DNA of 64,000 bases, from positions 49,625,155-49,689,154 of the forward strand of contig CM066994.1 in assembly GCA_033977485.1 (NCBI GenBank), written 5' to 3'. Made by a program: the position numbers and the translations under genes. Each line of letters begins with the position of its first letter. The first letter of the stretch is position 1. The notes under the pieces are model-generated. The model was given only the letters and a program-made list of their open reading frames with translations, ran no database searches and was not told where the DNA came from. This stretch comes from Hydrangea macrophylla. Lineage: Eukaryota > Streptophyta > Magnoliopsida > Cornales > Hydrangeaceae. Positions 1-64,000 of the stretch are shown piece by piece.

Positions 1-1024
1 TCTCTATGATCCACTTTCATTTCTCAAACTTTCTTTTCTTTTGCTTATGTTGGAATTATATTTTTTCTTAAAATGTTTCCGAATGTGAAAATACACGTGT
101 GTGTGTGTGTGTTTAGAATACCTTCCCTCTATCTCTCTCCCTATCTCTCCCTATATCTCTCTCCCAATCTCTCTCCCTCCCATTCTTCCTCTCCTTATCT
201 CTTTCACTTCTCGTTTTCAATAAATTTCGAGTACATGAAGTTCCGTTTGGTCTAGGCATGTGTTCTATGTCAATTAGGACTTGTTTAGTCATGTATTGAA
301 GTTTAAACTCGAGAATTTAGCAAAGTTGGGAAGGTTTCGAAAAGCTGTCACAAAGCTGTCAAGTTGCTGTCAAAAAATAAAACTGCTACTGTTTTTTTTA
401 TTTTCTGCCCAAATGGTGCAGAATTGGAAAAAATATTATTAGACAAAAGTTGTGTAGAATCGAATTTTACATACACTATTGCGGACAGAATGTGAAAATT
501 TCAAATATATAGTTACTTACGGATGTTTCAAAATTCAGCAATTATCCAAAAATGGTCCTTATGCTGTCAAAGTTGCTGTCAAATAAAAACTGCTACTGTT
601 ATTTCAATTTTCTTCCCAAACGGTGTAGAAATGGAAAAAATGTCATTAGACAAAAGTTGTTCAGAATCAAATTTTACATGGACCTAGACGAACAGAATGT
701 GAGAATTTCAAAGATATAGTTACTTACAGGTGTTTTAAAATTCAGCAACTATCTAAAAATGACCTTTTATCAAATTCATTGTAACTTTTCCCTTTCTCCT
801 TGAACTAGTACTTGTTCGGATAGTCTTTTAAGTAAGTTTTCAAATGTTTTCATCTTTGTTGGACTTGTTAACATGTAAGTCCATTTTGGCTTATATGTTA
901 GTAAGTCATATTTGTAGGAATCCCCGTGGGATCCCAATGTCGCTTCCGCATTTGTGATTGAATTTTAATTCTTTTCTCTCTATCTTTTTCTCTTTCCTCG
1001 CTCTTCGGTTTCCGGGGCGTGACA
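1..1024 (+). mobile_element. 3' part of a Ty3/gypsy-type LTR, 5' end outside window
   Basis: No coding sequence is visible. The stretch ends in GGGGCGTGACA at 1024, the usual 3' end of chromovirus-type Ty3 LTRs, and holds a CT-rich tract (108-200) and an internal tandem duplication. No primer binding site follows, because a different LTR begins at once. It may be the 5' LTR of the element whose pol remnant lies at 2539-4346, but its end differs clearly from the 4347-6454 LTR, so this is not shown. Confidence 0.45.
355..770. repeat. 208 bp tandem duplication (2 units)
   Basis: Two adjacent units (355-562 and 563-770) each run from GCTGTCAA..GTTGCTGTCAA to a shared segment near TTCAGCAA(T/C)TATC. 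They align along their whole length with scattered substitutions. They lie within the probable LTR. Confidence 0.75.
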
Positions 1025-1146
1025 GATAAGTTGTGTGTTTTAGCTATAATTTGTGCAGACTATAGTTGCCGTGTGAAGAATTGAAAGATAACGATAAAAG
1101 AAAGTGCTGAATTCTAATGAAGACAATTAAAAGCTGAAATACAGAG

Positions 1147-1258
1147 CTCGATCGATTGAAGACCATTTGATCGCTCGAAGGTTCGATCGATCGGGAGAGT
1201 TCAAGGGGTCGAAGACTCCAGAAGTTCAATCGATCGAAGGATGTTCGATTGATCGAGC
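1147..1258. repeat. TCGATCGA palindrome array A, family X LTR copy 1
   Basis: Five or so copies of a TCGATCGA-like self-complementary motif separated by unrelated spacers. The array ends about 70 bp upstream of the TATA-like sequence at 1327-1334, so it occupies the promoter (U3) part of the LTR. Confidence 0.85.
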
Positions 1259-1326
1259 ATGGCTTTTATCAGATTTTACGCACATGCAGCAGAAGCGGGT
1301 TTTTAACCCTAGCATTAGGTCTCTGC

Positions 1327-1334
1327 TATATATA
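1327..1334 (+). promoter_or_regulatory. TATA-like box of family X LTR copy 1
   Basis: TATATATA follows array A. The corresponding position in the other copies also carries a TATA sequence (about 40763 in copy 2; 61706-61713 on the minus strand in copy 3). Confidence 0.5.
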
Positions 1335-1754
1335 TTCGTATTGTAAACGTCCATAAGGACGCCCACATTACTTTTATCAGTTTTTGGAGAGAGAGATAGA
1401 GAGGTTACATGTTTTTGTAGGTTTATAAGCTTGGATATTGCTTTTGGATTGGTTTGTATCTAGTTTAATCAAAGTTTATCTTTCCAGGTTACCTCTTTAT
1501 TGTTTATTTACATTCTGCACTTAGTTTAGAGTAGTATAATCTATTGAATACATAGTTTTGCATGTTAGATACGTTTATACAACTAATTTTCATAGTTTAC
1601 ATGATTAAAACACAAACAAACAAAACTTTAATGGACTTTTACGTCAAAAACACATCTGTGACACTCCAGACCATGTCTGAGTAGTCCCCAGGTTGGGAGA
1701 TCACGATGAAACCATGATCTCAGGCCTCTTCCATGCAGCAGAATAATCTCTATG

Positions 1755-1874
1755 TTCGATCGATCGAGAAATCTCGATCGATCGAAACATAGATGCAGTC
1801 GAGCGATCGAAGTCTGTTCGATCGATAGAGAGATGAAGATATTCGATCGATCGAAAGCGCGTCGATCGATCGAA
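1755..1874. repeat. TCGATCGA palindrome array B, family X LTR copy 1
   Basis: Six motif copies start at about 1755, 1774, 1799, 1817, 1842 and 1861. Spacing alternates near 19 and 25 bp. The same number, order and near-identical spacing occur in copy 3 (61231-61347), although the spacers differ in sequence. Confidence 0.88.
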
Positions 1875-2538
1875 CCCTCTTATTCTTGAGGACATTCTAT
1901 GCAGTATTCCTAGACTTTCTGTTTTACTGATTTGTTATCAAATTGTCCCAAAACGCTCAGTTTGTCAAAACAGTCTGTAAACTTTAAGCCTTGAGGCATT
2001 TTTCTTCAATATATTTTGCAAACCACCCTCAATGCTAACACCATTGTAGGTGAGAGTCTAAACTATTGTTTTAAACCGCTTTTATGTATTTCAAACTCAA
2101 TTGTGATGATATAGTCCCGGTCATGAAAGGACTATAGATTCTTTATTCTAAGAGAAATACGGAATACTGTAGAGAGTGTGCTCTGTTGAGCTTCAACGTA
2201 ATTGCATGGTAGATGGCTAGGTCGCGGTGGATTCGTGTAATCCCAACATTCCTTTTTAATTAAGAAAAACACATTTTAAATCATTGCTTTAATTCGTTAG
2301 ATAGTAATTAGTTTAATCTAGTTTAATTGATTTACTTTTAGTAGTTGTTAAACTGTGGAACTTTGTGTTCTATATTCCTTTAAAATATTAAATTTTATTT
2401 TCTGGTTTGAGATTAATCTAAGTAATTAGTTTAACACCTTCCCGATGGGATCGACCTGGACTTAACTAGACTACTACTTGCACGATTACCTACACTTGGG
2501 TATAGCACACAAGCGCACACAAAAAAATTCTCGTGTCA

Positions 2539-4346
2539 GTGTGTTTTATGCAAGGTAGCAAGGTGATTGCCTATGCCTTTAGACAGTTAAAGACACATAA
2601 AATAAATTATCAGACTCACAACCTTGAATTGGACGTGGTAATCTGAGCTTTGAATGGAGACATTACTTGGACGAGAAGAGATGTGAATTCTTTACATACC
2701 ACGAGAGTTTAAAATAATTATTCACACAATGAGATTTGAGCATGAGACAGAGGAGATGGCTAGAGTTGATGAAGGATTACGATCTTTCAATTGAGTATCA
2801 TCCGGGAAAGGCTAATGTAGTAGCCAACACTTTAATATATAAACTAGTCAGAGAAATGGAGCATTTGGAGTTAGATGTCATTCCAAAAATGAATGGTGGT
2901 TTGATGATGGTGATCATAGCTCACCCATACATCCTTGATGAGATCAAGATAGCAAAATTCAACGACTACTATTTGTCTAAAATGAGAGACGAGACACCTG
3001 TAGGGAAATGACAAAGGAGTATTGATGCTTGGAAATCGATTGTGTGTACTAAATGTAAAAGACTTGAAAGAACGATTTATAGAGGACGCATAAGATGTAC
3101 CAGAAGTTGCGAGAGAACGTTTGGTGGAGAGGCTTGAAACGGGAAGTTGCCAAATGTGTTTCAGAGTGTTCGGCTTGTCAACAAGTCAAAGCAGAGAGGC
3201 AAGTACCCGCAGGACTACTACAACCATTACCTGTGTCAGAGTGGAAATGGGATGAGAGTACAATGGACTTTATTTCCTAATTTCTGCGATCGCCTAACAA
3301 GAACGACAAGATTTGGGTTATAGTTGACCGATTGAATAAGTCATCTCAATTTCTATTGATCAAGATTACTAAACCATCTAGACTAGCGGAGTTGTATGTT
3401 AAAAAAATTATAAGACTACACGGGGTTCCAGTTGTGATTGTATCATATCGTGATAGTAGTTTTATATCGAGGTTTTGGGGAAGTTTGCAAAAGGCTATGG
3501 TTACCAAGTTGAGTTTCAGAATCGCTTTTCATCCTCAGACCGATGTACAGTCAGAGCGCAGGATTTAGACACTAGAAGATATGCTTAGACTTTGTGTTCT
3601 AGACTTTGGAAGTGATTGGGAGAACCACTTGCCGTTAATCAAATTCGCTTACCATAATGGATTTCAGTCAAGTATCGGGATGGTACCATTTAAAGCTTTA
3701 GATGGATGTAAATGTCGATCATCTGTTTGTTGGACTGAGATTGGAGAAAGAAGATTAATAGGACCTGAGATAATATAATTGACTACCGAGAAAGTGAAGC
3801 TAATCCAGGAGCGACTTAAGGTGGCTCATAGTCGTTATAATAGTTATGCGAACTCTAAATGACGGCCGATGACATTTGAGGTAGGAGACTTTGTATACTT
3901 GAGAATATCGCCTTTGAAAGACATTATTCGATTTGGAAAATAAAGGAAATTTAACCCAAGATTTCTAGGATCGTTTGAGATCTTAGAGAAAGTAGGACCG
4001 GTGGCTTATCGATTAGGCTTATCATCTGAACTGGAGCATGTGCACAATGTATTCTATGTGTCGATGTTGAGACGGTGTATGAAAGAGATGAGTAAGATCA
4101 TTGTACTGGAGCCATTACAGATCCAGGAAGACTTGACTTATATAGAGCATCCACAGTAGAGATTTTAGATCGAAAGGAACAAGTATTAAGAATGAAGACA
4201 ATTCCTATGGTTAAGGTATTATGGCTTAGTCATACCGTTGAGGAAGCGACATGGAAGACTGGGGAAGAGATGAGGAGCGAGTATCCGTATCTTTTTTACT
4301 GTTGAGGTATAAGTTGGGGATAAACTTCCTTTTTGGAAGGGAGAGT
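2539..4346 (+). pseudogene. Ty3/gypsy (chromovirus-type) RNase H-integrase remnant
   Basis: Broken reading frames in the order expected for a plant Ty3 pol. First come RNase H residues (YAFRQLKTH, then [20 protein letters not shown] at 2757-2816). Next is an integrase zinc-binding part with C..C (CSACQQVKAE near 3165), then integrase core segments including a SxRDSSF-like DDE block (about 3440) and HPQTD (about 3532), then a C-terminal part. It carries stops and frameshifts and lacks gag, protease and RT, so it is dead. The 5' side is cut by the family X LTR. A purine-rich tract (GGAAGGGAGAG) precedes the LTR at 4347. Confidence 0.85.
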
Positions 4347-6454
4347 TGTCACACCCGTCCCAGGGAAATAATCGTTGTAATTACACAACTGTTTTCTTGA
4401 ATTATTAATATTGATTAATAATAATTGAGATGGAGTTGACTATGGGTCAACGGTGGGTGTCAGTCAAGGATAGAGAAAGTTGGTAATTCATGAGGAGCAT
4501 GACATGATTAAATGGCATCTATGTATATTGAATGTTATTTGAAATATCTGGTATATGTGAATAGAAAATATACATGTGTAGTGTAATTTCTGTTAGTTTT
4601 GATCTTGATAAAGATCAATTAGAACGAATTAGAGATAACCAATGTAAATATGTTGCATAAAAGGTAGGTTATCTAGAGTTTCCACGAAAATAGGTTTCGG
4701 AACGTAATTTTGGACCCAAACAGGACTTAGACAAAAACTTTTAAAATTTATAGTTATCACTCGTCAGTCAATGAATTAGACGGTTAAGACGTTTTCGGGG
4801 GATCATTAGAAATTTTGAGAACTCATGGGGAGGTAAACACGATTTTGAAAAGAGTGTTAAAGATATTTTTCATAAATATCCAAAAACAAAATATCTTAGA
4901 GAAAGAGAGAGAAAAGGGAGATTTTATTCCCACGAGCTTCACGACCCCGATCGACGACCTTCCATCTGTTAGTTTTTTCCCAGATTTCATATAAGGACTC
5001 CTCAATGTAAGACCTTCGTTTTGATACTACATAGGCCATGTTTGGTTAAGTTTTACAAAAATCCTAATTCTACAAATTTGAAAAAAAAAACATGTAAATC
5101 CCTGTAGGATTCACTTGTAATCAGAGATTCGGCGTAGAATCGAACTACTACTGCTTTCCTCAAAGTTATAGGAACATAGCACGAGGTATTAATTCTGAAC
5201 CTATATAATATAGGGAATTTCGGATGTTTTAGATATCATATATGATATTGTGATCCGAGAAAAACTCATATGTTAATCTAGGCTCGTTAATTTTACTGCG
5301 AGTACAGATGAAAAGCATGGTGATATGTTTATGTGAGCATGCTAAGTGACTATGCGGGTCAAAGGGGAGTTTGGTACAAGTTCATGCCGGGGTTCGCCTC
5401 TCGATGTTTGAGAGTTATAGTAGCGACGACTACTTGCTTGATTTGGGAACCGGCCCTGCCAGAGCTGTTTGGTGCAATGGTAGATAGACTTTGGGCCATT
5501 GGCATCGCGGTTGATAGACTTTGGCTTGCTGATATACTGAATGAATGTGTGTCCCTCTCCCTAGAGACTAAATTATGTGGTTAAGATGTTTAAAAAATAA
5601 ATTACCATATATGCATATGTTTAGAATTGTGCACTGAGCATATAGTTGAGCAGTGAAGACTTACTTCATTGCAGGTGATAAGAAGAAAAGCAAGAAGAGT
5701 GAGGCCAATGGGACGACGGGAGTGTCCTTGTACCTATTTTTGCCTATTCCATTCCAATGTTGTAATATTTGTTCCAAGGAATTAGAACTATGTTTTGTTT
5801 AACTTGGAAATCCCGGGATGGATTCGTAGTACTGTAATTCGTAGTAAAACTCTTGTAATTATGTGTAGTAAGGTTGTATTATAGTTATGATCTTATCGAG
5901 TTTGGCATGTGTGGTTAACCCCTAAATGAGATTGAACAACCTTGGTATAGGAATTTGGCAGAATGTGCTGTACTTGGCAAAATAGTCAATTGGTCTCGGG
6001 GTCTAGTCGACTAGACACACTATTTAACGAGAGATCCCTTTCAGTTTTTAGGAAACCAGTCGACTGGTTTGGTAACAAGCGATTGGAAACTGCACCTAAA
6101 AACAGACATTTTGTTGGATCTCGTCCAGTCGACTGGACGGATACCGGTCAATTGGAAATCAAACCTCCAGTCGATTGGGTTCCTGACACAGTCGACTGGA
6201 TTGGGTGGTTGAGCTTTACTGTTTTTCTGAAATGCCAGAGCAGTCGACTAGGTTCCCAACACAGTCGACTGGAATGCTGCTTTTCAAAATGGATTGTTTC
6301 CTTAAATGTTTTAAATGGGAAAATCTTTTTATAATTCTGATTTTAATGAAATCCACTTATATTATTCCGCTGCTATGAACTTTAATTGAATTGGATGAGC
6401 CTTGGTGGCGTGCCATGTGTTCTATATCCGCGCATAGTGGGATGGATCGTAACA
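4347..6454 (+). mobile_element. 3' LTR of the chromovirus-type Ty3 element
   Basis: The LTR starts TGTCACACCCG directly after the purine tract and ends GGATCGTAACA, giving 2108 bp. It shows the same succession of sub-sequences as the solo LTR at 22965-25114: an AAAGAGAGAGAAAAGGGAGA-like block, a 'gtttgg(t/a)taag' block, a palindrome array, and a 'GGTGG(C/T)GTGCCA(T/C)GTG' block near the end. No coding region is recognised inside. Confidence 0.75.
5984..6274. repeat. AGTCGACT palindrome array in Ty3 LTR
   Basis: About ten copies of a CCAGTCGACTGG-like self-complementary motif, some degraded to GTCAATTGG or GCGATTGG, separated by 15-60 bp spacers. The array lies 180-470 bp before the LTR 3' end, the same relative place as the TCGACCGGTCGA array in the 22965-25114 LTR. 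Confidence 0.85.
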
Positions 6455-7267
6455 AATATGTTGCCCAATATAAATAGGAAACATAATTTCCTAACAACTT
6501 ATCCTTTCTGAAAATATAACAAAGTGAAATTCAAAGCATATGATGGTATTTTAAATGGAGTTTCTAACTTCATTGTGCATAGCTTTGTGTGATTAAATGG
6601 AATTTTCAATTCCACTTAAATGAATCACAAGGGTATTATTACCCAATTTGAATTCTATGAATCTACCATTTTAACGAATTATAAATTCCATCTAAAAAGA
6701 AAATTTGGATTCTGTGAATCCACCATTTTACGGAATTCTAAATTCCATCTAAAAAGCAAAAAAAAAAAAAAATTAAATGGATTCCATGAATCCACCATTT
6801 TTTTTAGGAATCCTTGATTCTATTTAAAACCAATAAGTTGTTACTACAACTTGGTCCATGGTGAATTAACTTTAATAAAATTGGGGAGTATTTATTTTTA
6901 TTAAAACTCTGGACTTCAAACTAAAGTCCCCAATCAATGGTGTTCCAAAGACCACATTTTATTTTGATTAAATTTTGGACTTCAAGTTTTCTATCAAAGA
7001 TCTTCCAAAGACCTCAAAAAATAACAAAGATGACCAAAATACAAATTTGGGTTAATTCAGACCAAAAAATCGATTCTATTCCTAAATTTATATTTTAAAT
7101 GAAACGAGTCATTCACTCGTAAATTTAAGTTCTTTATTTGAACTACGTTTGCTTGATTCCATTTTTAATGGATATTTAAGAAACCTAGACATTAAAATAG
7201 GTGCAGTCACAAAATTCGCACGAATTTCTCAAGTTCGCAATTATGAAATTCATATGCAAGTCATACG

Positions 7268-7304
<37 letters not shown>

Positions 7305-7953
7305 TTAAATTAAATGATGCCTTGTACTCATCAATTCAATGGGTCATATACCCATGGTCAAATAAAATGATCTTTGTACTCATCAATTCAATGGGTCATA
7401 GGCCAATAGCTAAATTAAATAAGCCTTGTACTCATCATCAATCAATGTGTCATATATCCACAGTCAAATTAAATCAGTTCTTAAAGACTACTATTGACTT
7501 GATTCTAATTTGGATATGTAGTCCGATTCCAACACAATAAACTAAATGACTTTTAGACTCATAAAGAAATATCAAGGTCATCTACCTTTGGTATCAATTT
7601 TTAAAAAAATAAATAAAATCAAATGCTTTTAGGTTGTACGCCCACTTAAAATATGGGTTAATATTAGTATTATATCCCTACACAATAGGAATAAGAAGCA
7701 ATAGACCATTGAGTTCAAAACGATTTGTATCAAGTCCCTTCCTTTTTTCTATGTCCCAAAGTACCCTTGTAGGTCAAGTTGGTCAACATCCTTCCTAAAG
7801 ATAACCTTTCATGATTGATTCTTCCCCAAATTTTTGTCCTAAATTTAGTCTTCCAAAATTGGAAATTCTGAAATTGACCATAAACATACATAACTTCCAG
7901 CAACAATTCATTTACAAATAAATTATAGAATTTCATGGTTCTCTTCCTATTAT

Positions 7954-7955
<2 letters not shown>
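6455..7955. repeat. Repeat-rich stretch without recognised gene
   Basis: Contains three diverged units of about 58-72 bp (6650-6835, each with a GAATCYACCATTTT core), a run of 36 C (7268-7303), and three units of about 60 bp (7304-7480, core CTCATCAATTCAATGGGTCA). The short open frames follow the repeat units and look non-coding. Confidence 0.6.
7268..7303. repeat. Poly-C homopolymer (36 C)
   Basis: An uninterrupted C tract directly upstream of the 60 bp tandem repeats. This is far longer than normal in AT-rich plant DNA. It may be a real quadruplex-forming tract or an assembly artefact. Confidence 0.9.

Positions 7956-7986
<31 letters not shown>
7956..7986. repeat. (GA)n microsatellite
   Basis: About fifteen uninterrupted GA dinucleotides. 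Confidence 0.95.
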
Positions 7987-7988
<2 letters not shown>

Positions 7989-8006
7989 GGCCATATGCAT
8001 CTTTAC

Positions 8007-8094
8007 GAGTTTGAAATCTTCCAGAGTGATGCCTTTCTTCTTATCTAGGGCATGCACAACATCAGTCTCTTCTTGGTCCATAAGACGTTTGCTT
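8007..8094 (-). CDS. Possible orphan exon, function not recognised
   Basis: On the minus strand an open 88 bp segment lies between an acceptor-like site (T-rich tract then TTTAAG) and a donor-like GTAAAG. It encodes a charged peptide containing KRLMDQEETDVVHALDKKKG followed by ITLEDF. The residue composition looks protein-like, but I do not recognise a family and see no neighbouring exons. It may be a gene fragment carried by a transposon or chance. Confidence 0.22.
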
Positions 8095-8269
8095 CTTAAA
8101 CGAATCATTAAAAAAAAAAGTTTAGGTGAGGAGTTCAACATTTTTCGTGAAGAATTCGACGTGCAAAGGGATCGTGCCGGGATTCTTATGCTTGATTATT
8201 GATATAGTCAACATGGGGAAGAAAAGTAAGATATTGGTGTAATTAGGGTCCTTTGAGACTATGATTTAT

Positions 8270-9140
8270 GATGTTCCCACTTTAAAAGCACATTCTTTTT
8301 TATGAAATTCATAGAGTTTAATTTCCATGAAACTAAGTTTCTTCTAAGAGTATTCGTGAAATTTTCCCATTGATTCCTTATATTGTTAGCTTCTTGTCAA
8401 ATTTTTCGTTAAATTCACTCAATTGTGTGTGTATTGTTAAATTTACCCAGTATTCGTGAAATTTTGTGATTGCCTTGTCAAATACTATTTTGGTGTTCTT
8501 CATGGTTTGCCTTATCAGGGATTTCGTAGAAACAACCAAAAATACAGGTTGGTTGTGAAATTTACATGTGGTCGTAAAGTAGTAAAATTCACTATTTAAC
8601 ATCGGGGGGCTACAGTTCTATATGTGAAATTCACAGACCTAACAACACAATAAATTGGAAATATGGTGGGATTCAAATAGTATAATTGTGAATTTCACAA
8701 ATGTCAACACCTTAATAACCTTTATCTGCTGAGACGCTTCTAAAGGCCTGAAAACTTATTAATAAAACATTGTTGGGAAATTCACAATTCACAAAATGCA
8801 CTTACCCCATTACTTAGTTGTTTAATTTCTAAACTACACAATCCAACTAGAGAAAAATGGTGTTTGATATAAATTGTGAACTTCTCAAACCTAGTATAAA
8901 GTTATACAAATGCGAATGTGAATGTAGTTATCTATTTAAATGGCTTAATAACCTAATATAATCAGAATAATGTGTTTTGTGAATTTCACAAGTCTCACTT
9001 ATGTGACTTATAATCCAAAATTTTTTTGCTTGATATACCACCAGCTTATTTTGTGAATTTCACAAGTCTCACTTGTGGGACTTATAAACCATTTTTTTGG
9101 CTTGATGTACCAACATATTGTTTGTGAATTTCACAAGTAA
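8270..9140. repeat. Dispersed GTGAATTTCAC near-palindromes
   Basis: About a dozen copies of GTGAAATT, AATTTCAC or the full TTGTGAATTTCACAA occur over 870 bp. The last three (about 8980, 9050, 9122) share flanks such as AAGTCTCACTT and TTGCTTGAT, so they form a degenerate tandem repeat of about 70 bp. Confidence 0.6.
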
Positions 9141-9313
9141 AATAATGACCAAAAAAATTGATGATGATCTTATTGTTTCAAGTTGGGCATAATGATTGCT
9201 GTAGAAATATATTGTCTAACATGTATGTAATTAATAGAGATAATAAATACCTTAATGCAGGGGTCAATGATTGAAGGAATTATAAGTACACTCTTTGAAC
9301 ACTAGGAGAAGAG

Positions 9314-9469
9314 TAATGATAGGCACACAACGAATTGCACAAACGTGCAGCATATGGTTGGACCTTGTGCTGAAAAGCCTATGCACACCTTTTTGTGTGT
9401 ACAAGTTTTTCAACACAAGGTCCAACACTGTGTTGCACGTTTGTGCAATTCGTTGTGCACCTATCATTA
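9314..9469. repeat. Long inverted repeat (hairpin), arms about 70 bp
   Basis: The left arm from TAATGATAGG (9314) is matched by its reverse complement ending CCTATCATTA (9469). Shared blocks are CACAACGAATTGCACAAACG and TTGGACCTTGTG, with a short loop near 9390. Because of this symmetry similar peptides read from both strands, which is a by-product of the palindrome and not evidence of coding. It could be a foldback MITE or a small-RNA-producing hairpin. Confidence 0.85.
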
Positions 9470-10932
9470 TTGCAAGGAGAAACCCAGAAAAATCACCACA
9501 AAATGTGATAAAAGGGCCGCATGGATTAAGGGGAGTAATGAATGTAATTAGTCTCACATTCAATATCTTTAGGAAAAAAAAAACATCACATTCAATATAA
9601 ATCACATTGTGGAAAATCTGGAGTTAAAAGACCAAATTAAGTAGAGCATTAAGTCACTGATTTACTGCATATATGCTGTATATATATACATATATATCTT
9701 ACAAAGTATAAATAAGGGTATTCAGGGAACAAATAAAATTATTAACCATGATTAGGTGTATTAACTAGGATCCTAGGGATCTAGTATTAAATAAAGATAT
9801 TTGGTGTCCTTTATCCATGAAAGTACATGGATGGGGGATTTAATGGCAATTGTCTAAAATATTAAGAGTCACACACATGCTTAATAAAATTTAATTAGCG
9901 TCAACAAATTTTGGAAATGTTTTTGGTGGGAAAAAAATGGAAAGTCACTAAACGAGTTTTGGTTTTTCGTTTTCTGAAGAAAAAAAAAAATCAGAATAGA
10001 AAACTGAAAACCACAACGCTATCAAACAAACCCTTAGTTTTTAGATACAAACATTGCTGTATCAAGCATGTTTTTTGTTTTTCATTTCTTTGTTTTTTGT
10101 TTTGTTTTGTTTTTTTTTTTTTTGTAAAAAATGAAAAAGAAGAAGAAGTAAAGTTGTTTTCATTTCCAGAATTTGGAAAGCTGAAATCTGGAAACCATAT
10201 GAGTCACTATGTGATTCGTTCTCCGTTTATTTACTTTCTTATTTCTCGCTGAAGTTTTGTCAGGAATTTCCGTTTCAACAGCCACAGCTGGCTTTATTAG
10301 TCTGGATTCAGTTTATTTGCAGTATGATTTAGATCAGTCCAACAAATTTGATTTTGTTTAGCAAATGTAATCCAAGAAGCTACATGCCTGTACCACACCA
10401 ATTAAAGTTATTAGCAGTCTGGCACATGCGATACTTGTGCAATGGGTTAAATTTGTTATGAATTCATAAAGCTTAAGCATTTAAAAACATTAAATCCATC
10501 CAATATTCACAAAAGAGCACACTAACTAATAGACTTTGCATCCTCATCCCATAGGAATATCAAACACATATAATTTCAGTTGTTTGAGCGTGTGTAATCC
10601 ACAAGCCCTCAAACATAGAATTTGTAGTAGATTGAGATGAATTCCCAAAACACTTACAAATTGCAATGGTATTGAAAATTTTTAGGGGAGTGTTAATGTT
10701 TCTACTCCAACTGTATTAGTGACAACTAATTGCTCCTATAGTCTAACGACTGAATTGGATTAAAATGAGCCTACCAGTTTCTACACTAATATGGCGTGAC
10801 AGCAGTGATTGTAGCGAGGTTGTGCATAAAGAATAGATTTTTTTTTTTATAACAAAAAAGTTCATTGACAAGCTAGTTTTGCAAATTTTTGATACTTGTA
10901 CTGTTGTTGTATATGCCAGAACGGGACACGTT
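9470..10932. other. No gene recognised
   Basis: AT-rich sequence with poly-T and poly-A tracts (for example around 10110) and a short TA run at about 9680. Nothing else supported was seen. Confidence 0.5.
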
Positions 10933-11306
10933 CAGGGGCGGAACCAATAAGGGTCAAAGGGAGGGTTCAAGCCCCCTAGACTTTTGAAAATTATAGATTA
11001 GCCTTGAAAGTAATTATTTCTACCGTTAAGCTCCCTTAAAAATTATTAAAGCCAACCACCCACCTCCCCCACCATATTATAAAATTATCATAATAAGCCC
11101 CCTCTATCTTATGCTTTTGTGTTAATTATAAAAGCTTATCCTCTCTCTTATGTTTTTGTGATAATTTTTATAGCATAAGTTTATATCATCTATTCAAAAT
11201 ATACACAAAATATGCATAAATAGGTCCAAAAAAAAAATATCGGGGCAGCCCCGTATACTTTTGTTTCTATCAAACCCCCTAGATTGATTTTTTAGATCCG
11301 CCTTTG
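10933..11306. mobile_element. hAT-type MITE (374 bp)
   Basis: The left end is CAGGGGCGGAACCA. The right end, read on the other strand, is CAAAGGCGGATCTA. Flanks GACACGTT (10925-10932) and AACACGTG (11307-11314) match at 6 of 8 bases, fitting a decayed 8 bp duplication. There is no transposase. Its ends match the better preserved copy at 13132-13677. Confidence 0.65.
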
Positions 11307-11559
11307 AACACGTGACGTTATTACTAGCTTATAGCAGACTCGCTATGCACGAGTACGAAAAAACTCCACAACAAATTTACTTCGTCATCAATCTAAAAAC
11401 AAGACTTGAAACATTTTTTGGAGGATGTGATGATTATTCACCCATATATATATTTGGGAAGCACCCAGTTATATATATAGAGTCTAAAATTGTAGAATAC
11501 TATTTAGATATCAGTGTCTTCCACTCAGCTAATTAAAGGTTTTTAGCAGGAGAGGTTGA

Positions 11560-11842
11560 TCATATATGCTTGTTTAGGAAGCTAATAACGAGCTCGTTCA
11601 CCTGGTCAGGAAATTGTTCTTGGACGAAGTGGGTTCCCTCTGGCAAGTACGTGACATCCAAATTAGGAACGTATTCTTTAACCTTTCCACTTTTTATATA
11701 CTCCTCTAATCCTGGAAATTTTAGCACATAGTCCTTTTCACCCATGATAAGCAAAGCTGGAACTTCGACTTTAAGATCGGATACTCCATATTCTTCAAGC
11801 CAAGCCCTGTTCAATTTCCCAAATTTCATATCGAATGCGTTT
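11560..11842 (-). CDS. Epoxide hydrolase exon 5
   Basis: Residues 230-323 with Asp267 (LLIMGEKDYV) and His301 (EGTHFVQEQFP), ending FLNKHI and TGA. Confidence 0.93.
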
Positions 11843-14800
11843 CTGTAACACATATTTGTATATATATATTGTAGAAATCAGTGTAAGGTTCTAAGTTGCT
11901 TTTACCTATAGGGAACCTGCAATGGGGTTTGGAAACCAGATTTCTCGTACAAAGCAGCATAGTTTTCCAGATCTTGTTCGCTGAACCAGGGAGGTAGTGA
12001 AGTAGATGGGTCAACCAAGTCCATTATTTCCTGATCGTCGTTAGCTACAGGTAATTCACTTCCTGAGAAGAGTATGTAGATGTTCTTTACCACTGTCTTG
12101 ACGTCAAAACGGCCAAAATCCTTTTCAGCCCGCCCTGGCTCCTGCAAAATAAAAATAAAAATAAAAATAATCTTAGGGCCAAGGAGTCGAGTGTTTTCAC
12201 AATCTAGTAATGGTGGAAACGGGCAAATATGGAAAATTATTGGAGAGTTAATCTCATATGAGTCACGTGTTCTGATGTTCAGTATGGTTAAGCGTTTTGT
12301 GGATCCCACATGGAAACCATGAAGATTGAGCAGTCACAACCGACATAGCATGAATACGGACACGCGGCACGCCGATACGACAAATCCTAAAAATGCAGGA
12401 TATGGACAGGGCTAGCTATGATACGACGAATAAATAATTATATCTTTGAATTAAATAAACAATTTGCAGTTCCATGTCCTCTATTGTTTCTATAATTAAT
12501 TCTAGAATAAAACACTTGCTTATCCACAAATTTACTATACCAAGACAATTGCCTCAAAATTTTAAAAGCATTTCAAATGAGAGGCCACCATGCCGCATTC
12601 ACTCATGTATGTGTCGGGCCATGTTTGCCGCATGTCCGACACGTGCTCTAGGTGTGTCCGATGTTAAAAAATTTCAAACACATTTTTTAGCGCGTCTGAC
12701 ACGTGATGATTCCATGTGGGACCTACAATGATGTAGCAATCACCGTAGACGTCTTTAAGCCATGAGCGTCATATGAGAAAACTTTCTCAAATTAGTGGTG
12801 AAAAGGGGGCAAAGATATGTGGATTTGCCTTCCATCTCAACATGTAGAAGCCTTTTGGGAGTAAATCGTGAGGGAATGCTTGTGGACCAGTGAGAAGGAA
12901 TGGCACTCCAAGAGTTGCAACTCCCAATACTCTGTTTGGGTGAAGGAGCGCAAAATGGTAAACTGGTCGAGCTCCCAAGTCCTTTCCGACAATAAAAGCC
13001 TGCACATATAAGAACAATGAAATTACTCACTGGGTTACATATATGTATGTTTCTATTTTTATAGCTAGATTTGCCAAAAATAAAAATAGCGTCTTCAAAT
13101 GCCGGGTTAGGATGCGTACATTAACAATCAGCAGGGGCGGAACTGTGTGTTAGGTGGAGGGTGCCATTGCACCCTCACATGTGGTAGATTGTTTATACTA
13201 ATATACATGTATGTGTACTATACCTCATATTTTGTTGGCTGTTGGCACCCCCAAACAAAAAAATCTACTACTACTCATATTTTGTTGTTTCTGGCACTCC
13301 CAAACAAAAAAAATAAGCTACTCCCTTAGTTAGCTTAAATCATTTTCATTGCTTTCTTCCAACTCTAAACTTCAATCACATATGTTTGACAATCATTTGG
13401 GATACAAGATTTGGGTAGAATAGCATTTTCTGTACAATTAGACCACTCATTATGATAAACTCAAACAACCCCCCTCCCTAACAACTTTCAAACAGTACAA
13501 AATAACATCACATGGTAAATTTGTAGTCTTATTGATAAGAAAAAAAAGTATACTCGTGTATAAATAGAACCAAAAAAATCGTCTCGGGAGCACTGCCCCC
13601 AAACCCCGTGTGTCATTGTTAGATAGCCTATGTAGTCACTCGGCACCTCTAAAAGCAAATTCCTGGTTCCTCCCCTGACAATCAGGTCTTACAGTATTAA
13701 ATTGTAGACGTGCTTACTACGTTGGCCTATTATTTACTGCTATAGTGATTCAAAGATAAGACATTTGGTAATCCGAGCATGATTTAGCACTGCAGTGAGA
13801 CTGCTGAGGTATCGTTGAGTCCCAGACGAGAATGCTCTGTTACAAAAATATATAGGAACAACATAGTCTCAGCTTGGTGTTGCGAGATAGCTGGTTCTTC
13901 TTATCTGAGACAACGTCGTATTGTGGTAGATCTCTTGCGAGACATCTCGTGAGAGCAGGTACGTCCTCTCAATTATGCAATATCTAAAATGTAAATTAAT
14001 ATCAAATAATTAGTCTTCTCTGTAACATTTTTTTTTCAATTACTTACCAACTCCAGATAGAGCCTTCACCCCAAAATCTTTGCACAACAAATCGTAATCG
14101 ACTAGTTAGGCTCGATGCCTAACTTTCCCAAACCAGAAGGGCATGATTTACACTTGTTTTTCTAAGTTGTTAGTTCATATTGTACATTTGATATAAATTT
14201 AAACGTATTATTTCAAATTAGTGAGTGTCGAGAATTTCGTAGTTTGTTTTACCATCGTTTGAAACAGTAAACAATACACTTAAATTTCACTCTTAGATAG
14301 TGATTTACTGTTTATGAGAATTAAACTACTTACAAATGCTATAATTCATCAGACAATGCTTATATGATCATTTAGACTATTTTTCATTAGTTTTTATCAT
14401 ACATGATGAAAAGAGTGTTATTTCTGTTCCATAAAAAGTTTTCCTGATTGTCAAGACTATAAGCCTAATAGTATGTCCTAAAAGTCAATTAGATTGGAGT
14501 AGTGTTTAGGAATATGACCTTGTAATAACAGTTTCATATTAATAAATGACAAGTTTATTATTTATCATTTTTGTTGTTTAACATTTACATGATAGCTCCA
14601 TAGAATTAAAGTTGAGAAGGTATGTACTTAAAAAGTTAAGGAATAAGACTAGATACTTCTTGGTTGCATTATTCTAAAATTGTTCTTAGTCGTAAGATTA
14701 TTAAATTGGGCATTTAATAATCCGGTTAGACTAACACGTGTCATGTTTATTTTATTTGATACAATATGGCTAGTCTTAAGTCATCAGTGTGGAGACACTG

Positions 14801-17800
14801 GAACAAACATGTGGGTGCTTGTTATAGAACAAGGTCACTGAACGTGATCAACTTTTAAGATCATTCAAATGGAGTTTACTTATCTATCAATGATTTGTTC
14901 TTAGTTACAGTGGTACAAGTAATCCTTAGACCTGAGACATTACTATTGTCTAGGGTATGAGTTGTTATGCTTTTAATGTGCACGGTGTTTATGTTTTAAT
15001 CAAAGGCATATTCATGTACTATTGGGTGTGGTAAGTCATACATGGAGACATGTTAATGTACACCAAGAATCTATCACACTCAAGTAAGAGAGAGAATGTC
15101 CTATGCGATCTTCTATGATATATCACAATTTAAGCTCCCTGGCCAGGGTAGGGTGAGAATTAGAAAAAATATTTCTAATTTCACCAAAATAGTGAAAATA
15201 TCATTAGTTTGAGAACATATAATTAAATCAGGGTTTGATAAATATGTCCTTTACCCAAAAGATTTATTTGGGACATGCTGATAGAAGGATTGAATTGTAC
15301 GGTAATTGTTAACGGAAATGTTCGCTATTTTTCAGACTGTCTGGGGTGTGTCATAATACAATGTTAGGTGTCACTCATGACTAGTGGAAGCCCAGAAGAT
15401 GTTTTAATTTAAATTAATTAGAAAGAGTTCTAATTGTAATACTTTAAAGTATTAGTACCTACTACCAGATTAGTATGAACCTAATTAGGGGTCACACACA
15501 AAAGTGTAATCTTTAATTGGAAGAAGTTGTGAGGGTCTACATGATATTAAGTTGTTAATATGAAAGTAATATAATAATACTATTAGTTTATATTTGATTT
15601 AAGAAAGTCTTCCAATTAAATATATTTTACTAATTAGATAAGGAAAGGAAATTATAGCATTATTATACATATGAGGTATGAGAAACTAAGGTCCCGTTTG
15701 ATAACCATTTCATTTTTTTGTTTTTGTTTTAGAAATTTTTGTGTTCATTTTAAAAAAAAAAAAGAAAATAAAAAATGCGTTTGGTAACTTTGTTTAATTT
15801 TTTAAAAAGAGATAACAAAAACAAAAAAAAAATGCATTTGTTTAACTATTTTTTGTGTCAAAATTTTATAACTACTTAGTAAAATGACTATTTTGTCCTT
15901 AAAACTTCAAAATAACATAACTTGTTAAAAAAATTTGAATTTAATGTCGTCAAACTCTATAAGCCCATATTATTATAAAAACCATTTTAGAACCTAAAAA
16001 TAAAAATACGTCGTAAATTGACCAAATTGCCCTCGAGGCTTACATATAAGAAGTTAACATTATTAAAATCTTCAAATAATACGGAGTGACTTATCCCAAT
16101 GTTTTTTCGACGTTCTGGATCCAATGGAAGGGTTTGGCTTGAATATATTGTAAAATGACTATTTTGCCCTTCAAATTTCAAAATGTCATAACTTGTTAAG
16201 ACTAAACTAGAATTGAACGCCGTCAGAGCCTGTGAGCTCAAATTTAAGATAAAGAACATTTGGAGACCTAGAAAGTACATATATTGTAAAATGACCAAAT
16301 TGCCCTTGGAGTTTACACATACGAAGTTAAAATTGTTAAAGTCTTCAAACAAAACAGAGTGACTTACCCCGAGGTTTTTCAACGTTCTGGATCCAATGGT
16401 AGGGTCTACTTGGCCTGAATATATTTGTAAAATGACTATTTTTCCCTTAAAACTTTAAAATACCATAACTTTTAAAATATTATCAGAATTTAACGTCGTC
16501 AAAACCTGTGAGCTCATATTATTATGAAGAACATTTTAGAACCTAAAAAGTATATAGGTTGTAAAATGATCAAATTGCCATTGTGGCTTACATATAAAAA
16601 GTTAACATTGTTAAAGTCGTCAAATAATATGGAGTGACCTAACCTTAGGTTTTTTTACGCTCTGAATCCAATGATAGGGTCCACTTGGACTGAATATATT
16701 TGTAAAATGAAATTTTTACCCTTCAAACTTCAAAATGCATAACGTATTAAGACTAAACTAGAATTGAACACCGTCAGAGCTTGTGAGCTCATATTAAGAT
16801 GATGATCATTTGAGAACGTACAAGTATGTATATATATGGTAAAATGACCAAATTATCCTTGGGGTTTACTTGTAATAACTTAACATTGTTAAAGTACTAA
16901 AATAACAAGGGGTGACTTACACTAAGGTTATTTGACATTCTAAATCCAATGGAGGGGTCTATTTGGCCTGAATACATAAGGGCAAAATGATTATTTTACT
17001 CTTAAAATTCAAAATGCCATAACTTGTTAAGATTAAATCAAATGCCTAAAAAGTGTATAGATCATAAAATGATCAATTCTGGTTAAATCTTAACAAGTTA
17101 TGGATTTTTAAATTTATAAGGGTAAAATAGTCATTTTACAAATATATTCATGCAAATATACCCCTCTATTAGATTCAGAACGTCGAAAAATCTCGGGCTA
17201 GGTCACTCTGTATTATTTGAAGACTTTAACAATGTTAACTTCTTATATTTAAGTCCCAAGGGAAATTTGGTCATTTTACAATCTATATACTTATTAGGTC
17301 ACAAATCTTCTTCATCTTAAATATGAGCTAACGAGCTCTGACGTTGTTAATTATAGTTTAGTCTTAACAAATTATTGTATTTTAAAGTTTGAAAGGCAAA
17401 ATAGTCATTTTACATATATATATTCAGGCCAAATGGACCCTACCATTAGATCCAGAACGTCGAAAAACCTCGGAATAGGCCACTCCGTATTATTTGACGA
17501 CTTTAGCAATGTTAACTTCTTATATGTAAGCCGCAAGGACAATTTGGTCAATTTACCATATATGTACTTTTTAGGTTCCAAAAAATTCTTCATAATAATA
17601 TGAGTTCACAGGCTTTGACGACGTTAAATTCTGATTTTATTTTAGCAAGTTATGGCATTTTAAATTTTAAGGACAAAAATAGTCATTTTACAAATATTCA
17701 GGCCAAATGGACTCTACCATTGGATTCAGAACGTCGAAAAACCTCAGGGTAGGCCACTCTGTATTATTTGAAGACTTTAACAATGTTAACTTCATATATG

Positions 17801-20800
17801 TTAACCCCAAGGGCAATTTGGTCATTTTTATCATATATGTACTTTTTAGGTCCCAAATATTCTTTATCTTAACTATTGGCTCACTGGCTTTGACGGCGTT
17901 CAATTCTAGCTTAGTCTTAATAAGCTATGGCATTTTGAAATATAAAGGGCAAAACAGTCATTTTAAAAATATATTCAGGTCAAATGAACCCTACCATTGG
18001 ATCCAGAACGTCAAAAAACATAGGGGTAGGTCATTCTGTATTAATTGAAGATTTTAATAATGTAAACTTCTTTTATGTAAGCTCCAAGGGCAATTTGGTC
18101 ATTTTACATTACATATGCTTTTTAGCTCCCCAAATGGTCTTAATATTAGAATGAGTTCATAGGCTCCGACGACGTTCAATTCTAATTTAGTATTAACAAG
18201 TTATGGCATTTTGAAATATAAAGAGCAAAATAGTCATTTTACAAATAGATTCAGACCAAATGGACCCCGCCATTAAATCCAGAACCCTGAATAACTTTTG
18301 GATATGTCACCTTGTATTAAAAAAAAAATGTATGAGTCTAACGACGTTCAATTTTTGTTTAATGTTAAATAGTTGTGCTTTTTAAAATTTGTAAGGGAAA
18401 AATAATAATATTGGATACCAAAATTGATTTTGCTTTTTTTTAGAAGATATTAATTTTGTTTTCATTTTTGGTCCCTTTTTTGAAATTGTTTTTGAAAAAA
18501 AAAAAAAAAAAACAAAATTTAGTTTGCCAAACACTTTTTTTATTGCCATTTTAAAAAATATGAAAAAAAAAAATAAAAAATCAAAACGAAATGGTTATCA
18601 AACAGACCCTATGTGGGTTGCTAGCACACCCAAGTTTCTCCCAAAATCTCCAACCCCAACTATAGTCGTATGGTCACTTTGTGACCTCTATCATTCTCTA
18701 CTTCAATCTTTTGAAGAAAGCCAAAGTTTTTCCAATTCGTGGTTTGCTCGTGTGTATACATTTAGAGATCGGACGTTGGAACGATTTGGTTAACTGTTCG
18801 TGGGACGATCTAGATTCAATATTTTGTAAAACAAGTTTCAAGGGTAACTATTTTATTAACTCCTATGCATGTTGTATGTATTTTGTTTATTTCATAGACT
18901 TGATCATAGGTTTAGGAAATCATTAAATTTTTATTTTCTACTGTGCGAACCTTTAAGAGTTCTAGATGATTTTCTTTCAGTGGTATCAGAGCCTTAGTCT
19001 ATGATTAATACAAAATATCTAGTTATTTTTATAGTATGAATTTATTATAAATAAATCTGTAATTTTAATACTCTAAATTTTGTATTAGATACAAAATTAA
19101 AATTGTCTTCATTGATTAATACATGTGTATGTATATATATATATGTATAGTATACGATAGGGAATTGCTATGTGCACCGCTACTTTTGCTATGTACATCG
19201 TTCAACTTTATAAAAGTGATATTTTTTAGAAGAAAATGAGTAGAATAAAAAAATTTAGGTGTGCATAATAAATACACGAATATACATAACAATTTCCATA
19301 CAATATATATATATATATATGAGTGTTGATCAAGTCATTTTCATGTTCACATCAATTTTGGAGACAATCAAAAGTATGTGCTCAGATTTAACAAAACGAA
19401 TAATAGTGATGCCATTGTACGGCCGGTCACTGGTGGGTTAAAATATAATTAGGCTAAAATATTATACGTAGGAAAAACATTTCGCAGAAATTAGAGGGGA
19501 ATACAATCCGGCGGAGTCTACCATTAGCTCCGCCCTTGATCCCAAATGATTCTCAAAAACAAATAGCACTGGACCATTTTCAATAATGGTGATACTATTT
19601 CAATCAAAATTAAATGAATCCACTATCACATATATTTAGAAAGTAGTATAACATTATTCAAATGGAGGGATTAAATACACCCACATTTTTGCTAAATATA
19701 CCCACCCAATACTTAATTTAAGGGTAAAATGCATTTTGCACCCTCAAATTATACACTATTTTGCACTTTGGTCCCTAAACAAATTTTTTTCGCATTTTGG
19801 TCATTCAACTAACACTTTGTGGCAATTTGTCCCCTCCGTCACTTTTAGCCATTAAAAGTGACGGAAAAAGTTATTTTAATTATATATACACCCCTATAGT
19901 TAGACCTTTTCACTTTGACCTCTATTTTATTTTTTGGTCAAACAAAAGGGAGTTTTATTAGACATGAAAAAATTATGAGGAAGTACAAAACACTTCAGCA
20001 AATAGTTGAGTTCAATAAAATATAAAAATCTATCAAAGAGTTCAAAAGTAGCCCTTGTGGGCTGTTTGATAGTTTCTTTTGCTTATAAAATTAAATCACA
20101 AAATTTGCGATTGGTAAAATTTGTCCAAGGTAGTTTTTGGCCAATTGCAATTGCAGCGGCTAGTTTGCTAAATATTTAATTTTTAGTTTTTGGTGTTTCA
20201 TAAGTTTTGAAAAAATGACAGTTGCCAAGCATGGCCCAAACAGGGGATATATATGTAATTAAAACAACTTTTTCGATCACTTTTAACGGTTAAAAGTGAT
20301 GGAGGGGGCAAACTACCACAAAATATTAGTTGAGGGATCAAAATACCACAAAATGTTAGTTGAAGGACCAAAATGCGAATTTTTTTTGTTTAGAGACCAA
20401 AATGCAAAATAGAGTATAGTTTGAGGGTGCAAAATACATTTTACCCTTAATTTAATCAATTTTTCCTAAAAACTCCCACTTAGTTCATTCGTAATCTAAG
20501 CCCTATTCAAAAGGGGGAAAAAAAAAAATTAGAAAAGTACTCCCTGATACAAACCTTGGGGATGTCAAATGAATCAAGGATGGCAAGAAGATCATCAACA
20601 AGGTCCCTAAAAGTTGCCTTTTCAGGTTCAGGGGGCTGTTGAGAAAGTCCATAGCCCCTATAGTCAGGTGCAATTGCTCGAAACCCTGCATTAGCCACTG
20701 CTATCATCTGATGTCTCCATGAATACCATATCTCTGGGAACCCATGTAAGAATACCACTGCTGGACCTGTATGATGTTAATTTTCAGAAAATCATATACA

Positions 20801-20923
20801 TAGCAAATTATGTTGGACAGCATATATAGTTCATTGATAAACTGGTTTTGTACCTAATCCAATCTCTGCAACATGAAGCTTAAGCCCCCCAGCATCCACA
20901 AACTTGTGTTGAATCTTCTCCAT
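11560..20923 (-). CDS. Soluble epoxide hydrolase (alpha/beta hydrolase), 5 exons, 323 aa
   Basis: Adds water to epoxides, giving vicinal diols; plant relatives act on epoxy fatty acids in cutin, defence and detoxification. Joined exons: 20923-20854, 20766-20555, 12999-12829, 12141-11906, 11842-11560, all in phase. The start ATG at 20923 has A at -3 and G at +4. The oxyanion-hole motif HGFPE is at residues 31-35. The nucleophile is Asp101 in GKDLGA (many relatives have GHDWGA). Lid tyrosines are probably Tyr146 and Tyr229, the acid Asp267 in GEKDYV and the base His301 in GTHFVQ. Length equals the plant family norm (about 315-325). No signal peptide is seen, so cytosolic location is likely. Intron 3 uses a GC donor. 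Intron 2 is swollen to 7.6 kb by transposons, yet the frame is intact, so the gene is probably functional. Confidence 0.93.
11906..12141 (-). CDS. Epoxide hydrolase exon 4
   Basis: Residues 152-229, starting EPGRAEKDFGRFDVKT and containing NIYILFSGSE, part of the lid/cap region. The donor is GTAAAA; the 63 bp intron 4 follows. Confidence 0.92.
12142..12828 (-). other. Epoxide hydrolase intron 3
   Basis: 687 bp GC-AG intron. It contains (AAAAT)n near the acceptor and a patch rich in GACACG/TGTCCG words (12350-12710), probably an unclassified MITE. No coding is seen. Confidence 0.6.
12829..12999 (-). CDS. Epoxide hydrolase exon 3 (nucleophile exon, GC donor)
   Basis: Residues 95-151, with the nucleophile Asp101 in GKDLGA and the LLHPNRVLG segment. 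The acceptor is TATGTGCAG. The only junction that continues the conserved RW(K/Q)EPGRAE segment is AAG|GCAAAT, a GC-AG intron. Confidence 0.9.
13132..13677. mobile_element. hAT-type MITE (546 bp) with perfect 8 bp TSD
   Basis: The left end is CAGGGGCGGAACTG; the right end on the other strand is CAGGGGAGGAACCAGG. It is flanked by ACAATCAG at 13124-13131 and 13678-13685. It has no transposase, so it needs one from elsewhere. It lies in intron 2 of the epoxide hydrolase. Confidence 0.9.
13686..14448. other. Intronic sequence without recognised feature
   Basis: Part of epoxide hydrolase intron 2. Nothing beyond ordinary AT-rich sequence could be supported. Confidence 0.4.
14449..18979 (+). mobile_element. 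Copia 5' LTR, interrupted by a foldback element; rest of element lost
   Basis: Starts TGTCAAGACTATAAGCC and ends GATTTTCTTTCA at 18979. It is followed after one base by TGGTATCAGAGCC (18981-18993), the Copia primer binding site complementary to initiator tRNA-Met. Without the 15690-18610 insertion the LTR is about 1.6 kb. No gag or pol follows, so only the 5' LTR and a short leader remain in epoxide hydrolase intron 2. Confidence 0.75.
15690..18610. mobile_element. 2.9 kb foldback element: two head-to-head arms of five about 275 bp units
   Basis: Outer ends are GGTCCCGTTTGATAACC and its near reverse complement GGTTATCAAACAGACC. The left arm repeats a unit starting AAAATGACTA at 15881, 16152, 16429, 16704 and 16984. 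The right arm repeats its reverse complement (TAGTCATTTTA) near 17129, 17405, 17682, 17955 and 18229. The arms meet around 17040-17090. Every unit includes CAAATTGCCC(T)TG and GTTCTGGATCCAATGG words. No transposase is present. The ends resemble those of the PIF/Harbinger-like MITE at 32615-32900, and CTA adjoins both ends, so that superfamily is a tentative guess. Confidence 0.85.
18981..18993 (+). other. Copia primer binding site
   Basis: TGGTATCAGAGCC matches the standard plant Copia site for priming by initiator tRNA-Met and fixes the LTR end one base upstream. Confidence 0.85.
18994..19721. other. Copia leader remnant and unclassified intron sequence
   Basis: AT-rich. 19160-19299 has imperfect inverted ends (GGGAATTGCTATGT.. 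against GGAAATTGTTATGT..), possibly a 140 bp MITE. A hAT-like end, CAAGGGCGGAGC on the minus strand, lies near 19545 without a matching partner. A TA run lies at about 19302-19320. Confidence 0.4.
19722..20446. mobile_element. Mutator-type MITE (725 bp), perfect 9 bp TSD
   Basis: Terminal inverted repeats exceed 100 bp: GGGTAAAATGCATTTTGCAC on the left pairs with GGGTAAAATGTATTTTGCAC read from the right. It is flanked by TTAATTTAA at 19713-19721 and 20447-20455, the 9 bp duplication typical of Mutator. No transposase is present. It lies near the 5' end of epoxide hydrolase intron 2. Confidence 0.92.
20555..20766 (-). CDS. Epoxide hydrolase exon 2
   Basis: Residues 24-94, containing HGFPE and the DYRGYGLS motif typical of this family. 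The acceptor is CATACAG and the donor GTTTGT, ending in phase 0. Confidence 0.93.
20854..20923 (-). CDS. Epoxide hydrolase exon 1
   Basis: Residues 1-23 and the first base of Gly24; begins MEKIQHKFVDAGGLKLHVAE. The donor GTACAA follows GGATTAG. Intron 1 is 87 bp. Confidence 0.9.
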
Positions 20924-21076
20924 GTTGGTGTGAGCTAATTAGAAATGAATATGATTGTCGAAAGTTAGATTTGATATAATATTATAATGGTAGGTAAAGT
21001 GGGACCTTAATTCTATGATACAGATATAGTAGCATTTATTATTTATTCTTATTATTATGCTTTATTATTATTATTA

Positions 21077-21299
21077 CTCCCTCCGTCCCATAATAAGTGT
21101 CACTTTCCAATTTTGCCCGTAGATGTGATGGGTGTTTGACTTTTTGCTTGTTTTGAGTCCACAAATAAATGCTACTTTATCTTTATTATAAGGGTAGTTT
21201 TGGAAAGTAAGTAAATGCTATATGCCAATTTAGGAAAGTGGACAATTATTGTGGGACATCCAAAAAAAGAAATGTGGACACTTATTATGGGACGGAGGG

Positions 21300-21301
<2 letters not shown>
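21077..21301. mobile_element. Stowaway MITE (225 bp)
   Basis: Ends CTCCCTCCGTCCCATAATAA and its complement TTATTATGGGACGGAGGGAG are the Stowaway (Tc1/mariner) signature, with TA duplicated at 21075-21076 and 21302-21303. It starts 154 bp upstream of the epoxide hydrolase ATG, within the probable promoter. Confidence 0.96.
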
Positions 21302-21302
<1 letters not shown>

Positions 21303-21335
<33 letters not shown>

Positions 21336-21361
21336 TATTTTATTATTATTATTATTATTTT
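21303..21361. repeat. (ATT)n microsatellite
   Basis: A tandem ATT run abuts the Stowaway element. A shorter one lies at 21045-21076 on its other side. Confidence 0.92.
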
Positions 21362-21559
21362 TTTGCGTTTTCTCCAAAGTCATGTTTCATTCTTAGCCTT
21401 TGATTCCCTCTCTCACTCTGTGAGTCTGTGTTTGACCTAATTTTATAATTGGGCGGTGGTTTGTCGTTTACATGCTAATCGGTGTGGTTAAAGTATGACT
21501 TGTTTGAATATCATATTATCAAATAACAATTTGTTGCGGCAACTCATGTGATGCGCACA

Positions 21560-21781
21560 TGGTGCACGACAGAAGAGAGAGGAGCTGCTAGATTAACTAT
21601 CTCTCGCAAGTGGGAGCTGGAAAGTTCGATTCCCTCGTGGAGAGTTGGACAAGGGATTTTTTTCCCTTCATTCTTCTATGGGATGAAATTTCTTTGAAGT
21701 GGGCATGTTGTCTCTCTGGCTGTTTGCAGTGTGTGTGTGTGGCGCCTGCGGGTACTTTAACCATCAGCAAAAAAAAAAAAA
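21560..21781 (+). mobile_element. tRNA-derived SINE-like sequence
   Basis: Contains a pol III B-box-like GTTCGATTCCC (21624-21634), a weak A-box-like region about 35 bp upstream, and a terminal run of 13 A (about 21769-21781). No cloverleaf can be folded, so it is not a tRNA gene. Duplicated target sites were not identified. Confidence 0.45.
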
Positions 21782-22016
21782 CTACATTTAGGAGCAAACA
21801 AATTTCAGGCGTGAGATAAAAGGGTAATACTTGAGATACACATAAAGATATAATTTTTGAGACACAACTTAAGAGATGTGCCAATCTCTCTCCTTTGTCA
21901 TTGTGGAGTCCAGTGACATCACAGAAGAGATATAGACTCATCTTATGGGTTGTGTCCCAAAAGTTGTATATTTGGGTGAGATACAATCAAAGTAGTTTTG
22001 TTCTCATAAGTTTTTA

Positions 22017-22248
22017 GGGTAAATTACAGTAACACCCTATGAATTATGATCGTCTTTCACTAACACTCTCTAAACTATTAAATTGAACAAACTCACCCCT
22101 AAACTACCCTTTGTTGACACCAAAACCCTTTTTTTAGGGATGAGTTTGTTCATTTTGGATAGTTCAGGAGTGAGTCTGTTCAATTATGAAGTTTAGAGAG
22201 TTTTAGCGAAATATGATCATAGTTCAGGGATGGTGCTGTAATTCACCA
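22017..22248. mobile_element. Mutator-type MITE (232 bp)
   Basis: The arms are near-complete inverted copies (GGGTAAATTACAGTAACACC against TGGTGAATTACAGCACCATC). Flanks AAGTTTTTA (22008-22016) and TAGTTTTTA (22249-22257) match at 8 of 9. No coding. Confidence 0.8.
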
Positions 22249-22964
22249 TAGTTTTTATTGTGGTGGTTAGAATGGATTGTGAGATAGACGTGAGAAGCTG
22301 CCAAGAGATTTGCTGATTGATTTGGACTATTGGATGAGATACCTACAACTTAAGAAGTTTTAAGGATTAAATTGATCAAACTGAAAGTTGAGGGACCAAA
22401 CTACAAGTGAGGACTCTTTAATGTTGTAGTCCTTGTGGGTTAAGAATTTTAATTCTAAATCTTACTATCTATTACTTGTAAGGGTTAAATACACTTACAT
22501 CTCTTGTGGTTTAGCTGATTTGCACTTATCCTTGTGGTTTAAATTTTAGCACTAATATCTCCCGTGGTTCAGATTAAAGTGCAACCGTTAAAATTGCTAA
22601 CGGAGTAAGTTGAAATGACCAAAATTTTGCACTATTAATATTATTATTATTATTATTTGAATTGAGTGAGAAAAAATCTTTGACATTTTTTTAGGATTTT
22701 CTTGGTATAAGTCATGTGCTTAACCCAAAGAAAATGATTTATGACTTATTTTCTTTTTTATATGACTTTTAGGAGCAAAAGAGTCATTTTACCCTTCAAA
22801 TTAGGGCTCCAAAGCGTAAAGGGTAATTCTATTCACACCCATCAATTTTACTCTCTACACCAACTTTTTAATGACTTTTCTCATTACAATTATACCCTTG
22901 TACAAACTGACATACAAGGACAAATTAATTATTAAAAAAAAAATTGCTCTCTACATCTACCTAT

Positions 22965-25114
22965 TACAACACCCGTGTGTGTGTTTATCGTATTTCATTA
23001 CATTTGTCATGCATGATAATGTGATGTGATGTGCATTTGTGGCACATGTGTGATTGAGTTAACTCACGAGCCGATTTAGGCATCTGTGTAAGAGAACTCT
23101 CTAAGACAGTATCAAGTGGATGTTTTATTGTTGTGAAGTCTCTCCGAGATTAAGACGTTCATTGTTTAATGCCCTAAATGTTTATTTGAAAATAAATGTT
23201 TACCTATGTATTTCACTATCTGTATTATTATGTGGTTTTTAATATAATTCTGTCGTTAATTATAGTATCCTTGTGAGGACGAATTAACACGCTACATAAT
23301 TCGTATATTAATTAGTAATTTCGTTAAATCACATGGGACCACGTTTTAGCAACCAAACAGAACCTAGTGAAAAACTAGTAAAGTTGGATATTTACTACTA
23401 GTACTAGGGGTGCTAAATCGAAGGTTTAACACCTTGAGGGAAGTTGAATATAATTTTGAAAAGTAAAGGCTATAAATGCATAAGTGTGAGATATTTTATA
23501 GAGCAAAACCTAAATTGACTTCTAAAGGAGGAGAGAGGAGAGAGAAAAAGGAGATTTGCAACCTTAGAGCTTGTGACGCACTTATACGGTGATCTGTTTT
23601 TGAGCCAAAATATTTTATCAGATATTCGGACTCGTCGAGGTGAGGCTGTCGTTTTGATATCCATTAGGGCTCGTTTGGATAAGTTTTTCGAACACTCATT
23701 TTCTAGAATTTTCATAAAAAGATGATAATCGAACTTTTGATCCATAGGAATTGTATTAGACGGATTTCTATACGTTCCTTGTGCTCGAGTTTTCCTTGGA
23801 ACTGGATTTAGGAGCGTCAATCGGAGGTGAGTGATTCAACTATTTATTTTGAAATGATTCCTTGACGTGTATTCATGTTTTGTGTGAAAAGCATGTTTCA
23901 ATTCATAGCAATATGTTGTTTAGTTCATATTGGGCGATTATATTGATAAGTAGGCCCACTTATACGGTGAAATGTTTGACTTATGTTGAAAGCATGATAA
24001 AATGTATTTGAGAATGTTTAGTTGCTATTTAAGTCAAAGGAGTGTGTGTACCAAGTCATTGTTGTGTAGCTGTTATAGGTATAAGGTCACACGTTTGAAG
24101 AAAAGAAACGTGGATCACCTAGTCGCGTGGACTTACTGGCGAGGAGTCGCATACTAGGAGTGTGGACCATTCACGTGAGACTCCGGAGACTAGTACGATT
24201 TGTAGAGATGTGAATGCGAGCATGTGTATCATTCATGTGCATCGTTGATTTATTCACTAAGCGTTAGCTTAAACATATCGAAATATATGTGATTATTCAA
24301 ATAACTATTTAAGGTGTTAATTCTGGCGAGGATTGGGGAGATGATCACGAGATCCAGGGAATTCACTTAGAAGGTGACTCATCATGTTTCATCTCGTAGT
24401 TTTATAATAGAAGTGGATAATAGCCTTGTATATGTTTTGTTTTATTTCATTTCCAAATGTTGTAAGGAATAACTTCCGAGTAAATAGAACTACGTTTTGT
24501 ATTAACTTGGAAAACATGGAATAAGTTGGTTAAGTTATTATGAATCTGAACCTGGAGTTCGAGTCTTGAATGTTTTACTAATCGACTTAATGTTTTATTT
24601 ATTTTTTTTTATAAAGATAGTTAATAATCGCAAGGGTCGCTTGACCTTAGGCAATATCCTAGTGCAAATGGAATGTTGTCAGGGGTCATTGGACCTATCG
24701 AAGGGGATAACTCGACCGGTCGAAGGGGGTATCTTGACCGGTCGAAGTGCCCTGTGCTGTGAAGGATTATTGTCGGGGGTTATTCGACCGGTCGAACGGG
24801 GCATCTCGACTGGTCGAAATACTCCCTACATGTTTTCTTTTTTTACCATGTCCGAAAATTATTTAAAATTTTTGATTGGTTCTTAAGACACCTTTGGGAC
24901 CACTTTAAATATAAATTTATTTGTTTCAAAATATAATTACATTTTCAAATTTATACGGATTTTAATAACTTCGGGTGTATTGTTTCAAATGAGCGATTAC
25001 TCACTGTTATCTTTAAAGTGTTTTTTCCACTGCTACAACTTTTAAACGAGTAGAAAGAGCGTCGGTGGTGTGCCACGTGACCTAGATTCATATACGTGGA
25101 TTTGGGGTGTGACA
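22965..25114 (+). mobile_element. Solo Ty3/gypsy LTR (2.15 kb)
   Basis: Starts near TACAACACCCG (a decayed TGT(A/C)ACACCCG) and ends GGGGTGTGACA. Flanks CCTAT (22960-22964) and CCTGT (25115-25119) match at 4 of 5. It has the same order of sub-sequences as the 4347-6454 LTR. There are no internal genes, so it arose by LTR-LTR recombination. Confidence 0.75.
24690..24818. repeat. TCGACCGGTCGA palindrome array in solo Ty3 LTR
   Basis: Clear copies at about 24712, 24734, 24784 and 24807, plus a decayed one near 24690. It sits about 300-420 bp before the LTR end, the same place as the AGTCGACT array of the related LTR. Confidence 0.85.
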
Positions 25115-26496
25115 CCTGTATCAAGAACCCTAATTCTCCAATATCTCTTACCCAAATCTTTGTTTTATGTTGTTGAATATTTGTGTCCCCAAATTAAAGA
25201 AAAAATTTATGACACTCATAAGTTTAATTTTTCTTACAATTTAATTAGAACTATTAAGAGACTGATTACAAATCAAAATTATATATATAGATATATATGG
25301 TCAGGCTGTAGATATACATATATATATATATATATCTGTGTGTGTGTGAAAAAAAAGAGTATACTGGAAGGAAATACATATATTGGTGACACGTTATCAT
25401 CTTAAATATTACTGATGGCAATAGATAATGTACTATCTTAGAAACAAAGTAATGGAATACTATCTAATGGAGACTCCAAAATCAAGAACAAAACAACTTC
25501 TGTCTTTAGTTTTTTTGGTCGTGAAGTTTTGAAGATGCATAGCTCTCCTAAAACCACTTCTCGTTTTGTGCATCCATAGATTTAAAGTTGATGAATACAA
25601 CATTACCATTCTTGGGGAAAAAAACAGTCTTTTAGATATTGCCGGCAATAGCTTGAGAAATTAAAAAATGATGGAAGATGGTAGGTGTAAAGAGATGGAA
25701 GTTAGAGTTTTTTTTAATGGAGATAGTGGGTGTAGAGAGATGAATCTTAGGGTTATTTTAGAGACAACGGTGTGTTTAAAGAGTAAATTGTTCTAAATTA
25801 AATTAAAATGGTGGGTGTAGAGAGTTAGTGGGTGTAGTGAGTAAAATAGGTGGGTATCAATAGATTTTCCCAAGTGTAAAACCAATAATTTGGATGAAAA
25901 AAGTCAAAATTGCACTTTAGTCCGAACCACAAGAAATATTAGTGCCAAAATTTAAAGCACAAAGGGTAAGTGTTAATCGGCCAAACCACAAGGAGTGTAA
26001 CTGTATTTAACCCTACTTATAATTAAGCAAAAAAAGCTTTAATTCAATGAACAAAGAAACAGTGTGAACACGTGCCTTGCAAGTGAGTCACCCCTTGTGA
26101 TATATAAAAATGCTAAATAACCATCCAATTGAAGCAAAATCAAATTTCATGTAAAACAACAGAATCACGAAACCCCATAGTTAGAGTTTGGTGGCTACAT
26201 TCCCTAGAACTGGAGCAGAATCCAGATGTAGGTAAACAAACTCACCGTTGCTTTCGAATTTTCTCATCTTCAATTAAGCAACAATTCAAGCAAAGCAGAC
26301 ATTTTTCAAGAACCAGCTTAGATTTATGACTATTTTTATGCCTAGTTCTGCCAAAAACCTTGGCTTATTTTGGTTGTTGCTCATAACATGTGGTCCAGAC
26401 GTTAAACAAGTTCACAAGTACAATTATTCATAATTGAGGAAAAAAGGAAAAATAAAAGAAAGCGCGGATCGAACTTTTAATCTAAAGTTAACCATA

Positions 26497-26529
26497 TCAA
26501 GCTCTTAGCTCATCCATTCCAACACTTGC
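26497..26529 (-). CDS. GLTP1: GLTP exon 6 (33 bp terminal exon)
   Basis: Encodes [10 protein letters not shown] and TGA after acceptor TTGTGCAG, matching the ASVGxDxxKA-type C-terminus of plant GLTPs. Intron 5 is 107 bp. Confidence 0.92.
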   Translation of the reverse strand, partial: ASVGMDELRA

Positions 26530-29500
26530 CTGCACAAGATCAAATATAAATTTAAGACGATGATCGAAAAGAAAATTCCTCTAGAATTCAGAATTCAATC
26601 AAAACTCAAGATTATGGACTATACGAGATATCTTACCAAGAACTTATGGTTCTCCTTAAGAAACGGAGAGAAAGTTGTGCAGAATTTTTCAATATCAGCA
26701 TTAATATTACCTGTGCCACCAATAACCTCCATAAACTTCTTCCTGTCAGGGACAAGATTCATAGCAACCTGTAAATTAAACCAGTATAATTGGATGGTGT
26801 TAAACTGGAGAGAAAACAACCGCTGATTCAGGAATTTACAACGGTGGACTAGTTATGAGATATCTGGTCTATAACTGTAGCTTTTGCTCCATAAAATTTA
26901 GTTTTGAAACCATTTACATTAACTAAAAGCAGGGGTACACTAACTACCAAGTTAGAAATTGACAATAGACGATGTTAGTCAAGCCTGCTAGAAAGGTTAT
27001 AGTCTTATAGAGTGTGTACGTATTGCTAAATAAATTGAGTTTTGAAAGCATTTGCATTAACGGAAAAAGGGGGTATACAAACTAGCAAGTTAGCAATTGA
27101 CAATGTTAATCGAGTATGTCAGTCAAGGGTGCTAGAAGGACTAGACTGTTTTCGTATCTGAGTTTTCGTATTATATAGACAAAGTGGCTGCCCTCGTACT
27201 TAAACCCGAACCCATGCTCTCACACTTTGGTAGCCCCAGGTGGCTTTTTATTTATTTATTTTTATTTATTTTATTATTTTATTTTACCGCTAAACCAAGC
27301 AATGGTAATAACTACATTTGCTGGGAGTGGAATCCAGAAAGGGCAAACAAAATGGAAAAAAGGTAATATCAGTTAACACTTACCAACTATTGGGAGTAAA
27401 TAGCAGTTCTAAAAATACTTGTCACTTCCAAATTACTGCACTATATCTGTTGTGTCAGACACCAGTACACCACCACTAATTCAATCTGATAACTACATAT
27501 AGTTTAGACAAATAAATCGTATCTGAGACAAAGTCATGTAGTTATCACACTGTCACTCACTACGTTCAAGAGTTTATATCCTCAGAGAAACCAATCTTAA
27601 GTAGAGTGTCGTCACGATGACCACAGTTTAGAACATATCATAGACCGAAAATAAAGGTTGCCAGAAAAATGCTAGACTATCAATGCATTTCCATAAAACA
27701 CCAAATCCTGTTACAATGTCACTTTGCTGATTTTTGGGGAAAAAGTATCTTAGGGTATGATAAAATATCATGACCCTTTTGTATTGATGTAAATTTTTAT
27801 CCAAAAATAATTACATATTTGCCCTTGGGCCTATAACACAAAATAAAGAAAAGAAAAATGAAACTCGGAAAAAACTGTGTGTCCCGTCGATCGGTCTGTT
27901 GACCGGACAAGCAACCGGCACAGAACCAAGCATTCTGCTTGTAGCACATTTAACTAGCCGGTTGACCGGCATGTGCTACTGGCTGTACACAACATTTTCA
28001 ACACTCCCCCTCAAGCTGGTGGAAAGATATGTCTCATGTCCATCTTGCCAAGAATGAAATGGTATGGTTTACTTGCAACCCCTTTAGTGAGAATATCTTC
28101 TAATTGCTCATCGGACTTCACAAATGGCGTACAGATGACTCCACTATTCAACTTCTCCTTGATGAAATGTCTATCGATCTCAACGTGTTTGGACCTATCA
28201 TGTTACACTGGGTTGTGTCAATGTTCATGGCTGACTTCTTATCACAATATAAATTCATAGAGTCTGTGAGTTTAAGGCTAAGTTCGGTCAAAAGATTTTT
28301 ATCCATAGCAAACACCCTGAGCCATAGCCCGAAACTTTGCCTCTGCTGTCGATCATGCCACCACATTTTACTTCTTGTTATGCCAAGTGACCAAGTTTGC
28401 TCCTACAAAGGTGCAATATTCTGAAGTAGACCTCCAATCAGTCATTGACCAAGCCCAGCCAATATCGGTATAAGATTCAACTTGAAGATGATCATGTTTC
28501 CCAAAGAACAAGCCCTTTACTGTTGCCGACTTCAAGTACCTCAGTATCCGAAAAACTACATCATAATATGACTCTTGGGGTACATGCATGAACTGACTTA
28601 CCACATTGATGGCAAATGCAATATCAGGTCGTGTGTGAGACAAATAGATGAGATTTCCACCTAATCTCTAATATCTCCCCCTGTCAACCATTGCTCCTTC
28701 AACATCATCTCCTAATTTTGATTTGGGTCCATTGGAGTGTCACATGACTTACTTCTTAGGATGCTTGTTATCTGTAGGAGGTCAAGCACATACTTCTTCT
28801 AAGTTATAAAGATCCCATGTTTAGACCTTGCTACCTCAATTTCCAAAAAGTATTTTAGATACCCAAATCTTTGTTTTCGAATTCCTTGGCAAGGTACTTT
28901 TTCAACAACACTATTTCTTCCACATCATCTCCAGTAAGAACGTTGTCATCGACATACACAACAAGGGATGTAACCTTACCTTGAGTGGAGTGCTTATGAT
29001 CCCCTTGACTTTGCTTGAAGTCATATCTGAGCATAGCTTGAGTGAATCTATCGAATCAAGCTCTTGGGGACTGTTTGAGGCCATATAAGGATTTTCTAAG
29101 TCTGCACACTTTTCCAGTAGTCTTGGAATCTTCAAATCTAGGGGGAATGTCCATATGCACTTCCTCCTCCAAATCTCCATGCAAAAATGGATTTTCAACA
29201 TCAAATTAAAGATGTGGCCACTAGTAGTTCACTGCAAGAGAAAGAAGAATCCTTATTGAATTCATTTTTGCCACCGAGGCAAAAGTCTCCTAGTAGTCCA
29301 CTCCATTAGTTTGTGTAAAACCTTTTGCCACAAGCTTTGCTTTATATCTCTCAATAGCACCCAACCGTCCTCTTTCCATTAGGCAACTCAACTAATTCCT
29401 AGGTACCATTTTTGTGAAGAGCTTTCATCTCTTCAACAAGTGGCACCTTTCCATTTTGGATCAGTAAGCACATCATGTACATAAATGGGTATAGTAAATG

Positions 29501-32500
29501 TAGATAGATTTGACACGAAGGCTTTCTATGACGGAGATAAACGAGAGTACGAAACAAAATTAGATACGGGGTGTTGAGTACAAGACCTAACACCCTTACG
29601 AAAGGCAATGACGACATTTAAATCATCCAGTTCATCTAGAGAAGTAGTATTACCTGAACTGTTATCAAAAGTAAGCAATTGGGGTGATAGATCCAGAGTC
29701 CTGGTCTTATCTTCTTCCCTCTTGGTATGATGCGAATATGTTCTCCCAAACAGTTCTGGTGAATGATCTCTTCTTTGAGTTGGATCATCTCCTCCTTGAG
29801 GTTGATTCAATGTTTGTTCTTCTGGGGCCTCCATCAATTGTGTTGGACTGTCGTATTTCTTTTTTCTTTTTTCCAACATAATGATAGGCTCACTCGACAT
29901 CTCTTTCTCACTAATCTTCTCCCCCTATATGGTTGGGAAGACTGGGCAGACTAAAAGTACGATTGAGTTTCCAAGAATGTGAGATCCATAGCAACAACCA
30001 TTTTCTAGTAGGAGAACACTGATACCCTTTTTAAGTGGGATATTCTCTGACAAACACACACTTTAACGCACGTGGATCAAGTTTGCCACTAGAAGGAAAA
30101 TGGTTATGAATAAAGCAAACACAACCAAAGACTTTGGGAGGAATGGAAAAAAGTGTAGGTGAACCAGAAAGAACTTCAATTGGAGTCTTTTTGTTGAGGA
30201 TTCGAGCGGGAAGCTTGCTAATAAGATAAGCAGCAGTCAGGACTGCATCTCCCCAATAGGATTTAGGGACTTTCATACAAACAACACAGATCGAGCAACT
30301 TCAAGAAGGTGGCAATTCTTGCGTTCAGCCACCCCATTTTGTTGAGCGATGTTGGTGCAGGAGGCTTGATGCATAATCCCATGACTTGAAAAATAATTAT
30401 CTAAACCCGCATCTATGTAATCCCCTCCTTTATCAGAGCGAATAATTTTTACAACTGCTCCAAGTTGGGCACAAATCATTTTATGAATGTTTTGAAAGAT
30501 GCCATACACCTCACTTTTTTTCATCAAATTGACCCATATAGTGCGAGAGAAATCATCAATGAATGGAACAAACCAACCTTTTAAGAGCAGCAATGCTAGA
30601 GGGACCCCAAACGTCAGTATGAATAAGAGAAAGGGGAACAATGATTTTATTATTACTAAGGAAAAATGAAGCACGGTGGTGCTTTCCAAGTTCACATGAT
30701 TCACATTGAAAATTCAAATTATCCTTCCTACCAAAACTAGAGGAAAACATCAATTGAAGTAACTGAAAAAAAGGATATCCCAGTCGTTGATGTAGAAGCC
30801 AAAGGTTATCTGAGGAAGAGTATGCCATAGTTGAATAATGAGCTAATTGTTGTAATCCATCTCTGTCCAAGTATGAGTTTAGAAGATAAAGATCAGTCTC
30901 TGATCTACCAGTGCCAATCTCCTTCTTCGTGATAAGGTCCTAGAAAACACAATGAGGAGGAAAAAAAGTAATATTCTAGTGTAAGTCATGGGTTATACAA
31001 CCAATTGATAATAGATTTGATGTAAAAGTAGGAACATGCAAGACTGAGGATTAGGGGAGGGAAGGTGTGGCATAAACTAAGCCTTTGCCCAAAATGGAAG
31101 AAAAGGTTCCATCAGCAATCCTAACTTTATCCTGACCACAATAGGGTTTGTAGTTAGAAAAATGAGACAAAATACCTATCATATGGTCAGATGCCCCTGA
31201 ATCGATGATCCATAAATGTTGAGTATGAGAGTTTAACGCACTTATTGAGGTAGCTAAGTTACCTTAAATAAGCAAAGGATGATGAAAAAGTAGTAGGAAT
31301 ATCCAGTTTAGTCGTTAACAATTTGAGAGTATTCAGTTCAGTGCTGGAAAGGGTGCCAGAGTCTCTTGAGGCAGTCAGAGGCTCAACATGAGATAGTGAG
31401 TCAACAACTTTAGTGTGGTGAGCACGAGAATGTCCACCTCGACTACCAAAACCTCTAGAGCAACCACCTCATCATCGGGTAGAGCGTCCACCTAGGTACC
31501 CATGACGCTTCCAATAAGTTTTCCACGTATGTCTACGTTTCTGGCAATAGTCACAAAATAATCTATCTTTTTCATCTTGAGCAACTCCTCCAGTGCCACT
31601 TATGTTATGTTGTACACCTTTCATGTCTCTTTGAGGAGCAAAACCCATATCAGATCGTTCAAAAATTGTACGTTGAAGCATAGTAGAACGTCTACTCTCC
31701 TCATTTTGAACAATGGCAAAGGCATCAAGCAAGGATGGAAGTGGTTTCATAGCAAGCATATGACATCAGACTTGGTCATGTTCCCTATTTATTTCAGTAA
31801 GAAATTTGAAGATGCTTTCTTCTTCCATAAATTTCTGAAATTCGGTGGCATCAGTAGTACACTAGACAATAACTTTGATAATGATCCAGACTCTGTCACT
31901 GATTGCTTAAGGCAGAAAAATACTGTAAAATGCTAATTTTCTTGTTCTTGTTTCTTGATAGACCTCTTTAACTCATCAACTTGGGCCATGTTCCCTTTCA
32001 TCAAGTAGGTCTCTGCAACCATATCCCAGATATCTTTGGCCGAAGCCAATGATTGGTCCCCTTCACCAATCTCAGGTACCATTGAATATACCAACCAATT
32101 CATAAGGAGAGAGTTTTCAATCTCCCATTTTTCGTAGCCCGAATCATCAAGGCTATGTGCTTTAATCTTTCCATTCACATATCCTCTACTCCTAAGAGAA
32201 AGAATGGCCAAGTTTGACCATGCTAGGTAATTTTGGCCATTAAGTAGGGAAGTTGTGATTTTTACTTGAGACAACAATCTATCCCCCTATCATAGGATGA
32301 GTGTCCGAACTTTTGTCCGTCATGATAAACAAGCAACAAAGAAATACCCACAACGATCACAAAAAAAAGGAATGTAGAGAAGGGTAGTGGAAGATTGAAG
32401 TACTTACGAAATCATCAAATGGTCCATACAAGGACCAAAATAAAATGCGGTAATACAGTGGTTGTGATCAGAACGTGGTAGAACAATAGTATAGAGGGTG

Positions 32501-35500
32501 TGATGTAACAGAATGGTAGAGATGGTTTGAGAAGGAAGCAGCTAGAAGGGAATCAGTCAAAACCCCAGATAGGTGGCTTTGATACCATGTTGATTTTTGG
32601 GAAAAAATGTCTTAGGGTCCGTTTGATAAAACTGAAAATTAAGTACGTACTGAAAATTAAGTGGTGAATTTTAAGTACTGAAAATTTTAAGTGATTGAAT
32701 TTTTAATACTGAAAACAGTTTATAAAGTATTGAAATAGATTGAATTCAGTGACTATTTTCAGTAAAAAATTTTCACTTAAAGTTTTCAATGATTTTTTGG
32801 CTTCTTTTTCAATTAAGTGGTTCGTTATCAAACGCACTGGAAAAAATTAAGTGCTGAAAGTTTTTATTTTCACCATTTAATTGAGTTATCAAACCCACCC
32901 TTAGTGTATGATAGAACATTATAACCCTTTTATATTGATGTAAAGATTTGTCCAAAATAATTACACATGTGCCCTTGGGCCCATAGCACAAAATACAGAA
33001 AGTAAAAATGAAATTTGGAAAAATTGTGTATCCGGTCGACTAGACCATTGACAGAACAAGCAAACAGCACACAACCAAGCATTCTGCCGGTAGCACATTT
33101 AAATAGCTAGTCGGCCGACATGTGCTACCGGCTGTACTCATGAGTCATGACATTTTCAACACACTTGACTTGTAGGTAATATCCAACAATAAATGGATGC
33201 ATCCAAGTATTCAAGAAGGGGCTAAATTATGATAATCAGGAAAAAAAAAAATTCTATTTTATTTATCATATTCTCTATATCTTCCATAATATTTTAAGGA
33301 ATGCAAACAAAGTTCTCATTTCAAGCCTCCAAAACCTTGATACAATGGTTTTAGTCCTTGTAATAAAACATGTTTTTTTTTTTTTTTTCACTAAAAACAT
33401 GTTTTTTTTTTTTTTTTCAATTTATTTAGACAACAAAATTGATTGACAAGCCATGAGATTAATGAAAATGAAAACCACACCTAAAATATTGAACACAAGA
33501 TAACAGAATGTTATGCTATGATTCTAAGCCTTAGTTTGGCCCCCACGTGGTTTTTTTAAAGTAGCTTATAAAATTTATTATTAAGTTGTTTGATAATTTT
33601 GTACAAGTGACACATTACTCTTCAAAAAAATATCATGAAACCAAAAAGCATTTAAAAGCTCTAGACTGGACCTTTTAAAAGCTCTCCCCAAAAAAGTCGG
33701 CCCTAAGTTCAATTTTTGCAAAGCTTATAAACTAGTTACTAAATGAATTAACATGAAGTAGTGGTTTCAAAAAGAAGAAACACCAAAATAGGGGCCAAAC
33801 TAAGCCTAAATAGGGGTAAAACAACGAGGATTCTAAACAAGTATCCACAACATACCATAAGATAATCAAATACTACTATGGTACAAGTGCTTACAGTAAA
33901 GCTTAAACTAGCCAGCCATCCATGCCATTTCTTCAATGTTTTTTTATAGGAATCAGAACAAGCTTGTGACATGGTCCAGCGTGGATGCTCCAGTAAGTTG
34001 CAGAACAACTCTAGTATGAAATCCATTGCCCTGATGATATCATACACAAAACATTTGAGAACTAATTGAGGGTCTGATTTTGACGCAAACCCCCCTGATG
34101 AGTATAAATGAACGAGCCTAGTATGTCAGTATTATGTGCATATGCAGACCAAACCATCTAGAGAATTGGCAGTCATGTAAAACAGCAACAAAAGCCAAAC
34201 CTACTAAGTAATTCCTCACCTTGTCAACCAAAGAAGAGCACCAATGCAACCAGACGAATCTGCTTTTACCATACTATGTAAATGACTGAACTCAGCTGGG
34301 TTCGACAAGTACTTGTTTTCCAGCCTCTGTGCATAAATAGATATAACATCAATTCTTGTTAATGAAAAACATAGATTTGCGGATTAAAAGTCAATTAAGA
34401 GATCTACTGAAAGTGAAAACAAAGATGTGAGATTTCATTTCTGCAAAATTCATAGCAAAGTCTACTTTTTTTTTTGTTTCAAGTAACCTTGTAGATTTAA
34501 CTAAGGAATCACCCTCCATCCCAATGACCTTCCCCGCCCGAGCGGAGGAAAAGAAAAAGAAAAGAAAGAAGCATCCTAGCGGACAACACATAAAATAATT
34601 GGAATCTCCTCTTAGTTTTCACTTGTTAAATAAATTCCTACGTAGTACAGACACTTCAATTTGGGTGGAGTGTTCGTGTCGGCTACTGACACATTGGACA
34701 TGCGATATGTGTATTTCAAAATTTATGTGTGCATGTAGGTTATATAGATTTTGAAAAATGGATGGAATTGTTTTTATCATATCAAAATACCTTTACTCTA
34801 GGGGCAACTGAAAATAACTACTCCGTATAAGAGAAAGACACCGCAGACGAAAATGTCTTACCGTTATATTACCACCAATGTCAGACTTTACAAGTGCCAT
34901 AACAGATCCAAACTTGTCTAGCATCATATATAAAACAAAAAAAAAATGATTTATTACAAAATCCTTGATAAGAGTATAAAAGCAAAAAAAAAAAATGGAT
35001 AGGAAAACAATATTGACATACATGACCAACAATAAAAGCGCTACTGTATAATCCATTCGAATTGGGAAAAAATGTTAAGAAAGCTGCCATTAGAAACTTC
35101 AGAAAAATCAATTCATGTAGAACAAATATGAAAGTACCAGTCTCTCAAATGTGATAAAAATATTATAAGCATATGCCAGGCTCAAGATAAGTGAAGCATA
35201 TACATATCCAGCCAAACTTTGTTGTAGTGAATTATTGATCAGGACACACAATCTCCTTATAGATCTCCTTTTAACATTATACCCCTGTTGAACTCAAGCT
35301 CAAAAGCCACATTATGTATCCAAAAAGAAGGAAATAAATTCAAGAGACATTGAGGTGGCAGAGTGAAGATTTTCTCATACCAAATTGGAGGGGCTGAGAG
35401 ACCAATTGCAATAACTACCCGATTCTTCTTCTACTATGTTATCCAAGTGTTTTTATTCAGCAACTTCTTGAATTAGGTCTTCTGTATTTCCTTAATCTTT

Positions 35501-38500
35501 GCATCCTTCACTAAAACACTGCAGGCATCACTTTTTTACACTTAACATTTTTAGTGTCTCTCATTTTCCTATCTCTCGACTTAGCAAGCTTCTAAATGTA
35601 TTTTTCTCCATCTCTAGTGTCTAGCTTGGCGTAAAAATCATCATAGGCTTCCATTTTAGCCACTCTAACTATCCTTTTAATGTCCTTATTAGCACATTTA
35701 TAGCTCGTGATGTTTTCCCCACTTCTATCCTTTACAACTTCTTAAAACAATCCTTTTTTTTTACTCTACCCTATACCTCTTCATTCTACCACCAAGTATC
35801 TTTAGATACCAACCCTCTTCCCTTCGACTCTCCAAGGGCTTCCTTCGATATTCTGGTGATGCACTCTATCATTCTGTTCCATATAGTATTACATCCATCT
35901 TCCAAATTCCAAGGTGCTTCTGCAGACATTCTATCTTAAAATATTGCTAGTTTATTCCCTTTAAGGTTCACCACCTCATTCGTGGGTTGACATGATCATT
36001 TCTAGTATGGTGTTGTCCTTTAATATGGATATCTAAAATAGTAAGTCTATGTTGTGATGTTAAACTCTCCCCTGGGATGACCTTTTAGTCTGTACATGCT
36101 AAGTGGTTTGCTTTTCTCACAAGGAACAAATCGATCTGGCCCTATCAGATCCACTCTTAAAGGTTATCAAGTGTTCATCCTTCTTTTTAAAGGTCTTTGC
36201 TACTACAAGGTCATATGCTATGGCAAAATCTAGGATACTCACCCCTGCCTTATTCCGATCTCTAAAACTATATCCCTATGCACTCTTTCATATCCCTTTC
36301 TATCTTCAGTTATGTGGCCATTAAAATCTCCACCTACAATTATCTTCTCTCGTCCAGGTATTTCTTGTATTAAAATGTCCAATTCATCCTAAAATTGTCT
36401 TTTAGTCTGATCATCCAATCCTACTTAGGGTGCGTATGCAATAATCACATTTATTATATCTTATCCAACTACCAGTTTGATTAGCAATATTTTCTCCCTT
36501 TTTCTCGTGACTGTCACAACCTTCTTCTTGAGGTTCTTGTTAACAACATTTCTAGAACCATTTCTATGTCTATCTTTCCCTATAGAATGTCTTATACCCT
36601 GTTTTTTCTACCACCTTAGGTTTTTCTCCAACCCACTTCATTTCTTTTAAACGTACTACACTGACCTTTCTTCTAATCAATGTCTACCAGATCCATAGAT
36701 TTACCTATTAAGGTTCCTATATTCCAAGTTGCTAAATCTAAGCCTATAGTTCTGGACTAGCTTCTTTACTCATGGTAGCCCAGATGAGCGCGGGAACCAT
36801 TGATTATTTAATACCTCACCTTGGCTTCGATGCGGTGCCCCTTGCACATTTTTCAAAATGCCCGAAGGCAGGCACAACACGTCTCTTAAAGGGAACGCCC
36901 TAGTGTTTATGTGTGTATTCATATTTGAATTCATATAATAAAGTATCTGATGGTGTTTTTTACGTGCTGGCTGTCTGGGCTACCTAACACACTAACCCTC
37001 CTTTTTTATCGGGCTTGGGACCGACAGTGTTGACATATTACATGCATTGTTGATGAGGGGATTGAATCATTGAGGAAATACCTTGCTAAGGAGGTTGAAA
37101 TCAAAGACTTGGGGCACCTAAAACATTTTTTGGGAATTAAAGTTGCCAGATCAAAGCATGGGATTTTTATAACCTAAAGGAGGTTTATACTTGATCTCCT
37201 TTAGGAAATAGGAATGCTAGGTAGCAAGGCGTGTGACACTCCTATGGATCCTAATCAAAAGGTGGGGGATGATTCGAATAGAGCAATGGAAGATATTAAG
37301 AGATATCAGAGAATTGTTGGTAATCTCATTTATTTGTCTCATACACGTCCAGACATCGTCTTTTCCATGAGTGTGGTAAGTCAATTTATGCATGCTCCTA
37401 GAGAATCTCACTATGCTGCAGTTCTTTGCATTCTGAGATACTTAAAGTCATCTCTGGGAAAATGGTCTATTTTTTGGTAGGCATGGTCACCTTCAAGTAG
37501 AGGCCTACACAGAGGCTGATTAGGTAGGCTTGATTACTGATAGAAGATCAACCTCAGGATGTTGCACATTGGTTGAAGAAAACCTGGTTACTTGGTGCAG
37601 CAAGAAACAATCAGTGGTTGCTAGACCTAGCACCGAAGTAGAGTTTCGAGCCATGGCATAATGGGTTAGCGAGCTCTTGTATTTTAAAATCATATTGACA
37701 AAGCTTAAGCTTGAACCTATAGATTTCATGAGATTGTATGGTGATAACAAGGCCTCTATAAGTATTGCTCACAATCCAGTCCAACATGACAGGACCAAGC
37801 ATGTTAAGATCGATATACACTTTATCAAAGAAAATCTAACTAGTCGGATCATTTGCACACCATCTGTGAGGTCAGGAGATCAAATGGAAGACATTCTTAC
37901 CAAATGACTTACAAGTTAGCCATATGACAGTATTATGAGCAAGCTGGGCATGAGGGATATCTTTGCATCAGCTTGAGGGGAGTCTTGGAAGTCAATCGGT
38001 AGCAGGTCCGGTCGACTGGCTCGTATTATGGTTATGCTGGGAGACTGCTAGTCCTGGAGTTGGTCAACCGGCTTTGAATTTTTGACTTTTCTTTTATTTC
38101 GTATATAATGTATTGAGGAGAGTGTGAGGGAAAATACATAATATGTCCTTTCATTTGTTGTTTTAATATATAAGGATTGTGATCTCAATAATAACCCTCA
38201 CTTTAATTATCCTAAAAATTAACACTTTGTAAATCTTATACTCTTCCATGTTTTGATTTTTTCTTGACTTGGAAAGTTGTTCTAGCATGAACAAAATATA
38301 TTCCATGCTTGATTTATGGTATTTCTTGTGTGAGGGTTACACAATAGTGCTTCATTGTCGTGATTGAAATATGAATGCCTAGAGAAGATGATTTGTGTCA
38401 CCATCTTAGTTTAACTTAGTGTAGGGTGGACAAATCATTTCTACCAATGAAGAGTCATGCTAATATTTGAGCTACATATCTTTCTAGATCTTCATAGTAT

Positions 38501-39981
38501 TGTCATGTAGTCTATGAGAACTTTTTAAGGTCATGAGTGTTGGAGAAATATGTTTTCCAAATGTCTAAATGGTTAGAAGTGGATTCAACACTTGAGGTTT
38601 CAAATTCATCCATATTCAAATCATGTCAAACCTCTTCATTTTCTTTCTAATAGCAATTGTTGTTTTAAATTGATGTCTTTAAATTTCAAAAAGAATCATA
38701 AAAATCAAACCTCCCCAACTTATTTCTTGATAAACTTCATAGATTTAATCTAGAATTCTTACATTTTCACTCTCAATCTCTATGTTCAACACCCCATCTA
38801 TCACTATCTACGTCATTTTAATAAGGTATTTACATCTTGAATCAGAAACGATCATCAAGCTTTATAAATTCGTTTTAGTCAAGCAAAGAGATAAGGAAAT
38901 GTTGGAATATGTTAGAACATATAATATTATAGTTATAGTGATATAGTATTATCTAGTGTATATGATACCGATGTGTAAAAAAAAGATATGATATTATCTA
39001 CTACATTAATATAATATATTATATGATATGATGTATTGGATTTTGTATTGCCTATATAAATGCCCCTTATGTAACATTGTGAAATAAATTTCGATAAAAG
39101 CGTTTCTTTTACTTCTCATTATGTATCAGAAAAACCGGTCCTCCTGTAGTAGCCTCTCAATATATTCTGCTTCTCCGGTGGGTGGAAACTTTGCTGCCTA
39201 TTGGAGCTTTATCTAGTATATACAATATCGTGCCACTCTTGGCCCTCTCAGAGCTCTGCGCTCATGAAAACTCGGTTCTTGCGGCATTCTTGCCCCTCAT
39301 AGCACTCTTGGCCCTTGCGGCTCTTGCCCCTAATGGTTTTCTATACCCTCGGGGAACTTTTGGCCTTTACGACACTCTATGCCCTCGCGATAGTGTCGGC
39401 ACTCGCGGCTCTCGGTGCTTTCCAATTTTTCCTAATACAAATGACTGTACTTGTTGCTAGCTTGCGTAGTTGATATGTACTCTCTAGCTTGAGGGTGAGT
39501 GTTGGAATATGATAAAAGATATAATATGATGATATAGTATTATCTAGTATATATGATATTGATGTGTTAAGTTATGATATTATCTACTACATTAATATAA
39601 CATATTTTTATGATATGATGTATTGATGTATTGGATTTCGTATTGCCTATATAAAGGCCCCTCCTATAACATTCTAAATAAATTCCAATATAAGAGTTCT
39701 TTTATTTTCTCATTGGAAAAAAGTTTCAGTAAAAGATAAAAAAAAATGCAAGTTATGAGATAGATATAAATGAGTTATGAAGCAATGTGAGACCGTAATT
39801 TGTCATTAAAATTGGAAATCAAAAAATTAGGCCACTCTCTAGGTAAAAGTCAATTTTGCATACCTAAAACAGGTAAAATTTGTCGACAGACATCAAGGAA
39901 AGGCTTTGTAAGCATTTCTCCTTCTTCGGACTTGATATGTTTCATTCCTTCTAAAGCAGGAGTAAACACAGTCTCGTCCAT
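26497..39981 (-). CDS. GLTP1: Glycolipid transfer protein (GLTP domain), 6 exons, 193 aa
   Basis: Cytosolic all-alpha protein that picks up and transfers glycosphingolipids between membranes. Joined exons: 39981-39864, 34917-34862, 34326-34220, 34030-33895, 26768-26637, 26529-26497 (582 nt, all phases consistent). The ATG at 39981 has A at -3 and G at +4. The headgroup-binding set of the family is present: Asp52 and Asn56 in KSDIGGNIT, Arg59 at the usual Lys/Arg position, Trp91 in LLWLTR and His130 in KKWHGW. Length fits the family (about 190-210). The gene is stretched to 13.5 kb by a LINE, a TRIM and Copia copies in introns 1 and 4, but exons and splice sites look intact, so it is probably expressed. 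The gene symbol is by resemblance to the plant GLTP1 type. Confidence 0.95.
26637..26768 (-). CDS. GLTP1: GLTP exon 5
   Basis: Residues 140-183, [18 protein letters not shown] through [10 protein letters not shown]. Acceptor TTTACAG, donor GTAAGA. Confidence 0.94.
27725..28003 (-). repeat. 3' LTR of the intron-4 Copia element
   Basis: About 279 bp, carrying CCGG/TCGA-type palindromes (27886-27907 and 27957-27970). It matches the 5' LTR outside the MITE. Confidence 0.92.
28148..28643 (-). pseudogene. Copia RNase H region (decayed)
   Basis: Recognisable Copia segments: [34 protein letters not shown] and LVTWHNKK, then a decayed tail. A frameshift separates the two parts. The catalytic set is not complete. 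Confidence 0.85.
28644..29900 (-). pseudogene. Copia reverse transcriptase and linker region (decayed)
   Basis: Fragments on the minus strand match Copia RT, including a DDVLT-like stretch near 28940, with many stops and frameshifts. 29526-29900 resembles the variable integrase-RT linker. Confidence 0.65.
30031..30870 (-). pseudogene. Copia integrase (frameshifted)
   Basis: Shows [10 protein letters not shown] and [11 protein letters not shown] of the zinc-binding part, then core blocks IHTDVWGP (first Asp), [19 protein letters not shown] (second Asp) and NGVAERKN (Glu), followed by [17 protein letters not shown]. The frame is broken near 30580 and 30275, so no active enzyme is expected. Confidence 0.9.
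31472..32277 (-). pseudogene. Copia gag (broken)
   Basis: The N-terminal gag part contains [20 protein letters not shown] and IWDMVAETY. After a break comes a CCHC-like knuckle [19 protein letters not shown], in which the last cysteine is replaced by Tyr. Confidence 0.85.
32588..33161 (-). repeat. 5' LTR of the intron-4 Copia element (contains MITE)
   Basis: Pairs with 27725-28003. 289 bp of the length is the MITE and its duplicated TTA. Palindromes CCGGTCGAC (about 33031) and GTCGGCCGAC (about 33108) are retained. Confidence 0.9.
32615..32900. mobile_element. PIF/Harbinger-like (Tourist-type) MITE, 286 bp
   Basis: Ends GGGTCCGTTTGATAA and GGGTGGGTTTGATAA (read inward), flanked by TTA at 32612-32614 and 32901-32903. 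The other LTR of the same element lacks it, giving an empty-site comparison. Confidence 0.92.
33895..34030 (-). CDS. GLTP1: GLTP exon 4
   Basis: Residues 94-139, [16 protein letters not shown] through [13 protein letters not shown], with His130. Acceptor ATCATCAG, donor GTAAGC. Confidence 0.94.
34220..34326 (-). CDS. GLTP1: GLTP exon 3
   Basis: Residues 59-93, [13 protein letters not shown] through GALLWLT, with Trp91. Acceptor TATGCACAG, donor GTGAGG. Confidence 0.94.
34862..34917 (-). CDS. GLTP1: GLTP exon 2
   Basis: Residues 40-58, [19 protein letters not shown], with Asp52 and Asn56. Acceptor GATGCTAG, donor GTAAGA. Confidence 0.94.
35450..36790 (-). pseudogene. RTE-type LINE fragment (endonuclease and downstream region)
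   Basis: On the minus strand, decayed segments match plant RTE-clade LINEs. [11 protein letters not shown] (about 36700), [11 protein letters not shown] and GYKTFY come first. Then the endonuclease block IVGGDFNGH follows at about 36315-36340, and later [20 protein letters not shown] and [13 protein letters not shown] (about 36120-36240). Stops are frequent. It lies in GLTP intron 1. Confidence 0.85.
37040..38200 (+). pseudogene. Copia fragment: RT end, RNase H, PPT and LTR start
   Basis: Encodes Copia pol C-terminal segments: [85 protein letters not shown] and [10 protein letters not shown]. Single stops and frameshifts interrupt it. A polypurine tract GCTTGAGGGGAG (37971-37982) is followed by LTR-like sequence with CCGGTCGACTGG and GGTCAACCGGC palindromes. 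The LTR end was not located. It lies in GLTP intron 1, opposite in strand to the gene. Confidence 0.88.
38900..39714 (+). mobile_element. TRIM-like miniature LTR element (815 bp)
   Basis: Two LTRs, 38900-39120 and 39500-39714, both start TGTTGGAATATG and share GATATAGTATTATCTAGT and GCCTATATAAA. A polypurine-like GCTTGAGGGTGAG precedes the second. GGAAA flanks both sides (38895-38899, 39715-39719). After the first LTR a decayed primer site ATGTATCAGA is present. The 379 bp interior has no pol. It consists of GGC/CTC/TTG-rich degenerate repeats with one 92-codon open frame (39182-39460) not recognised as any protein. It lies in GLTP intron 1. Confidence 0.85.
39864..39981 (-). CDS. GLTP1: GLTP exon 1
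   Basis: Residues 1-39 and one base: begins [20 protein letters not shown], then [14 protein letters not shown]. Donor GTATGC. Confidence 0.94.
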
Positions 39982-39997
39982 CCTTGCAATTTACTGC

Positions 39998-40022
39998 AAT
40001 ATATATATATATATATATATAT
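39998..40022. repeat. (AT)n microsatellite
   Basis: Uninterrupted AT repeat just upstream of the GLTP start codon. Confidence 0.95.
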
Positions 40023-41626
40023 CAAGTGAAGTTTATCACTTTAAATCTTATTGTCCAGAAATACAAAGTTACAAGATCTTGTTTGCACATCAATTGGACA
40101 ATTCGGGTAATAAAGATTAAACATCATTTTCAAGAAAAAAAATTCGTGCAATGAATAATTGACCACAAAAGAGTTTAAATTTTTTTTTGGAATAATGTTA
40201 ATTAAAATGAAAAATGGTAAAAGGGTACGAGGGGCATACCCCAAGGATATTATTGAATAGAGGTAGAAAGTGTATTATATTGCATGCTATATGGTCTTTT
40301 ATGCATACTTTTATGCCCCAGTCCTAAGATTTAGGTGCATTCTAATAATATTGTGCTTTTTATTGTGTTAATGCTAAAACTTATGTTTATGCATTATTTT
40401 ACAGGTATTAGAATGCAAGTTAATAAGGTAGAATTAAAGGAATGTGATCCCGGTGGAGAAAACAATAACAGCAGCTAGTTGAAGGATACTTTTGAAATTG
40501 AAGAACTCATAATATGAAAATTGGCCAAGACATGTAAAATGTAGATCAATGATTTACGGTCGCATGGCCGCAAATCGTGCATCAACCTGAGGTCCTAGTG
40601 AAGAGATATGTCAATTCTACCATATGTGCACAGAGTTGTCAAAATAGTGCAGAATAATCGATTGGAAGCTGTAACAATTGTTTTGTCACCCTATCATTCG
40701 ATTGGTTGGGGAAATAGATTGCTCGGAACCTTTCCAAAATGGTTCGCGTTTCCTACAAAAACCCTATAAATACCCTGTTATGATAGCATACGAAGGAAGC
40801 AGTCGTAGAAGTCAAAATACAACAGTTTTAGGGTTAGTTTTAGGTGAAATTAGGAGTAGGTTAGGGTAGTTGATGTATTTCTTTTTCCTCCATAGTTTAG
40901 GTTTGTGTTTTGTATTTGTATTTGTATTTTCAGATTCAAGAACATCAATTTCAGCTACATTTAATTCTGAATTTCAGTCCCATTTTTGTTAGTTTAGATC
41001 TTTGTAGTTAGGAATTTGTGATGAATCCTTAGGTTAATTAATTGTTATGCCAAAATCCTCTTTTACATATATTTTATACTTCATGTCAATGTATGAATTT
41101 TGAACTATTTCAAATACACGCCTTCCATTTATGCTTGGTATGTCTCATAGATTTTGTCAAGGATTATACATAACTCAATTTATGTTTTCCATGTTTTTAA
41201 GCTTTGCCACAACTTCTATCATAAATTAGTTGTGATTCCAACCTTAATTTCATCGCATTTATAACTAGAATTAGATTCCTACTATATAAAGGTAGAGGAT
41301 TTTCTACTATTTTTTTATAAAATTTATAGGACATCTTTAGTTGTTTTCATCCTAAAGTAGAAAGAATTTAGTTCCTTTTCATTAAATTTGTGGATGCTGT
41401 AATAGGGCATAATAATGAGTAAATTTGTCGATGCTTTTCTTTGACACCACTTCTATCACATCTTCCTAACGCAATTGCAATTTAGTAGTTTAAATTAGTT
41501 TATTTATGTATTAGTTTAGTAAACATTCCTTTCACCCCAAATCATCCTTTCTTTTCTTTAGGAAGTAAATTAGTAAACTCCATAATAATCTATCCTTTCT
41601 TGTGGGATCGACCTGGACTTATCCAG

Positions 41627-42242
41627 TGATGATGCCTAAAACTGGTAAGAAAGGTTTAGAGAGAGAAAGAGACAAAGAACAACTTGTATGTGGTTCGTTC
41701 CCGTTAATAAGGTGACCTACGTCCACGGTTGCGTCTGTGTGCTCTCACTAGCAGATCACCGGCGGGCCTGGTGAGCCAACAAAGATGGGCGGCACTACCA
41801 GTAATACCGGCCGTGTATATGCATATGGTGGTGAGTTCTCTGTTGAATGCTTGTTAGCTAGAGAATTATTTTCGGGGTCCCCTTAAACAGGGTAGGTGGG
41901 CTCTTTTATAGATGCAAGAGTCCACCCTTAGATGGTAAGTTGATAGGATTAGGAAGCCTAATCTAATCACAATAGATTTGCATGATTTTAGGAGAGATTC
42001 CTAAGTGGTTTAGGAAACTGCCATATCTCCTTTCGCAGACTTGTAGTTGATTTAGGAAACTGCTGGACAGGTCGGGATCGCGGGACACCGTGACCTTTAT
42101 GCCCGACCCGTAGATATGACCGCGCGGTTTGCATGAACACCTCAGGAATGCTCGGCCCCCCGAGGTGCGCCCATACCGGAATAACCGGCGCCTCTGGGTG
42201 ACGTGGCACTGGCTTCACGGCTTGATTATTTTGGACATATCA
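41627..42242 (-). repeat. 3' LTR of element A
   Basis: 616 bp, no indels against its partner at 53445-54060. Confidence 0.95.
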
Positions 42243-42260
42243 GCTGCCCCCCATTTTCGG
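42243..42260 (-). other. Polypurine tract of element A
   Basis: On the minus strand AAAATGGGGGGCAGC directly precedes the 3' LTR; element B has the same tract at 55270-55287. Confidence 0.8.
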
Positions 42261-42648
42261 AACTGACTGGATGCTTCATTGAGTGAGGATTCGAAAATTA
42301 GTATCTTCTGGGAGACCGTCCGGACGTGGACCGGGAATGCCGCTCGGGATGGGGGCCCACACTCCAGGTCCTCCGGTGGAGTAACCGACCGGTAAAGGTA
42401 AGAGCTCGGGTATGGACATTGCCACGTGTCTGGGAGTAATTGGCCTGGTCCGGATCTAGCGGAGCCGGTTCGGATGTAACCGAACAGTTGCATGGTAACC
42501 GGACCGTTTACGTGGAAACCGAACCGTCCCATCATGTATTTAATGCGCGCGCCTTTTGAGGCGACGCCTCACATGCCCGAAGCGACAGTTTTGGCAGAAA
42601 AACATATGAGCCGTTCGATCAATTTTGATCTGAGCCATCCATGGTTTC

Positions 42649-42658
42649 TATATAAGGA
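42649..42658 (+). promoter_or_regulatory. TATA box of antisense module 1, element A
   Basis: CTATATAAGG lies inside a roughly 280 bp block (about 42440-42730) that recurs at 44310-44600 and in element B at 55480-55760. All three share TTTAATG(C/A)GCGCG..TTTTGAGGCGA and ACCGAGCGGTTT-like words. This conservation upstream of plus-strand genes supports a promoter. Confidence 0.65.
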
Positions 42659-42783
42659 GCACCTGTTCATTCCATATATTCCTGCTGTTTGGAGATTGAA
42701 TATACCGAGCGGTTTTTGAGAGCGAAGTATTCCCGAGCTCCTTTCCTCTTCTTTTTTTTTTTTACAATCTAGGCTTCTCCTCA

Positions 42784-43857
42784 ATGGTCTCTCATGTCGA
42801 CCTGATCTCCAATGAAGGACTTACCGCTTTCAAGAAGGACTGCGAGATCCCTGATGACGTCGGGATCCGTCCCTACGTTGAGGGAGAAGAGGTGGCTTTC
42901 CCTTCAGTCATTATTAGCAGTTATCTGTTGCTAATAGTGGGGCTGCGTTTTCCTTTCTCTGCCTCCTTCTGTGATCTCTTACAGGGATTACGTTTTTCGC
43001 TGACCAAGTACCGTTCGAATCTCGCCCGTCTTCTTTGGGGTATATCGGCGCTAAATGAGCGGTTCGGGATATTCCTCCGCTCTGTTGACGTCGCTAAGTG
43101 CTATACCTTGAGCATCGACTGTGGGGACCCTTACTTACGCGCCGGAACGGAAGGAAAACATCTTGTCTGGGGTCTAGATTTCCCCAACAAGAACTGGCGT
43201 CAATACCCTTGGGTCGTTGTCTCCGGCAACTGGTTGGTGGACCCCTCTATTTACCCTCCTGCAGCCTTTGATCTTGAACTTTGCAAGGCATCTTTTGCTG
43301 TTTTCCGTGACATTGGTTCCACTATTGCCGATGCAGAGGCAATCAACCGAGCGGTCGAGGCCAGCCTCAGGTTTTCCGATTTGATCGGGGGACCTGTTGA
43401 TGAGGTTGGCGGTGAAGTTCCCATTGTAGCTCCCGTCACGGCTGCATTCGGGTCGCGCCGCTTTACCCAGGCCATGGCTTTCGGTCTCCACGCCATGAGA
43501 GGGGCTGACCTGCCTAAAGGACCGACTGCTCTATCCACCAGCGCTAATTCGTCCTCGTCTGGGGATACAGGTCCGCCACTAGGCCCGTCCAGGAAGGGTA
43601 AGGAGAAGGCGGTTGAGGAGGAATCTCAACCCCAACCAAAAAGGGGTCGGCTGGAAGCACATGCCGGCTCTCATATGCCTAGCTCATATGCCTCTCCCTT
43701 GATAATCTGGAAGGTCGTCTGCAGGAGGTGGAAAAGCAAAGTGCTCTTCTGTAGATGGACTCTGTCATGCGGGATGTGGACTTTCATGATCTGGAGCTTA
43801 CTGTCAAAGAACTGGTGGCCTGGATGGCTGCCATGGAAGAGGAAATCAAGGCTCTGA
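42784..43857 (+). CDS. Antisense ORF 1 of element A (PF04195/plant-mobile-domain-like protein)
   Basis: Open for 357 codons on the strand opposite gag-pol, 125 bp after a TATA box. The N-terminal half (residues about 35-160) has the hydrophobic GLRFPFSASFCDLLQG and RLLWGISALNERFG pattern. It parallels GLRLPIHPVGRDALIYLG and WPQVLGYELTLQEFFW of the second module, so the two look like distant paralogues. Residues about 260-300 are Ser- and charge-rich (KGKEKAVEEESQPQPKRGR, a possible nuclear signal). The last 45 codons appear out of frame: another frame gives an acidic coiled-coil-like tail ending at about 43874, next to a 13 bp repeat of CTCATATGCCTAG. Function unknown. Confidence 0.7.
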   Translation: MVSHVDLISNEGLTAFKKDCEIPDDVGIRPYVEGEEVAFPSVIISSYLLLIVGLRFPFSASFCDLLQGLRFSLTKYRSNLARLLWGISALNERFGIFLRSVDVAKCYTLSIDCGDPYLRAGTEGKHLVWGLDFPNKNWRQYPWVVVSGNWLVDPSIYPPAAFDLELCKASFAVFRDIGSTIADAEAINRAVEASLRFSDLIGGPVDEVGGEVPIVAPVTAAFGSRRFTQAMAFGLHAMRGADLPKGPTALSTSANSSSSGDTGPPLGPSRKGKEKAVEEESQPQPKRGRLEAHAGSHMPSSYASPLIIWKVVCRRWKSKVLFCRWTLSCGMWTFMIWSLLSKNWWPGWLPWKRKSRL

Positions 43858-43958
43858 AGGGCAAGGGAACCTGAAGACTCTTTCCCTTTTCTTTTTTTTT
43901 TGCTAGGGAAGCTACTAAAACTGCCCCCCCCCCCCCCAATGTTCAAAATACTTTAATT

Positions 43959-43964
43959 AATAAA
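43959..43964 (+). terminator. Poly(A) signal of antisense module 1
   Basis: AATAAA in a block (CTACTA(A/C)AACTGCCCCC then TTAATTAATAAAAAGGTCC) that also ends the antisense genes at about 47210-47260 and 58415-58480. A 14-C run precedes it. Confidence 0.55.
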
Positions 43965-44500
43965 AAGGTCCTCTGAGGCCACCTTTTTGCATCAATTGTA
44001 TTGTTCGTGATTGCCAACACCCGGCCTGTTGTTAGCCAATCTGAACACTTGAGGGCCAACCGAGATAGGAAACTGCTCGAGGGCTTGTTGGGCAAGTAGC
44101 CGAGTAGCCTAATGGCGTGCTCATGTGGGACCATTCTGGAGCGGACGTCCGAGGTAAGATCAGACTTGAAAATTACTACTGCATGTGAAGGACCCGCCCG
44201 GTCGATAACACCGTAGGCCTAAGGCGGGATCGGTTTTGTTTAGTCGGGATATAGCCCGGGCAGTAACATCGTGGGCCCGGGAACTACCTATGCCACGTGC
44301 CAACTGGTCACTAGCTTGGTCAGGATTCAACGATGACAGCGTGATCATAACCAAACCGTTCGCATGCTAACCGAACTGTCCTGTCACGCATTTAATGCGC
44401 GCTCCTTTTGAGGCGACGCTTGACGTGCCCGAAGTGATAGTTTCGGCGGGAAATCGCCTGGATCGTTGGATCTGCCCTGATCTTTGCCATCCACAGTTCC

Positions 44501-44509
44501 TATATAAGG
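44501..44509 (+). promoter_or_regulatory. TATA box of antisense module 2, element A
   Basis: TATATAAGG within the second copy of the antisense promoter block; the coding start is at 44950. Confidence 0.65.
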
Positions 44510-44949
44510 AACACGTGGATCACTTCTCCAGTTCCTGTGGCCAACTGAGAGATTTTACCGAGCGGTTTAAGAGCAACCAAGATTCCTGAGCAAGGTTCCC
44601 GAGTCCTTCCCTACGCTAAATTTTGTAAGTCCTTCCTTTCTGTCCTCAGTTCTTCACTGTCTTCTTCTTTTCTTGAACTAAGCTGGAGGGAGTGAACCCG
44701 CTTGGGTTAGAGCGAGCTTGGGATTTCTTCTTCCTTCGGTTCTGTCACTTCTTTCGGTCTGGGGGTATACTAGAGCAGTTTGACCGAACGGGTATTCCCG
44801 GGACAGTCTTGAGAGAGAGTTCTGATTCTTCTCGATTCTTGCACGACCTACCCTTTAGGTTGTTAGATCTGCCTCCCTTGTACATCAGACTAGGAGTTCT
44901 TGACCCATTCTCAGATCGTCTGCCCTTTAGGTCTTCCGTAGGTGCAGTC

Positions 44950-47150
44950 ATGTGTCATTCAGATTTCAACTCGTCGTCCCGATCGGAAGACGAACAGTTG
45001 CGGTCTGGGTCTATGAGCACGAGCCTAGATCCCCCCTCATCGGCCCCCTCTGACCAGCATAGTGAGGGTAGAATACCTGCCCGGGCGTCTCACGATGAGG
45101 CGCACCGGGCTTCTCCCGTAGCCTCGACATCTCGGGGGTCGGGCGACAAGGGGTCTGTACCGAACAGTCCCGGGGTCGTCTTCTCATGCGAGTCCATTGT
45201 CATTACTCTGCGTGGCCCTGACTTGGATCGTATTAGAGACAGATATGACCTTCCCGGACCCTTTTCTCTTGCTCTCCATAATGGCGGAGCTCACTTCCAT
45301 GAGTCGGGCTTCGTCACTTTACATGAGGACGCTTTCATTGCGGGCCTTCGCTTGCCTATCCACCCAGTTGGCCGGGACGCACTCATCTACCTCGGGATCT
45401 CTCCCGGGCAGTTCGCCCCGAATGGCTGGCAATATCTGATGGGGTGCATATCCTTGTGGCCCCAAGTCCTCGGGTATGAGCTTACTTTGCAGGAGTTCTT
45501 CTGGACCCACCGGCCCTTCAAAGTCCACGGGGAGTCCGGCTTCTTTTCGCTCGGGGCCAGGCAGGGGCGGAAGATAATTGTCAACTGCCCGAGCAATAAT
45601 AAGGGATGGAAGAAGAAATTTTTCCAAGTGTCCACCCTGGGGCTATGTGAGAAGGCACCGGGTACTCAGTTGAGGACCTCCTGGGCGGGGGAACTGAGGA
45701 GTAAGCCCGAGCACTCTACCTAGTCTCTTTCTTTCCTGCTTTGTCTCTTTCTTTTTGCCATGACTAACCCGTTTGTGTGTTTACTTTGCAGTGGGATCAG
45801 TTGACCCGCCCAGTCTTTCGGACGAGTTACAAGCGAGGATTCTATCTTTGGTAGAGGACCCGACCAATATTAATAAGGTGTTGACCCGGTCGGGGAGTCC
45901 GAAGATCTCGTACAAGCCTCAACACCGCTTCACAGCTCCCATCCTCCCGGTGATCATCCCTGGTAAACACCATTGCTTGACCGTCCAATTTTCTCTACAC
46001 TGCTGACTCTTGACATACTTTTGGTTTTGTAGAGATGGCTCCCAAAAACGCGGCGGCGTTGAAGGAGAAAGAGGCAGCCTTGATGGCTCAGGCTGGCTAG
46101 AAGAGGAAGAAACCAGCTCCCGCTGAGGGCCAGCCCCTGAAGAGGATCTCCCGGGGGATATCCATCCGGGCTGGGAAAGAAGCTGCTGCTGCTTCTACGC
46201 CCGTGGTAACAATTGCTGCACCACTACCACCACCTCCTAGCGTAACCACTGCTGTGCCTTCAACACTCCCCCCAGTAGCCAAACCGTCCGGGGTCTCCTT
46301 CCCGACCATGGAGGAGGCTCGTGCGGGCCCCTTTTCGCTGCTGGAGACCGAGACAGCGAACAACTTCCGCGGAAGGGTACGACCCGGGCTGTTGCAGAGT
46401 CAGGTCGACAAGTGCGCCCTGATGAGCCCCGAGACCACTATCGGTTGGCTATATAGGATCAGCCACTTGGTAAGTTTCTTTGCATATAAACCTTAACCTT
46501 TTTTCCTTGCATGCACTGACGTTTCCTTGTTCTTGCAGATTGGCTGTATTGCTGCCGGGGCTGAGACCACCATTCCCGGTGTTGCTGAGAGGTTGGCCGT
46601 TGCTGAGGCCAACCTTTCCGTGGAGAGGGCTGCTCGGGAATCCGCGGAGTTTGCCCTCACCGTGGAGGAAGAAAGATCCCGGGCAACAGCCCTGGAGCTG
46701 GGGGAGGTCCGTGACTCCCTGTCAACCGAGCGGGTTGCCCGGAAGGCTACGGCTGCGGAGGCCGGGAGGGTCACCGCCGAGAAGATTGCTGAGGCTAAGG
46801 TTGCAGCCTCAGAGTCCGCGAAGATCTCTGTCGAGAAGGATCTTGAAGCTATGACGGCCACGCTCTCGGAGCTTACTGCTGCTCGGGAGGCTGAAGCCAA
46901 AGAAGCTGAGGAGAAATTCGAGGCTGGGTTCCTCACAGGCTACGCCGACCTGGCGAAGCGGGCTGCTGCTGACCATCCTGACTGGGATCTGTTCGGGTAC
47001 TCCTGGGGCGAGTCCAGTTATTGGAAAGAGGGCCAGGCTGACTCCGAGGTCGCTGCTGAAGCCGAGGTTACCGCTGAAGCTGCGCCGGTCGGGGGCCCCT
47101 CCGTTGATGAGCAGGCCGCGAGGGAGGAGGAATTGGTGGTTGTAGATTAG
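44950..47150 (+). pseudogene. Antisense gene 2 of element A (PF04195-like), 4 exons, one nonsense codon
   Basis: Proposed exons 44950-45700, 45792-45962, 46033-46469 and 46539-47150 have GT-AG ends and one continuous frame of 656 codons. It is broken only by TAG at 46098-46100 (codon 330). Exon 1 carries the putative gypsy-type transposon (PF04195-like) domain: LPIHPVGRDALIYLG, GQFAPNGWQYLMG, LTLQEFFWTHRPF and NNKGWKKKFFQVS. Exon 3 begins Lys/Ala-rich. Exon 4 is an Ala/Glu-rich coiled coil (AVAEANLSVERAARESAEFA) and ends in acidic EEELVVVD. Element B has the same intron positions. Its function is unknown; it is not part of gag-pol and may regulate or assist the element. Confidence 0.8.
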
Positions 47151-48064
47151 TTTTTTGTTTTTTGTTTCTTGTTGTAGTTTTTTTTTTCTTTTTGTGGGGA
47201 GGCTACTACAACTGCCCCCAGGCTTTGTACAGTTTCATCTTAATTAATGAAAAGGTCCCTGAGGTCAAACTTTTCCTTCCATTAACTTGTTTCGTTTCTG
47301 TACTTTGCCTGTTTATAATTGCTAGTATCTGCTTAGTTTTTGGCCAACCTAACACCTGCCTTAGCAAATGTTTTAGGACCATAACCAGTAGAACGCCTAG
47401 TCTTTCTGACCTGTTTAAAAGGTAATTGCCCGGTGTATTATAGGAATACCCTGTTTTACCGTCCGGGATATATCTCTGATCACTGTAAGTACTTGGGAAT
47501 ATCTTCCAAGTTCTTGTAGTGACCGGTGTGATTCCCTGTTTTGGCCTAATATTCCCCTGCCCCCCAAGCATTTTGCTAAGGCGGGAGTGTGGCAGTTAGT
47601 AGCCATAGGAAATCGACCTGGAACATGGGTGGTTGAAGGGTCCTTTGAAGCTTGCCATCGTCGACCACCTAGGGGGCTGACCCCGTCGTCGGCTGGACCT
47701 AGGCTAAGCCTTGTTTAATTTCCTGTTTAGGTCTAGTATCCCCTTGCCACCTGTGCGTCTTGTGAAGGCGGGGGCGTGTTGAGGAGCGACCATAGGAAAC
47801 CGACCTGGAACATGGGTGGTTGCAGGGTCATTTTGTGCCTGGGTTCGGAGCCCGAGGTCTTTTTAGTGCCTTGGGGTTAGGCCCAAGGTCTTTGGTGCCT
47901 CGGGGTTAGGCCCGAGGTCTTTTGAGCATTGCACGTTGTACTGACAGGAGTAAATTTCAAGTAAACCTTGCAATTTTATTTAAAAAGAAAAATTTATAAT
48001 GGTTGCTCGATCAGAGCTACAAAAGGAAATTTCTCTACCAATACTAAATTCCCGTGGGCAAATG
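47151..48064. other. 3' flank of antisense gene 2 and spacer to integrase
   Basis: Holds the antisense 3' end block (about 47200-47260). It also has three about 30 bp repeats of GGGGTTAGGCCCGAGGTCTT (47826-47930), also found in element B at 58948-59041. Otherwise no coding. Confidence 0.65.
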
Positions 48065-49297
48065 CTACTGATAATACTTGCGGAGGTGTTGCACGTTCCA
48101 AGGATGAGAGAGATCGAGCCCGTCCATGCTCTGTAGCCAGTAGGTTCCCGGTCGGTTGACCCGGGTTACTTTATATGGGCCTTCCCAGTTTGGCCCCAAT
48201 TTCCCATGGCTCGGGATTTGGGTAGACTGGTTCACTGCCTTGAGGACGAGGTCTCCGACTTGAAAACTGCGGTGCTTCACCTTGCTATTATAGTATCGAG
48301 AAACCCGTTGCTTGTAGGCCGCCACCTTTAGGTAGGCTTGGTCTCTCCTTTCCTTCACCAGATCTAGTTCTGACCGGAGGGCTTCTTCGTTATTCGGCGT
48401 ACTGAAGTTGGCCACCTGGTATGTCGGCAACCCGAGCTCTGTGGGGACTACTGCCTCAAATTCGTAAGTTAAAGAGAACGGTGTTTCGCCTGTTGCCGCT
48501 CGGGGTGTAGTGCGGTAAGCCCACAGGAGGGTCGGTAGCTCTTTAACCCACATCCCTTTGGCGCCTTCAAGCCTTGTTTTGATTGAGTGCAAGATTGTTC
48601 GGTTGGTTACCTCGGCTTGACCGTTGGCTTGTGGGTGCTCGGGGGAGGAGTAATGATTCAGTATCCCGTAGCCCGAGCAGAATTGCCTGAAGATAGGGGT
48701 GTCAAATTGTCTACCGTTATCGCTGACCAGGACCCGGGGAATGCCGAACCGACTGAGAATGTTCCTTTCCACAACGCACTCCATTTTCCTTTCGGTTATT
48801 GTCGCCAAGGGCTCGGCCTCTGCCCATTTGGTGAAGTAGTCAACAGCTATCACGGCAAATTTAACCTGTCCCTTTCCCATTGGTAAGGGGCCAACAATGT
48901 CGATTCCCCACTGGGCGAACGACCAGGGACTGTGGATTGGAGTCTGGAGCTCTCCCGGTCGATTGATCATGGGAGAGTATCTCTGACACTTGTCACATCT
49001 TCTGACGTACTCCTGGGAATCTCGGGCCATGGTTGGCCAGTAGTAACCTTGCAGTAGGTCCTTCCTGGAGAGTGCCCGGCCTCCAATGTGGTTCCCGCAC
49101 ACTCCTTCGTGGATTTCGAATAGTATTGCTGGGACCTGTGCGGGGTGAACACAGTGGAGGTACGGGATAGTGAATCCCCTCTTATAGAGAATACCGTCAA
49201 CAAGGTGGTATCGTGCTGCCCGGTACTTGACCCGACGGGCTTCTTCTTTGTCGTCTGGTAGCACCACTATCGTCAAGAACGTCACAAGTGGGTCCAT
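48065..49297 (-). CDS. Element A integrase (410 codons, intact)
   Basis: Inserts the cDNA copy into the genome. Zinc-binding residues appear in HCVHPAQVP / HEGVCGNH and CDKCQ. The core has GIDIVGP (first Asp), VSDNGRQF (second Asp) and NGQAEVTNR (Glu). The C-terminal part GPNWEGPYKVTRV is the GPY/F-type domain. No chromodomain follows. It opens in a different frame from the RT-RNase H frame and overlaps its end by 16 bp, so a one-base shift separates the two in this copy. Element B continues here as ..SWMDP.., indicating that pol was once one frame. Confidence 0.93.
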   Translation of the reverse strand: MDPLVTFLTIVVLPDDKEEARRVKYRAARYHLVDGILYKRGFTIPYLHCVHPAQVPAILFEIHEGVCGNHIGGRALSRKDLLQGYYWPTMARDSQEYVRRCDKCQRYSPMINRPGELQTPIHSPWSFAQWGIDIVGPLPMGKGQVKFAVIAVDYFTKWAEAEPLATITERKMECVVERNILSRFGIPRVLVSDNGRQFDTPIFRQFCSGYGILNHYSSPEHPQANGQAEVTNRTILHSIKTRLEGAKGMWVKELPTLLWAYRTTPRAATGETPFSLTYEFEAVVPTELGLPTYQVANFSTPNNEEALRSELDLVKERRDQAYLKVAAYKQRVSRYYNSKVKHRSFQVGDLVLKAVNQSTQIPSHGKLGPNWEGPYKVTRVNRPGTYWLQSMDGLDLSHPWNVQHLRKYYQ

Positions 49298-51159
49298 CCA
49301 GCTGGGTCCCAGGGTGACGGGTCTACCTCTATGCCTTTTGAGTTGATCACACTCGGCTCAGGTAGGTATTGTATCCGTATCCCGGGCAAGTCTGACTCAG
49401 AAGACGAGGCAAGGCGAGCCAACCGGTCGGCTCTGGTATTTTCTTCTCTGGGTATCTGCATGATGGAGAATCCCCGGAGCTGCTTGGAAATCGCTCGGAC
49501 AAGGGCCAGGTAGGCTACCATGCTGTCTTCCCGCGCTTCGTACTCTTGGTTAACCTGGTTGACCACGAGCTGGGAGTCGCTGTATCCTTGGACCTGTTGC
49601 GCGCTCATAGAAATGGCCAATTGCAGTCCGACCAGTAGGGCTTCGTATTTAGCCTCGTTATTGGAGGCACTAAACCCGAACCTCAATGCATATTCAAGTT
49701 GGATGCCGTCAGGGGTAGTTAAGTAGATTCCTGCCCCACTGCCTTGCTGATTGGATGAACCGTCCATGTGCAGTACCCAAGTAGGGATATCAGAGTGTAA
49801 CCCGGGAGGTAGGGCCGGCGGCTCGGACTCTTTAGCCGGGTCTTCTGGATATGTGAACTCAACCAGAAAGTCAACCACGGCTTGTCCCTTGATGGCCGTC
49901 CGGGGTCGGTAGATCACTTCGAACTCTTCCAACTCTAATGCCCACTTGACGAGCCTCCCGGACGTGTCTGGACGGCTGAGGATTCTGCGAAGAGGTTGAT
50001 CTGTGAGGACCACGATGGCATGGGCCTGAAAGTAAGGGCGGAGCCTCCGGGCCGAGGTGATAATGGCGAATGCCAGTTTTTTGATGCTGGAGTATCTGCT
50101 CTCTGCGCCCTGTAACGCCCGGATGGTGTAGTACACTGGGAACTGTATCCCGTGCTCTTCTCGGATTAATGCCGAGCTAACTGCAGATGGTGACACTGCC
50201 AAGTGTAAAAATAATTCTTCCCCGGGCACGGGTGTTGAGAGTAGAGGAGGGGAAGCCAGGTACTTCTTGAGTTCCCGGAATGCCTCTTCGCACTCCTCTG
50301 ACCATTGGAACGCCTTGCGGAGGATTTTGAAGAATGGCAGGCACCGGTCGGTAGCTCGGGAGACAAATCTGTTTAATGCGGCCACCCGTCCGGCTAAGCT
50401 TTGAACCTCCTTTGTTGATTTGGACGACCGCATGTTGATGATGGCCTTGATCTTCTCGGGGTTTGCCTCAATCCCCCGTCTGCTGACTAAGTTGCCCAGA
50501 AATTTCCCGTACGAGACGCCAAAGGTGCATTTGGCCGGGTTCAACCTCATCCTGAATTTTCTCAAAATGCTGAAGGCCCGGGCCAGATGCTCGAGGTGGT
50601 CGGGCTCGTCCAGGCTCTTGACCAGTAGATCATCCACATATACCTCCATGGTCTTTCCAATGAGGTCTTTGAACATGTAGTTGACCAGGCGCTGGTAGGT
50701 GGCCCCGGCATTCTTGAGACCGAATGGCATCACCTTATAGTAGTACGTGCCCTGGTCAGTGTTGAACACCGTCTTCTCTTCGTCCTCGGGGTACATGCTG
50801 ATCTGGTTGTACCCCGAGTAAGCGTCCATGAATGAGAGGAGTGAGTGACCCGCCGTGGAGTCTACAAGGAGGTCTATCCTGGGTAGCGGGTAGCAATCAT
50901 TGGGGCAAGCTTTGTTGAGGTCGGTAAAGTCCACGCACATCCTCCACTTCCCGCTGCTTTTCTTGACAAGTAGAACATTGGCTAGCCAGTCGGGATAGTG
51001 GACTTCTCGTATGGAACGGGCTTTGAGGAGCTTCTCGACCTCTTCACTCACTGCCTTCTGTCTCTCGGGGGCCATGCCCCTCCTTTTCTGCTTCACCGGC
51101 CTGCAATCTGGACTGATGTTGAGGCGATGGGACATTACCTGGGGGTCAATCCCAGGCAT
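49282..51159 (-). CDS. Element A reverse transcriptase, RNase H and second RNase H (625 codons)
   Basis: Copies element RNA into DNA. RT blocks: SIREVHYPDWLANVLLVKKS, VDFTDLNKACP, FMDAYSGYNQI, MPFGLKNAGATYQRLV, and catalytic YVDD. The Ty3 RNase H follows (LTDQPLRRILSRPD, WALELEEFEV). After a linker (EFTYPEDP) comes the archaeal-type RNase H ([51 protein letters not shown]), diagnostic of the Tat lineage. The frame is open from the protease junction to a stop just inside the integrase start. Confidence 0.95.
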   Translation of the reverse strand: MPGIDPQVMSHRLNISPDCRPVKQKRRGMAPERQKAVSEEVEKLLKARSIREVHYPDWLANVLLVKKSSGKWRMCVDFTDLNKACPNDCYPLPRIDLLVDSTAGHSLLSFMDAYSGYNQISMYPEDEEKTVFNTDQGTYYYKVMPFGLKNAGATYQRLVNYMFKDLIGKTMEVYVDDLLVKSLDEPDHLEHLARAFSILRKFRMRLNPAKCTFGVSYGKFLGNLVSRRGIEANPEKIKAIINMRSSKSTKEVQSLAGRVAALNRFVSRATDRCLPFFKILRKAFQWSEECEEAFRELKKYLASPPLLSTPVPGEELFLHLAVSPSAVSSALIREEHGIQFPVYYTIRALQGAESRYSSIKKLAFAIITSARRLRPYFQAHAIVVLTDQPLRRILSRPDTSGRLVKWALELEEFEVIYRPRTAIKGQAVVDFLVEFTYPEDPAKESEPPALPPGLHSDIPTWVLHMDGSSNQQGSGAGIYLTTPDGIQLEYALRFGFSASNNEAKYEALLVGLQLAISMSAQQVQGYSDSQLVVNQVNQEYEAREDSMVAYLALVRAISKQLRGFSIMQIPREENTRADRLARLASSSESDLPGIRIQYLPEPSVINSKGIEVDPSPWDPAGWTHL

Positions 51160-51616
51160 ATCCTCGTGACTCTAAGCAAAGACGTCCAGGTTTTGCCCCC
51201 CGGCGTAACGAGCTGACGTAGCTACTCCGGGCGGTGGTCTGATCTCCACGCAAGCATCCGGGCCCCTGAGGAGTTGGGAACTTCACTGTTAAGGTGTAGG
51301 TGGAGACGACTGCTCTGGCCCTGTTGAGGGTCGGCCTGCCAAGGATGACATTATAGGCCGACGGGGCTTCTACGATCACGAAATTGGTCAGCACAGAGGC
51401 CTGCTGAGGGTAGGTCCCCATGAGAACTGGAAGCTCGATTGTCCCGAACGGTTGTGTGCTGGAGCCGTTGAATCCAATCAGGGGTGTAGCGACCGGCCGG
51501 AGCCGATCCCTAGCGATCCCGAGTTGATCGAATGTTGACGTGAACATAATGTCGGACGAGCTGCCTATGTCCACCAGCACTCTCTTGACCATATAGTTTG
51601 CTATAGAAAGCAACAC
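51146..51616 (-). CDS. Element A aspartic protease region
   Basis: Retroviral-type aspartic protease that processes Gag-Pol. The active-site strand reads VLVDIGSSSDIMF, so the usual D-T/S-G is D-I-G here, which may impair activity. A flap-like YPQQASVLTNFVIV and the ILGRPTLN motif near the end are typical. It overlaps the RT frame by 14 bp. Confidence 0.85.
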   Translation of the reverse strand: MLLSIANYMVKRVLVDIGSSSDIMFTSTFDQLGIARDRLRPVATPLIGFNGSSTQPFGTIELPVLMGTYPQQASVLTNFVIVEAPSAYNVILGRPTLNRARAVVSTYTLTVKFPTPQGPGCLRGDQTTARSSYVSSLRRGAKPGRLCLESRGYAWD

Positions 51617-51699
51617 TACTAGCGGGTCATCGTGGGGGTAGTGGACGCCCTGCAGGTCGTCGGATGTGAATGTTAGAACATCGGTTGGGGAGGAGCCGG

Positions 51700-53382
51700 T
51701 GGATTGGACCTGCTAGACATCCTCTCGGGATGTCCGAGCATGCCTCTTCCGTGCCGACTGTGAATCGCCTCCGCCTGACGTTCCTCCGAAGATCACGTGG
51801 ATGTGGCCCAGTGGTGGTGGCTGATCAGGAGCTCGAGTGTCCTGCCGGGGTCGTCTATCTGCTGTGACGAACTCAGCGAGGTGTCCCTGCTCGATTAGCT
51901 TCTCTATTGCCATCTTTAATTTGAAGCAATCCTACGTTTCATGGCCATGATCCCTGTGGTAACGGTAAAATTTATCCCGGTTCTGCTTACCGGGCGGTGC
52001 TCTGAGCTTGGCTGGCTGCTGAAGCAACCTCTGCGCTTCTGCGGCGGCCATGACTTCATGTATGGGCTGGGAAAGGGGTGTGAAAGCGATCGGGGGCTGA
52101 CCTCGGCCATCCTTTTGATCTTGCTTTGGCTTCTTTCCCGAGCCCTTCTCGAATCCTTCATGCTTGCGGTTGGCCTTCGGGGATTCGTCTCCCGTCGGGC
52201 CTGCACGCTTCGCCTTCAGGAACTCCTCGGTATCAATGTATTTTCCGACCCTCTCCGAGAGCTCCACCAGGGTGGCCGGCCGGTCGGTCGCGATGGAACG
52301 ACGTGGCGACCTTGGTGTGTTGAACTCCCGAGCAGAAGGCCATGATTGCGGCCGTTTTGTTGAGGTCGGATCAGGAGCCTTTATTGGTTGAAATGGTCCA
52401 CGTATTCCCTCAAGGATTCCCCCTTACATTGCTTGACGGTCAACAATTGAGTGTCCGGTTGTGACCGGTCGAGCATCCCGACAAACTGGCTGATGAACAG
52501 CTTGCTGAGGGCTTTGAAATCATCGACCGTTCAGGGCTTCAAAGCGTGGAACCACTGTGCGGCTGGCCCCTTGAGGGTACTGGAGAAGGCCAGGCACAGT
52601 AGCTCATCCACCGTGGTGACCAGTGCCATCTGAGCCTTGTAAGTGCGGATGTGGTCCACCGAACTCCGTGTGCCGTCGTAGGAGCTGAGGTGAGGTGGTT
52701 TGAACTTCTGTAGAATAGGAAACCGTGTCACCCGAGCGGTATAGGGTGATTCAGTCTCCGTGTTGGTGAGGTTGTGGCCGGACTTGCGGTTCAGCCTCTC
52801 GATTTACTGCTACAGCTCCTCGACGTGGGCCTTTACGTCATCCCGCCCGGTCCTCCTCTTTGTATCCGAGCGGCAGGTTGGGTCTGATGACGAGGCCTCT
52901 TCCTCAAAGCGTGTCGACTTCGGGGATAGGGCCCGGCTCTGGGTCCGGGAAATGTTGTGCCTAAGATCCCCCCGGCTCAGGGCCGAAGGATCCTCGGCCG
53001 ATTCCCGGGCTCTCCGTCCAGACTCCTCCCCTCGGGCCGCGTGCCGCCGATCGATAATAATTCTGGCGTCCTCTACTCGGCGAGGATTGGACCGAGGTCG
53101 TCTTTGCGAGCTCCTGGTGGCGTGGCTGCGCTCTCCCTCGCTGGGGTGATCCCGGTCCGGTGGGGTCACCGGGGCGGAACGGGCTTGCCTTCGTGCCCGA
53201 GCAGGCCTCTGAATAGGGGCGCTCTTCTCGAGCTGATTCTCTGATGCGGGGCGTTTTTCCTGTTGGGCCATAAGTGCCTCTATCTGTTCCTGTGTTCGAC
53301 GCTGGCCCTCCAAGAGTTGTGCCAGCGCTGCCGATATTTGCTCGGTCGTCATGGCGGCTTTTTTACCCATATTTGGCGGCAT
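51700..53382 (-). pseudogene. Element A gag (several stops and frameshifts)
   Basis: Starts at 53382 (MPPNMGKKAA) with a Glu/Arg-rich N-terminal part. TAG/TAA codons follow at about 52806-52812. The retrotransposon gag domain (FKPPHLSSYDGTRS, HIRTYKAQM, KGPAAQWFHALKP) is cut by a stop at 52531. The C-terminal part carries the YHRDHGHET.DCFKLK motif with a stop inside. These breaks suggest the copy cannot move by itself. Confidence 0.88.
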
Positions 53383-53423
53383 GTTGATCAGTTGAGAATT
53401 TTTTGGTGAGAAGACTCAGTCAA

Positions 53424-53441
53424 TTCCCACAGACGGCGCCA
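53424..53441 (-). other. Primer binding site of element A
   Basis: On the minus strand TGGCGCCGTCTGTGGGAA begins three bases inside the 5' LTR. TGGCGCC is the usual start of plant non-chromovirus Ty3 primer sites. I do not assign the tRNA. Confidence 0.75.
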
Positions 53442-53444
53442 AAC

Positions 53445-54060
53445 TGATGATGCCTAAAACTGGTAAGAAAGGTTTAGAGAGAGAAAGAGACAAAGAACAA
53501 CTTGTATGTGGTTCGGTCTCGTTAATGAGGTGACCTACGTCCACGATTGCGTCTGTGCGCTCTCACTAGCAGATCACCGGCGGGCCTGGTGAGCCAACAA
53601 AGGTGGGCGGTACTACCAGTAATACCGGCCGGGTATATGCGTATGGTGGTGAGTTCTCTGTTGAATGCTTGTTAGCTAGAGAATTATTTTTGGGGTCCCC
53701 TTAAACAGGGTAGGTGGGCTCTTTTATAGATGCAAGAGTCCACCCTTACATGGTAAGTTGATAGGATTAGGAAGCCTAATCTAATCACAATAGATTTGCA
53801 TGATTTTAGGAGAGATTCCTAAGTGGTTTAGGAAACTACCATATCTCCTTTCGCAGACTTATAGTTGATTTAGGAAACTGCTGGACAGGTCGGGATCGTG
53901 GGACACCGCGACCTTTATGCCTGGCCCGTTGATATGACTGCGCGGTTTGCATGAACACCTCGGGAATGCTCGGCCCCCCGGGGTGCGCCCATACTGGAAT
54001 AACCGGCGCTTCTGGGTGACGTGGCACTGGCTTCACAGCTTGATTATTTTGGACATATCA
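53445..54060 (-). repeat. 5' LTR of element A
   Basis: 616 bp, TGATGATGCC to GGACATATCA on the plus strand; the partner is 41627-42242. Confidence 0.95.
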
Positions 54061-54133
54061 TCCATTATTACCTTCACGATCGTTTACACTTGGACGTTAG
54101 CATTCAAGTGCACACACATTTCCAATTGTGTCA

Positions 54134-54653
54134 ATTACAATAAACTCAAAGCATGCTCAAAGAGAGGAACAAGGATGAAAAATGAAAAAGACTACAATGA
54201 ACCGAAATCCACATGTTACATTATTAAACCATCAAAGAAACATTGATTACCAAATTTTCAAAAGATGTACAAAAAAATCCAATTAGCTAGCCATAAGCTT
54301 GCTACCACAAGGCTGAGAAGCCAATGAAGTAAAAAAAGAGTAATTATATCAAAACAAGGATAACAAAAGCTATCCATCATGTTCCAGCCACCCAATGAAA
54401 ATGTTTTCAAATGAAAGTAGCCAATGTTTTGAAAATGAGATTCAACTTTGGCCTAACAAGAATAGCTTTACGACCAAGACCAAACCTAGTCTACGACCAA
54501 TAAGGAAACCTCCACCACTTGCATTGTAATTTTTATGGTTACCAAAATATCTGGATAACAAAATCAGTAAAACTGCAGTATGAAGACTCAAGATGCTAAA
54601 ATGAAGACATCAAACTTTAAGTATCAATTATGCAGTATGGTAAGAAGACTAGT
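54134..54653. other. Non-repetitive flank, once next to the GLTP promoter
   Basis: Removing the family X LTR and element A joins 40253 to 54134, so this stretch was originally about 0.3-0.8 kb upstream of the GLTP ATG. No open gene was recognised. A short minus-strand frame near 54490-54530 reads GGGFLIGRRLGL but is unconvincing. Confidence 0.5.
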
Positions 54654-55269
54654 TGATAATGCCAAAAATTGGTAAGAGTAATAAAGAGAGAGAGATGATG
54701 ACATGATGAATTGTGTGTGGTTCGACCCCGTTAATGAGGTGACCTATGTCCACGTGGTGCGTTAGTGTGCTACACTTGTAGATCACCGGCGGGCCTAGTG
54801 AGCCAACAATTGGGCGGCACTACCAGTAATACTGGCCGGGTATATGCGTATGATATCAGTATCTAGCTATTCTTTAGGTTAAGAATGCCATCCCCTTGAT
54901 GGGGGGTGAGTGGTCCCTTTTATAGGTGTAAGAGACCACCCGTACATGGTAACTGATGAGATAAGGAAACTCCATCTAATTACAATTGGATGAGCATACA
55001 TCATGGAAGGTTTCCTAAGTAGATTAGGAAACTATCTACACTTTCCATTAGTCTTCTGACTGATTTAGGGAATTGCTGAACAACTTGGTTGTCAAGCTGC
55101 ACATTATAAAAGGCTACTGCACCGCATGCCCGGGCATTGCGAGCATCCCGAACGGTAAAAGCAAAACACCTCGGGACTGGTGGGCCACAAGCTCCCCTTC
55201 CAGATAGTCCCGGGCCTTTCGCTGCTGACGTGGGGGCTTGACTTTAGCAGAATATTTCTGAACATATCA
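54654..55269 (-). repeat. 3' LTR of element B
   Basis: 616 bp, TGATAATGCC to GAACATATCA, co-linear with the element A LTRs. Confidence 0.93.
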
Positions 55270-55666
55270 GCTGCCCCCCATTTTCGAAGTTGATGTGATG
55301 ACCCATCAGATGAAGTTTGAAAATTAAGATTGCTCCTGAAGAACCGCCCGATAATAGGTCGGGACTCAACCCGAGGTGGGACCGGTCATAGCAGTCATCC
55401 GGGGTATGGACCGAGCGGTGGCCAAGCGGGCCCATGTCCTGCCTCTTCCATGTGTCAGCTGGTCACTGGCCTAGTTAGGATCCAACGATGCCAACGTGGA
55501 AGTAATCAAACCGTTTGTGTGGTAACCGAATCGTCTCGTCAGACATTTAATGAGCGCGTCTTTTGAGGCGATGCTTCGCGTGCCCGAGGCGACAACTGTT
55601 TGCCACTTTGGGCGGAAAAGCGTCTGAGCCATTGGATCTGTTTTGATCTGAACCGTTCAAGGTTCC

Positions 55667-55677
55667 TATATAAAGGA
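55667..55677 (+). promoter_or_regulatory. TATA box of element B antisense gene
   Basis: CTATATAAAGG in the single antisense promoter block (55480-55760) shared with both modules of element A. Confidence 0.6.
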
Positions 55678-56134
55678 TACTTGCCCATTTCTTCAATTCT
55701 TTGCTACAACAATATAGATTACTGAGTGGTTTAAGAGCTAACAAGATCCCGAGCAAGATTCCTGATCTCCTTTCTACGCTAATCTTTGGAAGTCTTTCCT
55801 TCCCCACTTCAGTTCATCACTCTTTTCCCTCTCTCTCTCTCTCCTTCTTTTCTGGGCGAGTCTGGAGAGTGCGAACCCACTTGGGTTAGAACGGGAGTGG
55901 GATTTTTTCTTTCTTAGGTTCGGTTCCCTCTTCCAGTCAGGAGGTTCGTTAGGTAGACTTAACCGGGCGGGCGTTCCTGGGGTAGTCTTGAGAGAGTGCC
56001 ACCTGGTGTTAAGGACCATCCACTCTTTTCCTTCCAGATTAGTGACTTTGCCCCCTCTGTATATCAGGTTCAGTGTGTCTGACCCCTACTTAGACCGTAA
56101 CCTACTTTCCCGTCCTACCACAGGAATACCAGAA

Positions 56135-58252
56135 ATGGAACATTCCGACTTCGATTCTGCTTCCCGATCTTCTGACTAGATATACCAATCGGGAAGTCCT
56201 GGCACCAGCATAGATCCACCATCCGCTTCCCCGTGGGACCATCATAGTGAGGGCAGGATTCCTACCCGGATCTCTAACGACGATTCTGACCAGGAGGCCC
56301 CGATGGCCTCCGTTTAGCGGGGTTCAGGCAACGTGGCGCCTAGGGAGCCTGATTCCGAGGTAGCATTCGCCTGCGAGTTCATCCCCTCGACCTTGCACGC
56401 CGGGGACCTTGGTCGAGTTGGGGATAAGTATGCTATTCCCAGCGATAGCTCTTTGTTCGTCCATCCCGGTGGGGCCCACATCTGTCGCAGGGGTCTTGTT
56501 ACTTTATATGAGGATGCCTTCCTGGCGGACCTTCGTATTCCTCTCCACCCGACCGCCCGGGATGCTTTGATCTACCTTGGGATAGCTCCCGGGCAGTTGG
56601 CTCCGAATGGGTGGAGGTTCCTGATGGGGTCCATTTCTTTGTGGCCCCAAGTTTTTGGGTACGAGCTCACCCTCCAGGAGTTCTTCTGGATCCACCGGCC
56701 GTTCCCAGTACACGGGGAGGTCGGTTTCTTCTCTCTGGGGGCTCAGCAGGGGAAAAAAATTATTATCAACTGCCCGAGCAACAACAATGGGTGGAAGAAC
56801 AAGTTCTTCCAGGTATCTACCCCCGGGCTCTACGAGCGAGCCCTAAGGGATCAACTAAGGACCTCCTGGGCGGGAGAGTTAAGGGGTAAGCCCGTCTTAC
56901 GCCCTTTCCTACTTCTTTCCAGGCCTTTTTGGTATGACCATGAAACTGATCACTTCGGCTTATTTTGCAGCGGGGTCGATCAATCTCTCGAGCGTTCTGG
57001 AGGACTGTGAGGAAAGGATCAGAGGCTTGGTGGAACGGCCCATCAACATTTGGGACATGCTGACCTGGTCGGGAGACCAAACAGGTAATCGTCGACCCGA
57101 CCAACCCGCCGAGGCTCCCATTTTCCCGGCCATCATCCCAGGCAAGGATTTAATTAATGACTTCATTTTTGCTTATGCTTTGTTATCTCGTTGCTTCGGT
57201 TACTGACCTCGCGGTTATTTTCCTTTTGTAGAAATGGCCCCCAGGAGAGACCCAGAGCGGTTGAGGGCTCTGCAAGCTGCTGCTGCCGAGCGGATGGCGG
57301 CAGCAGGGAAGAGGCCGGCCGTCTGCCGTCGAGGCCACTGACAGTGACCTCCCCCTCCGGTGCCTAAGGCGTGGCCCACTGGCCGACTGAGCTCCCCAGG
57401 AGACGCTAGTCCCCCGGGTGATGACAGTGGAGAAGACGTCAGCTCCTCGGTCGGACATTCCCTCCGGGACACCCCTGGAGGAGTCGAGGGAAACCGTGAC
57501 AGGGTCAGGCCGTATTTGCTCCCGAGCCAGGTGGAGAGGTGTACCAGCATGTCTCCCCAGGTATTTTAGGGGTGGCTCTACTCCATCTCCCATCTGGTAA
57601 GTGACACTGCCGTGCTTTTTGATTTCTGTACACTTGATTCGTTCTACCAGCAACAGTGACTGACCGATTTTCTCTTGATTTCTTGTAGGTCGGCTGCATG
57701 GCTGCCGGAGCTGAGTATTTCATGCCGGCACTGGCCGAGAGGGCCACCGCCATCGAGACCGCCCTGGCTGAGAAAGAGGTTGCCCTGGAGACCAAAGAGA
57801 GGGCCTTGACCGTAGAGAAAAATAGGGTCAAGGGCTTGGTTTTGAACCTTGAGGCCGTCCAGGAAGAGTTGGCGGTGGCTCTGGCGGAGTTGGAGACCGA
57901 GCGGGCTGGCCGCGCGGCAGTAGAGGCCCGTTAAAGGGTACTTTTGGAGGAGGCGGCGGTGGCCACTGGTCCCCCAGGAGAGACCTTTGATGATGGTTTC
58001 TTCCTCGGGTATGACGATTTGAAGAGGAGGTTGGCTCGGGACCACCAAGAGTTGGACACCTCCCCTTACCAGGGGGTGGATTCTAATTATTGGGACATAG
58101 TTCTGGGTCCTGCTGACGGTGCCGCCGCCGAGCCCGAGGGTCCAGCTATCACCCTGGAAGGTGCAACCCTCCTAGGTGAGCCAGCTGGAGACACCTCCCC
58201 GGTGGGAGGGAATACGGAGACCGAGGAGGTGGTCATCGTTGACGACGCCTAA
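56135..58252 (+). pseudogene. Antisense gene of element B (PF04195-like), broken
   Basis: Counterpart of 44950-47150. The ATG at 56135 is followed by TAG at 56177. The domain part 56333-56885 is open (LRIPLHPTARDALIYLG, NGWRFLMGSISLWPQV, NNNGWKNKFFQVS). Exon 2 is 56971-57141 with a GC donor (CCAG|GCAAGG), exon 3 starts 57232 and is frameshifted, and exon 4 starts 57689 with a TAA at 57932. Intron positions equal those of element A, so splicing predates the split of the two copies. Confidence 0.82.
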
Positions 58253-58425
58253 CTCCTCTGCTGCTTCTTTTTTTTTGTGGAGGCTACTACAATGCAACCC
58301 TCCTAGGTGAGCCAGCTGGAGACACCTCCCCGGTGGGAGGGAATACGGAGACCGAGGAGGTGGTCATCGTTGACGACGCCTAACTCCTCTGCTGCTTCTT
58401 TTTTTTTTTGTGGAGGCTACTACAA
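58162..58425. repeat. 131 bp tandem duplication at the antisense gene 3' end
   Basis: Units 58162-58292 and 58293-58425 differ only in poly-T length. Each contains the final acidic codons, the TAA and the start of the 3' flank. Element A has one unit. Confidence 0.93.
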
Positions 58426-59179
58426 CTGCCCCCCATGCACTGTACAATTTTTTTTTATATATTAATAAAAAGGTCCTTGAGGCCAACTTTCATCAATTGT
58501 TTACTGCTTCTGTACTTTGTGTGCCTGTTTGTGATTGCCAGTATCCGCCCAATTTTGACCGACCAAACCCCTGCCTTAGCAAATGGTTTAGGACCGTAAC
58601 TGGTAGAACAGTTGGTTTTATTGATTCCCGGTGTATTATAGGTATTTGTCCTGTTTACCTTCCGGGATGGCCCGGTGTATTATAGGAAAGATCCTGTTTT
58701 ACCGTCCGGGATGTTCATCTCTGATCACTGTAAGTACTTAGGAATGTTAGGATTCCCAGTCCCTTTAATGACCGGTGTTATTTCCTGTTTTGGCCCAGTC
58801 CCTGCCCCCCAAGCATTTAGCTAAGGCGGGTGTGTGGGATTGAGTTGACCGTAGGAAACCGACCTGGAACATGGGTGGTTGCAGAGTCCTTTGAAGCTTG
58901 CCATCATAAGCCACCTAGGAGGTTTTCCCCCATTGTCGGTTGGGCCTAAGCGAAGCCGGTGCCTCGGGGTTAGGCCCGAGGTCTTTTATGCCACGGGTAT
59001 GTTCTCGAGGTCTTTGTGCCTTGGGGTTAAGCCCGAGGTCTTTTAATAATGCGCGGGACACTGATAGGAGTAATTTTGCAAAGTAAAATCTTTCATTTTA
59101 TTCAAAAATTTATAAGGAATACTCAAACGGAGCTTACAAAAATTTCCTAACCAGTACTAAACTATCCATGTCGCAGGGT

Positions 59180-60594
59180 TAATGACAGTATTTTTGGAGG
59201 TGTTGCACATTCCATGGATGAGACAGCTCATGTCCGTCCAGGCTACGTAGCCAGTATGTTCCCGGTCAGTTGACTCGGGTAACTGTATATGGACCTTCCC
59301 AGTTTGGCCCCAACTTCCCATGGCTCGGGACTCGGGTAGACTGGTTCACTACCTTAAGGACGAGGTCTCCTACTTGGAAACTGTGATGCTTCACCTTGCT
59401 GTTGTAATATCGTGATACCCGCTGCTTTTAGGCCGCGACCTTTAGATAGGCTCGGTCTCTTTTTTCCTCTACCAAGTCCAGTTCTGTTCTAAGTGCATCT
59501 TTGTTGTCTGGCATGCTGTAATTCGCCACCCAGTGAGTGGGCAACCCGAGCTGTATTGGGACCACCGCCTCGAGCCCGTAGGTTAAAGAGAACGGTGTCT
59601 CACCTATTGTCGCTCGGGGTGTGGTGCGGTAGGCCCACAGGAGGGTTGGCAGTTCTTCAGCCCACAACCCTTTGGCGCTTTCAAGTCTTGTTTTGATCGA
59701 CTGCAAGATCGTCCGGTTTGTCACCTCGGCTTGACCATTGGCTTGAGGGTGCTCGGGAGAGGAATAGTGATTAAGTATCCCATAGCCCGAGCAGAACTGC
59801 CTGAATACTGGGGTGTCGAATTGCCTACCATTGTCGCTGACCAGAACCCGGGGAGTGTCGAACCTACTGAGTATGTTCTTTTCCATGAAACTTTCCATCT
59901 TTCGCTCGGTTATTGTTGCCAAGGGCTCGGCCTCCGCCCACTTGGTAAAGTAGTCAACGGTGATGACTGCGAACTTAACCTGTCCCTTTCCCATCAGTAG
60001 GGGTCCGACAATATCGATGCCCTACTAGGCAAAGGACCAGGGGCTATGGATTGGTGTCTGAAGCTCTCCCGGTCGGTTGATCATGGGGGAGTATCTCTGA
60101 CACTTGTCGCATCTTTTGGCAAATTCCTGAGAATCCCGGACCATCGTCGGCCAGTAATATCCCTGTAGCAGAGCCTTTCTAGAGAGTGCCCGGCCTCTGA
60201 TGTGATTCCCGCACACTCCTTCATGGATGTCATACAACACTGTTTGGACCTGTGCAGGATGAACGCAGCGGAGGTACGGTACGGAGAATCCCCTTTTGTA
60301 GAGGATGCCGTCTACAAGATGATATTGGGCCGCCCGATACCTAACTTGGCGGGCCTCCTCTTTCTCGTTTGGTAACTTACCCGTTGTCAGGAATGCCATG
60401 ATCGGGTCCATCCAGCTGGGTCCTAAGGCGTCCTATTCCACCTCCATGCATTCTGAGTTGATCACACTTGGCTCGGGCAGGTACTCTGTCCTTATCCCAG
60501 GCAAGTCTGACTCAGAAGACGAAGCGAGGCGGGCTAACCGGTCGGCTCTGGTGCGTGATGGAGAAACCCTAAAGCCTCTTCGAAACTGCTCGGA
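59180..60594 (-). pseudogene. Element B integrase and end of RNase H (stops)
   Basis: Blocks identical in order to element A: HPAQVQTVLYDIHEGVCGNH, CDKCQ, VSDNGRQF, NGQAEVTNR. Stops occur at about 60022 (Trp to TAG in AQWGIDIVG) and about 59430 (in AYKQRV). About 25 bp is deleted near 60560. The frame is then cut by the family X LTR at 60600. Confidence 0.9.
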
Positions 60595-61230
60595 CTAGGT
60601 GACACGACTAAAAAGTTGTGCGCTCTTGTGCAACACCCAAGTGTAGGTGATCGTGCAAGTAATATAGTACTGGAAGTCCAGGTCGATCCCATAGGGAAGG
60701 AATAGGAAGAATATCTACTAAGTTACAACCTAAAGAAAAAGAAAAATATGAATCTAGAGGTGAAAGTTCTAACGAATCCTAGTTAATTAAATTAAACTAA
60801 AGAATAATCTAAAGCATAAAGAAACATAACTAATTAAATAAATATACTAAAGGTGTTGGAAATACGAGAATCCACATCAATCCTAACCATCTACCATGCA
60901 TATTCATTAACGCTCTATGGAGTACATCCCTTTTCAGCATTCCGTATTTTTCTAAAGATATAGAATCAATAGCCCTTTCATACCCGGGACTATATCATCA
61001 CAAGTGAGTTAAAATACATGAAAGACGGTTTAAAACAATGGTAATTACTTGCACTCTAAATGGTGTTAGCATTCAAAGTGGTTTTCAAAAGTCATTGAAG
61101 AAAATAGCCTTAAGGCTTTAAGTTCTAAAAACTGTTGTGACAAACTGAGCTTATTGGGACAATTTGATGACAGATTTCTAAAACAGAAAGTCATGGAATA
61201 CTTAAAAGAATCATCTCAAGATTTAACATG

Positions 61231-61347
61231 TTCGATCGATCGAAGCGCTCTCGATCGATCGAACAGTCATCCTTCAATCGATCGAAATGCCTTCGATCGC
61301 TTGACTATCCCTGGTTCGATCGATCGAACTGTCTTCGATCGATCGAG
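61231..61347. repeat. TCGATCGA palindrome array B, family X LTR copy 3
   Basis: Six motifs starting at about 61231, 61251, 61273, 61292, 61315 and 61334. Spacing alternates near 19 and 23 bp, mirroring copy 1. Confidence 0.9.
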
Positions 61348-61705
61348 CCCAAGGTTTCTATATCATACATGGCAGAGGCTAAGAATCAATATTTCATCAC
61401 ATATCTCCAACGTCTAAACTACAGAAACATGATTAAACTAGTGCAGGAATAGAAAAACATAACAATCATTAACATCTAAACTAATAAACAATCAAATAGA
61501 GATAAAGGAACATAAAAACCTGGAATAAACCTGAATAGAACTCGTAATCAACATCAATCTTGAGTAATCTTCAGTATATTAATGAAAAAGATGAAGAAGT
61601 ATATGAATCTAACCTAATCTACTCCTAAACTAACCCTAAAACTACCCTAAACTGCTGTTTTTCGCGTTCTGGAGCGTCCTCCCTTCGTCTGGCGTCAAAA
61701 CGACG

Positions 61706-61713
61706 TATATATA
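61706..61713 (-). promoter_or_regulatory. TATA box of family X LTR copy 3
   Basis: TATATATA (minus strand CCCTATATATACG) about 45 bp downstream of array A in transcription direction. Confidence 0.55.
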
Positions 61714-61755
61714 GGGTTCCCACAGAGTTTACGCAACTTTTGGGTGAAAATAAGG

Positions 61756-61820
61756 TTCGATCGATCGAGCTCAGTTCGATCGATCGAAGGTTCGATCGAT
61801 TGAACTCTCTTCAATCGCTT
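61756..61820. repeat. TCGATCGA palindrome array A, family X LTR copy 3
   Basis: Three full TTCGATCGATCGA-like motifs (last variant ..GATTGA) plus a degenerate TTCAATCGCTTGAA, just upstream of the TATA box on the minus strand. Confidence 0.88.
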
Positions 61821-62218
61821 GAACTCCTCTGATTTTGACAGCTCTGCACACCGATGGGAGAATGGCCATAACTTTTTACTCGGACCTCGGATTGACCTTC
61901 CGTTTGCGGCCACGCGACCGTAACTCAAAGATCTACATTTTATATCTCTGGGAAAATCTTCCAAATCTGAAGTCATCATTGTCAAAATTGCCATTTTCTC
62001 AGCTGCTTCTTTGTTCTCTTCACCAGAATCACTTTCTATGCAATGGTTGCTTCCTATAACCTGCAAAATGGTGTAAAAACACATATTTGAGTCTCAACAT
62101 CATAGAAAACACTTAATCATTGATATGCATCTAAATATAGGGACTTGGGGATAAAAGTATGCATAAAAAGACCGTGTAATACACTATAAACATGCACTTT
62201 TCACCACGAATCACTAGG

Positions 62219-63999
62219 ACTAGGTAGGCTACCATATTATCTCCCCGTGCTTCGTATTCCTCGTTGACTTGATTGACGACGAGCTGAGAGTCACTGTAAC
62301 CTTGGACCTGCTGCGCTCCCATGGAGGTGGCCAACTGCAATCCGGCCAATAGGGCTTCATACTCAGCCTCGTTGTTGGAGGCACAAAACCCAAAATCTTA
62401 GGGCATACTCGAGCTGGATGCCGTCGGGGTGTGGTCAGGATGATCCCTGCCACACTACCTTGCTGGTTTGAGGAACCATCCACATACAGCACCCAGGTGG
62501 GGATGTCATCTTGTAGCCCAGGCGGTAGGACCGGTGGATCGAGCTCTTCAACCGGGTCTTCTGGATAGGTGAACTCAACCAGAAAGTCTGCTACTACTTG
62601 GCCTTTGATTGCCATCCGGGGATGGTAGGCCACTTCAAATTCTTCTAACTCCATGGCCCATTTGACGAGCCTCCCGGATGTGTCGGGCCTGCTTAAAATC
62701 CTGCGGAGAGGTTGGTCAGTAAGGACCACAATGACATGGGCCTGAAAATACGGACGGAGTCTCCGGGCGGAAGTGATGAGGGCGAATGCAAGTTTTTTGA
62801 CGCAGGAGTATCTGCTCTCCGCACCTTGGAGCACCCGGCTGGTATAGTACACCGGGAACTGTATCCCGTGCTCTTCCCTAACGAGTGCCGAGCTGACTGC
62901 TGAGGGTGATACTGCCAAATAGAGGAACAACTCTTCCCCCGGTATGGGCGTTGAGAGTAGAGGAGGAGATGCCAAGTACTTCTTGAGTTCCTGGAATGCC
63001 TCCTCACACTCTTCTGACCACTGAAATGCCATATGGAGGATCTTGAAGAATAGCAGGCACCGGTCGGTAGCTCTGGAGACAAATCTGTTCAGTGCGGTAA
63101 CCCATCCGGCCAAACTCTGTACTTCTTTGGTTGACCGGGGTAACCGCATGTTGATGATGGCCTGGATTTTCTCGGGGTTTGCTTCAATTCCCCACCGGCT
63201 GACTAGGTGCCCTAAGAACTTTCCGGATGAAACACCAAATGTGCACTTGGTCGGGTTCAACCTCATCCCGAACTTCCTCAAAATGCTGAAGGCCCCGGCC
63301 AAGTGTTCCAGATGGTCAGACTCATCCCGGCTTTTAACCAGCAGATCATCGACATACACCTCCATCGATTTCCCGATCAAGTCTTTGAACATGTGATTGA
63401 CCAGGCGTTGATAAGTTGACCAGGCATTTTTGAGGCCGAAGGGCATGACTTTGTAGTAGTAGGTCCCCTGATCTGTTATGAAGGAGGTCTTCTCTTCGTC
63501 TCTGGGGTACATGCTGATCTGATTGTACCCGTAGTAGGCATCCATGAACGAGAGGAGGGAGTGGCCGGCTGTCAAATCTATAAGGAGATCTATCCTGGGC
63601 AGTGGATAGCAATCCTTGGGGCAGGCCTTGTTCAAGTCGGTAAAGTCCACGCACATCCTCCACTTCCCATTGTTTTTCTTGACAAGTACTACATTTACTA
63701 ACCAGTCGGGATAGTGGACCTCTCGGATAGACGATAGACTGGGCTTTGAGGAGCTTCTCGACCTCCTCATACACTACCTTTTATCTCTCGGGGGCCATGC
63801 CTCGTCTCTTCTGCTTCACCGGTCGAGAGTCTGGGTTAGTGTTAAGCCGGTGAGACATTACCCGGGGGTCAATCCCGGGCATATCTTCATGGCACCAGGC
63901 GAACACGTCCTGACTCTGTTGCAGGAATTGAATCAGCTTCTCCCTAAGGCGGGACTCCAGTGAGGTGCCGATGCTGACCGTTCGGTCTGGATGTTATGG
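62219..63999 (-). pseudogene. Element B RT and RNase H regions (frameshifted)
   Basis: Continues element B pol beyond the solo LTR. It has VDFTDLNKACP, FMDAYYGYNQI, MPFGLKNAWSTYQRLV, YVDD, Ty3 RNase H (LTDQPLRRILSRPD) and archaeal-type RNase H ([29 protein letters not shown]). Frameshifts lie near 62395-62440 and 63728, and a nonsense codon near 63781. The upstream part runs toward the protease-RT junction at the window edge. Confidence 0.9.
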
Positions 64000-64000
64000 G

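Follow-up and report, generated by a model that had tools for sequence, protein, structure and literature searches.

The closest described counterparts of the arrays reported here are the palindromic repeated motifs (RMs) in the LTRs of Sireviruses, which according to the available portion of Bousios et al. (2010, PMC2829016) form clusters upstream of the TATA box in 13 Sireviruses. In the same portion of the text the RM is termed Sirevirus-specific and absent from the classic retrotransposons compared, and a CGG-CCG signature is given for all RMs but that of Tnd-1. For maize, the Sirevirus palindrome clusters are described as hot spots of small RNAs (Bousios et al. 2016, as relayed in passages of PMC10760457 and PMC5311732). 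Arrays of short motifs in non-coding DNA are also known from the VANDAL transposons of Arabidopsis, whose VANC target repeats vary in motif between related families and have been proposed to co-evolve with the binding protein (excerpts of PMC5735166 and PMC10398659), and the LTR promoter of tobacco Tnt1 contains several BII boxes, which bind defence-induced DNA-binding factors (excerpt of PMC3316501).

In the window, i.e. the whole stretch of 64,000 nucleotides of Hydrangea macrophylla DNA that was analysed, arrays of short palindromes occur in LTRs of several old retrotransposons: they are present in a family without any attached coding part (family X) and recur in another, gypsy family. Palindrome clusters are already known from a different retrotransposon group, in the Sirevirus LTRs treated in the accessible part of PMC2829016; new is the same array architecture in a Ty3/gypsy LTR (family Y, with CCAGTCGACTGG) and in its diverged relative (with TCGACCGGTCGA). 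The positions are compiled in Table 1.

Table 1. LTRs, predicted TATA boxes and palindrome arrays in the window (spacings in bp)
Feature	Position	Strand	Details
Family X copy 3, complete solo LTR, 1614 bp	60600..62213	-	TG...CA ends, CTAGG duplication
Family X copy 1, LTR without 5' end (5'-truncated)	1024..2538, start approximate	+	3' end ...GTGTCA
Family X copy 2, first part; LTR split by nested element	40254..41626	+	no palindrome array
Family X copy 2, last part; LTR 3' end	54061..54133	+	3' end ...GTGTCA
Predicted TATA box, copy 3	61706..61713	-	TATATATA
Predicted TATA box, copy 1	1327..1334	+	TATATATA
Predicted TATA box, copy 2	40765	+	TATAAATA
Array B, copy 3	61232..61346	-	six TCGATCGATCGA-type palindromes; spacing 19,23,19,23,19
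Array B, copy 1	1756..1873	+	six palindromes; spacing 18,25,19,25,19
Array A, copy 3	61757..61822	-	four palindromes; spacing 19,16,19; 44-109 bp upstream of TATA box
Array A, copy 1	1148..1256	+	five palindromes (10-11/12) and one badly degenerate (near 1201)
Family Y LTR	4347..6454	+	TGTCACACCC...GTAACA; ends set by eye, without an established target duplication
Family Y array	6003..6272	+	CCAGTCGACTGG-type palindromes, 7 clear and 2 decayed
Array in relative of family Y LTR	24690..24817	+	five TCGACCGGTCGA-type palindromes, first badly degenerate; spacing 22, one gap 50

The assignment of the arrays to LTRs, made in the original prediction from the sequence alone, is borne out by copy 3 of family X, which as an LTR of an LTR retrotransposon has both the terminal dinucleotides and a 5-bp target duplication, CTAGG, on its two sides (60595-60599 and 62214-62218). 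It sits within a gypsy element of the Retand type, in the RT-RNase H frame: the interrupted frame gives RVT_1 and RT_RNaseH matches on one side of the LTR, and the two flanks resemble the window's other such element at 49322-49437 (86%) and 49499-49680 (81%). Ends, duplication and interrupted frame together identify copy 3 as a complete solo LTR. Copy 1 agrees with it at 73% over 777 aligned columns. Copy 2, interrupted by a Retand-type element, is a third LTR of greater divergence; since its flanks, ATTAT and ATTAC, form a target duplication matching at 4 of 5 bases, it is probably a solo LTR too. The predicted TATA boxes fall at an equivalent place of the alignment in copies 1, 2 and 3. Truncated copy 1 is adjoined by a possible LTR ending in GGGGCGTGACA at 1024, within which a 207-bp unit stands in tandem duplicate at 355-761.

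Several further features of the window were recorded. It holds two gypsy elements, at 41627-54060 and about 55000-64000, whose pol lies on the minus strand and which carry Transposase_28 (PF04195) in antisense ORFs (44677-45723 and 56318-57010, just above the cut-off), a feature reported for Retand elements in the available part of PMC11963269. The LTRs of the former (41627-42242 and 53445-54060) are 97% alike over the first 300 bp. At 15879-18285, two adjacent arrays of a 275-277 bp tandem repeat lie in opposite orientation, in the manner of inverted satellite-like blocks, and at 9321-9470 a near-perfect inverted repeat, resembling a MITE or a miRNA precursor, is predicted to form a very strong hairpin (-95.8 kcal/mol for 150 nt).

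The unit of the family X arrays is a 12-bp palindrome, TCGATCGATCGA, sometimes TTCGATCGATCGAA, and not an 8-mer as had been proposed; the exact 8-mer TCGATCGA has 26 matches in the window, overlaps counted, against a mean of 0.49 and a largest value of 3 in 100 shuffles. Array B is downstream of the predicted TATA box, as anticipated, at a distance of about 370-550 bp, and this picture has to be corrected by a further array of the same motif, array A, which in copies 1 and 3 stands 44-179 bp upstream of the box (71-179 bp in copy 1) with 18-19 bp within pairs. The six motifs expected in array B were found in both copies at similar start-to-start spacing, given in element orientation in Table 1. 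The degenerate member described as 'GCGATCGA' is real and does hold the same rank: in element orientation, the rank 3 sequences of copies 1 and 3 are TCGAGCGATCGA and TCAAGCGATCGA, respectively, with the T5G variant common to both. Neither copy has a perfect rank 4 (TCGATCGATAGA / TCGATCGATTGA), while ranks 1, 2, 5 and 6 are perfect in both. In copy 2 no array was detected; the three 8/12 matches within 40241-41640 include two remnants at the place of array A and none at that of array B. Since copy 2 lost the arrays or never had them, some lineages can do without them. For helical phasing near 10.5 bp a value of 0.019 was obtained against an ad hoc null in an exploratory calculation in which three member positions were off by 1-2 bases, and is given no weight.

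Motif and spacer conservation were compared in a pairwise alignment of the two array-bearing copies, 1 and 3. Of the 72 motif columns 70 agree, whereas of the spacer columns 26 of 42 do, with 5 gap columns in addition (Fisher p 1.1e-6). Around array B, identity amounts to 78/100 in the downstream 100 bp, 215/290 in the next 300 bp, 49/90 in the upstream 100 bp and 159/238 in the rest. The earlier statement that the motif is kept while spacers drift therefore describes these copies well, and the footprint of selection suggested along with it is supported in direction only, by two copies. Both motif mismatches fall on CpG positions; because the non-CpG motif columns are identical throughout (36/36), the conservation is more than a CpG effect. 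CpGs themselves are retained inside the motifs: of the 17 motif CpGs of copy 1, 16 persist in copy 3, whereas outside the motifs 7 of 19 do (p 0.0004), and in the opposite direction 16 of 16 are present, against 7 of 12 outside (p 0.008). Loss of CpGs outside the motifs is what is expected of methylated plant repeats. The spacers had been said to differ, which holds for their divergence but not for their origin, as spacers of equal rank are still homologous between the copies (score 23/47 vs a shuffled mean of 14.4). Array B seems to predate the divergence of the two LTRs and not to have been homogenised since, as judged from the imperfect ranks 3-4 and the four other, perfect ranks in both copies.

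A search for clusters of near-palindromes of any sequence returned two arrays beyond those of family X, whereas 20 random windows matched in dinucleotide composition yielded no such cluster. One lies in the family Y LTR, which starts one base past a purine-rich tract, downstream of gypsy integrase-end ORFs; two of the five ORFs scanned there exceeded the cut-off (Integrase_H2C2, E 3e-10; SH3_Tf2-1, E 2e-17). Judged by the tract and these ORFs, the LTR bounds a Ty3/gypsy element, perhaps a chromovirus, on its 3' side; the chromodomain gave a weak match below the cut-off (E 0.052), and solved structures offered no convincing counterpart (best E 0.67). Three of the palindromes (6003, 6056 and 6125) are longer, 16-18 bp, and their arms vary in sequence and yet are symmetric, a hint of a constraint on symmetry itself. 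By permutation, whole-palindrome symmetry gave 0.009 for the nine members and 0.06 for the seven clear ones, and the arms alone 0.04 and 0.13, respectively. The other array, at 24690, sits in a diverged relative of the family Y LTR with its 3' end at 25114; the two agree at 75.6% over 90 columns and 72% over another 100, and their 3' ends are similar. This array shows a 22-bp tandem unit with similar spacers. Between the homologous LTRs (6003-6272 vs 24690-24817), CCAGTCGACTGG and TCGACCGGTCGA have the half-site TCGACYGG in common, in opposite arrangement.

The reading that fits best, to which a probability of about 0.55 is assigned, is that the arrays are cis-regulatory clusters in LTR promoters whose palindromes dock a homodimeric DNA-binding protein. 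It is favoured by conservation without covariation, by the promoter-proximal position of array A and by the family-specific palindromes. Each palindrome of 12-14 bp would dock one such protein, most likely a host transcription factor, with a factor encoded by the element as a possible alternative. Array A occupies the region, 44-179 bp upstream of the TATA box, where plant LTR promoter enhancers sit, and array B belongs to the transcribed part of the LTR. Multiple sites may lead to cooperative binding, and source elements that kept their sites would have stayed active, such that sites survived while spacers drifted. The binding of a dimeric protein to the TCGATCGATCGA-type palindrome, proposed in the original prediction, is worded here as the best-fitting idea: that a protein binds, that it does so as a dimer, that transcription is affected and that selection has acted is what we infer. 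Moreover, a protein sitting on the motifs may keep their CpGs from being methylated and mutated even if the site itself is not under selection. Against a docked dimer speak the location of array B, which as part of the transcript is in a less typical place for an enhancer, and the fact that RNA folding is the strongest predicted property of the arrays. A resemblance of the palindromes to heat-shock elements or W-boxes was weighed and dropped. A wider version appears improbable, namely that unrelated LTR families of one plant genome, including gypsy, convergently built promoter arrays of family-specific palindromes with TCGA in common and a spacing of ~16-25 bp, since all would be read by one versatile class of dimeric proteins whose specificity co-evolves with each family, possibly as an anti-silencing device.

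A small-RNA role is the main rival of the dimeric-protein reading. More broadly, the arrays may have a function or be a liability at the RNA level, where long hairpins of the transcribed arrays would serve the life cycle (leader structure, RNA dimerisation) or feed small-RNA silencing, a view that is considered unlikely. The predicted folds are strong in all six array stretches, with z from -3.9 to -6.7: array B reaches -64.5 kcal/mol for 123 nt in copy 3 (z -6.7) and -57.0 kcal/mol in copy 1 (z -4.4). The remaining four stretches range from z -3.9 to -5.1, family Y being covered in part only (5998-6137), and folded as DNA array B gives z -7.7 in copy 3 and z -5.4 in copy 1. Each of the six arrays falls in a stretch more negative than -40 kcal/mol per 110 nt (for family Y again in part only, 6091-6230), a value used as cut-off for miRNA-like windows in the part of PMC10760457 available, and small RNAs are in excess at the maize Sirevirus palindrome clusters according to the same excerpt. 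There are 59 such stretches in the window; the 53 that hold no array are mostly GC-rich, and among the 14 with a GC content of at most 0.50 the array stretches make up six. Rfam families gave no match in the window at gathering scores. On the other hand, arrays of identical palindromes fold well anyway, as a by-product, and no compensatory changes favour particular pair partners: covariation between family X members showed no clear partner preference, at low power since most members are identical. Ranks 3-4 of array B are the worst-pairing combination in copy 1 (10/12), and in copy 3 rank 4 is the better partner of rank 3 by a single base (11, against 10 for the others). Covariation inside the family X palindromes was likewise not found (permutation fractions 0.5-1.0 for the core, at low power). 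In family X it thus seems to be the sequence, and not the pairing, that is kept. The structured leader RNA of the original prediction retains its strong predicted folds but lacks pairing covariation at this low power, and array A cannot be in the leader, being upstream of the TATA box.

It can also be supposed that the arrays have no function and are (TCGA)3 minisatellites, produced by slippage or by template switching in reverse transcription and too young for the motifs to have decayed. Tandem Repeats Finder does report a period of 42 bp x 2.8 in array B of copy 3, the array at 24690 shows a 22-bp tandem unit whose spacers are similar, and 9 of 15 motif deviations in family X are CpG transitions, as ordinary decay predicts (21 of the 22 motifs, one badly degenerate member being dropped). 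This origin is nevertheless held to be improbable, for the motifs of copies 1 and 3 are 97% identical in surroundings that differ by 22-46% (22% in the next 100 bp, 38% in the spacers, 46% in the previous 100 bp), no member has a fourth TCGA, unlike a free microsatellite, and within-array spacers are hardly alike when both copies are taken together (22/66 vs a shuffled mean of 18.7; the pair spacers of copy 3 alone gave 10/21 vs 5.9, fraction 0.03). Least probable is the copy-correcting process that had been offered beside selection, in which gene conversion or hairpin-templated repair keeps the members alike. Near-identity of the members within an array would agree with it, as would the three family Y palindromes with perfectly symmetric, differing arms that hairpin-templated correction would give, where the permutation support is weak; the relative at 24690 shows no symmetry by permutation (0.23), and the rank-3 variant common to copies 1 and 3 argues against homogenisation, which would have erased both this degenerate member and the imperfect rank 4.

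That arrays turn up both in a gypsy LTR and in an LTR family of unassigned type, each with its own palindrome yet similarly spaced, suggests that plant retrotransposons build promoters in this way more generally. If it is general, a genome-wide motif search could reveal host factors that retrotransposons exploit, and could also show how the arrays expose retrotransposons to small-RNA silencing. In the open-licence literature no description of such arrays in gypsy LTRs was found, which is not proof of absence. In IMG/VR, which is not a plant collection, an exact pattern of the motif pair matched two contigs only (L001, L002), both through runs of GATC repeats in unrelated DNA, and a stricter pair pattern and two exact patterns of the LTR body matched none; two exact-pattern scans of bacterial and archaeal genomes, which are silent about plants, returned none either.

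Of the known systems, Tnt1 is a Ty1/copia element. Its BII boxes differ in sequence from the palindromes here and, going by the excerpt of PMC3316501, are comparable only as an idea of repeated protein sites in an LTR. The VANDAL repeats are alike in being family-specific arrays of short motifs in non-coding DNA; by the passages available, VANDALs are other transposons, which encode the VANC protein, and their motifs (such as YAGTATTAY) are non-palindromic. The maize Sirevirus clusters share the palindromes in the regulatory part of the LTR and the strong predicted RNA structure, and differ, within the limits of the passages at hand, in belonging to another superfamily than family Y. The likeness is closest with the RMs. 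In the accessible text of PMC2829016, the Vitis motif CGGTCGACCG has the centre GTCGAC, as does CCAGTCGACTGG of family Y, and the Tnd-1 motif ACAATCGATTGT the centre ATCGAT, as does TCGATCGATCGA of family X. Sireviruses carry a dyad-symmetric motif in at least eight copies per element; family X LTRs hold 10 palindromes in copy 3 and 12 in copy 1, counting one badly degenerate, family Y has 7 clear and 2 decayed ones, and the relative at 24690 only 5. As to clustering upstream of the TATA box, family X is mixed, with array A upstream like the RMs and a second array, B, downstream; in family Y no TATA box was located. A CGG-CCG core in that order is absent from TCGATCGATCGA, CCAGTCGACTGG and TCGACCGGTCGA, as it is from Tnd-1. 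Finally, Sireviruses are Ty1/copia elements, whereas family Y, with gypsy-type ORFs upstream, is Ty3/gypsy, and family X is without a coding part by which to classify it. The best reading of this comparison is that the arrays represent a gypsy counterpart of the palindromic motifs of the copia-type Sireviruses, with family Y standing outside the Sireviruses by the tests made.
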